Origin: Neptunicoccus sediminis
Lineage (GTDB): Bacteria > Pseudomonadota > Alphaproteobacteria > Rhodobacterales > Rhodobacteraceae
Assembly (NCBI RefSeq): GCF_001719615.1
Contig: NZ_MDVX01000001.1
Span: 372,001-436,000, forward strand
Direction: 5' to 3'
Length of the DNA: 64,000 nt
This document shows positions 1 through 64,000 of the stretch, one piece after another; positions within the stretch are counted from its first letter, which is position 1, and each line of letters begins with the position of its first letter. The notes under the pieces are model-generated. The model ran no database searches, was not told the origin of the DNA, and worked only from the letters and a program-made list of their open reading frames with translations. A program made the translations under genes and the position numbers.

Positions 1-856
1 GCTCCATCCGCGTCACGATCCAGCCCACATAGGTACAGGCGCGCAACGCGATAAACAGGGGCAGATGGGTGATGTTGATAGCGCGTTCGGACTGGTAGCC
101 ATCGATCAATGCCGCTTGCAATGTCTCCGCATTTCCTTCCTCGCGGATGCGGAAAATCGTTGTGGCCAGTTCAAACAGCCGGAAGCCGTGACCGCTATCG
201 TCAAAGTCGATCAGATGCAGGTCGTTCCCGTCGATCAGGATATTCTCGCGCAGCAGGTCGGCGTGGATCAGACCGAAATCATGCTGCCCCTCCGCCAGTG
301 CAGTTGCAGCCTTCGCGCGAAAGCGCTCAAGCAGCGCTTTTTGCTCTGCCGTCAGGGTCGGATTTTCCCAGAACCGCCCCCAGAGCGGCGTCTCACCGAT
401 CAGACCTTCGGCATCCCAGGCCGGACGGGTGAACCCCTGTGGCGGTGTCCACGCATCAGAAGCCCCATGCATCCGCGCCATTGCCTGACCGAGCCTGTAA
501 AACGTGCCCTCCGGATCATCCAGATCAAGCGGCGTTCCATAGGCGCCCATCTGATGGCCGGGCAACCATGTCAGCAGATCGAATTGCGCGCCCTCTAACA
601 CTTGTAGATGGGCACCATCCGCGCCGGAAATCGGGCGGGACAGCGAAAGTCCGGCCCCGTCAAGGGCGTCCATCCACGCCAGTTCCGAGCGCAACTCCGC
701 GTCTGTGCGATAGCCACCACGGTGATGGCGCAGCGCATAGACCGCATCCGGCGTCGTCACGCGGTAGACGCGGTTTTCTCTCTCGGCCACCAGTTCGACA
801 GCGGTGGCATTTACATCCCAGCGGGCAATCGCCTGTTGCGCAAGCGTCTCTGTCAT
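1..856 (-). CDS. Small-molecule kinase, APH/choline-kinase fold (partial, C-terminus outside window)
   Basis: Translation of the minus strand from the ATG at 856 gives an aminoglycoside-phosphotransferase-fold protein that runs off the left edge. The catalytic loop HADLLRENIL (HxDxxxxN) and the metal-binding DFDDS motif are both readable. The ATG overlaps the stop of the upstream PLP enzyme (ATGA), so the two are translationally coupled. This fold phosphorylates hydroxyls of small amino alcohols or sugars. Next to a phospho-lyase-like enzyme, the best guess is a kinase making the lyase's substrate, as hydroxylysine kinase does in animals. Homoserine- or choline-type kinases remain possible. 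The kinase fold is seen directly; the substrate is inferred. Confidence 0.85.
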   Translation of the reverse strand, partial: MTETLAQQAIARWDVNATAVELVAERENRVYRVTTPDAVYALRHHRGGYRTDAELRSELAWMDALDGAGLSLSRPISGADGAHLQVLEGAQFDLLTWLPGHQMGAYGTPLDLDDPEGTFYRLGQAMARMHGASDAWTPPQGFTRPAWDAEGLIGETPLWGRFWENPTLTAEQKALLERFRAKAATALAEGQHDFGLIHADLLRENILIDGNDLHLIDFDDSGHGFRLFELATTIFRIREEGNAETLQAALIDGYQSERAINITHLPLFIALRACTYVGWIVTRME

Positions 857-2133
857 GGCTGCACATCCGTCAGCACCTGATCCAGCGTTTCCACCAGCAG
901 ATCCGCATTCTCGCGGGTGAATTGCAGGTTCGGTCTGATCTTCAGCGTGTTGTAATGGATGCCGATTTTGTTCAGCAGCACACCGCACTTGCGCAGTTCC
1001 TCAATCACCCGCAACAGATACTCTGTCGCAGGCGCTTTGGTGGCGCGATCTGTCACCAGTTCCGCCCCAAAGAACATGCCCCGCCCCCGCACATCGCCAA
1101 TGACAGGGTGTTTGGCGGCAAGCTCTTGCAGCCTGGCTTTGGCATAGGCCCCCACGTCGGCCGCCTGTTGCATCAGGCCCTCTTGTTCGATCACGTCCAG
1201 CACAGCCATTGCAGTGGCGCAGGACACGGGATTGCCGCCAAAGGTGTTAAAATAGCGGAAGGCTGTGCGGAATTTGTGCATGATCGCAGATGTTGTCACG
1301 ACACCCGCCACCGGATGGCCGTTGCCCATTGGTTTGCCAAGGGTCACAACATCGGGCGTAATCCCCTGATACTGATGCCCCCACATATGGCTTCCGGTGC
1401 GTCCGAAACCGGGCTGGACCTCATCCGCGATCAGGAGTCCTCCGGCATCGTGGACAGCTTTCAGCGTCGCATCAAGGAAACCAACGGGCAGATCGGGAAA
1501 ACCTTCATTGGCAAAGAACGGGTCGATCAGCAGGGCGGCAAACCCGTGGCCGCTCTCTTCCAGTTCGACAATCCTTGCCTGCACCTGCTCGGCAAAATAC
1601 GCCGCCGGATCATCCGAGGGCGGACGATAGCTGTCAGGGGCCGGTACATGTCGGATGTGACCCGATTTGCCGAACTTCGACGGGTTGGTAGTGGATAGGG
1701 CCGAAACTGCCGTGGTGTTGCCGTGGTAGGTGTGATCGGTGACGATGATCCCCGTTTTTCCAGTGACGGCCTCTGCCATGCGCAGGGCAACATCGTTGGC
1801 CTCTGACCCCGTGCAACACAGCAGCGCAGTGTTCAGCGGATCGTCAAAGGTCGCTGTCAGCCTTTCCGCATAATCGACAATACCTTCGTGCAGATAGCGG
1901 GTGTGGGTATTCAGTGTCGCCGCCTGATCGCACATGGCTTTGACCACATGAGGGTGGCAATGGCCCACATGGGGGACATTGTTGTAACAGTCGAGGTATT
2001 TCTTGCCGTCATGGTCCCAGACCCAGACGCCTTCCCCTTTCACCAGATGAACAGGCTCTTCGTAAAAGGTGGACATGTTGGGCCCAAGAACGGCATCACG
2101 GCGGGCGAGGAGAGACTTGCTGAGCGGGTTCAT
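853..2133 (-). CDS. Class III PLP enzyme, ethanolamine-phosphate / 5-phosphohydroxylysine phospho-lyase-like
   Basis: This is a 426-residue fold-type I class III aminotransferase-family protein. PLP lysine K267 lies in TLGKPMGNGHP, and GSEAND and DEVQPGFGRTG are present. Blocks such as YLDCYNNVPHVGHCHP, NTHTRYLHEGIVDYAERL and YFNTFGGNPVSCA closely follow the vertebrate phospho-lyases ETNPPL/PHYKPL rather than ordinary omega-transaminases. Those enzymes eliminate phosphate and ammonia from a phosphorylated amino alcohol and yield an aldehyde. The kinase (downstream) and aldehyde dehydrogenase (upstream) fit that chemistry. I chose the ATG at 2133 because it overlaps the preceding TGA as ATGA, the pattern of this operon. 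An in-frame ATG at 2145 is an alternative, and neither has a clear ribosome-binding site. A plain aminotransferase cannot be excluded. Confidence 0.8.
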   Translation of the reverse strand: MNPLSKSLLARRDAVLGPNMSTFYEEPVHLVKGEGVWVWDHDGKKYLDCYNNVPHVGHCHPHVVKAMCDQAATLNTHTRYLHEGIVDYAERLTATFDDPLNTALLCCTGSEANDVALRMAEAVTGKTGIIVTDHTYHGNTTAVSALSTTNPSKFGKSGHIRHVPAPDSYRPPSDDPAAYFAEQVQARIVELEESGHGFAALLIDPFFANEGFPDLPVGFLDATLKAVHDAGGLLIADEVQPGFGRTGSHMWGHQYQGITPDVVTLGKPMGNGHPVAGVVTTSAIMHKFRTAFRYFNTFGGNPVSCATAMAVLDVIEQEGLMQQAADVGAYAKARLQELAAKHPVIGDVRGRGMFFGAELVTDRATKAPATEYLLRVIEELRKCGVLLNKIGIHYNTLKIRPNLQFTRENADLLVETLDQVLTDVQP

Positions 2134-3614
2134 AACTGTATCCATGCCGTTTTCAGGTTGGTGTATTTATCCAGCGCGTGAAGTGATTTGTCCGAACCGT
2201 TGCCCGATTGTTTATGACCTGTCAGCGGCACGGTGTTATCCGGCCCGCCGTAGGTGTTCACATGGACAACGCCCGCATTGATCGCCCCGATCATGCGATG
2301 GGCGCGGGACAGATTGGCGGTCCAGACACCAGCCGCGAGGCCAAGTTCGCTGTCATTGGCAAGCTGTACCGCTTCTTCTTCCGTTTCAAACGGCGTTACC
2401 GCCAGAACCGGCCCGAAGACTTCCTTGCGGAACACGGTGTTGGATGGGGTTACGCCGGACAGGATAGTTGGCGCCATATAGCTGCCGCCAGTGTCTTCAA
2501 GAATACGCTTGCCGCCTGTGACGCATTCCGCGCCCTCGTTGATTGCGGCTTGCGTCAGGCGCAGGTTTCCGGCCAGTTGGGTTTCCGAATTGACCGCGCC
2601 AATCTGGGTGTTCAGGTCCAGCGGATCACCAACCTTAAAGGCTTCGGCGTGGGTTTTCAGCGCGGCCACAAAATCATCGCGGATGCTGCGTTCGACCAGC
2701 AGGCGGGACGCGGCCACACAGACCTGCCCTGCATTGCGAAAGATGCCGCCGGCGGAAACTGCCGCCGCTTTGTCGAGATCCGGCGCATCGGCAAAGACCA
2801 CATTCGGGGATTTCCCGCCCAGTTCCAGATAGACCCGTTTCAGGTTCGACTGGGCCGATGCCTCCAGCAGCTTGCGCCCCGTCATCCCCGATCCGGTAAA
2901 GGCCAGAACATCCACGTCCATAGACCGTGCCAGCGCATCCCCCGCGATCCGGCCATCGCCGGTGATGACGTTCAGCACACCCGCAGGCAGACCGGCGCCC
3001 GCGGCGATTTCAGCCAGCCGCAGCAGCGACAGGGATGCAGTCTCAGCCGGTTTCACTACGATGGAATTGCCCGCTGCAATAGCAGGGGCGATTTTCCACG
3101 CGCCGATCATCAGCGGGAAGTTCCAAGGGATGATCGCACCGACCACGCCAACAGGTTCGTAATGCACCAGACCCAGCGTGCCGGGGGCGGTTGGGGCAAT
3201 TTCGCCCGGTATCTTGTCGATGGCCTCGGCGTAATAGCGGAAGGTTGCAGCGGCGGAACCGGCCTCGGCCTTGTAAGCCATGGCAAATTCCGTGCCGTTG
3301 TCGCGGATGCCAAGCACCGACAGCGCCAGCGCATCGGCCTCAATCGCGTCGGCCACGGCAAAGAGGATCTTCTTGCGGGCAGCAGGGGCCAGTCGGGACC
3401 AGCGCCCGTCGTTAAAGGCCGTGCGGGCAGAGGCCACGGCCATATCCACCTCGGCCGAAGTGGCGTTGGCAATCGTGGTCAGTTGCGCACCGTCAATCGG
3501 AGAGGTCACAACCATCGGTTCGGCAGACCCTTGCACGGGCGCGTTGTCGATGAACAGGGATTGCGGCGCTAGGGTTTCACGCCGCAGCGCGTCAATTTGC
3601 GTTTGTGTGGTCAT
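2130..3614 (-). CDS. NAD(P)+-dependent aldehyde dehydrogenase
   Basis: A 494-residue ALDH-superfamily enzyme of normal length. Visible active-site elements are N165 in PWNFP, E264 in LELGGKSPN and the nucleophile C299 in GQVCVAASR, plus the FTGS cofactor loop near 240. It resembles PuuC/AldB-type dehydrogenases that oxidise amino- or short-chain aldehydes to acids. Its ATG overlaps the tctA stop (ATGA) and its stop overlaps the next ATG, so it sits in the middle of a tight operon. Context suggests that it oxidises the aldehyde released by the neighbouring phospho-lyase-like enzyme (acetaldehyde or 2-aminoadipate semialdehyde), which is an inference. The start at 3614 is preferred over the ATG at 3644, which lies inside tctA. 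Confidence 0.92.
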   Translation of the reverse strand: MTTQTQIDALRRETLAPQSLFIDNAPVQGSAEPMVVTSPIDGAQLTTIANATSAEVDMAVASARTAFNDGRWSRLAPAARKKILFAVADAIEADALALSVLGIRDNGTEFAMAYKAEAGSAAATFRYYAEAIDKIPGEIAPTAPGTLGLVHYEPVGVVGAIIPWNFPLMIGAWKIAPAIAAGNSIVVKPAETASLSLLRLAEIAAGAGLPAGVLNVITGDGRIAGDALARSMDVDVLAFTGSGMTGRKLLEASAQSNLKRVYLELGGKSPNVVFADAPDLDKAAAVSAGGIFRNAGQVCVAASRLLVERSIRDDFVAALKTHAEAFKVGDPLDLNTQIGAVNSETQLAGNLRLTQAAINEGAECVTGGKRILEDTGGSYMAPTILSGVTPSNTVFRKEVFGPVLAVTPFETEEEAVQLANDSELGLAAGVWTANLSRAHRMIGAINAGVVHVNTYGGPDNTVPLTGHKQSGNGSDKSLHALDKYTNLKTAWIQL

Positions 3615-5095
3615 TGATTTTCCGTGGAGTTGCGATCCTTCCACATGCGCCAGGCATGAGAGCCAAGCACGACGAGGATCAGAAGAAACAGGATAAAGGC
3701 GATGGGACGGTCGATCATATCAAACGGGGTTTTGACCCGCATCATCGAGGTGCGCAGTTTCGCCTCCATGATGCCGCCCAGAACCATGCCCAGAATGATC
3801 GGCACAATCGGCAGGTTGAGCCGTTTCAGGATGAACCCGAACACACCGAAACCGGCAGCAATAGCGCAGTCGATGGTAGAATTGCGCAAGGAATATACGC
3901 CGACAAAAGACAGGGTCAGAATGATGATGCCCAAAAAGCGGGTCGGAATCTGGATGATCTTCAGCAGCAGGTTGGTCGAAAACAGCAGGAATATTACCAC
4001 CATCACGTTCAGCACCAGAAGCGCGATGTATAGCGCGATGACAAAATCCATCTGGTTCTGGAACAACTGCGGACCGGGCACAACATTATGCACATAAAAC
4101 ACGGACAGCATCATCGCCGTCAGCGCCTCGCCCGGAATGCCAAGCGCCAGCAACGGTATCATCGCTGCGGCGGGTACGGCATTGTTCGACGCTTCGGAGG
4201 CGATCAAACCTTCGGGTGCGCCGTTGCCAAACAACTCCGGCGTTTTCGATCCGCGCCGGGCGGCGGTGTAGGACATGAATTGCGCGGTAAATTCCCCGAC
4301 ACCCGGGATCATCCCCATCAGTACCCCGAAAGAGGCACTGACACTGGCCACCCGTTTGTGGCGGAGCAGTTCCTTAAAGCCTTGGAACAGATCGCCGGAC
4401 AATGTGCCGGTGCGTGGGGCGCGGTTCTTGTCCACCAGCAGAACGATGGCTTGGGAAATGGCGAATAGCCCCAGCACGACCACGATCAGATCAACGCCGC
4501 CGGACAGCCAGCTTTGCCCGAAGGTGTAGCGTTTGGAATACTGGATCGGCTCTAGCCCGATGGTGTTCAGCCAGATGCCGAAACAGGCCAAAGCACCCGC
4601 AATCAGGATCTGCCCGCGATGGGCCAGCACCACCAGAATGATGCCGAGCAGCGAGGCGAGGAAAATCTCGCGGCTGCCGAAATGGGGGGCGATCGCGGCC
4701 AGTACGGGGGACAGGAAGATCAGGCAGACCACTGCAAAGACGCCGCCGAAAAAGCTGGCGGAATAGGCCAGCGACAGGGCGCGGCGGCCCTCGCCCCGTT
4801 GGGTCATCGGATAGCCGTCATAGGTGGTCAGTGCGTTGACCGCAGTGCCCGGTGTGTTCACCAGAACGGCAGGTATCGCGCCGCCATACATGGAACTGCC
4901 GTAAATCCCCAACAGCGCGGTCAGGCCGACGATAGGATCAAGCGAAAAGGTCGCCGGAAGCAGGATGGCAATCGCCACCGCAGCGCCCACACCGGGAATA
5001 GCGCCGATAATGACGCCTCCGACAGAGCCGACGACAAGGGCGATCAGGACATCCCAGCGGGCGAGAATGTCAAAGCTGGAGAGAAGCAGGTCCAT
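3611..5095 (-). CDS. tctA: Tripartite tricarboxylate transporter, large permease TctA
   Basis: A 494-residue, very hydrophobic protein with about 11-12 predicted membrane segments. It has the two glycine/proline loops characteristic of TctA: GAIPGVGAAVAIAILLP near residue 32 and MGMIPGVGEFTAQF near 260. It forms the main channel of a TTT system together with TctB and the periplasmic TctC encoded just upstream. One base separates it from the tctB stop, and ATGA overlap couples it to the aldehyde dehydrogenase. TTT systems import carboxylates and in some cases acidic or other amino acids. The substrate here is unknown but should be whatever the downstream enzymes degrade. Confidence 0.95.
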   Translation of the reverse strand: MDLLLSSFDILARWDVLIALVVGSVGGVIIGAIPGVGAAVAIAILLPATFSLDPIVGLTALLGIYGSSMYGGAIPAVLVNTPGTAVNALTTYDGYPMTQRGEGRRALSLAYSASFFGGVFAVVCLIFLSPVLAAIAPHFGSREIFLASLLGIILVVLAHRGQILIAGALACFGIWLNTIGLEPIQYSKRYTFGQSWLSGGVDLIVVVLGLFAISQAIVLLVDKNRAPRTGTLSGDLFQGFKELLRHKRVASVSASFGVLMGMIPGVGEFTAQFMSYTAARRGSKTPELFGNGAPEGLIASEASNNAVPAAAMIPLLALGIPGEALTAMMLSVFYVHNVVPGPQLFQNQMDFVIALYIALLVLNVMVVIFLLFSTNLLLKIIQIPTRFLGIIILTLSFVGVYSLRNSTIDCAIAAGFGVFGFILKRLNLPIVPIILGMVLGGIMEAKLRTSMMRVKTPFDMIDRPIAFILFLLILVVLGSHAWRMWKDRNSTENQ

Positions 5096-5096
5096 A

Positions 5097-5615
5097 TCAG
5101 AAGTTCAGAATCATAAAGTTGCGCAATCCGTCTGGCAGATACTCATAGAGCGCGCCTCCGGGGATTTTCACGCCGAGAAGTGTCTTGAAGATCACCACAA
5201 TCGCCACACCGGAGGCAGCCGCCCAGCCCAGCATGGCCGGACCGCGATACCCCATGCGCAGAGCAAGGAGGAAGGTGAAGAGAACGGTGCTCGGCAGATA
5301 GCCCAGACGCGGGACCAGCACCACATAGACCATGAACCAGCCGACAAACTCCAGCGCGCGCAGCCAGATCACGACCTCATTACCAAGGCCGGCTTTGGCC
5401 CGCTGGCGCATGTGGGTTAAAAGATGCAGGCCAGTGAAGCCCACCATGCCAATCACGCCCACACCGGGCCAGAAAGCGGGCTGTGCAAAGAGTTTCCCCT
5501 TGGCAGAAAATTTGGCCTGCTCCCCGATCTGGCTCAGCAGAAAGGCAGAGGCTACGAAGAGCAATCCGACAAACAGCATCTCTCCGGGTTTGGCTTTATT
5601 CGGTTCGGCGCTCAT
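5097..5615 (-). CDS. tctB: Tripartite tricarboxylate transporter, small permease TctB
   Basis: A 172-residue protein with four hydrophobic segments, near residues 13-28, 46-63, 83-103 and 120-145, which is the size and topology of TctB. Sequence conservation in this family is weak, so the call rests mainly on topology and on its position between tctC and tctA. It ends one base before the tctA ATG. About 70 bases separate it from the tctC stop, leaving room for a processing or attenuation site that lets the binding protein be made in excess. Confidence 0.88.
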   Translation of the reverse strand: MSAEPNKAKPGEMLFVGLLFVASAFLLSQIGEQAKFSAKGKLFAQPAFWPGVGVIGMVGFTGLHLLTHMRQRAKAGLGNEVVIWLRALEFVGWFMVYVVLVPRLGYLPSTVLFTFLLALRMGYRGPAMLGWAAASGVAIVVIFKTLLGVKIPGGALYEYLPDGLRNFMILNF

Positions 5616-5685
5616 CGGTTTGTCTCCGTCAGGTGCAAAAGGACCGGCCCGAACGGGGGCCGGTCCGTGTCAGTTTGGCGAACGC

Positions 5686-6627
5686 TTATTCCACCATACC
5701 GTTGAGTGTTTGCAGTTTGCCGGTGTCTGTTTCGATCCGCGCAGCGGATGTTTCGGCATCCTGCCAGTAAACTGCAGCGCCGGTTTCAGCGGCCAGTTTC
5801 TGGGCGCGCTCGGACATCATGGTTTTCTTGGCAACCGCAATGATCTTTTCGCGCACGTCCTGCGGGGTGTCTTTGGTCACAAACAGACCGTTCCACAGGG
5901 AAATCCCGAGGTCGCCGTTCACTTCACCCATGGTTGGCGCGTCAGACACTTGTGGAATACGCTCGTCCGTCATGGTGGCCAGCACGGTGATGCTGTCGAG
6001 ACAGGGCAGAACCAGCTGCAAAGTGGTGTTGACGACATCCGCATCGCCAGAGGCCAGCGTGTTGCAATCAAGCGCATCAAATGCGGCTTCGGAGCCCCAT
6101 TCAAAACCGGCTGTTTTTGCATAGGCCAGCGACACTTTGGTCGGGATCAGCGGCGCACCGAAATGCCCCAGCGCCAGATCGTTGGACTTGGCATGTTCGG
6201 CCATTTCCTCAACCGTTTTGAACGGCGCGTCACCGGATGTTGCCAGCACAAACGGATAGGTCAGGAAAATACCCAGCGGGTCGAATTTTGCCGGTGTCAG
6301 TTCGTCGATGCCGATTTCATGACCGATCAGCGGAACGCCAATCACGAAAGAGCCGATGGTGTAGCCGTCCGCAGGGGCGGTTGCCACGTCAATTGCACCG
6401 GGAAAGGGGCCGCCGCCGCCGCCCGGTTTGTTCACAACAGCCGCTGCCACGCCGTATTCCTTTTGGAAATCTTCAGCGATCATGCGGGTCAGAACGTCTT
6501 CCAGATCACCCGGAGGCCACGGCACGATGAAGTTAACCGGCTTTTCGGGGTATTCCGCCAGTGCAGGTGTGCCAAAAGCGGCAGCCGTCAGAGCAGCCGT
6601 GGCTGCTGCGGTAAGAAAATATTTCAT
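5686..6627 (-). CDS. tctC: TctC/Bug-family periplasmic solute-binding protein
   Basis: A 313-residue exported binding protein. The first 24 residues form a signal peptide ending in PALA, followed by EYPEKPVNFIVPWPPG, the classic start of a mature Bug/TctC protein. NKPGGGGG near residue 80 is the conserved glycine loop of the ligand site. The ATG at 6627 has a good AGGGAG ribosome-binding site about 8 bases upstream; the ATG 51 bases further upstream would spoil the signal peptide. It is the first gene of the minus-strand operon and faces the IclR regulator. The ligand cannot be read from sequence. Confidence 0.94.
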   Translation of the reverse strand: MKYFLTAAATAALTAAAFGTPALAEYPEKPVNFIVPWPPGDLEDVLTRMIAEDFQKEYGVAAAVVNKPGGGGGPFPGAIDVATAPADGYTIGSFVIGVPLIGHEIGIDELTPAKFDPLGIFLTYPFVLATSGDAPFKTVEEMAEHAKSNDLALGHFGAPLIPTKVSLAYAKTAGFEWGSEAAFDALDCNTLASGDADVVNTTLQLVLPCLDSITVLATMTDERIPQVSDAPTMGEVNGDLGISLWNGLFVTKDTPQDVREKIIAVAKKTMMSERAQKLAAETGAAVYWQDAETSAARIETDTGKLQTLNGMVE

Positions 6628-6680
6628 ATGGGACTCCCTGTCCGATGTCTTGTGTTCCAAGTCATGACCGTGGATCACTA

Positions 6681-6698
6681 TTCAATCCATCGGTTGAA
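6681..6698. promoter_or_regulatory. Candidate IclR operator in the tctC / iclR intergenic region
   Basis: A quasi-palindrome with perfect outer arms TTCAA and TTGAA around an 8-base centre whose inner positions are also partly symmetric. It lies between the divergent tctC operon and the IclR gene, where IclR-family repressors usually bind. Binding by this particular IclR is inferred. Confidence 0.45.
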
Positions 6699-6767
6699 AT
6701 AATGATTGCTTCAAAGCTGGAACGGTGTCAAACAAAAAACGATGCAGTTGCAACGATGGGATGACTG

Positions 6768-7541
6768 ATGAGCACAGTTGAGAAGGCATTGGAGATACTG
6801 GACCTGTTCCACACAGCCCGTCCCTCAGTGGGTCTGTCAGAGGCCGCGCGGCTGCTGAACCGCGATAAAGCCACGGTGCAACGCTATCTGAGCGCACTGG
6901 AATCCCAAGGTTTTCTGGAACAGGATCCGCTGAGCAAAGCCTATCATCTCGGCCCGGCCGTAACCCGTCTGGCTTCTGTGCGAAATCTGACCTATCCGGT
7001 TGAAGTCGCAGTAAAAAACGTGCTGTCGGATTTGGTGCAAAAGACCGGCGAGACGGCCCATCTCAGCCATCATCAGAAAGCCGGGTTAAGTGATGTCGCC
7101 ATTGTCGAGACCTCTTTGAATGCCACAAGGGTCTATATCGAGCCTGCGGATATTCTGCCCTATCACGCGACAGCCTCGGGCGTGGCCTATCTGAGCGCGG
7201 TAGAACCGGCGCGGCTTGACAGTCTTCTGGACCAGTCTTTCCGACGCTACACCGACACCACCCCCATTTCCCGCGAATCAGTCATGACGCTTGTAGAGCA
7301 GGCAAAGGCATCGGGCTTTGCGCTGATGCTGGGGACTTTTGATCATGACGTGGTTGGTATGGCCGCACCGGTTTTCAACCATCTTGATGCCGTCTGCGGA
7401 TCAATCGCAGTGGCAACGCCGCTGTCCCGGTTTGACGACAAGGCCAGAGACACGATTGCCCTTCACCTGCGCGACTCCGCGCAAGCCATTTCCAGAATTT
7501 ACGGTGCACGGCGGCAGCCAGCACTCGACGCGGCCGAATAG
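6768..7541 (+). CDS. IclR-family transcriptional regulator
   Basis: 257 residues: an N-terminal winged helix-turn-helix (about 5-65, with GLSEAARLLNRDKATVQRYL as the recognition region) followed by the IclR effector-binding domain. It is divergent from the tctC operon and in the same direction as the following aminotransferase, 53 bases downstream. It therefore probably controls both units in response to the imported substrate or a pathway intermediate. Normal length, no defects seen. Confidence 0.93.
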   Translation: MSTVEKALEILDLFHTARPSVGLSEAARLLNRDKATVQRYLSALESQGFLEQDPLSKAYHLGPAVTRLASVRNLTYPVEVAVKNVLSDLVQKTGETAHLSHHQKAGLSDVAIVETSLNATRVYIEPADILPYHATASGVAYLSAVEPARLDSLLDQSFRRYTDTTPISRESVMTLVEQAKASGFALMLGTFDHDVVGMAAPVFNHLDAVCGSIAVATPLSRFDDKARDTIALHLRDSAQAISRIYGARRQPALDAAE

Positions 7542-7594
7542 GCCAGACCCGTAACCGACGCCCCGTGCGGGCACTTCCATGAAGGACCGGAAAG

Positions 7595-8947
7595 ATGAAA
7601 GACGAAAACTTCCTCAAAGAAAACAACGCTCGCCATATGTGGCATCCGATGGCGCATCCGGGCGGACAACAGGACAATCCACCCGCGATTATCACCGGCG
7701 CTTCGGGCGTGAAAATCACCGACATCGACGGACATGAAACCATTGATGCTGTTGGCGGGCTTTGGAATGTGAACCTCGGCTATTCCTGCGATCCGGTAAA
7801 AGAAGCGATCACCAAGCAGTTGGAGCAGCTTCCTTATTATTCCGCTTTTGCCGGTACGTCGAATGATGCCGCGATTGAACTGTCCTACATGCTACGGGAG
7901 TTCTTTCAACCCGAAGGCATGGGGCGTGCGTTCTTCACCAGCGGTGGATCTGATTCCGTTGAAACCAGCCTGCGTCTGGCCCGTCAGTACCACAAAATCC
8001 GTGGCGAGACCCAGCGCACCAAATTCCTGAGCCTTAAAAAAGGTTATCACGGCACCCATTTCGGCGGCGCTTCGGTGAACGGGAACAACCGTTTCCGCAC
8101 TGCCTATGAACCGCTGCTGCCGGGCTGCCGCCACCTGCCGGCGCCCTATACCTACCGCAACCCCTACAATGAAACCGATCCTGCGAAACTGGCGCAACTG
8201 ATCCTGCAAGCCGCAGAAGACGAGATCGCATTTGAGGGCGCAAACACAATTGCCGCCTTCATTATGGAACCGGTTCTTGGCGCCGGTGGTATCATGGTTC
8301 CCCATGAATCCTTCATGCCCGGCATGCGCGAAATCTGTTCCCGCCACGGTATCCTGATGATCGCGGATGAGGTGATTACCGCCTTTGGCCGCACAGGCGA
8401 CTGGTCCGGTTCCCGCCACTGGGGCGTGCAGCCCGATATGATGTGTACGGCCAAGGCGATTACCAACGGCTATTACCCGTTCGGGGCCTGCATGATTGCC
8501 GAAGGCATGGCCGAAGTATTTGAGAAATCCGGTCCCGAAGGATCTATCGGCCACGGCTACACCTATTCCGCCCATCCGGTCGGCGCGGCGGCTGCGATTG
8601 CCTGTCTGAAAGAAACGCAACGTCTGGACGTGCGGGAAAACGCCGCCGCCCGTGGGACGCAGATGTTTGAAGGCGTGCAACGTCTGAAGGAAAAACACAG
8701 CGTGATCGGTGACGTGCGCGGGGGCCACGGCTTGATGACTGCGATCGAGTTCGTTTCCGACCGCGAGAGCAAGAAACAGATGGCACCGGACTTTGGCGCG
8801 AAAGTTGCCAAGGTTGCCTATAAAAACGGCGCGATGCTGCGGGTTTCGGGCGCAAATATCCTGTTGTCCCCGGGTTTGGTGATTACCGAAGCCGAAGTGG
8901 ACACCATTCTGAACGCGGTAGATGCCGGTATCACAGCGGCGGGCTAG
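7595..8947 (+). CDS. Class III (omega) aminotransferase
   Basis: A 450-residue PLP-dependent transaminase with a normal class III layout. GGSDSVE near 117, DEVITAFGRTG near 258 and the Schiff-base lysine K287 in TAKAITNGYYP are all present. It belongs to the omega-amino-acid/diamine:pyruvate transaminase group (beta-alanine, putrescine, taurine-type substrates). It is distinct from the phospho-lyase-like enzyme at 0.9-2.1 kb. It lies just behind iclR, ends in a strong terminator, and so probably belongs to the IclR regulon. Taurine:pyruvate aminotransferase is a tempting call with xsc in the window, but xsc is 7 kb away and the sequence does not look specifically like Tpa. Confidence 0.88.
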   Translation: MKDENFLKENNARHMWHPMAHPGGQQDNPPAIITGASGVKITDIDGHETIDAVGGLWNVNLGYSCDPVKEAITKQLEQLPYYSAFAGTSNDAAIELSYMLREFFQPEGMGRAFFTSGGSDSVETSLRLARQYHKIRGETQRTKFLSLKKGYHGTHFGGASVNGNNRFRTAYEPLLPGCRHLPAPYTYRNPYNETDPAKLAQLILQAAEDEIAFEGANTIAAFIMEPVLGAGGIMVPHESFMPGMREICSRHGILMIADEVITAFGRTGDWSGSRHWGVQPDMMCTAKAITNGYYPFGACMIAEGMAEVFEKSGPEGSIGHGYTYSAHPVGAAAAIACLKETQRLDVRENAAARGTQMFEGVQRLKEKHSVIGDVRGGHGLMTAIEFVSDRESKKQMAPDFGAKVAKVAYKNGAMLRVSGANILLSPGLVITEAEVDTILNAVDAGITAAG

Positions 8948-8974
8948 GTCCCGTCCGACGATCCGCTGCTACAG

Positions 8975-9007
8975 GGTTGGCCGCCACCACTTGGGCGGCC
9001 AGCCTTT
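8975..9007 (+). terminator. Rho-independent terminator after the omega-aminotransferase
   Basis: An 11-bp GC-rich stem (8975-8985 with 8994-9004, one G-U pair), an 8-base loop and a short T tract. It separates the iclR-aminotransferase unit from the alkane monooxygenase gene. Confidence 0.7.
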
Positions 9008-9073
9008 CCCACCGTTTGAATTGTGTGTTCCCGTGTTTCGTGCGAGATTGCGAAAAAAAACACCGGAGCATTC

Positions 9074-10207
9074 ATGTCAGGCGCCCCCGTCCGATCCGAT
9101 TTTCTGTCCGCGCTGCCGTTCTGGTTGTCGCTGGCCTATCTGCCAGTCGTCGCGCTGGCGGGCTGGCTGGGGGGCTGGTGGCTGGCGCTGACGCCTGTTT
9201 TCGGCTGGTGGGTGATGTCGCTGGTGGATGTCATCGGCGGGCTGCGCACTGAAAATGCCGATCCGCAGACACCGGATGAAAACCTGCGCTGGTATACGCT
9301 GATCACCCTGATCTGGCCTTTTTTACAGGCTGTTCTGGTCTTTGGCGCACTGGCCTATGTCAGCTATAGCGACCGGCTCGGTACACGGGAAAGCTGGATT
9401 TTTATGGCCACCGTCGGTATTGCCAGCGGCACCATCGGGATCAACTACGCCCATGAACTGATGCACCAAAAGTCCCGCTTTGAGCGGTTTTTGGGGGATA
9501 TGCTGATGACAATGGTGCTCTATGGTCATTTCCGCAGCGAACATCTGCTGGTGCATCACCGCTATGTGGGCACGCCGCGCGATCCGGTCACAGCGCGGTA
9601 CAACGAAGGTTTCCACCGGTTTTTTCGGCGTGTTCTGGTTTCTTGCCTGCGCTCCGCTTTCAAGGCGGAAAAGGCAATGCTGGCGCGCAAGGGGTTGCCG
9701 GCCTCTCACCGCAGTAATCCGTTCTGGAAATATGCTGCATGGCAGTTGGGCTGGCTGCTGCTGGCCTATCTGATTGGCGGATGGGCCGGCGTTGGCATGT
9801 TCTGTCTGCAAGCGCTGGTGGCGGTCTGGCAGTTGGAACTGGTGAATTATGTGGAACATTACGGGCTGACCCGCCGTCATCTGGGAAAGGGCAAATACGA
9901 ACACGTCCTGCCACGTCATTCATGGAACGCGGCGCATCGCCTGACGAATTATGTGCTGATCAATCTGCAACGCCATTCCGACCACCACTATAAACCCAGC
10001 CGCCGTTTTCCGCTGCTGCAAAACTACGACGCGGATGAGGCACCGCAGCTGCCTTACAGCTATCCGATCATGACGATTATGGCGATGATGCCTCCGGTCT
10101 GGCGGCGCTACATGAATCCCAAAGTGCGGGCGTGGCGGCGTAAGTATTATCCCGATGTGGAGGATTGGACGCCCTATAACAAGGCAACGAACCCATTGCC
10201 GCGCTAG
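9074..10207 (+). CDS. alkB: Alkane 1-monooxygenase (AlkB-type non-haem di-iron membrane hydroxylase)
   Basis: 377 residues with about six membrane segments and all the histidine boxes of AlkB: HELMH at 127-131, EHLLVHH at 156-162, NYVEHYGL at 258-265 and LQRHSDHH at 298-305. The enzyme hydroxylates the terminal carbon of medium- or long-chain n-alkanes using rubredoxin-delivered electrons. No rubredoxin gene is adjacent. The start at 9074 has GGAG about 6 bases upstream and begins the usual short N-terminus before the first membrane helix; an ATG at 9023 is less likely. It is a single-gene unit flanked by two terminators. Confidence 0.93.
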   Translation: MSGAPVRSDFLSALPFWLSLAYLPVVALAGWLGGWWLALTPVFGWWVMSLVDVIGGLRTENADPQTPDENLRWYTLITLIWPFLQAVLVFGALAYVSYSDRLGTRESWIFMATVGIASGTIGINYAHELMHQKSRFERFLGDMLMTMVLYGHFRSEHLLVHHRYVGTPRDPVTARYNEGFHRFFRRVLVSCLRSAFKAEKAMLARKGLPASHRSNPFWKYAAWQLGWLLLAYLIGGWAGVGMFCLQALVAVWQLELVNYVEHYGLTRRHLGKGKYEHVLPRHSWNAAHRLTNYVLINLQRHSDHHYKPSRRFPLLQNYDADEAPQLPYSYPIMTIMAMMPPVWRRYMNPKVRAWRRKYYPDVEDWTPYNKATNPLPR

Positions 10208-10240
10208 ACCCGTTCCCCGATACCAGACTCCGGAAATGAA

Positions 10241-10277
10241 AAAACCTGCGGGCATCACAAGGACACTCGCAGGTTTT
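10241..10277. terminator. Bidirectional terminator between alkB and serA
   Basis: A perfect 10-bp stem (10241-10250 / 10268-10277) whose outer pairs are A-T runs, so it ends in a T tract in both directions. It sits between convergent alkB (plus) and serA (minus). Confidence 0.8.
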
Positions 10278-10297
10278 CAATCAATCACAACAGGGAT

Positions 10298-11893
10298 TTA
10301 CTCTACATCGAATTCCAGCGGCTTGACCTGCTGGAACATGCCTGTCTTGCGCAGCTTCTCCAGAACCGGAACCGGCGGCTGTGCGTCCAGATACAGCAGC
10401 GCAATCGCGTTTGCACCTGCTTCGGAACGGCCCAGTGTGAAATTCGCGATGTTCACGTCATTCTCGCCCATAGTCTGACCCAGCGTCCCGATGATACCCG
10501 GCATGTCGTCGTTAGTGGTATAAAGCATGTGACGGCCCACTTCGGCGTCGATGTTGATGCCTTTGATCTGGATGAACCGCGGTTTCCCGTCAGAAAAGAC
10601 TGTCCCTGCGATGGAACGCTCTTTCTTTGCGGTTTTCACGGTCAGCTTGATGTAGCTGTCAAACACACCGGATTTTTCCTGTGTGGTGGTAGAACACTGG
10701 ATGCCGCGCTCTGCCGCGACAACCGGGGCGGACACCATGTTCACATCAGGGTTCTGCGCTTTCATCACACCTGCAATCGCCGCAGAGGATAGGGCTTTGG
10801 TGTTCATTTCCGCAACTTTACCATCGTAAAGGATATTCACGCTTTCAATGGCTTCTTCCGTCATCTGACCGATGAAAGCGCCCAGATGGGAGGCGAGTTT
10901 CACAAACGGACCCAGCACCGGCGCTTCTTCCGCCGTGATTGACGGCATGTTGATCGCGTTGGTGACAGCACCGTTCAGCAGGTAGTCTGAAATCTGTTCG
11001 GCCACTTGAATTGCCACGTTTTCCTGCGCCTCGCTGGTCGCTGCGCCAAGGTGCGGGGTGACAACCACGTTTGGCAGGTTGAACAGCGGACTGTCTGTAG
11101 CAGGCTCTACCGCGAACACGTCAAAGGCGGCGCCCGCAACATGGCCGGACTTCAGCGCCTCGGCCAGCGCGTCTTCGTCCACCAGACCGCCACGGGCACA
11201 GTTCACAATGCGCACGCCTTTCTTCATCTTTGCGATAGCTTCCGCGTCGATCATTCCGGCGGTTTTTTCGGTTTTCGGAACGTGCAGCGTGATAAAATCG
11301 GCTTGGGCCAGCAGTTCGTCCAGCTCTACTTTTTTGACGCCCAGTTCGGCGGCACGCTCTTCGGACAGGAAGGGGTCATAGGCCACAACCTTCATCTTCA
11401 GACCCAGTGCGCGGCTGGCGACAATGGAACCGATGTTACCGGAGCCGATCAGACCAAGGGTCTTGTTGGTCAGCTCGACCCCCATAAACTTGGACTTTTC
11501 CCATTTGCCTGCATGTGTAGAAGCTGATGCTTCGGGGATTTGACGGGCCACAGCAAACATCATCGCAATCGCGTGTTCTGCGGTGGTGATAGAGTTACCG
11601 AAAGGTGTGTTCATCACGATCACACCTTTGCGGGAAGCGGCGTTCAGATCCACATTGTCCACACCGATACCTGCACGGCCGATCACCTTCAGGTTGGTCG
11701 CGTTTTCGAGGATTTTTTCGGTGACTTTGGTGGCTGAACGAATGGCAAGACCGTCGTATTCCCCGATGCGTTTCATCAGTTCTACTTTGTCTTTACCCAG
11801 ATCCGGTTCAAAATCCACTTCGATGCCGTTGTCACGGAAGATTTGCACGGCTGTTGGGCTGAGTTTGTCAGAGACAAGTACTTTAGGGGCCAT
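10298..11893 (-). CDS. serA: D-3-phosphoglycerate dehydrogenase
   Basis: 531 residues, the long three-domain SerA type. The Rossmann motif GSGNIGS is at 150-156, the NCARGG substrate/arginine loop near 230 and the catalytic-histidine region TPHLGAAT near 280. An intervening allosteric (ASB) domain follows, and a C-terminal ACT domain starts near 455. It catalyses the first step of the phosphorylated serine pathway, oxidising 3-phosphoglycerate with NAD+. It lies downstream of serC in an operon, with AAGGAAC ahead of its ATG. Confidence 0.97.
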   Translation of the reverse strand: MAPKVLVSDKLSPTAVQIFRDNGIEVDFEPDLGKDKVELMKRIGEYDGLAIRSATKVTEKILENATNLKVIGRAGIGVDNVDLNAASRKGVIVMNTPFGNSITTAEHAIAMMFAVARQIPEASASTHAGKWEKSKFMGVELTNKTLGLIGSGNIGSIVASRALGLKMKVVAYDPFLSEERAAELGVKKVELDELLAQADFITLHVPKTEKTAGMIDAEAIAKMKKGVRIVNCARGGLVDEDALAEALKSGHVAGAAFDVFAVEPATDSPLFNLPNVVVTPHLGAATSEAQENVAIQVAEQISDYLLNGAVTNAINMPSITAEEAPVLGPFVKLASHLGAFIGQMTEEAIESVNILYDGKVAEMNTKALSSAAIAGVMKAQNPDVNMVSAPVVAAERGIQCSTTTQEKSGVFDSYIKLTVKTAKKERSIAGTVFSDGKPRFIQIKGINIDAEVGRHMLYTTNDDMPGIIGTLGQTMGENDVNIANFTLGRSEAGANAIALLYLDAQPPVPVLEKLRKTGMFQQVKPLEFDVE

Positions 11894-11927
11894 TTTGGGC
11901 GTTCCTTATGTATAAATGTATGGGGTA

Positions 11928-11948
11928 GCCCCGCGTCTGGCGCGGGGC
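11928..11948 (-). promoter_or_regulatory. Intercistronic hairpin between serC and serA
   Basis: A perfect 8-bp GC stem (11928-11935 / 11941-11948) with a 5-base loop in the 62-base serC-serA gap. It has no T tract, so it is more likely an mRNA-stabilising or processing element than a terminator. Confidence 0.45.
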
Positions 11949-11955
11949 GAAAAGC

Positions 11956-13095
11956 TTATTGCGAGATCTCGGCGTTGAACGCCCAGTCGAGCCAAGGCAG
12001 AAGTGCTGCAATGTCGGCAGTTTCAACCGTTCCGCCGCACCAGATGCGCAGGCCCGCAGGGGCATCGCGGTAGGCACCGATGTCAAGCGCCACACCTTCG
12101 GCTTCCAGACGTTTTGCAACCGCTTTGGCAAAAGCCGCGCCGTCCGTGATCCGCGCATCCGTGAACTTCAGACAGACAGAGGTATTGGAGCGTGTCTCGG
12201 GCGTTTCGGCCAGAAAGTCGATCCAGTCGTTTGCCGCCACGAAAGCCTCGATCTCGGCAAGGTTCGCATTGGCGCGGGCTTTCAGCCCTTCCTGTCCGCC
12301 AACAGATTTCGCCCAGTCGAGCGCGAAGAGGTAGTCTTCAACGCAGAGCATCGAAGGCGTGTTGATCGTTGCACCGGTAAAGATACCGTCGATCAGCTTG
12401 CCGCCTTTGGTCATGCGGAAGATTTTCGGCAGGGGCCACGGCGGGGTGTAGCTTTCCAGACGCTCAACCGCGCGGGGCGACAGGATCAGCACACCGTGGG
12501 CGGCTTCCCCGCCCAGAACCTTCTGCCAGGAGAAAGTCGTCACATCCAGTTTGTCCCAAGGCAGGTCTTGGGCAAAGGCCGCAGAGGTCGCATCGCAAAT
12601 GGTCAGGCCAGCACGGTCTGCCGGAATGAAGTCGCCGTTTGGCACACGCACACCGGATGTTGTGCCGTTCCATGTGAACACCACGTCGTCGTCAAAGTTA
12701 ATCGCGGAAAGGTCGGGAAGCTGGCCGTAATCCGCATTCAAATGCGTTACGTCCAGTTTAAGTTGTTTGGTCACATCCGTCACCCAACCCGCACCGAAAC
12801 TTTCCCAAGACAGCATGGTCACACCCCGTGCGCCAAGCAGCGACCAGAGCGCCATTTCAACCGCACCCGTGTCGGATGCAGGAACGATGCCGATCTTGTA
12901 ATCGGCCGGGACGCCAAGAACTTCGCGGGTGGTTTCGATTGCGGCTTTCAGCTTGTCTTTGCCCACAGCAGCGCGGTGGGAACGGCCAAGCGGCGCATCG
13001 CGCAACGCATCCAGAGACCACGTCGGTGGTTTCGTGCAGGGGCCAGAGCTAAAACGGGGATTTTGCGGGCGTGCGCCCGGCTGAGATGTCGTCAT
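11956..13095 (-). CDS. serC: Phosphoserine aminotransferase
   Basis: 379 residues of the alphaproteobacterial SerC type. It starts with the typical [13 protein letters not shown] block, has PLP lysine K192 in [14 protein letters not shown], and ends with the usual small domain. It converts 3-phosphohydroxypyruvate plus glutamate to phosphoserine. It is the first gene of serC-serA and has a strong GGAAGGA ribosome-binding site about 8 bases before the ATG, buried in the leader structure described separately. It is divergent from serB. Confidence 0.96.
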
Positions 13096-13150
13096 CAGTG
13101 GTATCCTTCCAGATATAAGCCTCTCGTTGGGGAGAGGTGTCCCACCGTCG
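13096..13150 (-). ncRNA. serC leader RNA-like element
   Basis: The 5' leader of serC on the minus strand folds into a 6-bp hairpin (13120-13125 / 13132-13137, loop of 6). A second, longer-range pairing of GUGG with CCAC (13142-13145 with 13098-13101) encloses the GGAAGGA ribosome-binding site. A serC-leader RNA motif in alphaproteobacteria, with a final stem overlapping the serC ribosome-binding site, is known from comparative genomics. I matched it by position and shape, not with a covariance model. Confidence 0.5.
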
Positions 13151-13251
13151 CGTCTAAGTTAGTTTTTGCTGCATCGCAACAGGAAACACTGGTCATTCTG
13201 ACGTTTTTGGCGAATAAAGCGCCGCAAGTTGACCCAGAACAGAGTGCCCAG

Positions 13252-14133
13252 ATGTACGTTGCGACCCTTATTTCCAAGCCCGAAGATGCCCGAGTTACAC
13301 CAGAACTGGTGTCCTCGATAAAATCGCGCCTGAACGGGTCGCGGGTGGACTGGCTGGCTGAAGGCATCGCCTGTGATGTCTATTTTGAACAGGAACTCAG
13401 CGGCTTTGACGTGTTCTGGCGGGGGCTGGAGCGGATGCGAATCGACTTTTGCGTGCAGCCTGTCGCGGGCCGCCGAAAGAAGGTTCTGCTCGCGGATATG
13501 GACAGCACGATGATCCAGCAGGAATGTATCGACGAACTCGCCGCGGAAGCGGGCGTGGGAGAGCGGGTTGCCGACATCACCGCAAGGGCGATGAACGGCC
13601 AACTGGACTTTGAGGCGGCGTTAAAGGAACGGGTCGGCCTGCTGAAAGGACTGCCGGTTGCGATGATTGAAAAGGTTTTAAAAGAGCGTATCACCCTGAT
13701 GCCCGGCGGTCGCGAACTGGTGGCGACCATGCGGGCGAACGGGGCTTATGCAGCACTGGTGTCCGGCGGATTTACCAGCTTCACTGCGGCTGTTGCGGCA
13801 GAGCTGGGGTTTGATGAAAACCGCGCAAACACGCTGTTGCAGGAGGGTGGCAAGCTGACTGGCGAACACGGGGTTCCGGTGCTGGGCAAGCAGGCCAAGG
13901 TGGACGCGCTAAACGACATAACTGCGGCGCGCGGCCTGACGCCGGATGACGTGATTGCCGTGGGTGACGGGGCCAATGATCTGGGCATGTTGCATCTGGC
14001 CGGATCGGGCGTGGCGCTTCACGCCAAACCCGTTGTCGCCGCCGAGGTCGATTTGCGTCTGAACCATGCGGACCTGACCGGACTGTTGTATTTGCAAGGT
14101 TACAAAGCGGCAGAGTTTATCGGCACCGCGTAA
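13252..14133 (+). CDS. serB: Phosphoserine phosphatase
   Basis: 293 residues, a HAD-superfamily phosphatase behind an ACT-like N-terminal region of about 70 residues. Catalytic motif I is DMDST (D82, D84), motif II SGGFTSFT lies near 167, and GDGANDLGM near 239 is the magnesium motif. It removes phosphate from phosphoserine, completing serine synthesis with the divergent serC-serA operon. The ATG at 13252 is chosen for homology to SerB starts; the open frame extends further upstream but only antisense to serC. No strong ribosome-binding site is visible. Confidence 0.93.
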   Translation: MYVATLISKPEDARVTPELVSSIKSRLNGSRVDWLAEGIACDVYFEQELSGFDVFWRGLERMRIDFCVQPVAGRRKKVLLADMDSTMIQQECIDELAAEAGVGERVADITARAMNGQLDFEAALKERVGLLKGLPVAMIEKVLKERITLMPGGRELVATMRANGAYAALVSGGFTSFTAAVAAELGFDENRANTLLQEGGKLTGEHGVPVLGKQAKVDALNDITAARGLTPDDVIAVGDGANDLGMLHLAGSGVALHAKPVVAAEVDLRLNHADLTGLLYLQGYKAAEFIGTA

Positions 14134-14151
14134 GTTCGCGATCTATTTAGC

Positions 14152-14190
14152 TTGACAGTAGGTTCGTTTCCCTGACCTAAATAGGTCAGG
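14152..14190 (+). promoter_or_regulatory. Promoter with a long palindromic operator/hairpin before the class I aminotransferase
   Basis: TTGACA at 14152-14157 is followed by a palindrome at 14171-14190: arms CCTGACCTA and TAGGTCAGG around AA. The right arm runs into the AGGAGGA ribosome-binding site of the next gene. The same bases could act as a repressor operator over the -10 region, or as an RNA hairpin hiding the ribosome-binding site. Which one cannot be decided from sequence. Confidence 0.6.
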
Positions 14191-14201
14191 AGGACAGACC
14201 T

Positions 14202-15443
14202 ATGACACCACAAGAGACACCTATGGATTGGGGCACCCGCTATGCTGCGCGTATGGCTGGCATGAAAGCATCGGAAATCCGCGAGCTTCTCAAGCTGCTG
14301 GACCAGCCGGACATCATCTCTTTTGCGGGCGGTATTCCCGATCCGGCGCTGTTCCCCCAAGCCGAGATCGCACAGACCTATGCGCAGATTTGCGGCGACC
14401 GCGCCCTGTTTGACGCGGCGCTGCAATATTCCGTCTCCGAAGGCGACGCGGGCCTGCGCCAGTGGATCGTCAGCTACATGGCTAAACGGGGTGTGACCTG
14501 TGGTCCGGAAAATATACTGATTACAAATGGTTCCCAACAGGCGCTGGAGTTTCTGGGCCGTATGTTCCTGTCCCCCAAAGACACCGCAATGGTCGAAGCC
14601 CCGACCTATCTCGGGGCGTTGCAGGCGTTTTCCGCGATGGAGCCGGTCTATGACACGTTGCCCAACGGCGCGACCAACCGCACGGTTGCGTCCTACCGCG
14701 ATAAGGCTGGGGCGGCTGGCGGCGTTCTGAAATTTGCCTATGTGGTTCCGGACTTTGCCAACCCGACCGGCCACACCCTGAACATCGAAGAGCGGAGAGA
14801 ACTGCTGCAATTCGCCAGCGATCTTAATATTCCGGTGATTGAGGACAGCCCCTATGTTGCCCTGCGCTATGACGGGCAGGAGGTGCCAATGCTTCAGGCG
14901 CTGGATTGCGAAGATCAGGGCGGAATAGAGTCTTCCCGCGTCATCAGTCTCGGATCGTTTTCCAAGGTCTTCACCCCCGGTCTGCGGGTCGGCTGGATTT
15001 GTGCCCCGACAGAGGTGATCGGCAAGCTGACCCTGATGAAACAAGCCTCCGACCTAAGCAATTCGGCCATTAACCAACGGGTGATCGCGACACTCGCCAC
15101 CACGCGCTTCGACCAGCAGGTGGCGCAAGGCATCGCCCATTATCGCGTAAAGCGCGACGCTATGCTGGACGCGCTGGAACGACACATGCCCGATGGTGTG
15201 ACATGGAGCAAACCAGAGGGCGGGCTGTTTATCTGGGTCACACTCCCCGAAGGGCTCGACGCGACCGCCTTGCTGCAACAAGCCGTAGAACAGGCCCGCG
15301 TTGCCTATGTGCCCGGACATGCGTTTTTCGCGGACGGTTCGGGGCGCAACACCCTTCGGCTTAGCTTTAGTCTGCCGTCTGTGGATGCAATCGAAGACGG
15401 GATTGCAAAGCTGGGTGCGCTGCTTAAGAAAGCGACGGGATGA
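14202..15443 (+). CDS. PLP-dependent class I/II aminotransferase, 2-aminoadipate / branched-chain type
   Basis: 413 residues. Conserved elements are NPTG near 187, the PLP lysine K255 in SLGSFSKVFTPGLRVGW, and an arginine-containing C-terminal substrate region. It resembles the LysN-like 2-aminoadipate aminotransferases, which are related to the catalytic half of MocR regulators but lack a DNA-binding domain; none is present here. It has a strong AGGAGGA ribosome-binding site 9 bases before the ATG and its own palindrome-controlled promoter. The gene next to it is xsc, without obvious functional linkage. Substrate assignment is family-level only. Confidence 0.85.
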   Translation: MTPQETPMDWGTRYAARMAGMKASEIRELLKLLDQPDIISFAGGIPDPALFPQAEIAQTYAQICGDRALFDAALQYSVSEGDAGLRQWIVSYMAKRGVTCGPENILITNGSQQALEFLGRMFLSPKDTAMVEAPTYLGALQAFSAMEPVYDTLPNGATNRTVASYRDKAGAAGGVLKFAYVVPDFANPTGHTLNIEERRELLQFASDLNIPVIEDSPYVALRYDGQEVPMLQALDCEDQGGIESSRVISLGSFSKVFTPGLRVGWICAPTEVIGKLTLMKQASDLSNSAINQRVIATLATTRFDQQVAQGIAHYRVKRDAMLDALERHMPDGVTWSKPEGGLFIWVTLPEGLDATALLQQAVEQARVAYVPGHAFFADGSGRNTLRLSFSLPSVDAIEDGIAKLGALLKKATG

Positions 15444-15669
15444 TCTCCTCCGATTGGTAAATTTCGGGAATGTAAGTCCCAAAAATAATCTCTCAGACGC
15501 AGTTCTGCTCCGAGGAGGTCAGTATCTGGAATCACGTGATGAAGTAACTGGCCCTACAGTCCGGCGCGGCTTTATCGCTTTAACTGACACAAATCTTTCG
15601 GGCGCAAATTCCCTGCGCCTGACGGATGCCGATCAAAGCGCATTGCGTGATAACTCAAGGAACCGCCCC
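15444..15669 (+). promoter_or_regulatory. Untranslated region upstream of xsc with an inverted repeat
   Basis: A 226-base gap. It contains an inverted repeat of GGCGCA and TGCGCC spaced by 7 bases (15601-15619), about 50 bases before the xsc ATG, and a weaker GGGA/TCCC hairpin near 15464-15478. The first is a plausible operator for a sulfonate-responsive regulator; no such regulator gene is adjacent. Confidence 0.35.
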
Positions 15670-17439
15670 ATGAAAATGACAACAGAAGAAGCCTTTGTAA
15701 AAGTCTTGCAAATGCATGGTATCGAACATGCGTTCGGGATCATCGGTTCGGCCATGATGCCGATTTCCGACCTGTTTCCCGAGGCGGGGATCAAGTTCTG
15801 GGATTGCGCCCATGAATGTAACGCTGGCATGATGTCCGACGGCTACACCCGCGCGTCCGGTAAAATGTCCATGATGGTTGCGCAAAACGGTCCGGGGATC
15901 ACCAACTTCGTCACGCCGGTAAAGACCGCCTATTGGAACCACACGCCGCTGCTGCTGGTCACACCACAAGCGGCCAACAAGACTATCGGTCAGGGTGGTT
16001 TTCAGGAAGTCGAACAGATGAAACTGTTTGAAGACATGGTGGCCTATCAGGAAGAAGTCCGCGACCCGAGCCGGATTGCCGAAGTGCTGAACCGCGTGAT
16101 CGAAAACGCCTTCCGCGCCTCTGCGCCTGCGCAGATCAACATCCCGCGCGATTACTGGACGCAAGTCATCGACATCGAGCTGCCGAAAATCGTCCGTCTG
16201 GAGCGCCCCGCCGGTGGTGAAACCGCACTGAGCGAAGCAGCCAAACTGCTGTCCTCCGCAAAATTCCCGGTGATCCTGAACGGCGCTGGCGTGATCCTTG
16301 CCGGTGCGATCGAAGACAGTGCAAAACTGGCCGAAGCACTGGATGCGCCGGTGTGTTCGGGCTACCAGCACAATGATGCGTTTCCGGGCTCCCACCCGCT
16401 GGCCGCCGGTCCGCTGGGCTATAACGGGTCCAAAGCTGCGATGGAGCTGATCTCCAAGGCGGATGTGGTTCTGGCGCTTGGGACACGGTTGAACCCGTTC
16501 TCCACACTGCCGGGCTATGGCATTGATTACTGGCCGAAAGACGCCGCCGTTATTCAGGTGGACATCAATTCCGACCGGATCGGTCTGACCAAAGACGTGA
16601 CTGTTGCCATTCAGGGCGATGCGAAGAAAGTCGCACAGGAACTGCTGGCCCGTCTGGACGATGGCGCAGGCGATACCAACCGCGAAGAGCGTAAGGCCAC
16701 CATCGCCAAGACCAAATCCGCATGGGCGCAGGAACTGACGTCTATGGATCACGAGGACGATGATCCGGGCACCACATGGAACGAACGCGCCCGTGACCGC
16801 GAGCCGGGCAAGATGTCCCCGCGTATGGCCTGGCGTGCGATCCAGTCGGCCCTGCCAAAAGAGGCGATCATCTCTTCGGACATCGGCAACAACTGCGCCA
16901 TCGGTAACGCCTACCCGACCTTTGAAGAAGGGCGCAAATACCTCGCACCCGGTCTGTTCGGTCCTTGCGGTTACGGTTTCCCTGCCATTTGCGGTGCGAA
17001 AGTCGCGCAGCCCGACGTGCCTGTTGTGGGCTTTGCCGGCGACGGTGCCTTCGGGATTTCCATGAACGAAATGGTATCCTGCGGCCGCGACGACTGGCCG
17101 GCAATCACAATGGTTATCTTCCGCAACTACCAGTGGGGCGCGGAAAAACGGAACACCACCCTGTGGTTCGATGACAACTTTGTCGGTACAGAACTGGACA
17201 CCAATGTGTCCTACGCCGGTATCGCGCAGGCCTGTGGTCTGGTCGGCGTGCAAGCGACCTCTATGGAGGATCTGACAGACAAGCTGGACACAGCGATCAA
17301 GGCGCAGATGAACGAAGGCAAGACCACCTTTATCGAAGTGCTGCTCAATCAGGAACTGGGCGAACCCTTCCGTCGTGATGCGATGAAAAAGCCTGTGTCT
17401 GTTGCTGGCATCAGCAAAGACGACATGCGTCCGCAATAA
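15670..17439 (+). CDS. xsc: Sulfoacetaldehyde acetyltransferase
   Basis: 589 residues, a thiamine-diphosphate enzyme with the full Xsc pattern. The N-terminal pyrimidine-binding domain includes HAFGIIGSAMMP and WDCAHECNAG. A central domain follows, then the C-terminal diphosphate-binding motif GDGAFGISMNE near 457. The RNYQWGAEKRNT stretch is typical of Xsc. It converts sulfoacetaldehyde plus phosphate to acetyl phosphate and sulfite, the central desulfonation step of taurine and related C2 sulfonates. Start at 15670 with AAGGAA upstream; the longer open frame is not needed. No pta, tauABC or sulfite exporter lies beside it, which is unusual for roseobacters. Confidence 0.96.
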   Translation: MKMTTEEAFVKVLQMHGIEHAFGIIGSAMMPISDLFPEAGIKFWDCAHECNAGMMSDGYTRASGKMSMMVAQNGPGITNFVTPVKTAYWNHTPLLLVTPQAANKTIGQGGFQEVEQMKLFEDMVAYQEEVRDPSRIAEVLNRVIENAFRASAPAQINIPRDYWTQVIDIELPKIVRLERPAGGETALSEAAKLLSSAKFPVILNGAGVILAGAIEDSAKLAEALDAPVCSGYQHNDAFPGSHPLAAGPLGYNGSKAAMELISKADVVLALGTRLNPFSTLPGYGIDYWPKDAAVIQVDINSDRIGLTKDVTVAIQGDAKKVAQELLARLDDGAGDTNREERKATIAKTKSAWAQELTSMDHEDDDPGTTWNERARDREPGKMSPRMAWRAIQSALPKEAIISSDIGNNCAIGNAYPTFEEGRKYLAPGLFGPCGYGFPAICGAKVAQPDVPVVGFAGDGAFGISMNEMVSCGRDDWPAITMVIFRNYQWGAEKRNTTLWFDDNFVGTELDTNVSYAGIAQACGLVGVQATSMEDLTDKLDTAIKAQMNEGKTTFIEVLLNQELGEPFRRDAMKKPVSVAGISKDDMRPQ

Positions 17440-17462
17440 ATCCAGCGGAATTGCGAATCAGA

Positions 17463-17492
17463 ACGGCGCCGGACATCTCCGGCGCCGTTTTT
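17463..17492 (+). terminator. Rho-independent terminator of xsc
   Basis: A 10-bp GC-rich perfect stem (17463-17472 / 17479-17488), loop ACATCT, followed by a T tract. It lies 23 bases after the xsc stop. Confidence 0.9.
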
Positions 17493-17552
17493 GTTTTCGT
17501 GCACGAAATAAGCAATGTTGCCATTTTGTTCTAAATTTAATACATTAGAAAC

Positions 17553-18149
17553 ATGCTGCTATCCGAAGACCTGTTCCCCATTGTATTGCCTCGTGGCCTG
17601 ACCTATCTGCCGGAGTATCTGAGCGGGAAGGAAGAGCAACGCCTGCTTGAAGCGATCGAGCAGGGACCGTGGGATCTGACCTACGCCAGACGGCGGAAAC
17701 ATTATGGTAAAGCTTATCAGGACACGGCAAACCTGCGGCCCCTGCTGATGCCCGCCGCAATCATCCGGCTGGCGACGCGGATCCACAGCGAAGGGCTGCT
17801 GCCCTATGTGCCGCAAAAGGCGCTCGTAAACGAATATCGGCCAGGGCAGGGAATCGCGGACCATGTGGACCGCGCCGGATCCCCCGGCGGTAAGGTAATT
17901 TCTGTGTCTTTGGGGTCTGGCGCCGAGATGCGTTTCATCGAACCTTCAGGGCGCAGGCACCACATATACCTCGAACCGCGCTCTCTTCTTCTGTTTGAAG
18001 GGGCGGCACGGGACAGTTGGACCCACGGCATCGCAGGCCGCCATTCCGACCTACGCCACGGCATCACCGTTGCCCGAAAACGCCGCCTGTCCGTAACCCT
18101 GCGCTGCGGACCAAATAAACCCCTTGCCCCCGCCGCCCAATCCCAATAA
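17553..18149 (+). CDS. 2-oxoglutarate/Fe(II)-dependent dioxygenase, AlkB DNA-repair family
   Basis: 198 residues. Iron ligands H104 and D106 lie in IADHVD and H158 in SWTHGI. The 2-oxoglutarate-binding arginine pair is R178/R184 in RRLSVTLR. NEYRPGQG ahead of the HxD motif is the typical AlkB/ALKBH approach sequence. Proteins of this family remove alkyl groups from nucleic acids by oxidative demethylation; short bacterial members also act on other substrates. It is unrelated to the alkane hydroxylase at 9.1 kb that shares the same gene name. Single gene, no ada or other repair partner nearby. Confidence 0.88.
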   Translation: MLLSEDLFPIVLPRGLTYLPEYLSGKEEQRLLEAIEQGPWDLTYARRRKHYGKAYQDTANLRPLLMPAAIIRLATRIHSEGLLPYVPQKALVNEYRPGQGIADHVDRAGSPGGKVISVSLGSGAEMRFIEPSGRRHHIYLEPRSLLLFEGAARDSWTHGIAGRHSDLRHGITVARKRRLSVTLRCGPNKPLAPAAQSQ

Positions 18150-18159
18150 ACACGCCAAC

Positions 18160-18251
18160 GGAGACGTGGCCGAGTGGTCGAAGGCGCTCCCCTGCTAAGG
18201 GAGTAGACGGGTTGAACCGTCTCGAGGGTTCGAATCCCTTCGTCTCCGCCA
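18160..18251 (+). tRNA. tRNA-Ser(GCU)
   Basis: The acceptor stem GGAGACG (18160-18166) pairs with CGTCTCC (18241-18247). The anticodon loop in CCCTGCTAAGGG gives anticodon GCT. A long variable arm (GACGGGTTGAACCGTC) marks a class II serine tRNA, and the T arm GAGGGTTCGAATCCCTT is intact. CCA is encoded (18249-18251). Confidence 0.97.
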
Positions 18252-18569
18252 CATGCTTTTGCTTGTGTCTAGATTCACATGGAGACAGTAAAAAACTGGA
18301 CTCTTTTGTCTACCAAATGGATCTGTTGATATTTTTGATTTAGCAACAAGTTCCGCATTCGCCTTTTTCTGTCTGGATTGCTCACCCCGGCCTTTTGTGC
18401 TTGAGGAGCCGCCGATAGATTGACGCGTTATGCGGAGAAGGTTTTGCGGAAAATGTTTACATTTTGGTGCAATAATAGTGTGTTGCCCATGGGCCATCGT
18501 CCCCAGCGAATAACGGTTTGTGCTGGTTTTGCGCTACGCTCCCCCCTCCCATCTGTGACAGCCGTTACT
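18252..18569. other. Gene-free stretch between tRNA-Ser and the giant secreted protein
   Basis: 318 bases, AT-richer than its surroundings. I see no convincing gene, terminator or repeat. Minus-strand open frames here only run antisense through the tRNA. Confidence 0.6.
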
Positions 18570-21500
18570 TTATGGTGTGATCGCTACTCTGAACTGGAGT
18601 GCGCCGATCTCGCCGGGTAGGAAATTTCCGGAGCAGTTCCACTCGACCGAACCTGAATAACTCGCCCCGTTACTGACGGGCTTAGCCAGATTGCACGTTA
18701 GGTTGGGCGACAGGATTTGCGGATCGGGAATGGGTTCCGACAACGCGGTATAGGGTGGGGTCCGGTCGAATACTTTGACGTTGCTGACAGGTGCAGTATC
18801 AGTGTTTTCCAGATAGATCCGGTAGAGCAAAATGTCATTCGCGCCACCCAAGTTTGAGGTCGCTTCCGACGTGCCGGCAGTCTCGTTTTCGACTGTTTTG
18901 GTTAAACGGACCTGCCCGGTTTCGGCCGCGACAGTGATCTCATCGGTATTGCTTGCGCTGCTGACCGCGGCGGTGCCGGAGAAGGCAGTTGTGGCGATGA
19001 TCTTATAGGTGAACCTGCTGCCCGTACCTGCGCCTGTACCGGCTGAGACGCGGGACTGGACACAGATTGTTTGTCCCGCGCTGACGGACAGCGGTCCGGT
19101 CAACGGGACGCCCGGCCCGCCGCTACATCCGGCGTCGTGGTAGAGGGCCGCACTAAAGGCGCCCGTTGGGACGGATGTACTGTCCGCGAGAGAGAAGGTC
19201 ACATTTCCGTCGGATGTCGCAGTGTAGAGATGGGGCAGGGATACGATTTGGCCCTGGCCAACCGTGCTGACCTGATTTTGGGTGAGGACGGGGATCTCCA
19301 AAAGGCCAAAGTTTAATTCGGTCAAATTGCCGAACGGATCGGGGGTAAACGTGAAGGTTCCATCGTGCGGATCGGGGTTTGACAGGCCAGGCAGACCGGA
19401 TGCTCGCTCCGAGATCGGTCGATAGCCGTTGGCCGGAATTGCGCGAATTGTGAGTTCTCCGGTGTGGGAGGATGGTAACGCATAGGTCCATGTCCCGTCG
19501 GAGGCGACGTCGGGCGTTGCGATGACAGTTCCGGTGCCGTCCAGAATTTCCACGACGGCAGAGGATAAACCGGGTTCGCCACCGTTGATTTCTGCATCAT
19601 GGGCGGTGCCGCCGGCTGCGCCGTTGTCCTTGAAGACGCGGCCCGACAGGATCCGGTCGCTGGTGATCAAATTGACGGAATAAGACGCTTCGTCGTCATC
19701 GGCAATTTGATCGAACAGGTCATCCGTCAAGGGGCCAGTGGCGGGATCGCTATCCGGGTCGGGCAGGGAGCTGTAGATGATCTCCGCCGTATTGGTGAGC
19801 TCTCCGCTGTCGCGCACTGTGGTGGTAATGATGAGGGTTTCGCTGGCACCGGACAGGATTTCATCGACGAACCACAGGCCGGTACCCGGGTCATATGTAT
19901 CGCCCGTAGAGGGTGCGCTGTCGGACACATAGGAAAATCCGCTTGGTATAAGGTCGATCACTTTGACCCCTGACGGCGACCCGCCGCTGACGTTAGTAAT
20001 AGTGATGATCCAGTCGATCACGTCGCCTTCGGATACATTTACAATTGGGGTGGTTGTGCCTGTCAGGGCAGCATACTTCGTCAATTCCAGATCGCTGGCA
20101 GCGGCGTCAAAGCCGAAGTCCTGATCGGTCGTGACGCTGCCCGCAGTCACGCCAACACCAAGCAGCGGGTTCGATGTGCCGATCGTGTTACCTGCGCCAA
20201 GGTCCGGATCTGCTTCGTCCAATTCGACCCTGTAGCTGGAGTTGATCAGCAGTTCACCAACGGCGTAGGTACCGTCAGCCTCTGTGTCTGTTGTGATCAG
20301 GAACATGTCGTCACTGGTGTCCGCCGGCGTGCCTGCATCGGCGTAGACAGAGATGCCGATGCCTGCGCCAAAATTGGCCTCACCATTGTCCTTAACGTCT
20401 GAGGCATTTGCGTCATTGTAGACATTGCCTGAGATCGCGCCAAAGGGGATGGGGGCGGGGCCGCGGCAGGACATGCCATCGCTGTCGCCGGCTTCATCGA
20501 CCGTGCTGTTGGCGATCAACTGCGCCTCTCCGGTGGTGGTGTTTGTCAGGTAGAGGTTGTTGGTTGTGTTGCTGTAAACGTAAAACCGCCCGTCTTCATC
20601 AAACCAGATCGACCCGAAAATTCCGCCGTAGATTGCGGGCCCGAATTCCGTGACTGTCGTCGCGCCCGGCAAACCACCGTTTGGGTCCACCTTGAACGCG
20701 CGGCCACTGGCTTGGTTGATGCCGTAAATCAGCCCGTCCACCGGATTATAGGCAAGGTCCCGGACGTCAACGCTTTGGCTAAGGCTAAGAGACCCCAAAT
20801 TGGCAGGATTGTTTGGATCAGTAAGGCTGATCAACTGCCATGTTGATGTATTGTCTACATAAATCATTGTACCGTTTGGCAGAATGTCACCTGCAACGGA
20901 TCCGTCTGCGCTTCCGGCTGGCAGATTGCCGAGGTCAGTGAAATTGCCTGCACCGTCGAGCCGGTAAAGATCCTGTCGCCCTGGGCGCACTGCGTACATA
21001 TATCCGTCCAGCGCGTTATAGCCCCAGTTGGCGTTCAGGTCTCTTGGTGCGGTGCCGATGTCCTGAAAGCCGATGACATAGCTTGCGCCGCTTGCGGTGA
21101 AGCCAAGCCGCCGCACCACCCTGTCGCTGTCGTAGCGATAGAGGCTGCTGTCGCAAAGGAACGGCGGTGGATCGCTGGAAATGGTGAGGGTGTAATCTTC
21201 GACCTCGCCGTCAAAGGCAATGGTCTGCCCCGTGGTGTCTGTGGACCAGCGGAAACGTGCAAAGGTGGGCAGCGTTGTCGCGCCGGCGGGAACGGCTACC
21301 TCAAAGCGTATGGAGCCGTTTGTCGAGCCGTCTTTGTCCAGCGCATCGCCGTCCTGAAGATTGGTGGCGACTTGTTCTCCGGCCTGCAGGAATGTGCCAT
21401 CGCCGTTAAAGTCGATGAAGGCCTGGAGGTATGCCGATTTCTGCGGTGGGCTGCCCAGATCGTTAACCGTCACGGTAATCTCGGCCAATCCGCCCAGATA

Positions 21501-23828
21501 AAGCGTTGGCAACACGACCCCGTTTTCATCATCATTGCCGTCCAGATCGTCGCCCGAAGCTGTCGCATTGTTTTGGGCGATAAGGTCAATATCCGGTGCA
21601 ACGGACCCTAGATAGATTTCCGGCGCGCCGGGGCCTTCGATGATATGTTGGGGATCGCCATAGCTGGCGGGCGCGTCGCCGCGATCGGCGTCTGGCGGGG
21701 TTCTTATGGTGATGCCATAGTCTTCGACCTCCCCGTCGGTGGCGGGCGAAATCGCGGTGAGGCCGGCAGTGCTCGACCAGCGCAATCGCGCAAAAGTCGG
21801 GCTGAGAGCCGCTGTTGCGGGAACTGAAATCGCAAAGCTGATTTCACCGTTGGTGGCGCCGTCCAGGTCTTGCGGGCCGCCGTCCTGAATGTCCGTGGCG
21901 ACCTGATCCCCGAGGGACAGGAATGACCCGTCACCGCCAAAGTCTACAAACGCCTGCAAATACCCCGTTCCGGGTGTGGGTTCACTGACAGGGATTGTCA
22001 CTGTGCGGGTCAGGGCGCTGTAAAGCTGAGGGAAGTTTTCCTCGCTTTCGTCATCCTTGCCATCCAGATCATCGCCTGTGCCATCCACAGAATGCTGTGT
22101 CGAGCTGTCGCCGTCCCCGTTTACCGCGCCGATCCAGTAAGAGGATGTATCGGCATGTTGCGGGTCGCCGTAGGTGATCGGCGCGTCACCGCGATCAGGG
22201 CCGGAGCCTGCATAAATGGTCGTGGGATCGTCCCGCCCCTCACCCGGGCCGTTTTGCGCTACGCCATCACCGTCCCAAGGGTTTTCTGAGTCCGACAGAT
22301 CGGAAACCGTAGTGCCGCCGGGGGTTTGTGCCGTGACCTGTGCCTGATTGGAAATCGTTGTGTCCAAATCAGCGGGAACCAATGTGTAGGTCGCTGTATA
22401 GACGGCCTTTTCTCCAACCAGAAGCGTGCCTTCCGGCGACAGTGATGTTGCGGCCTGAAAGGTGATGACGGGGGGAATGCCAGCGCCGCTGAATTGGGTT
22501 TCAGCAAGTTGCACATTGGTCAGATCCACATTGCCGAAGTTTTCTGCGGTGAAGACATAGGCGATGGTTTCGCCGGGGTCTGCATAGCCGTTAAGGTTGG
22601 TGTCCACCAGTTGGGCCAGCTTCAATAGGCCCACCGATCCAACGTCAATCGAGACCTGGGCCGGCGCGGAATAGGCCTGTGGTTCGCTTGGCAGGATGAT
22701 CGGGGATTGAAAGCGGTATTCAATGGGCGTGGGGGCGGCAAAAAACGCCACGAAAGGGGTGAATGTCAGTTCGCCCGTGTTGTCGTCATAGCTCCACGTG
22801 CCCTCACCGATCACATCAAACCCAACGCGGTGGCCTTCGCTGTCTGTAACGATGTTCAATGCGCCTGTCGGGGGAACCAGATCGATTGCCTGCATGGCAT
22901 ATTCGCTGGGCTGCTGGGAGTTGTTGGCGGGCGCGTTATCGTTTTCTGTGGCGACGGAATCGTTGAACAGGATATTCACCGTCACCGGTTCGCCAAGAAC
23001 CTGTTCTTTGATGTCGTCTTGCAGAAGCGGCGCTTTGAAGTCACCACATTTCAATTCGTAAGTTTGCGTCTGATCGTAGGTCGGATTGGCGAGAAGAACG
23101 AGAAAGCCGTTATTTGCTGTCCGGCCAAAACGGAAGGACGAGGTTTGCGGGTAAGAAATTTCCAGACCCGAGACCGGCTGGTTTGCGTAAGGCTGATCAC
23201 CTGCAAGGTAAAATGTCTCTGTTCCGAGGCTGGGATCAGGCCCCTCGATATAGCCGCGATAGGTGGTGGCATTGCGATCGACCCGCACATATTCCACCGT
23301 TCCGTCGCACAGGTTGACATATACCTGTTCATTGAACGGTCCGTCGATGTCGTTGATCTGGATTTCCACATCGGCCGTGACAGGAACACCACCGGAATTT
23401 GAAAAGATATTATGGGTGCCGGCCTGAAAAATGTAGAAATCCACGAAATGGGCATCCTGCCCGACAGAGGTGATCATGATCTGCCCGTTACCAGTCCCGA
23501 ACTGATGGTCGCGGGTCGCGAGCGTCATGATGCCGACGATATCAACCGAGGTCCCACCGACGGTTCCGACATTCCGCCAGATTCCCCGTTTGCCAAGGCC
23601 GCTACCCACAACGGTTGGCGCGCCGGTGGGTTGGAGTACAAGCTGCTGCGCCAAAGCCATGCTGCTGCCAGCGAGCATAATCAGCAGGCCCAGTACAACA
23701 CAAAAGACCTGTTGCAAAAGCAGACGCGCCACATCCTGCCCTATCCTGTGCAGTTGTTCTGCGCAAGCACGACAGGGGGCAGTAGATTTTTGTGAGGCGC
23801 TGGCGCCAAATTTGAACGTTATAGGCAT
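18570..23828 (-). CDS. Giant secreted multidomain beta-sandwich protein (CshA, DUF11, GEVED, SdrD-B-like repeats)
   Basis: 1752 residues. An unusually long cytoplasmic leader (about 40 residues) precedes a hydrophobic stretch and an ALA signal-peptidase site near residue 60. Domains, by eye: an N-terminal unassigned region; a CshA-type fibril repeat (about 270-380, GEGTWSYDDNTGELTFTP); DUF11 (400-520); two GEVED repeats ending in GEVEDYGIT and GEVEDYTLT (540-705, 713-880); a DUF6923-like domain (890-1115); SdrD-B-like (1126-1233); DUF11 (1243-1383); SdrD-B-like (1390-1506); C-terminal DUF11 (1626-1752). No catalytic motif is seen. An adhesive or surface-coat role is likely by family. An ATG at 23861 is an alternative start; neither has a clear ribosome-binding site. 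The export route past the outer membrane is not evident. Confidence 0.85.
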   Translation of the reverse strand: MPITFKFGASASQKSTAPCRACAEQLHRIGQDVARLLLQQVFCVVLGLLIMLAGSSMALAQQLVLQPTGAPTVVGSGLGKRGIWRNVGTVGGTSVDIVGIMTLATRDHQFGTGNGQIMITSVGQDAHFVDFYIFQAGTHNIFSNSGGVPVTADVEIQINDIDGPFNEQVYVNLCDGTVEYVRVDRNATTYRGYIEGPDPSLGTETFYLAGDQPYANQPVSGLEISYPQTSSFRFGRTANNGFLVLLANPTYDQTQTYELKCGDFKAPLLQDDIKEQVLGEPVTVNILFNDSVATENDNAPANNSQQPSEYAMQAIDLVPPTGALNIVTDSEGHRVGFDVIGEGTWSYDDNTGELTFTPFVAFFAAPTPIEYRFQSPIILPSEPQAYSAPAQVSIDVGSVGLLKLAQLVDTNLNGYADPGETIAYVFTAENFGNVDLTNVQLAETQFSGAGIPPVITFQAATSLSPEGTLLVGEKAVYTATYTLVPADLDTTISNQAQVTAQTPGGTTVSDLSDSENPWDGDGVAQNGPGEGRDDPTTIYAGSGPDRGDAPITYGDPQHADTSSYWIGAVNGDGDSSTQHSVDGTGDDLDGKDDESEENFPQLYSALTRTVTIPVSEPTPGTGYLQAFVDFGGDGSFLSLGDQVATDIQDGGPQDLDGATNGEISFAISVPATAALSPTFARLRWSSTAGLTAISPATDGEVEDYGITIRTPPDADRGDAPASYGDPQHIIEGPGAPEIYLGSVAPDIDLIAQNNATASGDDLDGNDDENGVVLPTLYLGGLAEITVTVNDLGSPPQKSAYLQAFIDFNGDGTFLQAGEQVATNLQDGDALDKDGSTNGSIRFEVAVPAGATTLPTFARFRWSTDTTGQTIAFDGEVEDYTLTISSDPPPFLCDSSLYRYDSDRVVRRLGFTASGASYVIGFQDIGTAPRDLNANWGYNALDGYMYAVRPGRQDLYRLDGAGNFTDLGNLPAGSADGSVAGDILPNGTMIYVDNTSTWQLISLTDPNNPANLGSLSLSQSVDVRDLAYNPVDGLIYGINQASGRAFKVDPNGGLPGATTVTEFGPAIYGGIFGSIWFDEDGRFYVYSNTTNNLYLTNTTTGEAQLIANSTVDEAGDSDGMSCRGPAPIPFGAISGNVYNDANASDVKDNGEANFGAGIGISVYADAGTPADTSDDMFLITTDTEADGTYAVGELLINSSYRVELDEADPDLGAGNTIGTSNPLLGVGVTAGSVTTDQDFGFDAAASDLELTKYAALTGTTTPIVNVSEGDVIDWIITITNVSGGSPSGVKVIDLIPSGFSYVSDSAPSTGDTYDPGTGLWFVDEILSGASETLIITTTVRDSGELTNTAEIIYSSLPDPDSDPATGPLTDDLFDQIADDDEASYSVNLITSDRILSGRVFKDNGAAGGTAHDAEINGGEPGLSSAVVEILDGTGTVIATPDVASDGTWTYALPSSHTGELTIRAIPANGYRPISERASGLPGLSNPDPHDGTFTFTPDPFGNLTELNFGLLEIPVLTQNQVSTVGQGQIVSLPHLYTATSDGNVTFSLADSTSVPTGAFSAALYHDAGCSGGPGVPLTGPLSVSAGQTICVQSRVSAGTGAGTGSRFTYKIIATTAFSGTAAVSSASNTDEITVAAETGQVRLTKTVENETAGTSEATSNLGGANDILLYRIYLENTDTAPVSNVKVFDRTPPYTALSEPIPDPQILSPNLTCNLAKPVSNGASYSGSVEWNCSGNFLPGEIGALQFRVAITP

Positions 23829-24253
23829 GTAATTATTTTCAAAACTTATTGATCCGACCATCTGGATTTACGCGCTATGCTGCGGGTAAACCACCGCTCC
23901 AAAAGTATAGGACCATGTCTCTTAAGGATTCCTTTCACCCGGCCGATTGCTTTGGAGATGCGTAATTTTCCAGTGCGTTTCCGGTGGGAATTGTGATGTT
24001 TCGGCCAAGGTTTATTGATGTTTAATTGCCGTTTATCCCAATAGGTTTAATGTGAATAATTCATCGAAAATTCGATGTAACTTGGCAGGTTTGGGGGGGA
24101 CCGATCCGATCCTTTCGACGGTTAACGGGCAAGACCCGCCCGACTTAGGCAAACCGGCCAAGCTATTCAGTGGTGCCCAATGTTTCGCCAGTTCTTTTCC
24201 GTGCCGCTGCATTTAAGCGGTGCACCCGCCGTTTACTGTGGTATTTCAATCAT
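23829..24253. promoter_or_regulatory. Divergent promoter region between the giant secreted protein and the antiporter
   Basis: 425 bases with no gene. It contains a clean palindrome at 24063-24076 (ATCGAA, AA, TTCGAT) and an AT-rich block with repeated TTTA(A) motifs at 24008-24055. It must hold promoters in both directions, but none can be assigned confidently. Confidence 0.4.
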
Positions 24254-26746
24254 ATGGACATCGTTTTAATCACTACAATTGTTGCGACCCTGTTTGTCGT
24301 GATCGGTATAGCCGAGCCGTTGGCGGCGCGTCTGCGGATGCCCTACAGTGCGCTTCTGGCGGTCATTGGCATTCTGATCAGTGTTACAGCAATCTTCTTT
24401 ATGCAGACGGATCTGACAGATGCGCTCAACCCCGTTGCCGAAGTGATTCTCGGGTTTCCGATCCGGTCCAACGTGTTTCTCTATGTCTTTCTGCCGACGC
24501 TGTTGTTTCAGGCCACGCTGGGGATGAACCTGCGGCGGATGCTGGATGACTGGGTGCCGATTCTCGTGCTGGCGGTGGTGGCCGTGGTCGTAGCAACGCT
24601 TTTTGTCGGTTACGCGCTGTCATGGGCGACGACCTTGCCGCTGGCGGCCTGTTTGCTGATCGGGGCGATTGTTTCAACGACAGACCCGTCGGCGGTTGTG
24701 TCGATCTTCCGGTCCATTTCTGCCCCAAGACGGGTGGCGCGGATCATTGAGGGCGAAAGCCTGTTGAATGACGCCGCCGCAATCGCGTTGTTCGGTCTTT
24801 TCATGGGGTTTGTGATGCTCGGGGTTCCCGACCCGACGCTTGCAGATGCGCTGGCACAATTTCCAATGCTGATTGCGGGCGGTGTGCTGGCCGGATGGGT
24901 GATGGCCCGCATTGCGATTTGGGTGATGGCGGCGTTTCCCCAGTTTGAACTGGCGCAGATTTCAATCTCTGTGGCGCTGCCTTATCTGGTTTACATCGGG
25001 GCAGAGCAAAGCATCGGCGCCTCGGGTGTGATCGCGGTCGTGGCGGCGGGTCTGACGCTGAACCTTGCGGGACCGGGGCGTTTGTTGCCCCAAACATGGA
25101 TCAACCTGCGAGAGCTTTGGGATGTGTTGGCTCACTGGGCTGGAGCGTTGATTTTTATTCTGGCCGCCTTCCTTATTCCGCGCTTTCTCGCGGATGTGCA
25201 TCTGCATGATTTCCTGCTGGTCGGGGTGGTGATCCTTGCGGCTATTACCGCGCGTGCGGTGATCCTGTTCGGGCTGATGCCGATGCTGCATAAATTCCGC
25301 CTGTCGCCCAAGGTTGAACGACCCTATCGCACGGCGATCCTGTGGGGCGGGCTGCGCGGCGCGGTCACTTTGGCGCTGGCTCTGGCAGTCACCGAGAGTT
25401 TTCGCGTGCCCAACGACATTCAGCGGGTCGTGGGGATTCTGGCCACCGGCTTCACGCTGTTTACCCTGCTGGTGCAAGGCACCACGCTGCGGCGCGTGAT
25501 CCGCTGGTTGGGTCTTGAAGATCTGTCACCGATTGACGAGGCCCTGTCCCGTCAGGTGGTGGCGGTTGCGCTGCAGACCGTGCGCGAGGACGTGGCCCGC
25601 ACCACCGAAAACTACGAGTTGACCCATGAGATCGTCCGTTCCGAGGCCAAGCAATTCGGGGACCGGCTGGAAGAGGCGGTAAAGCTGGCGGAAGACAATG
25701 CAGATATTCTGGAACGGGACCGTGTGACGCTGGGCCTTATCGCGCTGGCTGGCCATGAACGGGACACGATCCTTGACCGTGTGCGGGAACGCACGATTTC
25801 GGCGCGGATGGCAGAGCAGGTTCTGTCAGATGCGGACCGTCTGATCGAGGGGGCGCGCAGCGGCGGGCGCAGCGGCTATCAACGGGCCGCGCGGCGCAGT
25901 GTGTCCTACGGGCGGGGGTTCCGGATTGCAGGGCTGTTGCACAACCGGCTACGGATTTCTGCACCGCTTGCGAATATGACGGCCGACAGGTTTGAACTGC
26001 TTTTGTCCCAACGGCTGGTGCTGCGGGATCTGAATGCTTTTATCGGCGGTCGCATCCGCCGCATCCACGGACGGCGGTTGGCGGATCTGTTAACGGAGCT
26101 GTTGTCGCGCCGGATTGAATCGGTTGAAACCGCGCTCGAAGGACTACGCTTGCAATATCCCGGATATGCCGAAGAACTGGAGCGCCGATTTATCCGGCGC
26201 ACGGCCCTGCGGCTTGAGGAACGGGAATACACCGCCATGCGGGAGGACGGTTTGATCGGGGCCGAGGTCTTTACCAAATTGATGGAGCAAACGGCCACAA
26301 GGCGGGCCGCTGCCGAGGACCGCCCCCATCTGGATGTGGCCTTCCAGCGGATCGAACTGGTGCGCCAGTTTCCGCTGTTTGTCGATCTGGACGAGGCCAC
26401 GCTCAAACGGCTCGCCCGTGCGCTTCAGACCCGTTACGCAAATGCCGGAGAGATCATCATGCGCCGCGATACACCCGCCCGCAGCGTGTTTTTTATCGCT
26501 TCTGGCGCGGCGGAAATGGAAACAGCGGGGCAGACGTGGCGTCTCGGTCGGGGAGAGATGTTCGGCCAGATGGCAATCCTGACCAATAAGGCGCGGCGTA
26601 CCGAGGTGCGGGCGATTGCGCCGTCAACTCTGCTGGTGCTCGACGAAATGCGCTTTCGCCGCTTGCTGGGTCGCAGTCCTGCCATTCAGGAAGCGGTGCG
26701 CGCCAGTGCCGAGAGGCGGGGCATTTCAACCAGCGATCTGGTGTAA
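24254..26746 (+). CDS. CPA1-type cation/proton antiporter with C-terminal cyclic-nucleotide-binding domain
   Basis: 830 residues. The first about 410 form a 12-13-helix CPA1/NhaP-like membrane domain with TTDPSAVV (142-149) and GESLLNDA (167-174), the ion-translocation signature. A long cytosolic charged/helical region (430-690) follows. A cNMP-binding beta-roll domain (about 700-830, FPLFVDLDEATLKRL, GEMFGQMAILT) is at the C-terminus. It exchanges Na+ or K+ for H+, probably gated by a ligand of the cNMP-binding domain. I took the ATG at 24254 because the first helix starts at once; the ATG at 24170 adds a non-membrane leader. It is convergent with the hemolysin-III gene. Confidence 0.88.
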   Translation: MDIVLITTIVATLFVVIGIAEPLAARLRMPYSALLAVIGILISVTAIFFMQTDLTDALNPVAEVILGFPIRSNVFLYVFLPTLLFQATLGMNLRRMLDDWVPILVLAVVAVVVATLFVGYALSWATTLPLAACLLIGAIVSTTDPSAVVSIFRSISAPRRVARIIEGESLLNDAAAIALFGLFMGFVMLGVPDPTLADALAQFPMLIAGGVLAGWVMARIAIWVMAAFPQFELAQISISVALPYLVYIGAEQSIGASGVIAVVAAGLTLNLAGPGRLLPQTWINLRELWDVLAHWAGALIFILAAFLIPRFLADVHLHDFLLVGVVILAAITARAVILFGLMPMLHKFRLSPKVERPYRTAILWGGLRGAVTLALALAVTESFRVPNDIQRVVGILATGFTLFTLLVQGTTLRRVIRWLGLEDLSPIDEALSRQVVAVALQTVREDVARTTENYELTHEIVRSEAKQFGDRLEEAVKLAEDNADILERDRVTLGLIALAGHERDTILDRVRERTISARMAEQVLSDADRLIEGARSGGRSGYQRAARRSVSYGRGFRIAGLLHNRLRISAPLANMTADRFELLLSQRLVLRDLNAFIGGRIRRIHGRRLADLLTELLSRRIESVETALEGLRLQYPGYAEELERRFIRRTALRLEEREYTAMREDGLIGAEVFTKLMEQTATRRAAAEDRPHLDVAFQRIELVRQFPLFVDLDEATLKRLARALQTRYANAGEIIMRRDTPARSVFFIASGAAEMETAGQTWRLGRGEMFGQMAILTNKARRTEVRAIAPSTLLVLDEMRFRRLLGRSPAIQEAVRASAERRGISTSDLV

Positions 26747-26772
26747 ACCGCCTGACACGCCAAGGGTTGAGG

Positions 26773-27414
26773 TCAGGAAAACAGCGCGATCCAGATGCCG
26801 GCAAACATCAAAATGCCGCCAATATTCACCCAAGCGTGCCAGATAGCGTAACGGTAGGGCATGGACCGCCGTGCATAAAACACCGTGCCGATCACATAGG
26901 CCGCAGCACCCGCGATGATGCACCAGAGCGTCAGAACCGGCATGTCCTGCATATCGGGCAGCGCCAGCAATCCGATCGCGCCAAGCCCGAGATAAGAGGC
27001 CATCGACCATTTGGACTGCACCGAAACATCGGTCATTTTCTTATACATGGCAACGCAGGTCAGCCCCCAGCAAATCCCCAAAAGCGACAAGGTCCAGCCC
27101 GTGTTGGCAAGCACGAAAAACGGGGTGAATGTTCCGGCGATACTGGGATAAATCGCGGCGTGATCCAATCGGCGCAGAATGACGCGGTGGCTGTGCCAGG
27201 GTGCAAAATGGTAGGTCCAAGAGGCCACATTCGACGCCAGCGCACAGAACACATAAACCAGCACGGCAAAAAAGACCGACAACGGGTGCGTAGCAGCGGT
27301 TTTAACCAGCATCAGCCCGCCAGCGATAAAGATCAGCACCAGCCCTAGAAAATGGACTGCCGTATCAGCGCGACGATGAGAGGCGAACTGGCTGGGATAG
27401 GTTGTATCTGTCAT
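26773..27414 (-). CDS. Hemolysin III / PAQR-family membrane protein
   Basis: 213 residues with seven predicted membrane helices. Family motifs: SNVASWTYH near residue 63, RRLDHAAIYPSIAGTFTPF near 82, and a final IWHAWVNIGG with the conserved histidine near 195. These histidines, with an aspartate, bind zinc in the PAQR superfamily, which includes hydrolases; the bacterial function is poorly known. Start at 27414, since the upstream ATG adds a basic non-conserved leader. Single-gene unit, convergent with the antiporter. Confidence 0.88.
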   Translation of the reverse strand: MTDTTYPSQFASHRRADTAVHFLGLVLIFIAGGLMLVKTAATHPLSVFFAVLVYVFCALASNVASWTYHFAPWHSHRVILRRLDHAAIYPSIAGTFTPFFVLANTGWTLSLLGICWGLTCVAMYKKMTDVSVQSKWSMASYLGLGAIGLLALPDMQDMPVLTLWCIIAGAAAYVIGTVFYARRSMPYRYAIWHAWVNIGGILMFAGIWIALFS

Positions 27415-27547
27415 GGAAGCCCTGCTTGTAGAACGCCACGGGCGTAGCCGCAACAGTCTGAAAAGTCCAATAAATCCGCAATTTTACACAGATGACGTAA
27501 GGGTAACTTTGCCTTTAAATGTAGGAATTCAACGCAATCGGAAGCGC

Positions 27548-28678
27548 TTAATCCTGTGGAGAGGCTGTGGCGTGGTCGTCATCTGCACCGCCGATAAACC
27601 GACCGATCACCCGGAGGGACCGGGATTCATCACAGGCGATTTTGATCACGATCAGGATTGGCAAGGCCACCACCATGCCCATTACAGACCAGATCCACGC
27701 AAAGAACGCGACCGTCAGGAACACGACAGTTGTGTTCAGCTGCATCCTGCGGGAAATCAGCAGCGGCGTCACCAACTGCCCTTCAATAGAGGTCAGCGTC
27801 GCATAGGTTGCAAACACGCCAAGCGCGGTCCATGCGCTTTCGAGGCTGACAAAGGCCACCGAGCCGGCAATGGCAGCGCCCATCAGCCCGCCAAGGAACG
27901 GCACGAAATTCAGCCCGAACGCCAGAAAACCGAAGACCAGAACATTGGGCATGCCCCAGAAATACATCGCGATGCTGACGGTCACGCCCAAACCGATGTT
28001 GATCAGGGTGATGCCCCCTAGGTAGTACCCAAGCCGGTCTTCAATCGCATGCAGTACCTCAACAGCGCGGCGTTTCTCGGCAAACGCGTCGATGCTGGCA
28101 ATAGTCTTGGTTAAAAACAGATCACCCGATGCAATCAGGAAGAACAGCAGAATAAGGGCGAAAAGAATACGGCTCAGGAAACTGGGCGCCATGCTGAAAA
28201 TGGCCGTTACGATGCCCGGATCGGACACGACTTCGACCTCAACGGTTTCCTTCTCCTGATCCGCAACAATCTCGCCCGCCGCAACTGTGGCGTCTTTAAT
28301 CGCCTCAAGCGTGCCACCGGAATTTGAGAGTTGTTCCTTCATCTGTTCAATCAGCCACGGCAAATCCTCAATGAACTGCGCCGTGGGGGAACTGATCTGG
28401 ATCAGGAACAATCCGATTACTATGGTAAGCACAGTCACAAACAGGGAGGCGGAAATGAAGGGCGGGACGCCGCTTCGCTCCAGCCAGCGACGGGGGCGGT
28501 TCAGGATCAGATAGCCGATAAAGGCGGTGGTGACAGGGATCAGAAAGTCGCTTGCCCAGACCAGCGCCTGCAACAACAGGATGATAAAGATACCGTAGAG
28601 TGGCACCCGCAACCCGTTCAGCCATAGGGTAGGTTTCGTGTCCGGCTGCGTCGCGATCTCTGGTGTTGTGTCGCTCAT
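27548..28678 (-). CDS. AI-2E family transporter (TqsA/PerM-like)
   Basis: 376 residues with about seven membrane helices. A central extracytoplasmic segment contains two charged/amphipathic stretches (near residues 95-155), and the conserved C-terminal half (GLNFVPFLGGLMGAA, near 245-260) is typical of AI-2E/PerM proteins. Members export autoinducer-2 or work as cation/proton exchangers, so the substrate is open. It is the last gene of the minus-strand stress operon, 55 bases after the YihY gene. Confidence 0.88.
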   Translation of the reverse strand: MSDTTPEIATQPDTKPTLWLNGLRVPLYGIFIILLLQALVWASDFLIPVTTAFIGYLILNRPRRWLERSGVPPFISASLFVTVLTIVIGLFLIQISSPTAQFIEDLPWLIEQMKEQLSNSGGTLEAIKDATVAAGEIVADQEKETVEVEVVSDPGIVTAIFSMAPSFLSRILFALILLFFLIASGDLFLTKTIASIDAFAEKRRAVEVLHAIEDRLGYYLGGITLINIGLGVTVSIAMYFWGMPNVLVFGFLAFGLNFVPFLGGLMGAAIAGSVAFVSLESAWTALGVFATYATLTSIEGQLVTPLLISRRMQLNTTVVFLTVAFFAWIWSVMGMVVALPILIVIKIACDESRSLRVIGRFIGGADDDHATASPQD

Positions 28679-28733
28679 AGCGCCACCCCGGCGATGTTGT
28701 AGGTGGCGATCTTGCGGGACGGGGCTGCGCCGC

Positions 28734-29681
28734 TCACTTGCCCGCAGCCTCGCCCAGATTGTCGGCTTTCACCGCATCGCGCTGACCCATCGGTTCGTCC
28801 TTGCCAACCGTGGTATCCTTGCGGGTCTGTGCCTCCAGCTCGGCGTTCACTTCTGCACCGACCAGTACGATATAGGCGGAAATCCAGAACCACATCAGCA
28901 GCACAATGGCACCGGCCAACGTGCCGAAACTTTCATTGTAGGATCCGAAATTCCCGACGTAGAACGCGAAACCGACAGAGGCGACGATCCACATAAGACA
29001 GCCGATAATCGCCCCGGGCGACGCCCATTGCCATTCAGGGCGATCCCGCGAAGGGGCAAAATGATAGAGTGCAGCCAGACCCAGCATGGTCATGACCACC
29101 AGCAAAAGCCACGGTAGAACGGTGGCAAGAATGGAACTTAGCGGGCCGAGATTGGCAAAGGCCAGAATAGCCGGAACCGCCAGCGTCACCCCAAGCCCGA
29201 CCACCAGTCCCGAGATCAGCAACAGGGTAAGCCCGAGCGTTACCAGCTTCAGTTTAATAAACCCGCGGGATTCGTTTTCGTCGTAAACCACGTTCAGCCC
29301 TTCAATCAGGCTGGCCATGCCTTTGGACGCCGAATAAAGCGCCACCAGAATACCGACAATCGCCGCCAGACCCAGCCCGCCATCCCGCGAACCGGCAACA
29401 GAAGTCGCCTGATCGGTGATGATTGTCATGACTTCTTCGGGCATCAACCCCGAGAACGACTGCATTTGATCGACAATCTGGCTTGGCTCTACCAGCAGTC
29501 CGCTGATAGCAATTACAGCCGTGATTGCGGGGAACAGGGCCAGAAGTCCGTAAAAGGCGACACCTGCAGCCACAAGCCCGATCCGGTCATTCGCGATCTC
29601 GTCCTTGACGCGGAAGGCGACATCTTTCCAGCCTTTGGCGGGGATATTGTCAGGGGATTCAGCAGTGCGGCCTCGTGCCAT
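28734..29681 (-). CDS. YihY/BrkB-family inner-membrane protein
   Basis: 315 residues with six membrane helices. AAGVAFYGLLALFPA near residue 45 is the signature of the YihY/BrkB family, once mis-called ribonuclease BN. The C-terminus is hydrophilic. The ATG at 29681 has AAGGAAG 9 bases upstream; an ATG 18 bases further upstream lacks one. It follows the DUF3618 gene after 65 bases holding a GGGGGC/GCCCCC hairpin (29718-29738), possibly a processing site. In other bacteria the family is linked to envelope stress and serum resistance; molecular function unknown. Confidence 0.88.
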   Translation of the reverse strand: MARGRTAESPDNIPAKGWKDVAFRVKDEIANDRIGLVAAGVAFYGLLALFPAITAVIAISGLLVEPSQIVDQMQSFSGLMPEEVMTIITDQATSVAGSRDGGLGLAAIVGILVALYSASKGMASLIEGLNVVYDENESRGFIKLKLVTLGLTLLLISGLVVGLGVTLAVPAILAFANLGPLSSILATVLPWLLLVVMTMLGLAALYHFAPSRDRPEWQWASPGAIIGCLMWIVASVGFAFYVGNFGSYNESFGTLAGAIVLLMWFWISAYIVLVGAEVNAELEAQTRKDTTVGKDEPMGQRDAVKADNLGEAAGK

Positions 29682-29746
29682 CTGGGTCTTCCTTATCACT
29701 CGGGGGGGAGAGGAGAAGGGGGCCGCGCTGCAGCCCCCTACGAATG

Positions 29747-31012
29747 TCAGGTGTTTGGTTTCCCAAGCTTTTCTTCTTTAGCCTTGGACTTGGCTTTGTC
29801 AGCAACGCGGGTGGCTGCGGATTTGGCTGTGTCACCGACAGCCTCGACCGCGGATTTATCGCCCGGCGCACCGCTGTCCAGATCGGATTTGGTCTCGGAT
29901 GCGATGTCCTTGACCTCTTCCTGAACCGACTTGGCAACGCGTGTGGCTTTCTCTTTCTCTTCATGAAAGATGCGCTCCGCTTCTTCAAACATCTTGTCGC
30001 TATGCTGACCGACGTATTTGTCCTCAGTCCGGGTGCGCGGCAATGCACCGCCCAGCGCAGCCCCCACAGCAAGCGCCAGCGCACCTACTACAAGCGGTTG
30101 ACGGTCGTAGAAGTCCACCGCTGCATCCGCCCCTTCAGAGGCTCTCTGCGTGGCAGCCCGACGCATTTCGATGGCTTTCTCGCGGGCTTCGATAACGCGC
30201 TTGCGGCCTTCTTCTGTCAGGTTTTCAGTCCCTTCCGCGATACGGTTGCGTGCGGCGGACAGTCTGTCCTGAACGTTGCTGGCACCACTCGCCACAGCCG
30301 ATTTACCAGAGGCCGCAGCGGAAGACACCTTGTCCCGCAGATTACCCGCACTGTCGCGCAGCTTGTCGGCACCATGTGATACGCTTCCCGATACCTGATC
30401 TTTGGCATCGGCAACGCTGCCGGCCACTTGGTCCTTGGCATCAGCGACACGATCCCGCGCATTGGCAAGAGTGTCCTTGGCATCAGCGGCGCGATCCGCA
30501 ATGTAGGAAGACCCGTCATCATTGTCATCCTGTGACCAGGACGGCAGTGGGTCGCCGTTCCCCAGCGTGTTTACAGGCGCTGTGTAGGGCATGCCCTTGC
30601 GGCTGCGGGACTGGCGATATTCGTCTTCGCGGCTGCGGTAGTCATCCGCCGGATGGGGGGCGACACGGGTCGCGGGATAGGCGTGACGGTCGCGGTTGTC
30701 ATAGCTGTCGTAACGATCATTGGAGCGGTAGCCGCTGGAACGGTAGGATTGCTCCCGTTTCTGACCGTTGCCAAACATCATCCACGCAAGACCGATCCCT
30801 GTCAGCGCCAGCGGCACCGGATTGGCTTTGACCTGATCCACAACAGAACGTCCCAGATCGCCGCCGTGTTCGCGGAACTGGTCGCCAACCTGACGTACCA
30901 ATGTGTCGATTGAGAATTTGTCTTGCAGCGTTTCGATATTGTCGCTCAGATTGGCACGCTGCCGTTCAATGTCGCGTTCAATTTCACTTGCACTTCGAGT
31001 GTCGTTAGGCAT
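29747..31012 (-). CDS. DUF3618 protein with LEA-like amphipathic helix repeats
   Basis: 421 residues. The N-terminal about 60 residues match DUF3618 (SEIERDIERQRANLSDNIETL), followed by a short hydrophobic stretch near 78-88 and an Arg/Tyr-rich linker. Next comes a long Ala/Asp/Lys-rich region (about 150-290) of degenerate 11-residue units such as VADAKDQVAGS, as in LEA-like stress proteins. One membrane anchor (PLVVGALALAVGAALGG) lies near 310-330, with a charged helical tail behind it. It overlaps the holin-like gene by 8 bases. I infer a membrane-tethered desiccation/osmotic-stress or ribosome-tethering role like E. coli YqjD. Confidence 0.82.
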   Translation of the reverse strand: MPNDTRSASEIERDIERQRANLSDNIETLQDKFSIDTLVRQVGDQFREHGGDLGRSVVDQVKANPVPLALTGIGLAWMMFGNGQKREQSYRSSGYRSNDRYDSYDNRDRHAYPATRVAPHPADDYRSREDEYRQSRSRKGMPYTAPVNTLGNGDPLPSWSQDDNDDGSSYIADRAADAKDTLANARDRVADAKDQVAGSVADAKDQVSGSVSHGADKLRDSAGNLRDKVSSAAASGKSAVASGASNVQDRLSAARNRIAEGTENLTEEGRKRVIEAREKAIEMRRAATQRASEGADAAVDFYDRQPLVVGALALAVGAALGGALPRTRTEDKYVGQHSDKMFEEAERIFHEEKEKATRVAKSVQEEVKDIASETKSDLDSGAPGDKSAVEAVGDTAKSAATRVADKAKSKAKEEKLGKPNT

Positions 31013-31403
31013 CGTAAGACTCCTTGATAGCTTTGGCATCACGTTTCACGTTTTTGGCAGTACGTGTCGGCGCGAGGCTGGACAGTTTCAGATCGCTCAA
31101 CCCTTTGCTGATCATCCCGTAGGCGATCCCCGCAAGGATCACACCGACGATCAGGGCAGCCCAACCGGCATCCAGACCCGCTTCGGCCAGACCGGCCACA
31201 AGGGCGCCTGCCAGAACGTTCAGGGCCACCAGCGCGATGATTGCGGCGCCTGCGATCATGCCAACGGCCGTACCGGCACGGTTGACGTTTTCGCTGATTT
31301 CGGCGCGGGCCAGATCGACTTCGCTGCGGACCAGCGAACTAACGTTGTTCAGCGCCTCACTCAGGACAGAGCCTGCGCTTTTGTTTGGTTGATGGTCACT
31401 CAT
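31005..31403 (-). CDS. Phage-holin-superfamily / YqjE-like (DUF1469-type) membrane protein
   Basis: 132 residues. An amphipathic N-terminal helix (SSLVRSEVDLARAEI) is followed by two membrane helices (about 45-70, 75-98) and a basic tail. This is the YqjE/Holin-X layout widely found beside YqjD/DUF883-type stress proteins, not a real phage lysis gene. It is coupled to both neighbours: its ATG overlaps the stop of the LEA-like gene (ATGA) and its end overlaps the DUF3618 start by 8 bases. Confidence 0.82.
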   Translation of the reverse strand: MSDHQPNKSAGSVLSEALNNVSSLVRSEVDLARAEISENVNRAGTAVGMIAGAAIIALVALNVLAGALVAGLAEAGLDAGWAALIVGVILAGIAYGMISKGLSDLKLSSLAPTRTAKNVKRDAKAIKESYDA

Positions 31404-31948
31404 GAGAAGTCTCCTCCTGTGCGTGTTGTTCCTGTCTGAACGGCAGGAGCGTAGGTTCCGTAGTCTTGCGACGGTGTGGAACCAGGATCACTTTGGCTGT
31501 GGGTGTGGTCACTGTCGTGGCTGGCGCGACCGGAGGCTTTTGCAAAGCGTGTCGCGGCGAACCCGAGCAGTGCTGCACCACCAAGGAACATCAATGGATT
31601 CTTGCGGGCGAATTGGGTCACATCCTCAACCATAGTGCCGAGGTCCTTGTCCCGCAGCGCATCAGACGCATCGGCCAGACCTTCGGCCATTTGACCGAAT
31701 GTGCGTTCCTGGGGCGATCCGTTGCGCATCTCGTCTGCGGCTGTGCGCAGGGCAGAGGCAACGCCGGATACTTCGTCAGCGACCGAGGCTTTTGCGTTGT
31801 CAGCCTGCTGCACGGCTGCATTCGCAGCAGTTTGCGCAGCGCTGTTGGCTGTGTCTTTCGCTTGATCGGCAAGGTTTGAAGCGGTTTCTTTTGCTTTATC
31901 CGCTGCGGACGGCTTGCCTTGGGTGTTTAACGTATTCTGATTGGTCAT
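31400..31948 (-). CDS. LEA-like / YqjD-like tail-anchored stress protein (hypothetical)
   Basis: 182 residues. The N-terminal half is an Ala/Asp/Lys/Gln-rich helical region with repeated AxxAKDTA-like units. One hydrophobic segment, KNPLMFLGGAALLGFAATRF (about 115-134), has the DUF883-family look with an RKNP entry. The tail is Ser/Thr/Gly-rich and probably disordered. It resembles nutrient-deprivation-induced proteins of rhizobia and ElaB/YqjD. It begins 18 bases after the stop of the 22-residue peptide and overlaps the next gene as ATGA. Exact function unknown. Confidence 0.75.
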   Translation of the reverse strand: MTNQNTLNTQGKPSAADKAKETASNLADQAKDTANSAAQTAANAAVQQADNAKASVADEVSGVASALRTAADEMRNGSPQERTFGQMAEGLADASDALRDKDLGTMVEDVTQFARKNPLMFLGGAALLGFAATRFAKASGRASHDSDHTHSQSDPGSTPSQDYGTYAPAVQTGTTRTGGDFS

Positions 31949-31966
31949 AATCCGTCTCCTGTTCAG

Positions 31967-32035
31967 TTAGAATGCAAGGCTGATGACGGCCAAAACGACG
32001 ACAACGACCCCGATGATGTAAAATACATTGTGCAT
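31967..32035 (-). CDS. 22-residue single-helix membrane microprotein
   Basis: The frame encodes MHNVFYIIGVVVVV followed by LAVISLAF and TAA: one uninterrupted membrane helix with almost no soluble part. An excellent AAGGAG ribosome-binding site lies 8 bases before the ATG. It is the first gene after the EcfG-type promoter and leads the stress operon. It is too short for normal gene callers. Small membrane proteins of this kind often sit at the head of stress operons in roseobacters, but I know no function for it. Confidence 0.7.
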   Translation of the reverse strand: MHNVFYIIGVVVVVLAVISLAF

Positions 32036-32087
32036 GTTCTTTTCTCCTTCTAACGCGGCGCGTCTGCGTGGCACCTATTGCAGTCTC

Positions 32088-32113
32088 AACGCAGCCTCGG
32101 TTTGAATCGTTCC
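32088..32113 (-). promoter_or_regulatory. EcfG-type general-stress-response promoter
   Basis: On the minus strand GGAAC (32113-32109), a 17-base spacer and CGTT (32091-32088) match the alphaproteobacterial EcfG sigma-factor consensus. The position implies transcription starting about 45 bases before the microprotein ATG. It would place the whole operon down to the AI-2E transporter under the PhyR/NepR/EcfG cascade. Confidence 0.75.
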
Positions 32114-32149
32114 GGCGTTTCTGACGAAATTGTCACCAATGGGAGAGTA

Positions 32150-32348
32150 GGGTGCAGATTATGCACGTCACCACAGGGCGCGTTTGCAGGGCTACGGGGC
32201 TGGTAATGCTGGGAAAAACCGCCACTCGCGCTGGCGTGATATGGACCGCAAATTTTTTAACCTTCCGCCCGCTGTGACGGGGGCGCAGGTTGCCCCTGTC
32301 GCGGTCGGGGCGCTTGGAACACCAGCCTCTGTCTAAGGCTGGCGTTTT
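32150..32348 (+). ncRNA. Possible plus-strand small RNA with a terminator-like 3' hairpin
   Basis: No gene is found between 32036 and 32374. On the plus strand, CGCCA/TGGCG (32220-32236) and GCCCC/GGGGC hairpins are followed by CCAGCC/GGCTGG (32322-32327 / 32337-32342), then CG and five Ts. A terminator with no upstream plus-strand gene suggests an unannotated small RNA. The promoter is not identified, and the 5' end is arbitrary. Confidence 0.3.
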
Positions 32349-32374
32349 TGAAGTGGGTAATTTTTCGCCGGTTC

Positions 32375-33661
32375 TCAGGTCTGCGTCAGGCCCAAAGCCA
32401 TGTTACTGACCGCCGGTTCCTGATCCGACAGCTTTCCATTGGGCCGGTCTGCATTGGCCTTGGCCTGCTTTTTGTATTCCAGTCGTGCGATCTGGTCGCG
32501 GTGGACCTCATCCGGGCCGTCGGCAAGGCGCAACATACGCGCCGTCGCATAGGCTGCCGCCAGCCCGAAATCGTTGCTGGTGCCACCGCCGCCGAACAAC
32601 TGGATGGCCCAGTCGATCACCTGACAGGCCATATTTGGCACCGCAACCTTGATCATGGCGATCTCGGCTTTGGCCTCTTTATTGCCAACAGTGTCCATCA
32701 TATGGGCGGCCCGCAGGGTCAGCAGACGGGACTGTTCGATCAGGATACGGGACTGGGCGATGCGTTCACGGGTGACGGACTGTTCGGACAGAACTTTGCC
32801 AAATGTCGTCCGTTCACCGGCGCGTACCACCATTTTTTCCAGCGTGCGTTCGGCCAACCCGATCAGGCGCATACAGTGGTGGATGCGTCCCGGTCCAAGA
32901 CGGCCCTGTGCGATTTCAAACCCGCAGCCTTCCCCCAGCAGCATGTTAGAGGCAGGCACACGCACGTTGTCAAAGATCACTTCAGAGGCACGGTCCGGTA
33001 CGCCGTAAAATCCGAACACAGGGATCGAACGTTTCACGGTGACGCCGGGCGTGTCTTTCGGGACGAGGATCATGGATTGCTGACGATAGGTCTCGGCGCT
33101 CGGGTCGGATTTACCCATAAAGATGATGATCTTGCAGCGGGGATCGGTCGCGCCGGTGGTATACCATTTATGCCCGTTGATCACATATTCATCACCGTCC
33201 CGCACGATGGCGCTCTCGATATTGCGCGCATCCGAAGAGGCTACAGCGGGTTCCGTCATCGCAAAACTGGAGCGGATTTCACCCTTCAGCAGCGGTTCCA
33301 GCCACTGTTTCTTGTGTTCCTCGGTGCCATAGCGTTCCAGCACTTCCATGTTGCCCGTGTCAGGGGCAGAACAGTTGAACACCTCCGGTGCAAGGTGGCT
33401 GCGACCCATGATTTCACACAGGGCAGCATATTCCAGATTGTTCAGTCCGGCCCCTTTGTCCGATTCCGGCAGGAAAAGGTTCCACAATCCGGCCTCTTTC
33501 GCCTTGATTTTCAGCTCCTCCACAACGGGATGCACACCCCAGGGGCCAATATCCTCGGACTCCCGATAAAAGCGGGCTTCGTTCGGATAGATATGCTGGT
33601 CCATGAAATCTTTCAGACGATCTTCCAGCGCACGGGTTTTATCGGATTTTTCAGGGATCAT
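32375..33661 (-). CDS. Acyl-CoA dehydrogenase, ACAD10/ACAD11-like
   Basis: 428 residues, an FAD-dependent acyl-CoA dehydrogenase. The blocks [20 protein letters not shown] (about 250-270), [15 protein letters not shown] and [16 protein letters not shown] follow the dehydrogenase half of animal ACAD11 and its bacterial relatives. Those enzymes act on ordinary or phosphorylated 4-hydroxyacyl-CoAs. A matching ACAD11-N-terminal-like kinase is at 43.8-44.8 kb in the same regulon. It is divergent from the thiolase, and a regulatory palindrome lies between them. Confidence 0.92.
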
Positions 33662-33756
33662 TTCAGGCTCGTTCGTTAGGGGCGGGCTTGCTCCGGTGGC
33701 TGCATTTTGCGTGGTGCTAAGCCGGAGAGACCCATTGATAAACAGAAATTAGTGAC

Positions 33757-33776
33757 GTATTGTCTGACACTAATGG
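33757..33776. promoter_or_regulatory. Regulon operator copy 1 (acyl-CoA dehydrogenase / thiolase)
   Basis: Core TGTCTGACACTAA at 33761-33773. It is also the right half of a larger TTAGTG...CACTAA inverted repeat starting at 33749. The same core recurs twice at 43.5-43.7 kb. TGTCxGACA symmetry fits FCD-type GntR regulators such as the one at 35.1 kb. Confidence 0.6.
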
Positions 33777-33859
33777 CGTAGCATAGCGGAATTGCGATGG
33801 GAAGACGAAACATGCTCCCGCTCCGTGTGGGACGCAGGGTCAAAAAGGAGGAACGGATC

Positions 33860-35023
33860 ATGGCCGATGCATATATCGTAGAGTCGCTGCGCACCGCAGG
33901 GGGGCGACGCAAAGGGGCGCTGGCAGACTGGCACCCCGCTGATATGGGGGCGGAAATTCTGAATGCACTGGTAGAGCGCACGGGGATTGATCCGGCAGCG
34001 ATCGACGATGTGATTATGGGCTGTGTCACCAAAGGTGGCGAGCAGGCGTTCAACATCGGGCGCAACGCGGTGCTGGCCTCCAAGCTGCCCCAGACTGTGC
34101 CTTCTACCACAGTGGATCGCCAGTGCGGCAGTTCCCAGCAGGCGGTGCATTTTGGCGCGGCTATGGTGATGGCGGGCGTGCAGGACGTGGTGATTGCCTC
34201 TGGAGTGGAAAGCATGACACGGGTGCCCATGTTCGCGGATATGAGCAGCTTCGCCAAAGCGGGTATCGGGGCCGATCCGGTCAGCCCGCGCATTGCAGAG
34301 CGGTTTGGCGTGACAGGTTTCAGCCAGTTCACAGGGGCCGAGATGATTGCGCAGAAACACGGTTTCTCGCGCGGGGATCTGGACGCTTATGCGCTGGAAA
34401 GCCATAAACGGGCAGCGGCTGCCACAGAAGCGGGGGCGTTCCAGCGGGAAATCCTGCCACTTCACACGGCAGCGGGCGCACATACGCGCGACGAAGGCAT
34501 CCGTTATGACGCCACCGCGCAATCCATTGGCAGCGTTGATACACTGACCGAGGGCGGCAAGCTGAGCGCGGCAAATGCCAGCCAGATTTGCGACGGGGCG
34601 TCGGGGCTGATGATCGTGTCCGAACGGGCGCTCAAGACCCACGGGCTCACCCCGATTGCGCGGATTGTGGATATGACCGTGACGGCGGGTGATCCGGTGA
34701 TCATGCTGGAAGAACCGATCGAGGCCACCCGTCAGGCACTGGCAAAATCCGGTATGACGCTGGATCAGATCGACCTTTACGAGGTGAACGAAGCCTTTGC
34801 CCCCGTACCGCTGGCATGGATGAAAGAGCTGGACGCCGACCCCGCACGCACCAACGCGCAGGGCGGGGCGATTGCGCTTGGTCATCCGCTCGGGGCGAGC
34901 GGCACACGGTTGATGTCTACCCTTATTCACGGGCTGCGGGCCTCGGGCAAACGTTACGGGTTGCAGACCATGTGCGAAGGCGGCGGCACTGCGAATGTGA
35001 CCATCCTGGAGGCGCTGTCCTGA
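33860..35023 (+). CDS. Acetyl-CoA acyltransferase (thiolase)
   Basis: 387 residues, a standard degradative thiolase. Nucleophile C89 is in DRQCGSSQQA, the GHPLGASGTR histidine motif lies near 348 and CEGGGTAN with the second cysteine near 377. It cleaves 3-ketoacyl-CoA with CoA. AAAGGAGGAAC just before the ATG at 33860 fixes the start; the longer frame upstream runs through the operator. It is divergent from the acyl-CoA dehydrogenase and followed by a hairpin and the GntR gene. Confidence 0.94.
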   Translation: MADAYIVESLRTAGGRRKGALADWHPADMGAEILNALVERTGIDPAAIDDVIMGCVTKGGEQAFNIGRNAVLASKLPQTVPSTTVDRQCGSSQQAVHFGAAMVMAGVQDVVIASGVESMTRVPMFADMSSFAKAGIGADPVSPRIAERFGVTGFSQFTGAEMIAQKHGFSRGDLDAYALESHKRAAAATEAGAFQREILPLHTAAGAHTRDEGIRYDATAQSIGSVDTLTEGGKLSAANASQICDGASGLMIVSERALKTHGLTPIARIVDMTVTAGDPVIMLEEPIEATRQALAKSGMTLDQIDLYEVNEAFAPVPLAWMKELDADPARTNAQGGAIALGHPLGASGTRLMSTLIHGLRASGKRYGLQTMCEGGGTANVTILEALS

Positions 35024-35049
35024 CGGGGCAGTTTTCCAACACCCGCAAG

Positions 35050-35079
35050 CCGCCTTTCGGTTCACAAAGGGGGCGGTTT
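35050..35079 (+). terminator. Terminator-like hairpin after the thiolase gene
   Basis: CCGCC (35050-35054) pairs with GGCGG (35072-35076), with a TTT/AAA extension across a bulge, then TTTG. Moderate strength; gntR probably has its own promoter downstream. Confidence 0.5.
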
Positions 35080-35144
35080 GCTGTTAAATTGGCGCAGCAG
35101 CGCACGGGTCTGTCCGCACGCCTGCAACCGATGGAGTAGAAGAC

Positions 35145-35888
35145 ATGAGTTTGCGCAGCCAGCATCTGAAGGTGAATTATGCCTATCGCCAGTTTGCCGA
35201 TGAAATCGAAGCGCAGATCATGCAGGGCACGCTAAAGCCCGGCGAACGTCTGCCCGGCGAAGTGGAGCTGGCGCAACTGTTCGGCGTCACCCGTTCTACC
35301 GTGCGCGAAGGGCTGCGCCAGTTGGAAAGCGAAGGTCTGGTGCATCGCCCCACGCCCCGCCGACTGGAAGTTGCGCTGCCCCAAAGCGACAAACTCGCCA
35401 GCCGATCCAGCCGCGCAATGGTACTGATGAATGTCACCTTTCGGGAGTTGTGGCAGGTGGCACTGGAAACCGAACCGCTGGCCGCAGAACTGGCCGCGCG
35501 ACAGGGCCGGCCAGAGGCTCTGGCCGCGTTGAAAGACATTCACGCCCGTCTGGTGGCCGCTAAGGACGACGTGGCCGAAACCACGCGCCTTGATATGGAA
35601 TTTCACACCCAAGTGGCCGAGATGAGCGAGAACCGCGTGCTCTGCCTTGTGCGCGAACCGCTGACATTGCTGCTGTATCAGGGGTTTATCCAGATCACCC
35701 CTTCCGTCCCCCAAGCCATCGAACGCCAGATCGTCGCGCACGGTCAGATCGTGGAAGCGATTGAGGCTAAAGACCCCGAACGCGCCCGAGACTGGGCCCA
35801 CCGCCACATCCAAGACTTCTGGCGCGGCATCCAAATTGCAGGGCTACAGGATGAGCCGTCGATCTCGAAAGAGAACAGGATGAAATGA
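35145..35888 (+). CDS. GntR-family regulator, FCD (FadR-like) subfamily
   Basis: 247 residues. The winged helix-turn-helix (about 15-80) contains RLPGEVELAQLFGVTRSTVRE; the all-helical FCD effector domain (about 95-235) carries the metal-site residues typical of the subfamily (DMEFH near 150, HGQI near 200). It lies next to the thiolase, and three copies of a TGTCxGACA-centred palindrome occur in promoters of the surrounding acyl-CoA genes. It is the natural candidate for the regulon's repressor, relieved by the substrate or an acyl-CoA. The pairing is inference. Confidence 0.92.
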   Translation: MSLRSQHLKVNYAYRQFADEIEAQIMQGTLKPGERLPGEVELAQLFGVTRSTVREGLRQLESEGLVHRPTPRRLEVALPQSDKLASRSSRAMVLMNVTFRELWQVALETEPLAAELAARQGRPEALAALKDIHARLVAAKDDVAETTRLDMEFHTQVAEMSENRVLCLVREPLTLLLYQGFIQITPSVPQAIERQIVAHGQIVEAIEAKDPERARDWAHRHIQDFWRGIQIAGLQDEPSISKENRMK

Positions 35889-36037
35889 GGGGGGTGGATA
35901 TTAGGACTTGATAATAAAATCACGTGCCAGAGAATTCGAACCCTTGCCAAACCAAAGATTAAGTATGACTTCTCCATCATCACATAGCTAAATATGGTTG
36001 TTACACGGAAACAACTTTTCGAAAGATTTCAATTGGC

Positions 36038-36673
36038 ATGAATGACGATGTAATTCAGGATTTTCTTCGCACGAAATCTATCTCCTGCATCTCGGACGTA
36101 GATCGAGATCTGATTGTGGACTACGCTATTAGCTCAAGGTCTTACGATGTTAGCGGGTTCAATAACCTAATTGACCAAAGCCCTGATTGGGCATCAGTGC
36201 TAGTGTCGCATATCCATTTGGATCATTTGTTGACACGCTTCCTGATGGAGTTTTGTGTGCGCCCAAAGTCGGTTAGCCCAGATGTAAGACGCATGAGTGT
36301 TTTAGATAAGTGTTTTTTCCTCCACGGAGTTGGAGTTTTGTCGGACGGTTCGCTTTCGGCGATCAAACACCTGAACAGGGTGCGTAACCGTTTTGCCCAT
36401 CAGCTTGAATTTGATGTTCCCGAAAAGTTTGTTTCTGAATACCGCGCAGCTCAGATATCAGCCTACGGAGATAGAGTCTATCAACGTGAAGAGTATCGTC
36501 TTGCTGAAGGCGGCCAGCTACCTTTTAAGACAATGCTCAAACTTTCGGTTTTATTTGTTGAAGAAGAACGTTTAGCACATCTTATCATGGGGTTGAATGC
36601 AGCCCGAGCTCGCGCTGACCTAGAAGAAGCTTGCCGATTTGCAAATCTGCAATTGGCGAAATCTAACACATGA
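36038..36673 (+). CDS. HEPN-like protein, probably horizontally acquired
   Basis: 211 residues, mostly helical, unlike any named enzyme I know. A clear RX4H motif, R116-N117-R118-F-A-H121 in HLNRVRNRFAHQ, is the catalytic signature of HEPN-domain ribonucleases and of MltR/DUF4145-like proteins. Base composition is visibly AT-richer and codon use is unlike the neighbours. Gene-poor AT-rich flanks (35889-36037 and 36674-36902) hold nothing recognisable. No antitoxin (MNT-type) partner is visible beside it. A defence or toxin role is possible; a regulatory protein of unknown function is equally so. Confidence 0.7.
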   Translation: MNDDVIQDFLRTKSISCISDVDRDLIVDYAISSRSYDVSGFNNLIDQSPDWASVLVSHIHLDHLLTRFLMEFCVRPKSVSPDVRRMSVLDKCFFLHGVGVLSDGSLSAIKHLNRVRNRFAHQLEFDVPEKFVSEYRAAQISAYGDRVYQREEYRLAEGGQLPFKTMLKLSVLFVEEERLAHLIMGLNAARARADLEEACRFANLQLAKSNT

Positions 36674-36902
36674 TAAATATGTGATTTCCACGACGTTTAG
36701 TATCTCAGTACTACTTTCTTAAAGTCTCGAGTGTTCTAGTATCATTCGCCTGTCAATTTCCACCACGACCTTTCCAACAATATTGAGAGGAATTGCATCG
36801 AAATCACAGTTGGATCGTTTCTTATTCCGTAATTTTCACGTTCGGTTGCCCCTTTAAGCAACCGAACGTATAATTTTTTGCCTCCGGTCCGCTCGACCCC
36901 TA

Positions 36903-38492
36903 TCACCCCCCGTCAAACACCCCCTGATACTCCACCCGCAGGTCTTTTTTCAGGATCTTGCCGCTCGCGTTTTTGGGGAGTTGCTTTACGATCTCGATGT
37001 GTTTTGGCGATTTGAACCCTGCCAGATTTTCGCGGCAGTAGTCCATCAGTTGCTCCCGTGTCACCGATGATCCGTCTTTGGCCACGACAACCGCTGTCAC
37101 CGCTTCGATCCATGTGGGGTGGGGGATGCCGAACACGGCGACTTCGGCCACATCGGGGTGGTGGAAGATGGCTTCCTCGACCTCCCGGCTGGCGACGTTT
37201 TCGCCGCCGGTTTTGATCATGTCTTTCTTGCGGTCCACCACGTACAGGTAGCCGTCCCCGTCAAACCGCCCCAGATCGCCGCTGTGGAACCAGCCGTTGG
37301 CAAAGGCTTCGGCGGTTTTGTCGGTGTCTTTGTAATATTCAAGGATCAGGTGGGGGCTGCGGTGGACGATTTCGCCGACCTCGCCCACGGCTACGGGCTG
37401 GTCACTGTCATCGACCACACGGGTTTCCACGTTCAGCGCCGGACGCCCTGCCGAGCCTAGCTTGGTCAACTGGTCTTCGGGTTGCAGGATGGTGGCGATG
37501 GGAGCCATTTCCGTCTGTCCGTAAAAGTTCCACAGCTTCATGTTTGGCAAACGCTGCATCAGTTCCTCGATAATCGCGGTGGGCATGATAGAGGCGCCGT
37601 AATACCCCGCTTCAAGGCTGCTCAGGTCCCGTTTGTCAAAATCGGGATGCCGCAGCAGAGCAATCCAGACGGTGGGCGGGCAGAACAGTTTGGTCACGCC
37701 TTCCGCTTCAATCGCCGCCAGCATTTCGGCGGGGTCGGCCTTGTCATGCAGGATGCTGGTCACGCCAAGATAGAGGTCCGGCGACAGGAAGCAGTCCAGT
37801 TGTGCGCAGTGAAACAGGGGCAGGCAATGGAGCGAGACCGCGTCGCCGGTCATTTTGCCGTCCACGATGCAGCTGATATACTGGGCATAAAGTGCGCTGG
37901 AGGTCAGCAGCGCACCCTTGGGCCGTGATTCCGTACCGCTGGTGTACATCATCTGGATCGGGTCATCCGGGTCCACATCCACCCAGACTTCACCGTCATC
38001 GGCGTGATCCAGCAGGGTCGAAACCGGCGCCCAGTGGTCCGGTGCGGCAACATCGGCATGGGGGATCACAAACCGCTGCATCTCCCCCTTGCCAAGCTGC
38101 GCCAGCGCCGCATCTGCCGTGGCACAAAGCGCGTCTTCGGCAATGATGGCACAGGCGCCGGAATGGTCGAGGATATAGGCCACATCTTCAGCGTTCAGCA
38201 TGAAATTCACAGGCGTAGTCACCGCCCCGAGCCGCGCCAGCGCAAAACGCAGCACCACGAAGGCGCGATTGTTATGGCTGAGAAGGGCAACACGGTCGCC
38301 CTTCTTGATGCCATTGGATTTCAGCCCGTTGGCCGCACGGTTCACAGCGCGGTTCAGTTCGGCAAAGGTTTCCGAGGAACCGCGGAATTTTAGTGCGGTT
38401 TTATCCGGTGTGCGCGCGGCTGAGCGGTGCAAAAGATCACCAAGCTGCTGGCTGCGGGCCCGCCGGACCAGCGTTGTGTTTTGGGATGTCAT
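36903..38492 (-). CDS. AMP-forming acyl-CoA ligase (fatty-acid/aromatic-acid type)
   Basis: 529 residues of the ANL superfamily. P-loop MYTSGTESRPKGA near 185, YGQTE near 323, hinge DRKKDMIKTGGE near 420 and the C-terminal catalytic lysine in NASGKILKK near 512. It adenylates a carboxylic acid and transfers it to CoA. The start is decided by AAAGGAG: it lies 2 bases before the ATG at 38498 but 8 before the ATG at 38492, so the latter is used. It lies 55 bases downstream of dctM, so the imported acid is probably its substrate. Confidence 0.92.
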   Translation of the reverse strand: MTSQNTTLVRRARSQQLGDLLHRSAARTPDKTALKFRGSSETFAELNRAVNRAANGLKSNGIKKGDRVALLSHNNRAFVVLRFALARLGAVTTPVNFMLNAEDVAYILDHSGACAIIAEDALCATADAALAQLGKGEMQRFVIPHADVAAPDHWAPVSTLLDHADDGEVWVDVDPDDPIQMMYTSGTESRPKGALLTSSALYAQYISCIVDGKMTGDAVSLHCLPLFHCAQLDCFLSPDLYLGVTSILHDKADPAEMLAAIEAEGVTKLFCPPTVWIALLRHPDFDKRDLSSLEAGYYGASIMPTAIIEELMQRLPNMKLWNFYGQTEMAPIATILQPEDQLTKLGSAGRPALNVETRVVDDSDQPVAVGEVGEIVHRSPHLILEYYKDTDKTAEAFANGWFHSGDLGRFDGDGYLYVVDRKKDMIKTGGENVASREVEEAIFHHPDVAEVAVFGIPHPTWIEAVTAVVVAKDGSSVTREQLMDYCRENLAGFKSPKHIEIVKQLPKNASGKILKKDLRVEYQGVFDGG

Positions 38493-38547
38493 TTCCATAA
38501 CTCCTTTGGCATTTCCGGACAGGGCCGGACGATAGGTCGTTTCAGGA

Positions 38548-39855
38548 TCAGTTCAGCAATTCCGGCAGGAACAGAACCAGTGCGGGGAAGGCCGAGAGCA
38601 GGGCCACGATGGCAAGGTCCATCACGATGAACCACATCACGCCGCGGAAGATGGCAGAGGTTTTCACCAGATCGCCCACCACGCTTTTGATGACAAAAAC
38701 ATTCATCCCGATAGGCGGTGTGATCATCCCGATTTCCAGAAGTTTGGTCAGCACGATGCCAAACCAAAGCAGGCTCCACCCCGAATTATCCACCACCGGC
38801 AGGATGATCGGCAGGGTCAGCAACATGGCCCCGATCGGTTCCAGAAACATGCCCATCAGCAGGTAAACCAGCACGATGCCAAGCATCAAAAGCGCGGGGT
38901 TGGAGGCCACGGACATGATGCCCGAGGACAGGTAATCCCCTGCACCCGACAGGGCGAGAAACCGTGTCAGCAGGCTCGCACCAATAGCGATCACCAGCAG
39001 CGAGGCGGTGGTCATGGTGGTTTCCCGCGCTGCCTTGAGAAAGCGTTCCAGTGTCAGTTCACCGCTAACTAGTGCGACGATACAGGCCAGAAACGCACCC
39101 ACAGCACCGGCTTCGGTGGGGGTAAAGATACCGCCGAACAAACCACCAAAGATGCCGATCATAATCAGGAAAATCGGCCATGTGTCCTTTAGTGCGATGA
39201 TGCGTTCGGACAGGCTGACCTTTTCGTCCCGCTCCGGTGCCAGATCGGGGTTCAGTTTCACCCGTACCAGCACAACAATGATGTAGCCTACAGTGGTCAG
39301 GATACCGGCGCTGATGCCGCCCAGAAACAGTTTGGCGATAGAGACCTGTGCAATCACGCCGTAAAGGATCAGGATGATCGACGGCGGGATCAAGGCACCG
39401 ATGGTCCCCGCAACCGCTACAGTGCCTGTGGCCAGTTCGGGATGGTATCTGTGTTTCATCATCTCGGGGATGGCGATGCGCCCCATTGCAGCAGAGCAGG
39501 CGATGGACGATCCGGACACAGCGGCAAAACCGGCAGACCCGAAAATCGCAGCAATCGCCAGCCCGCCGGGAATGGCTGAAAGCCAGATCCGCGCCGCGTT
39601 GAACATGCCTTTGGTCAGTTGCGTGTGATAGCTGATGAACCCCAGAAACAGGAACATCGGAATAGAGCTGAGCACCCAGTTCGACGTGAACTGATAGGGA
39701 ATAACCCCAAGCGCACCCCAGGCGACACGGGACCCCATCAGGGACCACAATCCGATGAAGGAGACACCGATCAGGGAGACTCCGATCGGCACCCGCAGGG
39801 CGATCAGGGCCATAAGGGAACCAAGACCGGTCAGGCCAATTGCGACATCAGTCAT
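38548..39855 (-). CDS. dctM: TRAP transporter large permease DctM
   Basis: 435 residues with about 12 membrane helices. Family features include FAAVSGSSIACSAAMGRI near 110, GAVGAFLACI near 245 and ITPPIGMNVFVIK near 385. It forms the Na+-driven translocation channel with DctQ and the periplasmic DctP. It overlaps the dctQ end by 8 bases. I use the ATG at 39855 rather than 39876 because the hydrophobic segment begins there. The cluster is followed by an acyl-CoA ligase, suggesting a mono-carboxylate substrate. Confidence 0.93.
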   Translation of the reverse strand: MTDVAIGLTGLGSLMALIALRVPIGVSLIGVSFIGLWSLMGSRVAWGALGVIPYQFTSNWVLSSIPMFLFLGFISYHTQLTKGMFNAARIWLSAIPGGLAIAAIFGSAGFAAVSGSSIACSAAMGRIAIPEMMKHRYHPELATGTVAVAGTIGALIPPSIILILYGVIAQVSIAKLFLGGISAGILTTVGYIIVVLVRVKLNPDLAPERDEKVSLSERIIALKDTWPIFLIMIGIFGGLFGGIFTPTEAGAVGAFLACIVALVSGELTLERFLKAARETTMTTASLLVIAIGASLLTRFLALSGAGDYLSSGIMSVASNPALLMLGIVLVYLLMGMFLEPIGAMLLTLPIILPVVDNSGWSLLWFGIVLTKLLEIGMITPPIGMNVFVIKSVVGDLVKTSAIFRGVMWFIVMDLAIVALLSAFPALVLFLPELLN

Positions 39856-40384
39856 GAACGATCTCATCTGCTTCAAGTGTTTCGTGAAGTCCGTTGCGGG
39901 TTTTGAACACGCGCACCAGAACTTTGTATCCGGCGATCAGGCAGATCAGCGCACCGCCTATCGGGATGGCCCAATAGCTCGGCCAGATTGCGATCAGACT
40001 GGAGCCTTGCTCCATCGAGGCGCCGGAGTTGGTCTTTTTCATCGCCTCGGTGAACCCGCTGATGGCCAGCAGCCCGAAGACGAAAATGGTGAACAGACCG
40101 GAAAACACCGACAGCCAGCCCTGTATCGTGCGGGGCATCATATCTGTCAGGAACTCAACCGATATATGGGCGTTCTTTTCCTCTGCCACACCAAGGGCAA
40201 TGAATACGACGATAATCATGTAGTAATGGCCAACGATCACAATCGTTCCGGTCAGCGGCGCATTGAACACATACCGGCCCACCACATCCGCTGTCACGTG
40301 CAGCATCATTAAAACGATACATATCGTCCCGAGCAGCGATCCGATCTTTGTCAATCCAGACAGGGCTTTCCCCACATGAACCAT
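39848..40384 (-). CDS. dctQ: TRAP transporter small permease DctQ
   Basis: 178 residues with four membrane helices. DVVGRYVFNAPLTG in the first third is the conserved DctQ block, and the helical arrangement is normal. Overlaps dctM by 8 bases and follows dctP after a 61-base gap. It stabilises the DctM channel. Confidence 0.92.
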   Translation of the reverse strand: MVHVGKALSGLTKIGSLLGTICIVLMMLHVTADVVGRYVFNAPLTGTIVIVGHYYMIIVVFIALGVAEEKNAHISVEFLTDMMPRTIQGWLSVFSGLFTIFVFGLLAISGFTEAMKKTNSGASMEQGSSLIAIWPSYWAIPIGGALICLIAGYKVLVRVFKTRNGLHETLEADEIVHD

Positions 40385-40445
40385 CTAATTCCTCCCCTGA
40401 AATCCGTGTCGGGCGCCAGCAGTTAACGCTGGCACCCTTAAGTGA

Positions 40446-41582
40446 TTATTTACCGTAGCTGCTTAGGTCGATCTTGGAATAGATCTCGTTCCAGTAAATC
40501 TCGGTCAGCGCATCGGCAGAGTCCACATCCGCTGTCAGCTCTGTCCAGCGGCCCAGCAGTTCGCGCAGTTTCTCCGCTGCCGCGTCCCCGTTTTCCAGAC
40601 TGAAACGGTCTTTGTATACGGTTGCAACGTTTTTCACGTCATTAGCGATGAAGTCGCGGTTCATTGCAACAAGCGCGTCAGAGGCCGGACCGTATTCGAT
40701 CCCCAGTTCCGGCGATTTCGCCTTACCGGCGCGGGCTTCTTCAAGGTAAACCCAAGTCATCTCAGAGGCGAGCTTGGCGCTGGCTTTCATCACGGCGGAT
40801 TTGCCGCTGTCGGACAGACCGTTCCAACGGTCCTTGTTCATCATGGTCGGAACCGTGAACTGGCCACCGGGCAAACCTGTGTAGAGGTATTTGACCACTT
40901 CGATGAAGCTGAAGTTTACGAAATCCGCAGTATTGGATGCCGTGCAATCCAGAACACCCTGATTGAGCGCCTCAAAGGTTTCGTTCACCGACATAGAGAC
41001 CGGAACAGCACCCACGGTTTCCGCCCAGCGGGACCAGTATGCCCCGGCGGTGCGGATGCGTTTGCCTTTCAGATCTTCGGGAGAGTTCAGCGGAACCACA
41101 CATTGCAGCGCATAGGATGTGGTCATGGCTGCACCGAGATACACCTGATTTTGCTTGGCAGTTTCGCTCAGGCAGTCGGGACAGTTCAGCATCACGTATT
41201 CGGTCAACGCACCGGCAAAGGCTGCTGAGCTGGTCTCGCCGGAAAATTCTTCCAGTTCTACCAGTTGGGAAAATTCCGAAATCATGTTCAGGTTCGGAAA
41301 TTCGGCAGGGAAATAGGGCGTCAGGATCGCGGCTGTATCCGCCAGACCGTCGCGCAAACCGGCGTTGCCTTCGGCAAAGGACAGCAGCGACAGCGGAAAG
41401 ACCCGCATGGTCAGTTCGCCACCGGAGTTTTCTTCGATGGCTTCTGCATAGGCTTCCAGAACCGCTGTGGGTTTGGAGTTCGGCGGCCAACCGCCCGCAA
41501 AGCTAAGCTGGTCCGCCTGCACAGCCGGTGCCAGCGCCAGCAGGGATGCCCCTGCGAGTACCGATCTAATGATACGTTTCAT
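40446..41582 (-). CDS. dctP: TRAP transporter solute-binding protein DctP
   Basis: 378 residues. A 23-residue signal peptide ends in VQA. The mature protein has the DctP fold, with an LKGKRIRTAG carboxylate-arginine loop near 168 in which the conserved Arg would hold the ligand carboxylate. It is longer than most DctPs. It belongs to the type found beside acyl-CoA ligases in roseobacters; the ligand is unknown. 156 bases separate it from the upstream hydratase, containing a CCCCG/CGGGG hairpin (41645-41661), probably a processing site that sets relative expression. Confidence 0.92.
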   Translation of the reverse strand: MKRIIRSVLAGASLLALAPAVQADQLSFAGGWPPNSKPTAVLEAYAEAIEENSGGELTMRVFPLSLLSFAEGNAGLRDGLADTAAILTPYFPAEFPNLNMISEFSQLVELEEFSGETSSAAFAGALTEYVMLNCPDCLSETAKQNQVYLGAAMTTSYALQCVVPLNSPEDLKGKRIRTAGAYWSRWAETVGAVPVSMSVNETFEALNQGVLDCTASNTADFVNFSFIEVVKYLYTGLPGGQFTVPTMMNKDRWNGLSDSGKSAVMKASAKLASEMTWVYLEEARAGKAKSPELGIEYGPASDALVAMNRDFIANDVKNVATVYKDRFSLENGDAAAEKLRELLGRWTELTADVDSADALTEIYWNEIYSKIDLSSYGK

Positions 41583-41738
41583 AATGTGTTCCTCCTGTTT
41601 GTGTTCCGGAAGCCGGAACGGTCATATGAACGAAAATTCTCCTGCCCCGCTCCTCCCGGGGTGGATAGTCTTGTGATCCTTTGGAGGGGATCGCCGCACC
41701 GGATGTCGCTCGCGTCCGGGGGTGTTTTCAGCGCAGGG

Positions 41739-42515
41739 TTATGAATGAAACCGTGGTGCGCGTTTTTCCTTGAAAGCGGCCAGCCCTTCGGCAAAGTCGC
41801 GGGACTCTCCTGCTTCTTTTTGCAATTTGCGTTCTGTGGAGAGGGCGCTGGCGAAATCGCTGTCTGCCGCGCTCCAGGCTGCCTGGCGGATCAGACTGTA
41901 GCTGTGGGACGGGCCCTGTGCCAGCCGCGCGGCGATTTCAAAGGCAGTCGCTTCGACCGCGTCATCGTCGGCAAGCCGTGTGATCAGCCCCCAGTCCAGC
42001 GCTTGTTCTGCCGGAATTTTCTCTGCCAGCAGCATCATTTCCATTGCGCGAACCCGTCCGACCGCCTTGGTCAGCAGCCACGTGGCCCCGCCATCAGGGA
42101 TCAGGCCGATGCGGGCGAAAGCCTCAAGGAAATAGGCGCTTTTGCCTGCTACGATGATGTCACAAGCCAGCGCAATGGAGGCCCCAACCCCCGCAGCCGC
42201 CCCGCGCACGGCACTGATCACAGGCACCTCCAGATCGCGGATGGTTAGCATCAAGGGGTTGTATTCCTGTTCCAGCGTCGCCCCCACGTCAAACCCCGTG
42301 GTGTCTTCAGGCATGGCAGCATTCAGGTTGGCCCCTGCGGAAAAAGCCCGCTCGCTGCCTGCAAGGATGATGGCCCGCGCGGTTTTTGACTCGCTTACTA
42401 GCAGATCGCGCAAGGCTCCGGCCATATCCGCTGTCATGGCGTTCATGGCTTTGGGATCGTTCAGACGCAGGGTCGTTACCCCGTCCTTGCGCTCTACCAA
42501 AATCTTGTCTGTCAT
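41739..42515 (-). CDS. Enoyl-CoA hydratase/isomerase family protein
   Basis: 258 residues, a crotonase-fold protein. The oxyanion-hole segments are RAFSAGANLNA near 60 and AVRGAAAGVGASIAL near 103. GGGAGGAC-like purine stretch ahead of the ATG at 42515 decides the start over 42533. It lies 27 bases after the stop of a second crotonase. In beta-oxidation it would hydrate or isomerise the enoyl-CoA intermediate. Catalytic glutamates of the classic hydratase are not both evident, so an isomerase or other crotonase reaction is possible. Confidence 0.88.
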   Translation of the reverse strand: MTDKILVERKDGVTTLRLNDPKAMNAMTADMAGALRDLLVSESKTARAIILAGSERAFSAGANLNAAMPEDTTGFDVGATLEQEYNPLMLTIRDLEVPVISAVRGAAAGVGASIALACDIIVAGKSAYFLEAFARIGLIPDGGATWLLTKAVGRVRAMEMMLLAEKIPAEQALDWGLITRLADDDAVEATAFEIAARLAQGPSHSYSLIRQAAWSAADSDFASALSTERKLQKEAGESRDFAEGLAAFKEKRAPRFHS

Positions 42516-42542
42516 TGCGTGTCCTCCCAACACTTTAACGGA

Positions 42543-43418
42543 TCAGGCCCAGGGGGGCTCGTTCCACCAGGGGAAAAATCCGGGCATGTCGGTGCTGACA
42601 CGATCGGGAAATTCCGCTGGTCGTTTTTCAAAGAAACTGGCCACACCTTCGGCAGAATCGCCCTGCACACTGCGGGCGGCCACGGCGCGGCTGTCGATCT
42701 GGTGCGCCATCATCGGATGGGGCGCGCCGGACATCTGCCACAGCATCTGGCGGGTCATCGCCACAGACACTGGTGCTGCGTTATCCGCGATCTCCTGCGC
42801 GATGTCATAGGCCGCTGGCAACAGATCATCGGGCGCATGGATGGAGCGGATCAAACCTGCCGCCAACGCCTCTTCCGCGCCAAAAACGCGGCCCGAGTAG
42901 CACCACTCCAGCGCGGTGGACAGGCCCACAGCGCGGGACAGGAACCAGCTTGACGCCGCTTCCGGTACAATGCCGCGGCGGGCAAAAACAAAGCCGAATT
43001 TCGCTTTGTCCGAGGCGATGCGAATATCCATTGGCAGCTGCATGGTGCTGCCGATCCCGACAGAGGGACCGTTTACCGCAGCAATCACGGGCTTGAGGCA
43101 TCGAAACAGGCGCAAGGCCAGCAACCCACCGGAATCGCGGTTCTGTGGATTGCTCCAAGTGGCGGGGTCGGTGGATTTCGGGTCCAGATCCGCCGAAGAA
43201 AACGCATCCCCGTCATCAAGATCCGCACCGGCACAAAAGCCGCGACCCGCCCCTGTCACCACAATGGCGCGCACATCGTCATCCGCATCCGCCAGATCGA
43301 GCGCGGCAATCATCTCCTGCATCATCGTTTCGTTGAACGCGTTCAGCTTTTCGGGCCGGTTCAACGTCAGGGTCATGATGTTGTCAGCTACAGCGGTCTG
43401 AATGGTGGTAAAGCTCAT
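42543..43418 (-). CDS. Enoyl-CoA hydratase/isomerase family protein (second paralogue)
   Basis: 291 residues, also crotonase-fold: GRGFCAGADLDDGDAF near 66 and AVNGPSVGIGSTMQLPMD near 115. It has an insertion after the first oxyanion segment (STDPATWSNPQNRDSGG), which makes it longer than usual. The ATG at 43418 has GGAGA 7 bases upstream. First gene of the minus-strand unit continuing to the TRAP and ligase genes; two operator copies lie ahead of it. Its precise double-bond chemistry cannot be told from its neighbour's by sequence alone. Confidence 0.88.
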   Translation of the reverse strand: MSFTTIQTAVADNIMTLTLNRPEKLNAFNETMMQEMIAALDLADADDDVRAIVVTGAGRGFCAGADLDDGDAFSSADLDPKSTDPATWSNPQNRDSGGLLALRLFRCLKPVIAAVNGPSVGIGSTMQLPMDIRIASDKAKFGFVFARRGIVPEAASSWFLSRAVGLSTALEWCYSGRVFGAEEALAAGLIRSIHAPDDLLPAAYDIAQEIADNAAPVSVAMTRQMLWQMSGAPHPMMAHQIDSRAVAARSVQGDSAEGVASFFEKRPAEFPDRVSTDMPGFFPWWNEPPWA

Positions 43419-43521
43419 GGACGGTCTCCGGTGGCGCACTGGCGCAAGCCCGTCCCGACGGGGCGGTCGGGCCGTAGAATGGTGTCAAAGAAGGCCGCTT
43501 GGCGCATAGATGGAATATCCG

Positions 43522-43540
43522 ATTAGTGTCTGACAGTAAT
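43522..43540. promoter_or_regulatory. Regulon operator copy 2 (enoyl-CoA hydratase side)
   Basis: Near-perfect palindrome ATTAGTGTC T GACAGTAAT, one mismatch between the arms. About 104 bases upstream of the hydratase ATG at 43418. The same core as at 33761 and 43734. Confidence 0.65.
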
Positions 43541-43730
43541 ACACTGAGGAGAATCGGCGGGTCTGTCAATATGATTGTCGCCTGACGCTGCGAAGCGCAA
43601 ACTTTGACGCGCACTGTAAGATGCTAGTGTATGGGTGCTTAACTTCCCAGACCGATCTCTATGTTGCGCCGTAAGGTTATTTCGCGCCATCGTGAAAATC
43701 GTTGACGCTGGCAGCTCGTCTATTTATGTC

Positions 43731-43749
43731 CTAATGTCAGACACTAATT
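43731..43749. promoter_or_regulatory. Regulon operator copy 3 (kinase side)
   Basis: On the minus strand AATTAGTGTC T GACATTAG, sharing the core with copies 1 and 2. It ends 35 bases before the kinase ATG at 43785. With copy 2 it brackets a 366-base divergent promoter region that holds no gene. Confidence 0.65.
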
Positions 43750-43784
43750 GGCGACATTACAGCACCAGCGAGACGAACAGACCT

Positions 43785-44816
43785 ATGGCCATTCAACCCG
43801 ATTTTGACCCCGCCACACTCGAAAGCCTTCTGGGAGAGCCTGTCGCGCTTGCACCTGTGACAAGCGGGCAGTCCAACCCGACGTGGTTTGTCAGCACCGC
43901 AACACGGGAATTGGTTCTGCGAAAGAAACCTGCGGGCGTTACAGCCTCCAGCGCTCATGCGGTGGACCGGGAACACCGCGTGATGTCAGCGCTTTCCAAC
44001 AGCGCGGTGCCGGTGCCTGATATGGTGATGTTCGAGCCCGATCCGGCGGTAATCGGCACGCCGTTCTATCTGATGGAGCGGCTTTACGGCCATGTATCCG
44101 AAACCAGTGACCTGCCCGCACTGGCCGCAGAGGAACGGGGCGCAGTGTTCAACGATGCTGCGCGGGTTCTGGCGGCAATCCACACGGTAGACTGGCAGGC
44201 GGCTGATCTTTCGGATTACGGCAAGACGCAGGATTACTACCCCCGACAGGTCCGCCGCTGGGCGCGACAGTGGGAGACTGCAAAAGCGGCCGGAATGGAG
44301 GCGCAGTTCAGCAACCGGATCGACAGGCTCGCCGCTTGGTTTGCAGAAAACATCCCCGCCGAAAGCCCGACAACGCTGGTCCACGGGGATTACCGGATCG
44401 GTAATGTGATGTATGCCACCGGCCCTGCACGGATCGAGGCTGTGCTCGATTGGGAGCTATCAACACTGGGCGATCCCTTGTCGGACCTTGCCCACTGGAT
44501 GATGTTCTATGACCTGACGCCCGAACAGATGGGGGGCTTGGCCGGACTGGATCTTGCCGCACTCGGGATTCCTGACGGGGCGGCGTTTATGGATCATTAC
44601 CGTGCCAGCGGCGGCTGTGATGCGCCCCTGACGCGGTTCCACCGCGCTTTTGCCATGTACCGCATGTCGGTCATTCTTGCCGGAATCACGGCGCGGGCAA
44701 AGGCAGGGCAGGCAGCCCATGACGACGCGGTGGCCGTGGGTGCGATGGCGCCGCAGTTCGCGCTGATTGCCGAACGGCTGCTGTCGTCGGACAAGGCGCA
44801 TCAGGCAGTCGGGTAA
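43785..44816 (+). CDS. Phosphotransferase of the ACAD10/ACAD11 N-terminal / LvaA type (acyl-CoA-linked kinase)
   Basis: 343 residues, APH-fold kinase. SGQSNPTWF near 27-35, VLRKKPAG (44-51), catalytic VHGDYRIGN (199-207) and LDWELSTLGDPLSDLAH (221-237) match the kinase half of ACAD11 nearly block by block. In animals that half phosphorylates 4-hydroxyacyl-CoAs so that the dehydrogenase half can remove the phosphate; LvaA of the Pseudomonas levulinate pathway is related. The partner dehydrogenase here is a separate gene at 32.4-33.7 kb. Start 43785 chosen because upstream frames contain the operator. Followed after 97 bases by an acyl-CoA ligase. Confidence 0.88.
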   Translation: MAIQPDFDPATLESLLGEPVALAPVTSGQSNPTWFVSTATRELVLRKKPAGVTASSAHAVDREHRVMSALSNSAVPVPDMVMFEPDPAVIGTPFYLMERLYGHVSETSDLPALAAEERGAVFNDAARVLAAIHTVDWQAADLSDYGKTQDYYPRQVRRWARQWETAKAAGMEAQFSNRIDRLAAWFAENIPAESPTTLVHGDYRIGNVMYATGPARIEAVLDWELSTLGDPLSDLAHWMMFYDLTPEQMGGLAGLDLAALGIPDGAAFMDHYRASGGCDAPLTRFHRAFAMYRMSVILAGITARAKAGQAAHDDAVAVGAMAPQFALIAERLLSSDKAHQAVG

Positions 44817-44913
44817 CTGTGCAGTAGCGTCAGTGTTGAAACCGGCACCGCGCAGTTCTAGCCTTCGCTGAACCGCGCCTGTACCCTGTAAGACCCTCCA
44901 AGAAAGTTCAGAT

Positions 44914-46476
44914 ATGACCGTGATGCCGACCACCCGCACCGAAGTTCACTTCCAAGACCGCGCACTGACCTGTTTTGAGAACCGCGCCGCGCTGGTGATG
45001 GATCAGATCGACGCTGTCTTTGCCCGCTTTGCAGAGCGCACCGCCATTGTGGACGAACGGGAACGGCTGACCTATGGCGCGTTATCGGCCCGAGTTGACG
45101 GATGCGCGGCGCAATTGCAGCGGCTCGGCCTGTCGGGGGGGGATCGGGTCGGGCTGATCCTGTCCAACCGGCTGGAGTTCGTTGTCTCGCTGCTTGCGAT
45201 CTGGCGGCTCGGGGCGGTTCCGGTGCCGATGAACGTGCGCGAGGCAGCCCCCGAAACCGCCTTTATCCTTAATGATTGCAGCGCGGCGGGCCTGATCTTT
45301 GATCCCGCCCATGACGGCGCAATTCCGGCGCAAGACGATGTGCCTGATTTGAAATGGCGATTGGACATCGACAGTATTGAACGCAGCGCTCCGGATAGTT
45401 TTGATCCGGCAGCGCCTGCGATGGATGAGGATGATCTGGCTTGTATTCTGTATACTTCGGGCACCACCGGAAAACCCAAAGGCGCGATGCTGACCCACCT
45501 CGGGATCATCCATTCGATGCTGCATTTCGCCCATCACCTGCAACTGGACGAACAGGACGCGGCCCTACTGGTTGTGCCTGCAACCCATGTGACAGGGTTG
45601 ATCGCGCTGGTCATGACCAGCCTTGGGGTCGGGTCCAAACTGGTGATGCAAGAGGCTTTCAATACCCGTGCGGTGCTGAACGTGACCCAAGCCGAAAAGA
45701 TCAGCTATTCCGTGATGGTTCCGGCCATGTACAACCTGATCCTTCTGCGCGAGGATCTGACGCAATATGACCTCAGCTCTTTGCGCATCGGTGCCTATGG
45801 CGGTGCCCCGATGCCGGTGCCAACGATTGAAAAGCTCGCGCAGCTGGTGCCGGATCTGACCTTGGTAAACGCGTACGGCGCGACCGAGACGACTTCCCCT
45901 TCGACGATCATGCCGCTGGATGCGGACCGTTCGGCGTTTGATACGATCGGCAAGCCTGTGGCCTGCGGTGAAATCCTGATTATGGATGAGGACAAGCGCG
46001 AATGTCCTGTTGGCACTGTGGGGGAAATCTGGATTCGCGGGCCGATGGTTGTGGCGGGATACTGGAACCGTCCCGATGCCACCGCGTCCGAGTTCGTAGG
46101 CGGGTTCTGGCGTTCCGGCGATATGGGCGCGATGGACGAAAACGGCTATGTGCGGATTTTCGACCGGATCAAGGACGTGGTGAATCGCGGCGGCTACAAG
46201 GTGTTCAGCTCCGAAGTTGAAAGCGTTTTGATGACCCATCCCGATGTGGCAGAAGCTGCGATCATCGCAAAACCCTGCCCCGTATTGGGCGAACGGGTCC
46301 ACGCCGTAATCTGTCCCAAGGCCGCACAGGTGAACGAAGCCGCGCTGAGCGCCCTTTGCGCCGAAAACCTGAGCGATTACAAAGTCCCCGAGAGCTATTC
46401 CATCTCTCACGAACCGTTGCCGCGAAATGCGAATGGCAAGGTGTTGAAACGAACCCTGAAAGAGACCTTTCTGTAA
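44914..46476 (+). CDS. AMP-forming acyl-CoA ligase (second)
   Basis: 520 residues, ANL superfamily. LYTSGTTGKPKGAML near 178, YGATETTSPS near 322, DRIKDVVNRGGYKVFS near 415 and NGKVLKR at the C-terminus with the catalytic lysine. It differs clearly from the ligase at 36.9 kb, so the cluster can activate two acids or one acid at two stages. It probably shares the kinase's transcript. Confidence 0.9.
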   Translation: MTVMPTTRTEVHFQDRALTCFENRAALVMDQIDAVFARFAERTAIVDERERLTYGALSARVDGCAAQLQRLGLSGGDRVGLILSNRLEFVVSLLAIWRLGAVPVPMNVREAAPETAFILNDCSAAGLIFDPAHDGAIPAQDDVPDLKWRLDIDSIERSAPDSFDPAAPAMDEDDLACILYTSGTTGKPKGAMLTHLGIIHSMLHFAHHLQLDEQDAALLVVPATHVTGLIALVMTSLGVGSKLVMQEAFNTRAVLNVTQAEKISYSVMVPAMYNLILLREDLTQYDLSSLRIGAYGGAPMPVPTIEKLAQLVPDLTLVNAYGATETTSPSTIMPLDADRSAFDTIGKPVACGEILIMDEDKRECPVGTVGEIWIRGPMVVAGYWNRPDATASEFVGGFWRSGDMGAMDENGYVRIFDRIKDVVNRGGYKVFSSEVESVLMTHPDVAEAAIIAKPCPVLGERVHAVICPKAAQVNEAALSALCAENLSDYKVPESYSISHEPLPRNANGKVLKRTLKETFL

Positions 46477-46634
46477 CGTCTTGGCTTTTACCTTTTTTGT
46501 CGGGTAACGTAATCTTTATTAAAAAGACCTGTCTTCCACCCCGCCTGTGGTGTCGCATTCTGCCATAAGCTGCGAGACTGAACCGGCTGGGTTTGCCAGA
46601 CAGAACCTACACCGAACCGACAAGGACAAAACCG

Positions 46635-47774
46635 ATGAACGTCTTGCGCCAGATTATCCTCTGTGCAGCAGCGCTTGCTGCGGCGCTTTATATCTGGGCG
46701 AATTATGTGCCGTCAGCCGCGCCGTTTCTGGCAAAGCTCGGTCTGAAGACAGAACAACCGCAGGACGCGAATGCGGGGCGTGGCAGGTTCCAGCGTGGCC
46801 CGACACAGGTGGTGACAGCGCCGGTTCGGGAGCAAACACTGGCCGACAGGATCAGCGCTATCGGGGATGGGCGGGCGCTCCATTCCATCGCGGTGCGGGC
46901 CAAGGCTGTGGGGTTGATCACCGAACTGCCCTTGTCGGCGGGCGGCTATGTTGAAAAAGGCCAGCTGATTGCCCGTCTTGAGGATGAAGCCGAAACCATC
47001 GCAGTGGAACAGGCCCGTGTCCGGCTGGAGGATGCACAGGCCGCAGCAGAGCGTATTGCGCGGCTGGAAACCACAGGGGCCGTAACCGAGGTGCGCCTGC
47101 GGGAAACGCAACTGTCCCTGCGCAATGCCGAACTGGCCTTGCGGCAGGCAGAGTATAACCTTGAGCAGCGCAAGATCGAAGCGCCGGTTTCGGGCTATAC
47201 AGGGATTATCGACATTGCGGTGGGGGATCGGGTCAACGCGCAGGATGTTCTGGTAACAATCACCGACCGCTCGCAAATCCTGATTGATTTTCGCGTGCCC
47301 GAACGGGTGATCGGCAAGATCGCGACCGGACAGGTGTTCACGGCTGTGCCGCTGGGTCTGCGCAATGTAGAAATGACCGGAGAGATCAGTGCGGTTGATA
47401 CCATCGTGGACCGCACCAGTCGCACCTTGCGGGTGCAGGGGCGGCTGGACAATACAGCCGACCGGTTGCGCGCGGGTATGGCCTTTTCCGTCAGTCTGAA
47501 TTTTCCGGGTGAAACCCTGCTGTCCATCGCGCCGCTGGCTTTGCAATGGTCCAGCGACGGGGCGTTTGTCTGGGTGCTGCGGGAGGGCAAGGTACACCGC
47601 GCGGCACTGGCAATCCGGCAGCGCAACAGTGACAGCGTATTGGTAGAGAGCGACGCTTTGCGTGCGGGCGATGAGATCGTCACCGAAGGGGTGCAGACCC
47701 TGCGCGAAGGCGCAGAGGTTGTGTTGTCCGAAAAAGCCGCCGCGGTGCAGGACGGGATCGGGGACCGCACATGA
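46635..47774 (+). CDS. RND efflux periplasmic adaptor (membrane fusion protein)
   Basis: 379 residues. One N-terminal membrane anchor (about 6-24), a lipoyl/biotinyl half-motif, a short coiled-coil hairpin (about 110-175, Ala/Glu/Arg-rich), the second lipoyl half, a beta-barrel and a membrane-proximal domain. AAGGA lies 9 bases ahead of the ATG at 46635, favouring it over 46593. It links an RND pump to an outer-membrane channel; no TolC-type gene is adjacent. The stop overlaps the pump start as ATGA. Confidence 0.92.
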   Translation: MNVLRQIILCAAALAAALYIWANYVPSAAPFLAKLGLKTEQPQDANAGRGRFQRGPTQVVTAPVREQTLADRISAIGDGRALHSIAVRAKAVGLITELPLSAGGYVEKGQLIARLEDEAETIAVEQARVRLEDAQAAAERIARLETTGAVTEVRLRETQLSLRNAELALRQAEYNLEQRKIEAPVSGYTGIIDIAVGDRVNAQDVLVTITDRSQILIDFRVPERVIGKIATGQVFTAVPLGLRNVEMTGEISAVDTIVDRTSRTLRVQGRLDNTADRLRAGMAFSVSLNFPGETLLSIAPLALQWSSDGAFVWVLREGKVHRAALAIRQRNSDSVLVESDALRAGDEIVTEGVQTLREGAEVVLSEKAAAVQDGIGDRT

Positions 47775-50700
47775 ACCCTAAAACCGAAGATCCGGCACCC
47801 GCAGGGCTGGCCTCTGGCACAGCGCTGTTTGTGCGCCGACCGATCCTAGCCTTTGTGCTGAACGCATTGATCGTTCTGGCTGGTATTGCGGGGTTCTTCG
47901 GGGCCGAAATCCGCGAGTTGCCCAATGTGGACCGTCCGGTTGTCACCGTCACCACACAGTTTTCCGGTGCCGCCCCTGAAACCGTTGATCAAGAGGTCAC
48001 AGGCCGGATCGAAGGCGCTGTCGGACGGGTTGCTGGTGTGCGCTCGATCTCTTCCAATTCCCGTTTCGGACGCAGCCGCGTAACGCTGGAGTTTGACGAC
48101 AAGGTAAACATCGACATAGCCGCGACAGATGTGCGCGATGCGGTAGCGCGGATCGTGAACCAGTTGCCCGACACCGCCGAACAGCCCCAGATCGTCAAGG
48201 CAGATGCCAATGCGCAGGCAGTGATGCGGATAGCGGTGACGTCTTCGGGGCGCTCTCCGCAGGATCTGACGCGGATTGTGCAGGACAGGGTAGAGGACCG
48301 CTTGATCTCGGTAGACGGGGTGGCGGATTTGCAGGTTTACGGCGACCGCGATCCGGTGTTTCGGGTGGACATCGACCAGATGGAACTGGCCAGCCGCGGG
48401 CTGACACTGGCGGATGTGCGCAACAGTCTGGCGGATGTGGCCTATGACTCCCCTTCCGGTGATCTGGCAGGCGACAGCCAGTCGATCAACGTGCGCACCA
48501 CGGCCAGCGTTGCCACGGCAGCGGCCTTTGAAGCGCTGGAAATCCGCTCGAATGTTATCCTTGGCGATGTGGCGCGCGTGACCCTTGGTCCGGCCCCCGG
48601 TGAGACCGTTCTGCGGGCCAACGGACAATCCGGTCTTGGCATCGGGATCATCCGGCAGGCCACATCAAACACGCTGGACATCTCAAAGAATGTGCGCGCT
48701 GTTGTGGCGGAACTGGACGCGACCCTCCCCGATGATGTGAGCATCTTTGTCACCTCCGATGATGCGGTCTTCATCGAAGGCTCTATCACCGAGGTGGTAA
48801 AGACCCTTCTGTTGGCGGTGACGATTGTAGTGATCGTGATCTTTATCTTCCTGCGGGATTTCCGCGCCACGCTTATTCCTGCATTAACCCTTCCGGTGGC
48901 GCTGGTCGGGGCGCTGGCGGCGATTTATCTGGTGGGGTTCTCAATCAATATTCTAACGCTGTTGGCGCTGGTGCTGGCAACGGGCATGGTGGTGGATGAC
49001 GCTATTGTGGTGCTGGAAAACATCGTGCGCCTGCGCAGTCAGGGCATGGGGCCACGGGCGGCGGCGGTGCTGGGCACGCAGCAGGTGTTCTTTGCGGTTG
49101 TGACCACAACAGCCACGCTTGCGGCGGTGTTCATTCCGCTGTCGTTCCTACCCGGACAGGTGGGTGGGCTGTTCCGCGAGTTCGGCTTCACGCTGGCGAT
49201 TGCGGTGATGTTATCCTCGGTTGTGGCGCTGACCTTCTGTCCGGTTCTTGCCAGCCGCCTGTTGACGCGCAAGCCGCAGGCGAAGGACCAGCGCGGTCCG
49301 ATGATCTGGCTGGGGGGCGTGCTGTCGCGCAGTTACGCCGCAGCCCTGCGCGGGGTGCTGGCCGTGCCCTTTGCCGTTGTGCTGGTGGCGGTGTTGTTCA
49401 CCGTGACAGCCGCGTTCATGGCCGGGGGCATCCGGCAGGAACTGACCCCGCGAGAGGACCGCGCCGTTGCCCTGCTCAGCCTCACAGCATCCCAAGGGGT
49501 GTCCCTGTCCTACACGCAAGACAAGATGCAGCAGATCGAGGATGCGGTCGAACCCCTGCGGCAAAGCGGCGAGATCACCAATGTGTTTTCCATCACCGGA
49601 TTTGGTGCGGACAATCGCGGGTTCATGGTGTTCACCCTTGCAAAATGGGACGAAAGGAAACGGTCACAGCAGGACATCGTTGCCGAAATCAACAGGGGAC
49701 TGAGAGGCATTGTCGGTGTCCGCGCCTTTGCGATCCAGCCCAATTCGCTCGGCATTCGGGGCGCGGGGCGCGGGCTGGCCTTTGCCATCACGGGGGATAA
49801 CTACGGGCAACTGGCGGATGTGGCCGAGACCCTTGTGGACCGCATGAACGAGGTGCCGGGCATGGGCAAGGTGCAGTTGCAATATGAAACCACCCAGCCG
49901 CAGCTGTTCGTGCAGATCGACCGCACGCGGGCGTCCGATCTCGGGATCAACATCACCGGACTTGGCGAAGCCTTGCAGGCGGTTCTGAACGGGCGCAAGG
50001 TGGGGTCGGTGTTCATAGATGACACCAGCTATGACGTGCAGATGCTCTCGACCACCAATCCGGTGAATGATCCGGGTGATCTGGAGAATATCTTTGTACA
50101 GTCTGGTGACGGGCAAATGGTTCCCATGTCGAGCTTTGTGACGCTGGAAGAACGGGCAGTCGCACCTGAACTGGACCGCGAGGGGCAGAAACGCTCGGTC
50201 GAGATCACAGCAGGTCTGACGCCGGAACTGTCGCTCGGGGATGCGCTGGCAACGGTGGAACAGTTGGCCGATGAGGTTCTTGCAGAGGAAAATTTCATCG
50301 TGCCGCTGGCCGAGGCCGCGACGCTGGACCAGACAAACTCCGGCCTGTTCGTGACCTTCGGTTTCGCGGTTCTCGTGGTGTTTCTGGTGCTATCGGCCCA
50401 GTTTGAAAGCTTTATTTCGGCTGTGGTGGTCATGTCGACCGTGCCAATCGGACTGGCCTGCGCGGTCTTTGCGTTGGTGCTGACAGGGCTGAGCCTGAAC
50501 GTCTACAGCCAGATTGGTTTGGTGATGCTGATCGGGATCATGGCCAAGAACGGGATTTTGATCGTGGAGTTCGCCAACCAGTTGCGGGATCGCGGGCAGG
50601 ATGTCTACAGCGCCATTCTTGAGGCTTCGACCGTGCGGTTGCGTCCGGTGATGATGACGATGACCTCTACAGTCATCGGGGGCGTGCCGCTGATCCTGTC

Positions 50701-50887
50701 ATCCGGAGCAGGGGCCGAAGCCCGCGAGGCGCTGGGCTGGGTGATCGTGGGCGGGCTGGGACTGGCCACGGTTTCGACCCTGTTCCTGACCCCTGTGGCC
50801 TATCTGCTGCTGGCGCGGTTCTCGACACCTAAAGCGGCACAAGAGGCCCGACTGAAAGCCGAACTGCAAGAGGCGCAGGCAATCTGA
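47771..50887 (+). CDS. RND multidrug efflux pump, HAE-1 (AcrB-like) family
   Basis: 1038 residues, normal AcrB length with 12 membrane helices and two large periplasmic loops. Proton-relay aspartates lie in GMVVDDAIVVLEN near 406. The C-terminal half repeats the architecture (VMLIGIMAKNGILIVEFANQ near 917). It exports hydrophobic compounds with proton antiport. Coupled to the adaptor; no regulator beside it. Confidence 0.95.
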   Translation: MNPKTEDPAPAGLASGTALFVRRPILAFVLNALIVLAGIAGFFGAEIRELPNVDRPVVTVTTQFSGAAPETVDQEVTGRIEGAVGRVAGVRSISSNSRFGRSRVTLEFDDKVNIDIAATDVRDAVARIVNQLPDTAEQPQIVKADANAQAVMRIAVTSSGRSPQDLTRIVQDRVEDRLISVDGVADLQVYGDRDPVFRVDIDQMELASRGLTLADVRNSLADVAYDSPSGDLAGDSQSINVRTTASVATAAAFEALEIRSNVILGDVARVTLGPAPGETVLRANGQSGLGIGIIRQATSNTLDISKNVRAVVAELDATLPDDVSIFVTSDDAVFIEGSITEVVKTLLLAVTIVVIVIFIFLRDFRATLIPALTLPVALVGALAAIYLVGFSINILTLLALVLATGMVVDDAIVVLENIVRLRSQGMGPRAAAVLGTQQVFFAVVTTTATLAAVFIPLSFLPGQVGGLFREFGFTLAIAVMLSSVVALTFCPVLASRLLTRKPQAKDQRGPMIWLGGVLSRSYAAALRGVLAVPFAVVLVAVLFTVTAAFMAGGIRQELTPREDRAVALLSLTASQGVSLSYTQDKMQQIEDAVEPLRQSGEITNVFSITGFGADNRGFMVFTLAKWDERKRSQQDIVAEINRGLRGIVGVRAFAIQPNSLGIRGAGRGLAFAITGDNYGQLADVAETLVDRMNEVPGMGKVQLQYETTQPQLFVQIDRTRASDLGINITGLGEALQAVLNGRKVGSVFIDDTSYDVQMLSTTNPVNDPGDLENIFVQSGDGQMVPMSSFVTLEERAVAPELDREGQKRSVEITAGLTPELSLGDALATVEQLADEVLAEENFIVPLAEAATLDQTNSGLFVTFGFAVLVVFLVLSAQFESFISAVVVMSTVPIGLACAVFALVLTGLSLNVYSQIGLVMLIGIMAKNGILIVEFANQLRDRGQDVYSAILEASTVRLRPVMMTMTSTVIGGVPLILSSGAGAEAREALGWVIVGGLGLATVSTLFLTPVAYLLLARFSTPKAAQEARLKAELQEAQAI

Positions 50888-50921
50888 GCATCGCCTGCAC
50901 CTCTGAACCAGAAGGTTCCCC

Positions 50922-52100
50922 CTAACCGACCCGCTGCCCGCCACTCCAGACACCTTTGATGCAAGGCAGGTGGTAGGACAGAGAAAACGCCAGCAGGTCG
51001 GCCCGTTTCCCGACAGCGATCTCTCCGCGATCCGGCAGGTCCACAGCACATGCAGGCTGGTGCGTTACGGTGCGCAACCCGCTGGCCATATTGCCCTGTT
51101 CCAGCCCGAGCCGCACCGCCCCCATCAGCAGCGAAGAGGGTGCATAGTCGGAACTCAGCACATCCAGCACCCCGTCCTGCACCAGTTCCTGCGCTGCAAC
51201 ATTGCCCGAATGACTGCCACCGCGCAAAAGGTTCGGGGCACCCATCATCACGCGGATTCCGGCGGTCCTGCAGGCTCTGGCCGCTTCCAGCGTCGTCGGA
51301 AACTCTGCCACCCGCACGCCTTTGCCTGTAGAGATCTCAACATCCGAAACAGTGGTGTCGTCATGGCTGGCCAGTACCGCGCCAAGGTCACGCCCGATCC
51401 GCGCTGCCCCTTCTTCGTGCAGGGCGCCGTATTTTTCGCGGGTGGCGTAGAGGGTCTCGTAATGGGCCGAAATCTCGGCGGGGGTCATGCCGTATTTGCC
51501 CCGCAGGTATTCGTCCATCTTGCTTAGATCGCGGAACTGGCGTTGGCCGGGGGTGTGGTCCATCAGGCTGACAATTCCGATCCGGTCCGCACGGCTGAAC
51601 TCTTCCATCTCTTCGATCAGGGTTTCCGAACAGATTTCTGCCCGCAGATGCAAAAAATGGCTGATCCGCATGGCACCGCTGTTTTGCAGGTCCAGAATGT
51701 CATTGGCCAGTTCACGGGCGTATTTGCGATAGTTCGATCCTGTCGTCGTGACCGATGAACCGACCCGCAGCGCATCAAACACTGTCGTGATCCCGACCGA
51801 GACCAGCTCTGCATCATGGGCGATTGCTGCCGCTTTGGTGGGCCATTTCACTCCGGGGCGCGGCTGCATATGGCGCTCCAGATTGTCGGTGTGCAGTTCC
51901 ACCAGACCGGGGCACAGGAAATCGCCGCCCAAATCAACCGCCCCGCTGATTGCGCTGTGACCGGAGTCAAGCTCGGTGATGATCCCGTCATCCACGCGCA
52001 GGGTTCCGTTGATGACTTCGTCTTTCAAAACGATACGCGCATTCGTCAGGGTCAGGGATAATCCCTTTCGGGCCTGTGCCGCGCAGTCTGTGTCTTTCAT
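50922..52100 (-). CDS. phnM: Alpha-D-ribose 1-methylphosphonate 5-triphosphate diphosphatase
   Basis: 392 residues, amidohydrolase superfamily. ELHTDNLERHMQPRP near 75 carries metal ligands; SLMDHTPGQRQF near 180, ASHDDTT near 255 and MGAPNLLRGGSHSGN near 290 are PhnM hallmarks. It releases pyrophosphate from the triphosphate made by PhnGHI, giving the PhnJ substrate. The ATG at 52100 gives near-normal family length; an ATG at 52145 is possible. It is separated from phnGHIJKLN by the opposite-strand DUF1045 gene, and is convergent with the RND pump. Confidence 0.95.
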   Translation of the reverse strand: MKDTDCAAQARKGLSLTLTNARIVLKDEVINGTLRVDDGIITELDSGHSAISGAVDLGGDFLCPGLVELHTDNLERHMQPRPGVKWPTKAAAIAHDAELVSVGITTVFDALRVGSSVTTTGSNYRKYARELANDILDLQNSGAMRISHFLHLRAEICSETLIEEMEEFSRADRIGIVSLMDHTPGQRQFRDLSKMDEYLRGKYGMTPAEISAHYETLYATREKYGALHEEGAARIGRDLGAVLASHDDTTVSDVEISTGKGVRVAEFPTTLEAARACRTAGIRVMMGAPNLLRGGSHSGNVAAQELVQDGVLDVLSSDYAPSSLLMGAVRLGLEQGNMASGLRTVTHQPACAVDLPDRGEIAVGKRADLLAFSLSYHLPCIKGVWSGGQRVG

Positions 52101-52204
52101 TGTTTTACTACCAGTTTCAGTTGTGATTTCAGGGTGTAATGTCATGAGGGTGTAACATCTTGATGTCTAATATCCGGCCCAGAGCAAAAGGAGCCCGACT
52201 GACC

Positions 52205-52891
52205 ATGTACCAGCGTTATGCCGTCTATTTCACACCGCCAAGCGGCCATCCCCTCGGTACGTTCGGGGCAGGGTGGCTTGGCTGGGATATTACGGCGGGC
52301 AAAGCCGTGCCGCATCTGCGGCTCAACGGATTGCCGCTTCCGGTGGAGCAGATCACGGCGACGCCGCGCGGCTATGGTTTGCACGGGACGCTGAAAGCCC
52401 CCTTTATCCTTGATGCCGCTTACACGCAGCAAGACTTGTATGATGCGCTGCAAAGCTACGTCGCGGCGCAGGAACCTGTGGCAATCGGCAGGCTGCAACT
52501 GGACAGCATCGGGCAGTTTCTGGCGCTGCGCCCGAAGGATGTTGATCCGGCCTTCCCCGCGCTGGTGGCAGATTGCGTTATGGCGCTGGACCGGTTTCGC
52601 GCCCCGATGGGCGATCAGGAACTGCACCGCCGCAGGGCCGCCAATCTGTCTCCCCGACAGGATGAATTGCTGCGCCTTTGGGGCTATCCCTATGTGCTGG
52701 ATGAATTCCGCTTTCATGTGACCCTCACCGGAAGTCTGAGCGACAGTGAACAGGCGCAGACGCGGGCGGTGCTGGAACAGGCACTGGAACCGCATTTGAC
52801 AAGACCCTTCACGCTGGACGCGCTGTGCCTGTGCGGGCAGTTGCAGAACGGGTGTTTCCAACTGATCAAACGGTATCCGCTGACGGGGTGA
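52205..52891 (+). CDS. DUF1045 phosphonate-metabolism protein, 2H phosphoesterase type
   Basis: 228 residues. Two HxT motifs, H60-G-T62 and H171-V-T173, are the catalytic pair of 2H cyclic phosphodiesterases. DUF1045 proteins are found almost only in C-P lyase gene clusters. AAAGGAG lies 12 bases before the ATG at 52205. The gene is divergent from phnM, and its last 26 bases overlap the end of phnN on the other strand. No phnP is present in the window, so this is a good candidate to open ribosyl 1,2-cyclic phosphate; see findings. Confidence 0.88.
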   Translation: MYQRYAVYFTPPSGHPLGTFGAGWLGWDITAGKAVPHLRLNGLPLPVEQITATPRGYGLHGTLKAPFILDAAYTQQDLYDALQSYVAAQEPVAIGRLQLDSIGQFLALRPKDVDPAFPALVADCVMALDRFRAPMGDQELHRRRAANLSPRQDELLRLWGYPYVLDEFRFHVTLTGSLSDSEQAQTRAVLEQALEPHLTRPFTLDALCLCGQLQNGCFQLIKRYPLTG

Positions 52892-53414
52892 AACCCGCGA
52901 CCATTTGTTCAACGGCGTGATCGAGCGGGCCGGAATTGTCGATCTCGATGGTTCTGGCCGCTGTCTGGAACGGCAGATTTGCCCGTTGCAGTCTGGCGTC
53001 AATATCTTCGGGCGTTTCGCGGCCCCGCAGGATCAGCCGCTCGCGCAGCACGTCAGGCGTGACCACCAGTGACAGCACTGTGACCTGCGGATATTTGCGC
53101 AGGATTTCGGGCATGGCCGCGCGGGAGCCGTTGAAAACCACGTCCCGCCCCTCTGCCAGCGCCCGATCCATCGCCGCAGGAATGCCGTAGCGGGTGTTAT
53201 GGGCGTCCCACCACAGGGCAAAGTGGCCCTGCTCCAGCTTGGTCTGAAACTCTGCCGCGCTGACACCGTCGATACTCTCGCCGCCGGCATCGCTTGGCCG
53301 CGTGATCACACGGCGGATGCGCAAAAGCTGCGGGCAACGCACCAATGCCGCATCCAGAACCGTGTCCTTGCCGGCCCCTGACGGGCCGACCACTGTAAAC
53401 AATCGCCCCGCCAT
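52866..53414 (-). CDS. phnN: Ribose 1,5-bisphosphate phosphokinase
   Basis: 182 residues with a P-loop GPSGAGKDTVLD (9-20), guanylate-kinase-like fold and conserved RRVITRP near 33. It phosphorylates ribose 1,5-bisphosphate to PRPP, the last step linking C-P lyase to nucleotide synthesis. Its ATG overlaps the phnL stop by one base (TGATG). The C-terminal coding bases overlap the end of DUF1045. Confidence 0.93.
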   Translation of the reverse strand: MAGRLFTVVGPSGAGKDTVLDAALVRCPQLLRIRRVITRPSDAGGESIDGVSAAEFQTKLEQGHFALWWDAHNTRYGIPAAMDRALAEGRDVVFNGSRAAMPEILRKYPQVTVLSLVVTPDVLRERLILRGRETPEDIDARLQRANLPFQTAARTIEIDNSGPLDHAVEQMVAGFTPSADTV

Positions 53415-54103
53415 CAGGCTGCGGCCTTCGGTGCGAATTCGATCACGTCGATTTCGCGGGTGCAGACCTGTTTACGGGCCGCTTTGTCGTGAAAAATGCC
53501 GACGATTGCCGTGCCCCGCGCCTTGGCGGTTTCGATCAGACCCAGCACCGTTTCGCGGTTGCGCCCGTCAAGGCTGGCGGTGGGTTCATCCAGCAACAGC
53601 GCGGGATAGTCATAGGCAAAGCCCCGCGCGATATTGACCCGTTGCTGCTCGCCCCCCGAAAAGGTCAGCGGTGACAGATCCCAAAGCCGCTCCGGAATAC
53701 GCAGCAGGGACAGCAGTTCGCTGGCCCGTTCCAGTGCGGCATCGCGCGGGGTGCCCCGTTGCAGCAGCGGTTCGGCCACCACGTTCAGGGTTGGCACCCG
53801 TGGCACCACCCGCAGGAACTGGCTGACATAGCCAAGCGTGTGTTTGCGCATCTGCAAAATCTCGCGCGGTTCGGCCTGTGCCACGTCCAGATCTCCAACA
53901 CGGATTTCCCCGCTTTGGGTCAGGTAGTTGCCATAGATCATCCGCATGAGCGTCGATTTCCCTGCGCCCGATGCCCCTGTCAGCCCGACACATTCGCCCG
54001 GATTTACGGTCAGGTTGCCATTGCCCATCACTGGGATCACTGCGCCGCCCTGATTGTGCAGCACAAAGGATTTGGTCGCGTTTTTAACTGTAATCATGGT
54101 CAC
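53414..54103 (-). CDS. phnL: C-P lyase system ATP-binding protein PhnL
   Basis: 229 residues, ABC ATPase. Walker [10 protein letters not shown], signature FSGGEQQRVNIARG and Walker B ALLLDEP are all intact. PhnL binds the PhnGHIJ-PhnK core rather than a membrane permease. Coupled to phnK (ATGA) and phnN. Confidence 0.94.
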   Translation of the reverse strand: MTMITVKNATKSFVLHNQGGAVIPVMGNGNLTVNPGECVGLTGASGAGKSTLMRMIYGNYLTQSGEIRVGDLDVAQAEPREILQMRKHTLGYVSQFLRVVPRVPTLNVVAEPLLQRGTPRDAALERASELLSLLRIPERLWDLSPLTFSGGEQQRVNIARGFAYDYPALLLDEPTASLDGRNRETVLGLIETAKARGTAIVGIFHDKAARKQVCTREIDVIEFAPKAAA

Positions 54104-54870
54104 ACCTGTAGAACCGAGGAAACGAGAAGTTGGCTGTAGCTGTGCTGCGGATCATCCAGCACCTGATCCGTCAGGCCGGTTTCCACCACATGCCCGTCTT
54201 TCATCACTATCAAACGATCGGCCAGCAGGCGCACCACAGCAAGGTCATGAGTGACGATAATCGCAGACAGTCCCAGATCGCGGACCAACTCGCGGATCAT
54301 GTCCAGCAGACGGGCCTGAACCGACACGTCCAGACCCCCGGTGGGTTCATCCATAAATACCAGTCTCGGCCCTGTCACCAGATTGCGGGCGATTTGCAGC
54401 CGTTGCTGCATCCCCCCCGAAAAAGCAGTGGGTCGGTCGTCGATGCGATCCGCGCGGATTTCCACACGGCCGAGCCAGTCAGCGGCCTGTGCGCGGATGT
54501 CTCCGTAGTGCCGTGCGCCCACAGCCATCAGCCGTTCGCCTACATTGCCACCCGCACTCACCCCCATGCGCAGCCCGTCGCGGGCGTGCTGGTGGACAAA
54601 GGCCCAATCGGTGCGCCCCAGCATACGGCGTTCCGGTTCGGACATGGTGACAGTGTCTTTCAGCCCGTCGGTTTTGGTGTCAAACAGCACCGCGCCGCTG
54701 TCCGGTTCCAGATGCCCGGCCAAACAGTTCAGAAGGGTGGATTTGCCCGATCCGCTTTCCCCGACGATGCCCATGACTTCACCGGGATAGAGATCAAAAG
54801 ACACATCCTTGCAACCGATCCGCTGGCCATAGTATTTCGACAGGTTTTGAACGTCCAACAAAGGGGTCAT
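54100..54870 (-). CDS. phnK: C-P lyase system ATP-binding protein PhnK
   Basis: 256 residues, ABC ATPase with Walker A GESGSGKST, signature SGGMQQRLQIARNL and Walker B LVFMDEPTGGLD. It docks on the PhnJ face of the core complex. Begins with ATGA overlap at the phnJ stop. Confidence 0.95.
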   Translation of the reverse strand: MTPLLDVQNLSKYYGQRIGCKDVSFDLYPGEVMGIVGESGSGKSTLLNCLAGHLEPDSGAVLFDTKTDGLKDTVTMSEPERRMLGRTDWAFVHQHARDGLRMGVSAGGNVGERLMAVGARHYGDIRAQAADWLGRVEIRADRIDDRPTAFSGGMQQRLQIARNLVTGPRLVFMDEPTGGLDVSVQARLLDMIRELVRDLGLSAIIVTHDLAVVRLLADRLIVMKDGHVVETGLTDQVLDDPQHSYSQLLVSSVLQV

Positions 54871-55736
54871 GCCGCATCCTTTCCCATTGGGGTGCCTTGT
54901 GCACCCACGTGGCCCGCCTGCCGGCGGCTTTCGCAGTAATCCGTGTCGGAACAGACAAACATCCGTCCGCCGTCGTCATCTACGATGACTTCATCCAGAT
55001 AGGTGTGATCCGCTGCGCACAGGGCGCAGGCACCCTCGGCTTTGCTGGCCTCAAACGGGTAGTCGTCGAAATCAAGGCTGACCACCTGCGTATAGGGCGG
55101 GATTGCGTAGATACGTTGTTCGCGGCCCGCACCGAACAGCTGGATCGCGGCCATCTCCATCTTGGGGTTGTCAAACCGCGGGATCGGGGAGGGGTCCATT
55201 ACATAACGCCCCTCTACCTTTACCGGATAGGCATAGGCGGTGGCGATCTGGCCGTGCTGGGAAATATCCTCAAAAAGTTTCACGTGGATCAACCCGTATT
55301 CTTCCAGTGCATGCATCTTGCGGGTTTCGGTTTCGCGGGGCTCCAGAAAGCGCAGGGGTTCGGGGATCGGCACCTGATAGACCAGTATCTGGTCCTCGTT
55401 CAGCGGTTCTTCGGGGATGCGATGGCGGGTCTGGATCACACTGGCCTGCGTGGTGGCCTGCGTGACGCCCACAGCGGCGGTCTTTTCAAAGAAACGGCGG
55501 ATCGACACGGCGTTTGTGGTGTCATCGGCACCTTGGTCGATCACCTTCAGCGTGTCATCCGGTGTCAGACAGGCGGCCGTGACCTGCACGCCGCCTGTAC
55601 CCCAGCCATAAGGCATCGGCATTTCGCGGCTGGCAAAAGGCACCTGATATCCCGGTATCGCCAACCCTTTGAGGATCGCACGGCGGATCATGCGTTTGGT
55701 CTGTTCGTCCAGATAGGCGAAGTTATAATCGCTCAT
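54867..55736 (-). CDS. phnJ: Carbon-phosphorus lyase catalytic subunit
   Basis: 289 residues. Cysteines C237, C240, C262 and C268 give CX2CX21CX5C, the iron-sulfur and catalytic-cysteine spacing of PhnJ. It cleaves the C-P bond by a SAM radical and glycyl/thiyl chemistry, releasing alkane and a ribosyl 1,2-cyclic phosphate. The ATG at 55736 has AAGGA about 9 bases ahead; ATGs at 55766 and further upstream are less likely. Between phnI and phnK. Confidence 0.97.
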   Translation of the reverse strand: MSDYNFAYLDEQTKRMIRRAILKGLAIPGYQVPFASREMPMPYGWGTGGVQVTAACLTPDDTLKVIDQGADDTTNAVSIRRFFEKTAAVGVTQATTQASVIQTRHRIPEEPLNEDQILVYQVPIPEPLRFLEPRETETRKMHALEEYGLIHVKLFEDISQHGQIATAYAYPVKVEGRYVMDPSPIPRFDNPKMEMAAIQLFGAGREQRIYAIPPYTQVVSLDFDDYPFEASKAEGACALCAADHTYLDEVIVDDDGGRMFVCSDTDYCESRRQAGHVGAQGTPMGKDAA

Positions 55737-55768
55737 GTCACTGGTCCTTGTGTTTTGGCAGGTCATGG

Positions 55769-56869
55769 TTATTCCGCCGCAAGTCTGGTGTCCGCCTGCG
55801 CGGTGGCGGCGGTGCGGATGGATCGGATCAGTTCCAGTTCGGACTGGAAATCCACGTAATGGGGCAGTTTGATATGCTCCAGAAATCCGGTGGCCTGAAT
55901 ATTGTCGGAATGGCTGAGCACGAATTCCTCGTCCTGCGCGGGGGCACCGGCGAAATCCTCGCCCAGTTCGTTCCAGCGCAGGGCGCGGTCTACCAGCGCC
56001 ATGGAAATCGCCTTGCGCTCGCATTGGCCGAACACCAGCCCATAGCCCCGTGTAAACTGGGGTGGCTCGGTTTTAGAGCCTTTGAACTGGTTCACGGTTT
56101 CACATTCCGTCACCGTTATCTCCCCGATTTCAATGGAAAAACCCAACTCGGGGATGTCCATTTCAATCGCCACCTTTCCGATGCGCAATTCGCCCACAAA
56201 GGCGTGGTTGCGGGCATATCCGCGCTGGGTGGAATAGGCGAGACCCAGCAGGAAACCCTCATCCGCGCGGGTCAGATTTTGCAGGCGCAAGGCACGGTTC
56301 GCGGGCAGTTCCAAAGGCTCTCGCGTCAGGTCCGGCGGAGTGTCATCTGTCGCCTCGGCGGTTTCGATCAAACCGTCTTTGTTGAGAAAATCCATCACAT
56401 GGGGTTTGCGCTCTGCTGCCAGATCAGGGGTGTCCTGCGTTGGCGTTTCCGGCGAACCGCCCTCGGCCGCCAGTTTGAAATCCAGCAGGCGGTGGGTGTA
56501 GTCGAAGGTCGGCCCGAGGATCTGTCCGCCCGGCACGTCTTTGAACGTGGCCGAAATACGCCGCTGGCATTGCATGGTGTCGGTTTCAACCGGACGGGAG
56601 GCGCCGAAACGGGGCAGGGTGGTGCGGTAGGCGCGGATCAGAAAGATCGCTTCAATCAGATCTCCACGGGATTGTTTGATCGCAAGCGCCGCCAGATCAG
56701 GATCGAACAAAGACCCTTCAGACATCACCCGATCCACCGCCAAAGACATCTGTTCACGGATTTGCGCCAGTGACAGCTCGGCCACCGCAGGATCGCCACG
56801 GCGCACCTCGGCCAGCCAGTCATGGGCGGCATCAATGGCCTTTTCACCGCCTTTTACAGCTACATACAT
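55769..56869 (-). CDS. phnI: C-P lyase core subunit PhnI
   Basis: 366 residues, normal PhnI: starts MYVAVKGGEKAI, with EIGEITVTECETVNQFKGSK in the second half. With PhnG, H and L it couples the phosphonate to the ribose of ATP, displacing adenine. Overlaps phnH by 10 bases. Confidence 0.96.
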   Translation of the reverse strand: MYVAVKGGEKAIDAAHDWLAEVRRGDPAVAELSLAQIREQMSLAVDRVMSEGSLFDPDLAALAIKQSRGDLIEAIFLIRAYRTTLPRFGASRPVETDTMQCQRRISATFKDVPGGQILGPTFDYTHRLLDFKLAAEGGSPETPTQDTPDLAAERKPHVMDFLNKDGLIETAEATDDTPPDLTREPLELPANRALRLQNLTRADEGFLLGLAYSTQRGYARNHAFVGELRIGKVAIEMDIPELGFSIEIGEITVTECETVNQFKGSKTEPPQFTRGYGLVFGQCERKAISMALVDRALRWNELGEDFAGAPAQDEEFVLSHSDNIQATGFLEHIKLPHYVDFQSELELIRSIRTAATAQADTRLAAE

Positions 56870-57438
56870 GGGGGTGTCTCCGGTTTGGTGCTGCGGGGCA
56901 GGGCAGCGATTTTGTCACCAGAGGTGAAGAAAAAATCACAGCCCAGCGGGAAGAGTGCCGCATTCGATTGAAACGGCTCCAGCGCGGGCAGGGACAATTG
57001 TGCTTGGTCCTTGATCCCCGGTCCTGTCAGGGTTGTGCCCGATTGCGTCAGTGCTGGCAGTTCGACGATCAGCGTGGCAGCACGGTCGGGATATTGGTCT
57101 GTCCCGATGGCATATTGCGTCAGGGGCAAAAGATCGTCCCACGCGCCAAGGGCAAAATCCGCCAGCGGTGCCGGCACAAACGGCGCACCCGTGTGAAACG
57201 TCAGCCAGTCGCGGATCGGTTGAGAGTCTAAATCCCCCGCCAGATGCAGTTTTGTTTCCGGATCGCATAGGGTCAGCAACAGGCTGCCCGCCGCTGTGGA
57301 CAGACCCTTCGGCGGCACTGCGCCGTCAAGTGTTTCGATCATGCCGGGGCGGGCCATGACGTTCATGATCGCGCGAAAGGCGGTGGCGGATTGCTGGGCG
57401 GCATTGCCAAAACCGCCGGACAGGGCAGAAAGCTGCAT
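56860..57438 (-). CDS. phnH: C-P lyase core subunit PhnH
   Basis: 192 residues. FRAIMNVMARPGMI near 21 is the typical N-terminal PhnH block; GPGIKDQ lies near 140. A PLP-transferase-like fold without catalytic lysine by family. The ATG at 57438 overlaps the phnG stop by one base, which decides it over the longer upstream frame that runs inside phnG. Confidence 0.94.
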   Translation of the reverse strand: MQLSALSGGFGNAAQQSATAFRAIMNVMARPGMIETLDGAVPPKGLSTAAGSLLLTLCDPETKLHLAGDLDSQPIRDWLTFHTGAPFVPAPLADFALGAWDDLLPLTQYAIGTDQYPDRAATLIVELPALTQSGTTLTGPGIKDQAQLSLPALEPFQSNAALFPLGCDFFFTSGDKIAALPRSTKPETPPCM

Positions 57439-57881
57439 CAGTCGTCTCCTCTGACCATGGTGAAGAAATCCACTTTGGTGGCATTTGCGCGGAGCTGAAT
57501 GGCGGCTTGTTGCCTTGCACGGGTCTCGCGCAGGGGGTGCAGAATCTCTGTTTCGATCCGGTCTGCTGCCGGTGTCTGCATTAACGCGTCCACCAACGCG
57601 GCCTGTGTGGCGTGGGCCTTGTCGCGCCCCTGCACATAGCTGTGACCGACCGTCCCCTCGTCCAGCCGGAGCGAGCAACGGGTCACTGTGACCTCTCCCA
57701 CATTAAACGCAGAGCCGGTGCCGCCCGTGCGTCCGCGCACCATGACACCGCCCGTTTCAGGCTGGCGCAGTACCGTAAACCTGTGGGTTTCAGACAGGGT
57801 CTGGCAAAGTTCTTTAACGGCCTGGGGGGCTGATTTTGCCAGCAACCCCATCCAGTTTCTGCGGTTCGTTTGATCATCCAT
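57438..57881 (-). CDS. phnG: C-P lyase core subunit PhnG
   Basis: 147 residues, first gene of the phnGHIJKLN operon. Blocks NRRNWMGLLAKS, LRQPETGGVMVRGRTGGTG and FNVGEVTVTRC identify PhnG. No ribosome-binding site is visible: the bases directly before the ATG form the CTAGACAAGT operator copy, so translation may start on a short or leaderless mRNA. Confidence 0.95.
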   Translation of the reverse strand: MDDQTNRRNWMGLLAKSAPQAVKELCQTLSETHRFTVLRQPETGGVMVRGRTGGTGSAFNVGEVTVTRCSLRLDEGTVGHSYVQGRDKAHATQAALVDALMQTPAADRIETEILHPLRETRARQQAAIQLRANATKVDFFTMVRGDD

Positions 57882-57928
57882 CTAGACAAGTTCCCGATGT
57901 GTCTATTATACTATACAACTAGACAAGT
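57882..57928. promoter_or_regulatory. PhnF operator and divergent phnG/phnF promoters
   Basis: Two direct copies of CTAGACAAGT (57882-57891, 57919-57928) and an inverted TGTCTA/TAGACA pair (57900-57905 / 57920-57925) flank an AT core. The core reads TATAAT on the minus strand (57910-57905) and TATACT on the plus strand (57907-57912). A GntR repressor bound here would block both promoters. Confidence 0.65.
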
Positions 57929-57981
57929 GGTAGCGCGATTCCGGTGCGCTTGCCAGATGAATTTTGTGAAGGTTTTGTGAC

Positions 57982-58689
57982 GTGAAAAAACAGCCAGTCT
58001 GGAAAGATATTGCCGAGCGGATCAGCCGTGATATTGCCAAGGGGCATCACAAGGCGGGGGAAAAACTGCCAACGGAAGCGGCCTATGCCGCGCGGTTCGG
58101 GGTGAACCGCCACACGGTCCGTCACGCGATTTCCGCGCTTGTGGAAGAGGGACTGGTCTATACGCGGCGCGGTGCGGGGGCTTTTGTCGCCTCTGATCCG
58201 GTGCGCTATTCCGTTGGTAAACGTGTGCGCTTTCATCAGTCTGTGGCAGAGGCGGGGCATCAGGGGTCAAAAGAGTTCCTGTCGATGACAACCCGCCCTG
58301 CGGATGCAGAAGAGGCCCGCGCTTTGGCAAGGCGCAAGGGCATTCAGGTGCATGTGGTTGAAGGTCTGGCGCGGGTGAATGAAACGCCGGTTGCGCATTT
58401 CTTATCAGTGTTTCCGGCGGCCCGGTTCACTGATCTGCTGGCGCATTTGCAGGCGCTTAATTCGATTACCGCCGCCTTTGCAGCCTGCGGGGTGCAGGAC
58501 TACACCCGTCAGGAAACACGGCTGGCCGCAGTCAACGCCAATGCAACCTCGGGCGGTCTGTTAAACCTTCCGGCGGGCGCTGCCCTGTTGCGCAGCATCA
58601 ACGTCGATGTGGATATGGACGGGCAGCCGGTGGAATACGGCCGCACATGGTTTTCAGGCCAGCACATTGAGCTGGTCATCAAGGATTAA
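57982..58689 (+). CDS. phnF: Phosphonate-responsive GntR/UTRA repressor PhnF
   Basis: 235 residues: N-terminal GntR winged helix (about 5-72; KLPTEAAYAARFGVNRHTVRHAI) and a C-terminal UTRA (chorismate-lyase-fold) effector domain. Divergent from phnG with two direct operator repeats in between. PhnF represses C-P lyase genes in other bacteria. It is followed by a strong terminator. Confidence 0.93.
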   Translation: MKKQPVWKDIAERISRDIAKGHHKAGEKLPTEAAYAARFGVNRHTVRHAISALVEEGLVYTRRGAGAFVASDPVRYSVGKRVRFHQSVAEAGHQGSKEFLSMTTRPADAEEARALARRKGIQVHVVEGLARVNETPVAHFLSVFPAARFTDLLAHLQALNSITAAFAACGVQDYTRQETRLAAVNANATSGGLLNLPAGAALLRSINVDVDMDGQPVEYGRTWFSGQHIELVIKD

Positions 58690-58758
58690 CCCGCCCCGAA
58701 ATTCGGTGGAAAAGCGGCGCGGGCAGGGGGATACACCCTCGGCTGTGCTCGGGCGGTT

Positions 58759-58803
58759 AAGACTCTTGAGGCCCTTATGTTATTAGGTTCAAGAGTCTTT
58801 GTT
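58759..58803 (+). terminator. Terminator of phnF, overlapping the end of phnE2
   Basis: Perfect 11-bp stem (58759-58769 / 58789-58799), 19-base loop, TTTGTTT tail on the plus strand. The right arm contains the last codons and stop of phnE2 on the other strand. Confidence 0.75.
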
Positions 58804-60114
58804 TCCGATCAGTTTTCCGCGCAGCCAGCCGGAAATCGTGTCCATCATCATCACCATCAAAACAATTAGAACGATGTAGTAAGTGACTTCTTCCCAGTCC
58901 TTGCCGGTAATGATCGCCTGTGTCAGCAACAGCCCGATACCGCCCCCCACAATCGCGCCGATGATGGTGGCGCTGCGGGTGTTGGATTCCAGATTATAGA
59001 GCACCTGACTGATGAATACGGGGGTGATCTGCGGGATGACGCCAAAGCGGTAACGCTGAATAGGTATCGCGCCGGTCGAACGAATACCTTCGATCTGTTT
59101 ATCGTCCACATTTTCAAGAGTCTCCGAGAACATCTTGCCAAAGGTGCCGGTGTCCGTCAGCAGGATCGCCAGTGCGCCGGTCAGTGGTCCGGGACCAAAA
59201 GCACGGGACAGGATGATGGTCCAGATCAGACCATCCACACCCCGCAGGAAATCAAAAATCCGCCGCATGGAGAACCGCGCCACCATATTTTTCGTGAAGT
59301 TCTGTGCCGACAGAAAGGCCAGCGGCAAGGCGATCAGCGCCGCACCGATTGTTCCCAAGAAGGCCATAAGGATCGTCTCAAAAATCGCCCAAGCCACATC
59401 AGAGTGCCGCCACATCGCGTTGTTCCAAAAGCCGTCCCACATCAGCGCGAGATTGCTTCTATTCGGGTCGATCCGCGGCGCAGAGCTGGCAAGATAGGCC
59501 AGTTGTGCGGGGCTTTTCCCGTAAAAGGGACTGTCGAGCGTGAAGAAAAACATCTCCCATCCGGTGAAATAACGAAAGATTTCGGTTTTGGCTTTGGTCA
59601 CATTGATCCGCCCGCCCGGTACGGTGATCGCGACGCGGTTGCGTGAGGCCGAGATGAAATCGGGTATTTCGGCTGTGGGCAGTTCAAGGTCGATGCCGCT
59701 GTTGCGGGTGGTGACAATGATCGGGCCATAGTCCGGTACGTCGTAGTAGACAACTTTTCCGGACAGTTCGACCACGCTGTTATCACGCAAGGTTACAAAG
59801 GCATCCGTGCCGTCGCTCTCGACCCATTCGGGGTAGCTGCCTTCGGGATAACGGCCCTTTTTTTCACCTTCGATTGCCGCCGTAAGGGTGCCTGCTCCAC
59901 GGTTTGATTTGGTGATATGCGTTTTGTAGGAATAGCTGTCCGCCACCAGCGTGCGTGCGTTTTCAAGGCTGGCCCGCTGGCCAAGTCCACCGATGTCAAA
60001 CGTGAAGAAGATGTAGACGAAATAGGTCAGAACCGCACTGAGCAGGGCAAAAGACAGGGTCTTTTTACCGTTCACCTGCCGGACGGCGCCGGATTTCAAA
60101 GTTGCAGTGGTCAT
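58789..60114 (-). CDS. phnE: Phosphonate ABC transporter permease PhnE (second, long form)
   Basis: 441 residues. The C-terminal 230 residues are a standard PhnE permease with the EAA-type loop (GIRSTGAIPIQRYRFGVIPQ near 365). The N-terminal half has one membrane helix and a large periplasmic insert (about 45-210), typical of the second PhnE of alphaproteobacteria. Start at 60114 forms ATGA with the first phnE stop. Confidence 0.93.
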   Translation of the reverse strand: MTTATLKSGAVRQVNGKKTLSFALLSAVLTYFVYIFFTFDIGGLGQRASLENARTLVADSYSYKTHITKSNRGAGTLTAAIEGEKKGRYPEGSYPEWVESDGTDAFVTLRDNSVVELSGKVVYYDVPDYGPIIVTTRNSGIDLELPTAEIPDFISASRNRVAITVPGGRINVTKAKTEIFRYFTGWEMFFFTLDSPFYGKSPAQLAYLASSAPRIDPNRSNLALMWDGFWNNAMWRHSDVAWAIFETILMAFLGTIGAALIALPLAFLSAQNFTKNMVARFSMRRIFDFLRGVDGLIWTIILSRAFGPGPLTGALAILLTDTGTFGKMFSETLENVDDKQIEGIRSTGAIPIQRYRFGVIPQITPVFISQVLYNLESNTRSATIIGAIVGGGIGLLLTQAIITGKDWEEVTYYIVLIVLMVMMMDTISGWLRGKLIGNKDS

Positions 60115-60959
60115 TTGGTGTCTCCCACCAGTGTGTTGCGCAGAAGGCCGGACAGTTGGTCCACGGCGACGATGGCGAGGAACAACAGGATAAAGATCGC
60201 GGCGGCCTCGTCGTATTTGCCCTGCCCCCAACTGATCGCGTTGCGCAGGTCATAGCCGATACCGCCCGCGCCCACGAAACCCAGAATGGCAGAGGCGCGG
60301 ATGTTGATTTCAAACCGCAGCAGGGCGTAGCTGATGAAGTTCGGGGACACCTGCGGGATCACCCCCAGCCACATCCGCTGCATCCAGCCCGCCCCGACAG
60401 AGGCAAGACCCTCAACCGGTCTCAGATCGGCGTTTTCGGTGACTTCGGAAAACAATTTGCCAAGCGCCCCGACCGTATGAAAGGCAATGGCGATCATGGC
60501 AGGGACAGGGCCGCCGCCAAGAATGAAGATCAGCACAAGGGCGATGACGATTTCAGGAATGGCCCGCATGATGTCGGAGATGCGGCGAAATACAGGGATC
60601 ATGCGGGGCCAGCGGGCCAGACCGCGGGTGGACAGCAGCGCCAGAAAAACCGCCGCAATCGCGCCGGCCAGTGTAGCCGCAGCAGCGATGTTCAGGGTTT
60701 CCACAAGGCTCGGGAAAAAGGCAACCAGATGGGCGGGCAGCAGGGTGATTTTCTGCGCGGCCTCGCCCAGAACCTCCGCAGGGAAGTCGAGCACATGGGG
60801 CAGACCGTTCCAGAAACCTCCGGCGTTCCGCTCGTCTGCGGTGATGAAGCCGCTGCAAAGCATGGCCACCAGAAGGACCAGCATCACGCCGCTATAGAGT
60901 CTTTTTCGGTGGGTTTGGGCCAGATAGCTGGCGCGGGTATCCAATGCGCTCGGTGACAT
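60111..60959 (-). CDS. phnE: Phosphonate ABC transporter permease PhnE (first)
   Basis: 282 residues with six membrane helices and the EAA loop GLASVGAGWMQRMWLGVIPQ near 185. Forms the channel with the second PhnE; ATP supplied by PhnC, substrate by PhnD. 79 bases separate it from phnD. Confidence 0.95.
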   Translation of the reverse strand: MSPSALDTRASYLAQTHRKRLYSGVMLVLLVAMLCSGFITADERNAGGFWNGLPHVLDFPAEVLGEAAQKITLLPAHLVAFFPSLVETLNIAAAATLAGAIAAVFLALLSTRGLARWPRMIPVFRRISDIMRAIPEIVIALVLIFILGGGPVPAMIAIAFHTVGALGKLFSEVTENADLRPVEGLASVGAGWMQRMWLGVIPQVSPNFISYALLRFEINIRASAILGFVGAGGIGYDLRNAISWGQGKYDEAAAIFILLFLAIVAVDQLSGLLRNTLVGDTK

Positions 60960-61038
60960 TTTATTTTCCTGGGGAGTCTGAAAAAATTGACCGAGCAGAA
61001 CGGGGTTCAGCTCGGCCAGATGCGGGTTGAAAATCTCT

Positions 61039-61941
61039 TTAGTTGGATTTCAATTCGCGGGCTTTGATAATAACATCATAGGCTTCATGGGTAATTGGCG
61101 CGAAGGCTTTGGCCTCGCCGTTGGCCACACCATAGGCACAGTCAGGGTCCATCGCGTGCAGTGAGCCTACCAGACCTGTCATCTTGATCTTAACGTCTGC
61201 AGGCAGGGATTTGCGCAGAACGACGGGACCTTCGGGGATGGTCTTGGATTTCCAGATCTGAACCATCTCGTTCATATCCACCAGACCCGCATCAACCGCC
61301 TTGCGCAGCGCACCGGAGTTGTAGCCGTCTTCCCAGTTGCCCAGACCGTCGGCCCATGTCACGCCTGCGTCGATGTCACCGTTGGCAACTGCAACAATGG
61401 TCTGTTCGTGACCGCCGGTGAATTTCACTTCACCGAAGTAGTCGCCAGAGTCCATAGACGCACCGGTTGCCGCAGGAATTTCAATGGACGGGATCAGGAA
61501 GCCTGATGTGGAGTTCGGATCACCAAAGCCGAAAACCTTGTCTTTCATGTCTTCCAGCGACGTGATGCCGCTGTCCTTGCGGGCAAAGCCGATGGAATAA
61601 TAACCGTAACCGCCATCTGCATTGTATTTCACCAGAACCGGCTCAACCGCGTCGGGATCGGAGAGGTAGGTCTTTGCGTAGCCGGATGCGCCAAGCCATG
61701 CCATGTCGATAGTGCCGCCCAACAGCCCCTGAATAACGCCGTTGTAATCGGCTGGGGCGAACAGTTTGGTTTCAACGCCCAGCAGATCGGTCGTTTTGTC
61801 CGCCAGACACTGGTAGCTGTTCATCCGGTCCTGTGCGTTTTCGCCACCCAGAATGCCGATGCGGAATTCGGTGATCTCTTGGGCCTGTACAGCACCGCAC
61901 AGGGCGGATGTCGCAAGGATCGCTGCGATCAGTTTTTTCAT
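61039..61941 (-). CDS. phnD: Phosphonate ABC transporter substrate-binding protein
   Basis: 300 residues. 20-residue signal peptide ending VQA, then a PhnD-type mature protein with DMAWLGASGY near 79, FGFGDPNSTSGFLIPS near 134 and ANGDIDAGVTW near 185, which contact the phosphonate in known structures. Follows phnC after 54 bases. Confidence 0.96.
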   Translation of the reverse strand: MKKLIAAILATSALCGAVQAQEITEFRIGILGGENAQDRMNSYQCLADKTTDLLGVETKLFAPADYNGVIQGLLGGTIDMAWLGASGYAKTYLSDPDAVEPVLVKYNADGGYGYYSIGFARKDSGITSLEDMKDKVFGFGDPNSTSGFLIPSIEIPAATGASMDSGDYFGEVKFTGGHEQTIVAVANGDIDAGVTWADGLGNWEDGYNSGALRKAVDAGLVDMNEMVQIWKSKTIPEGPVVLRKSLPADVKIKMTGLVGSLHAMDPDCAYGVANGEAKAFAPITHEAYDVIIKARELKSN

Positions 61942-61995
61942 TGGTCTTTCTCCAGTCGAAAATCCCGCCGGTATTGACGGGTTAGGGTTGAATTG

Positions 61996-62811
<816 letters not shown>

Positions 62812-62854
62812 GTGTCACCCGATGTTCTGTCAGGGCGGGGAATAAGCGGGCTAT

Positions 62855-62872
62855 GCGTCATGCAGTTGTCAG
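62855..62872. promoter_or_regulatory. Pho-box-like direct repeat upstream of phnC
   Basis: Two GTCA cores exactly 11 bases apart (62857-62860, 62868-62871) in a 7-4-7 layout near the CTGTCAT Pho-box consensus, 5 of 7 matches each. Orientation is opposite to phnC. The rest of 62812-62980 shows nothing further. Confidence 0.35.
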
Positions 62873-62988
62873 TTTCTTAAAGGTTTTGTGAACACGCATT
62901 TTTTCCTGTTTTGCAGAACGCGGCAGAGGTGCTTCTGAGCCAAAGGCACCGTGTTACTCGTCTCACGAAAAAGAGAGATATGCCTGTG

Positions 62989-63015
62989 TTGACTTCCCTG
63001 ACTTATTTTGTCAGG
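62989..63015 (+). promoter_or_regulatory. Iron-responsive-looking promoter/operator before hemP
   Basis: TTGACT (62989-62994) is followed by an inverted repeat CCTGAC, 7 bases, GTCAGG (62997-63015), placed where a bound repressor would block the -10 region. The downstream hemP and imelysin genes belong to iron regulons in related bacteria. The regulator is not identified. Confidence 0.5.
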
Positions 63016-63090
63016 TAATTGTCATCAGCCACCCGAATGCGGAATCACCGGGCAGCCAGCACGCGAAATCAAAGACGAGAGGGGCTGAAC

Positions 63091-63216
63091 ATGGCTGACC
63101 CGTCCACCCGGACCATCCGACACGGGAAACCGCGTTTAACGGACGTTTGTCCGAATTGGGGCGACTGGCCTGTTGAATGGCACTCTCGGGATCGAGGGAT
63201 AGAAACATGGGTATAG
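63091..63216 (+). CDS. Possible 41-residue ORF overlapping the hemP start
   Basis: MADPSTRTIRHG... is preceded by GAGGGG 6 bases before its ATG and ends 10 bases inside hemP. It could couple translation to hemP. No family recognised; it may be fortuitous. Confidence 0.25.
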   Translation: MADPSTRTIRHGKPRLTDVCPNWGDWPVEWHSRDRGIETWV

Positions 63217-63404
63217 TTTACAAAGATATGCAGATTACTGGCGGACAGGGTGCAGCAGACGGATTTTCGACCCCCGTCAGCCAAACGCCAGTCCATGCGG
63301 CTGCCGAACTGACCGAGCACGGGCCAACCGCCTATATCCGGCATCTCGATCAGGTCTACACCCTGCGTATCACCCGTGCAAACAAGCTGATCCTGACAAA
63401 ATGA
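63207..63404 (+). CDS. hemP: Hemin uptake protein HemP
   Basis: 65 residues. The C-terminal third, YIRHLDQVYTLRITRANKL followed by ILTK, matches the HemP family, whose members end in LRITRxxKLILTK. HemP/HmuP is a small regulator/cofactor for haem-receptor expression. Start at 63207 by family length. Confidence 0.85.
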   Translation: MGIVYKDMQITGGQGAADGFSTPVSQTPVHAAAELTEHGPTAYIRHLDQVYTLRITRANKLILTK

Positions 63405-63503
63405 ACCCGCTGGCGACCTGACGGGGCGACCCAACGGGGCGGTGCGGCTTGCGTGCCGCCCGAACGCCGCAAACCACGCTTTACCAAGCAGAAAGACCCT
63501 AAC

Positions 63504-64000
63504 ATGAAGACCCTTACGCAACTGGCGGGCCTGCTGGCCGCAACCACGGCCCTGACAGCCCCCACACTGGCAGAAACAGCGCCGGAAAAGGCAGCCGTAA
63601 TTTCGACCTATGCGGATATTGCAGAAGCAACTTACAGCGACAGCCTCTACGCCGCAAAAAACCTGCAATCAGCTGTTGCTGCGCTGGTGGCCGACCCCTC
63701 TGCCGAAGCCTTGCAAGCGGCCAAAGCTGCATGGCTGGCCGCGCGGGTGCCTTACCAGCAAAGCGAAGTGTTCCGCTTTGGCAATGCGATTGTCGACGAT
63801 TGGGAAGGTAAGGTTAACGCTTGGCCGCTAGACGAGGGGCTGATCGACTATGTGGATGCGTCTTATGGCGGTGCGACAGATGAAAACGCAGCAGCCGTGT
63901 TGAACGTGGTGGCCAACCCGACGTTTCAATTGGGGGGAACAGATGTGGATGCGACAACCATCACCCCCGCGCTGCTGGAGGAAACCTTGCAGGAAGCGGA
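63504..64000 (+). CDS. Imelysin-family (peptidase M75) periplasmic iron-regulated protein (partial)
   Basis: 165 residues visible, cut by the window end. Signal peptide about 23 residues ending TLA. The mature protein starts with helices typical of imelysin, with AAKAAWLAARVPYQQSEVFRF near 74 (conserved W...R..Y..E) and WPLDEGLIDYVD near 108. Imelysin proteins are iron-induced outer-membrane/periplasmic factors beside haem or iron importers. The GxHxxE motif would lie beyond the window. Probably cotranscribed with hemP. Confidence 0.85.
   Translation, partial: MKTLTQLAGLLAATTALTAPTLAETAPEKAAVISTYADIAEATYSDSLYAAKNLQSAVAALVADPSAEALQAAKAAWLAARVPYQQSEVFRFGNAIVDDWEGKVNAWPLDEGLIDYVDASYGGATDENAAAVLNVVANPTFQLGGTDVDATTITPALLEETLQEA

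Follow-up and report, generated by a model that had tools for sequence, protein, structure and literature searches.

A probably GntR-controlled gene cluster of Neptunicoccus sediminis with separate ACAD11-type kinase and dehydrogenase genes and a TRAP importer, a likely system for 4-hydroxy acid breakdown

Gene content of the cluster

The window analysed in this study is a stretch of 64,000 nucleotides from Neptunicoccus sediminis, in which the cluster spans positions 32375–46476 (Table 1). Family and profile searches over this span placed the cluster genes at the coordinates and in the families of the initial annotation, including the two acyl-CoA ligases, the thiolase, the GntR regulator and the TRAP importer. 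The importer gene set is complete, with DctP, DctQ and DctM encoded together. Family scans found no hydratase or 3-hydroxyacyl-CoA dehydrogenase among the cluster genes. RND efflux genes (46593–50887) come after ligase B. They were left out of the system because only two of the 12 clade loci (L060 and L061) have them.

Table 1. Genes and operator sites of the cluster, in window coordinates
Feature	Position	Strand	Evidence
ACAD10/11-branch acyl-CoA dehydrogenase, proposed 4-phosphoacyl-CoA phosphate-eliminating enzyme	32375–33661	-	PDB search and ACAD11-matching residues
Operator copy 1, between ACAD and thiolase	33757–33773	.	Matrix score 26.4, top in window
Acetyl-CoA C-acyltransferase (thiolase), start probably 33860	33797–35023	+	NF005077, 636 bits, above cut-off
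GntR regulator with FCD domain	35145–35888	+	PF00392, PF07729
AMP-forming acyl-CoA ligase A	36903–38498	-	NF006182, 774 bits
TRAP importer genes dctM, dctQ, dctP	38548–41582	-	PF06808, PF04290, PF03480, above cut-offs
Crotonase 1, PaaG-like, isomerase-type active site	41739–42533	-	PDB relative and alignment
Crotonase 2 (PRK08260 type), isomerase-type active site, start probably 43418	42543–43439	-	NF006109, 446 bits, and alignment
Operator copy 2, before crotonase-TRAP-ligase A operon	43523–43539	.	Matrix score 22.7, rank 3 in window
Operator copy 3, before kinase	43731–43747	.	Matrix score 24.5, rank 2 in window
APH-family kinase of ACAD11 type, proposed 4-hydroxyacyl-CoA kinase	43785–44816	+	PF01636, 161 bits; 3dxp and ACAD11 matches
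AMP-forming acyl-CoA ligase B	44914–46476	+	Family search

Dehydrogenase and kinase

The PDB search with the acyl-CoA dehydrogenase (ACAD) of the cluster returned 4hr3 at an E-value of 4e-141 and ACAD11 chains at 5e-137 to 1.5e-134, and the next ordinary ACAD appeared at 2e-39. This distance of approximately 100 orders of magnitude in E-value assigns the enzyme to the ACAD10/11-LvaC branch. The alignment showed that its R254, R259, H262, R265 and D381 correspond to R626, R631, H634, R637 and D753 of mouse ACAD11, of which R626, H634 and R637 bind phosphate and D753 is catalytic. As aligned, the enzyme keeps the residues by which mouse ACAD11 holds 4-phosphoacyl-CoA. In two ordinary ACADs from this genome, the five residues do not occur as a full set.

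The closest solved structures to the kinase were 3dxp (5e-68) and the kinase domain of ACAD11 (4e-49). D202, N207 and R154 of the kinase align with the catalytic D220 and N225 and a CoA-contacting arginine, and the arginine beside the alpha-C glutamate is also present; by its number, the published R86 could not be matched to a position in the alignment. With the checked catalytic residues kept, the kinase is classified as ACAD11 type. The claim that both halves of ACAD11 are encoded here as separate genes is borne out by these matches.

The same two protein families, with their diagnostic residues, make up animal ACAD10/ACAD11, which act in 4-hydroxy acid catabolism. In contrast to the animal proteins, the halves lie here in two genes approximately 10 kb apart, within a bacterial regulon that also holds ligases, a thiolase, crotonases, an importer and a regulator.

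Crotonases and importer

The best solved relative of crotonase 1 was PaaG of E. coli, a 1,2-epoxyphenylacetyl-CoA isomerase (4fzw_C, 4e-57), and both crotonases share the active-site pattern of PaaG. The catalytic glutamate pair of PaaF is absent from both, with S/F and T/F at those columns of the alignment. Because the hydratase glutamates are replaced and the pattern is PaaG-like, both proteins look like double-bond isomerases. Crotonase 1 is only a relative of PaaG, and the cluster has no phenylacetate genes. The two crotonases of the initial annotation are thus both present, but as isomerase-type enzymes rather than hydratases.

The search of solved structures with DctP gave distant relatives only (best 2e-17), and no ligand was assigned because the matches were so distant. 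An AlphaFold model of DctP from a 10-sequence alignment had a mean pLDDT of 45 and was discarded.

Operator and regulator

One 17-bp operator occurs at three sites: in front of the kinase, in front of the crotonase-TRAP-ligase operon, and in the gap that separates the ACAD from the thiolase. Its core is the palindromic GTCNGAC, which fits the FCD-type pattern GT-N3-AC; this is the operator consensus given for the FadR (FCD) subfamily of GntR regulators in PMC4494728 and PMC2230225. The operator matrix was built on sites from other genomes and then run over the window, where the three operators ranked first to third and the next site scored 11.2. The exact core is found at only these three places in 3.86 Mb. 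An equally strong site was found in 0/200 shuffles and 0/68 non-clade loci; in an earlier shuffle run, one of 40 shuffles reached 24.5. Strong sites are present in loci that have the GntR gene, and locus L070 has neither the gene nor the sites. The palindrome tried first, TTGTATACAA, had 13 matches against 9.1 expected, a chance-level result.

Since the same operator stands at all three, the kinase, ACAD-thiolase and crotonase-TRAP-ligase units are assigned to one probable regulon. The term "regulon", used in the initial annotation, is now supported by this common operator. By analogy with characterised homologues, the FCD-GntR protein would sit on the operator at the three promoters and probably release it on binding an acid or acyl-CoA.

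Conservation in related genomes

The gene order was compared among 12 clade loci. Ligase A (copies 73–95% identical) and the TRAP genes are each present in nine of them, and together they accompany the kinase in 9/12 related loci. GntR copies (57–97% identical) occur in 10/12, and ligase B copies (46–89% identical) lie behind or near the kinase in 6/12. An ACAD of the ACAD11 branch is linked to the kinase in seven. In Albibacillus kandeliae, the genes form an unbroken GntR-kinase-ACAD-ech2-ech1-dctPQM-ligA series. Close to the Salipiger kinase lies a thiolase with 78% identity to that of the window. No kinase/ACAD11/TRAP cluster was found in the literature searched (open-licence PMC papers).

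We rejected the window ACAD as an orthologue of the kinase-linked ACAD of the relatives, as the two are 48–50% identical and fall in separate clades. The window-type ACAD co-occurs with loss of the kinase-linked ACAD (5/5 vs. 1/7 of the clade loci). The cluster also suggests that the ACAD half is swapped between lineages, while the kinase, importer and regulator are retained.

A second roseobacter design, TetR-SDR-ACAD-ligase-kinase-TRAP (e.g., on a Sulfitobacter dubius plasmid, L042), was found here by comparison. It also brings a kinase, an ACAD11-branch ACAD, a ligase and TRAP genes together, but its kinase and ACAD are 44% and 39% identical to those of the window, and it has a TetR regulator and a short-chain reductase (SDR) and no crotonase pair. 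To our knowledge, there has been no experiment on this design.

Proposed pathway

The cluster is likely a GntR-controlled regulon for the import and breakdown of a 4-hydroxy (gamma-hydroxy) carboxylic acid. The case for a breakdown route of phosphorylation followed by elimination is inferential but strong. DctPQM would take up the free acid, and ligase A and/or B would convert it to the 4-hydroxyacyl-CoA. The APH kinase would phosphorylate the 4-hydroxyl, and the ACAD11-type dehydrogenase, with FAD as an internal redox shuttle, would expel the phosphate to give an enoyl-CoA. The two crotonases may then shift double bonds to the 2-enoyl position, as judged from active-site residues only. FadB-type enzymes, for which genes are present elsewhere in the genome, could hydrate and oxidise the product, and the thiolase of the regulon would cleave it. 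The gene families, diagnostic residues, operator and synteny were demonstrated here; uptake, activation, phosphorylation, elimination, cleavage and the action of the regulator are modelled on characterised homologues. The chemistry of stand-alone bacterial kinase and ACAD proteins is demonstrated in PMC11342911. The diagnostic residues, the operator and the syntenic operon of the relatives support the initial reading of a 4-hydroxyacyl-CoA kinase with a phosphate-eliminating ACAD, placed in one regulon together with a TRAP importer.

We tentatively consider a specialisation for unsaturated 4-hydroxy acids, such as oxidised algal lipid fragments or oxylipins, as possible, though at low probability. 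The isomerase-type crotonases would in that case shift the double bonds that remain next to the position from which phosphate is lost.

Alternative explanations

The cluster could instead serve levulinate or 4-hydroxyvalerate in a pathway equivalent to the lva operon, with an unlinked reductase acting on the keto acid. The lva operon of Pseudomonas putida (LvaA–LvaE) has kinase, ACAD and CoA ligase roles in common with the cluster (PMC6692424 and PMC11342911). These roles are those of LvaA, LvaC and LvaE, and the P. citronellolis cluster likewise has no lvaB, according to PMC6692424. Unlike lva, the cluster has a GntR/FCD regulator, a TRAP importer and two isomerase-type crotonases. LvaR is a regulator of a different kind. 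DUF6285, which we take to be the family of the small subunit LvaB, had no match in this genome and was present in 2/13 genomes searched; in those two relatives, the genes adjoin kinases only 26–31% identical to the window kinase. No LvaD-type SDR was found among the cluster genes scanned. A saturated C5 acid would also leave the two crotonases and the importer unexplained, and we consider an lva equivalent unlikely. With no LvaB-family gene, no cluster reductase and another regulator, the system, judged by its genes, is not lva, as the initial annotation had held on the first two of these. Its substrate list stands as to the 4-hydroxy acid class, which the sequence evidence supports, but levulinate is the least likely of those named, since the search of the cluster turned up no 4-keto reductase.

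It is also doubtful that the kinase and the window ACAD are not partners, the kinase pairing with the C64 ACAD of the same genome and the window ACAD with another kinase. The C64 ACAD has the same diagnostic residues, and a different kinase lies near the window-type ACAD in two other genomes (G128 and G009). The operator common to both genes and the co-occurrence pattern described above argue against this. The genome holds two further ACAD11-branch dehydrogenases and a second kinase of ACAD11 type (42% identical), so the pairing is not the sole possibility, and the other ACAD11-branch enzymes could serve the kinase.

A regulon for a ring-bearing or aromatic-side-chain hydroxy acid, with the PaaG-like crotonases acting on ring-derived enoyl-CoAs, is quite unlikely. 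PaaG is the nearest solved structure to crotonase 1, and the second-best DctP relative, 4p56, was solved with mandelate. However, the DctP matches are very distant, and family scans found no ring-cleaving or epoxidising gene among the cluster genes. A kinase that phosphorylates antibiotics or small metabolites and lies near fatty-acid genes by chance would fit the NCBIfam matches to aminoglycoside and other APH kinases, but these are weak and below cut-off. This reading is highly improbable, as the search of solved structures brought the kinase closest to 3dxp and the ACAD11 kinase domain, and an ACAD11-branch ACAD lies within the fetched locus of 63/80 kinase loci.

Significance

The reaction of animal ACAD10/11 was explained only in 2024–2025, and what is known of its bacterial versions comes mostly from levulinate. 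The cluster very probably takes up an acid hydroxylated at carbon 4 and readies it for breakdown by the phosphate trick of animal ACAD10/11, here combined with a dedicated importer and a regulator. Because the cluster links this chemistry with both an importer and a defined operator, natural marine 4-hydroxy acids could be searched for through the ligand of the binding protein or the release of the regulator. If the reading of unsaturated substrates is true, the regulon would let a marine bacterium scavenge products of lipid peroxidation, much as ACAD10/11 would do in animals.

The two ACAD11 halves

The cluster genes named by the initial annotation were present, in the families it gave. The acyl-CoA dehydrogenase (ACAD) of the window matched 4hr3 with an E-value of 4e-141 and three ACAD11 sequences with E-values of 5e-137 to 1.5e-134; ordinary acyl-CoA dehydrogenases came next at only 2e-39. 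According to PMC12440821, R626, H634 and R637 of ACAD11 hold the 4-phosphate, D753 is catalytic, and R631 is common to ACADs. In the alignment to the ACAD11 chains, these correspond to R254, H262, R265, D381 and R259 of the window ACAD, position 753 being anchored by an ACAD11 chain with N in place of D. Among 39 aligned ACADs, the five residues were missing as a set in both ordinary ACADs. The other 37 all retained R626, R631, H634 and R637, and 36 of them had the D753 equivalent; the remaining one, the truncated L166, has no letters there.

The best kinase matches were 3dxp and the ACAD11 kinase domain. The R176 equivalent and the two catalytic residues, Asp and Asn, were identical in 109/109 aligned kinases, counted after some rows were removed. 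For the kinase residue published as "R86", no Arg lies at 86 and the Arg beside the alpha-C Glu counts as 84, and this Arg was placed by that description rather than by number. The dehydrogenase E-values and the kinase matches confirm the claim that both halves of ACAD11 occur here as separate genes. The chemistry is of the ACAD10/11 and LvaA/LvaC type; PMC11342911 reports that stand-alone bacterial orthologues can replace either half of ACAD10.

Shared operator

The same palindrome occurs three times in the intergenic DNA of the cluster. Its exact core TTAGTGTCWGACA has three occurrences in the whole genome, all at the three cluster promoters. With one mismatch there were 11 genome matches, four within the cluster, and the backward-read control gave 3.

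Operators and other features in the window
Feature	Coordinates	Strand	Remark
Operator 1	33757-33773		between ACAD and thiolase
Operator 2	43523-43539		before crotonase-TRAP-ligase A operon
Operator 3	43731-43747		before kinase
RND efflux genes	46593-50887		assigned to another system
C-P lyase genes, phosphonate use	53414-57678	-	PhnH, PhnI, PhnJ, two ABC proteins; another system
Further APH-family kinase match	95-790	-
Class-III aminotransferase, aldehyde dehydrogenase, TctA permease	853-5095	-	beside the further kinase match
1763-residue protein	18570-23861	-	DUF7507, DUF11, GEVED repeats

A matrix trained on 13 sites from eight other genomes, with zero window sequence, ranked operators 1, 3 and 2 first, second and third in the window (26.4, 24.5 and 22.7; next site 11.2), which supports the proposed single regulon. 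None of 200 window shuffles reached 22.67 (maximum 21.4), and their third-best site never exceeded 14.9; an earlier run of 40 had one shuffle at 24.5. The top score in the 68 more distant kinase loci (1.13 Mb) was 19.7. When each locus was left out in turn, an expected site ranked first in 7/8 loci and second in L068. On the Salipiger abyssi plasmid, outside the training set, the top site (26.3) lies immediately before the GntR gene. L070, where a GntR orthologue was not found, has no site (best 7.2), and the best score in L137 was only 12.5. The motif matches the GT-N3-AC operator pattern given for the FadR subfamily in PMC4494728 and PMC2230225, and we infer that this GntR protein reads the operator.

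Operator-like sites also stand immediately before two distant kinases, in L122 (9872, score 15.5) and L128 (9875, 18.9). FCD-GntR control may therefore be older than this module.

Conservation and proposed exchange of the dehydrogenase

A scan of genome contigs with a three-kinase alignment as query found 108 relatives, of which 80 loci were kept. Twelve form a clade at 57-85% kinase identity; the other 68 are at ≤46%. The closest kinase among named loci in this one collection scan is that of Amylibacter cionae (85%). Among 120 genomes drawn from the family, a close kinase occurs in two, the window genome (3.86 Mb) counted. Within the clade, 9/12 loci have ligase A and DctPQM, 10 have GntR, 8 have both crotonases (at about 70% or above), 7 have an ACAD linked to the kinase, and 6 have ligase B (≥45%). 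In Albibacillus kandeliae (L062) the order GntR-kinase-ACAD-ech2-ech1-dctP-dctQ-dctM-ligA is unbroken and in a single direction. On the Salipiger plasmid, ligase A, GntR and the kinase occur together with a linked ACAD, but the TRAP genes there are not close counterparts (DctM 35%).

In DctP (40446-41582), a C-P-x-C pair at residues 134 and 137 was invariant in 10/10 aligned proteins; to our knowledge, this is unusual for a TRAP binding protein.

Linked ACADs of relatives share 48-50% identity with the window ACAD, and the two types fall into different clades, both supported at 100/100. A window-type ACAD (≥70%) was present in 5/5 clade genomes without a linked ACAD versus 1/7 with one; the family background is 3/120 genomes, the window genome counted. 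Loss of the linked ACAD took three changes on the kinase tree, a number as low in 31/500 label shuffles. As caveats, the window, L060 and L061 are closely related and amount to a single event, L067 is situated close to a contig end, and the kinase of L137 is frame-broken. The window-type ACAD of G128 and G009 has a different kinase nearby, which in G009 is split over two frames. In our reading of this pattern, a second ACAD11-type enzyme was recruited. The window ACAD is tied to the kinase more directly by the operator at its promoter than by its distance.

Crotonases and a possible beta-oxidation tail

According to a review (PMC4498308), the two catalytic glutamates typical of hydratases are both present in PaaF; for PaaG it describes the isomerase arrangement and one catalytic glutamate, where the present alignment has Asp. 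In both cluster crotonases, aligned to E. coli PaaF (hydratase) and PaaG (isomerase), the PaaF glutamates are replaced (S/F and T/F), and an acid occupies the position of a PaaG Asp. Both glutamates are also absent, and the acid present, in the six aligned copies from relatives. The steps of hydration and 3-hydroxyacyl oxidation would have to be supplied by other genes of the genome, which has 11 3HCDH_N matches, five below E 1e-39 and two within 662- and 737-aa open frames. A beta-oxidation tail would fit the Salipiger and Lutimaribacter loci, where the kinase has MaoC-type, SDR and close thiolase genes nearby.

Elsewhere in the window, the further kinase match and its neighbors resemble hydroxylysine kinase/phospholyase pairs, another phosphorylate-then-eliminate route. 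The large 1763-residue protein is probably located at the cell surface or secreted.

Comparison with lva and the substrate

The cluster was held not to be a copy of lva, the levulinate operon of Pseudomonas putida, and this stands: a search of the genome found no DUF6285 (LvaB family) gene, a scan of the cluster genes found no reductase, and the regulator and importer differ. The window kinase appears to belong to a branch working without LvaB, because the DUF6285 genes of two relatives adjoin kinases only 26-31% identical to it. For the predicted degradation of 4-hydroxy acids, the mechanism is supported; given the crotonases and the missing reductase, our guess is that levulinate is a less likely substrate than 4-hydroxy acids that are longer or unsaturated.

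Such a kinase/ACAD11/TRAP cluster was not found in the open-licence literature searched. A second design, TetR-SDR-ACAD-ligase-kinase-TRAP (L042, 9078-15949), is common in roseobacters and may represent the lva-like form in that group. Since 25 of the 68 distant loci have a DctM-like gene (a few of these matches are weak), 23 of them also with an ACAD11-branch ACAD, the coupling of this chemistry to TRAP import is recurrent.
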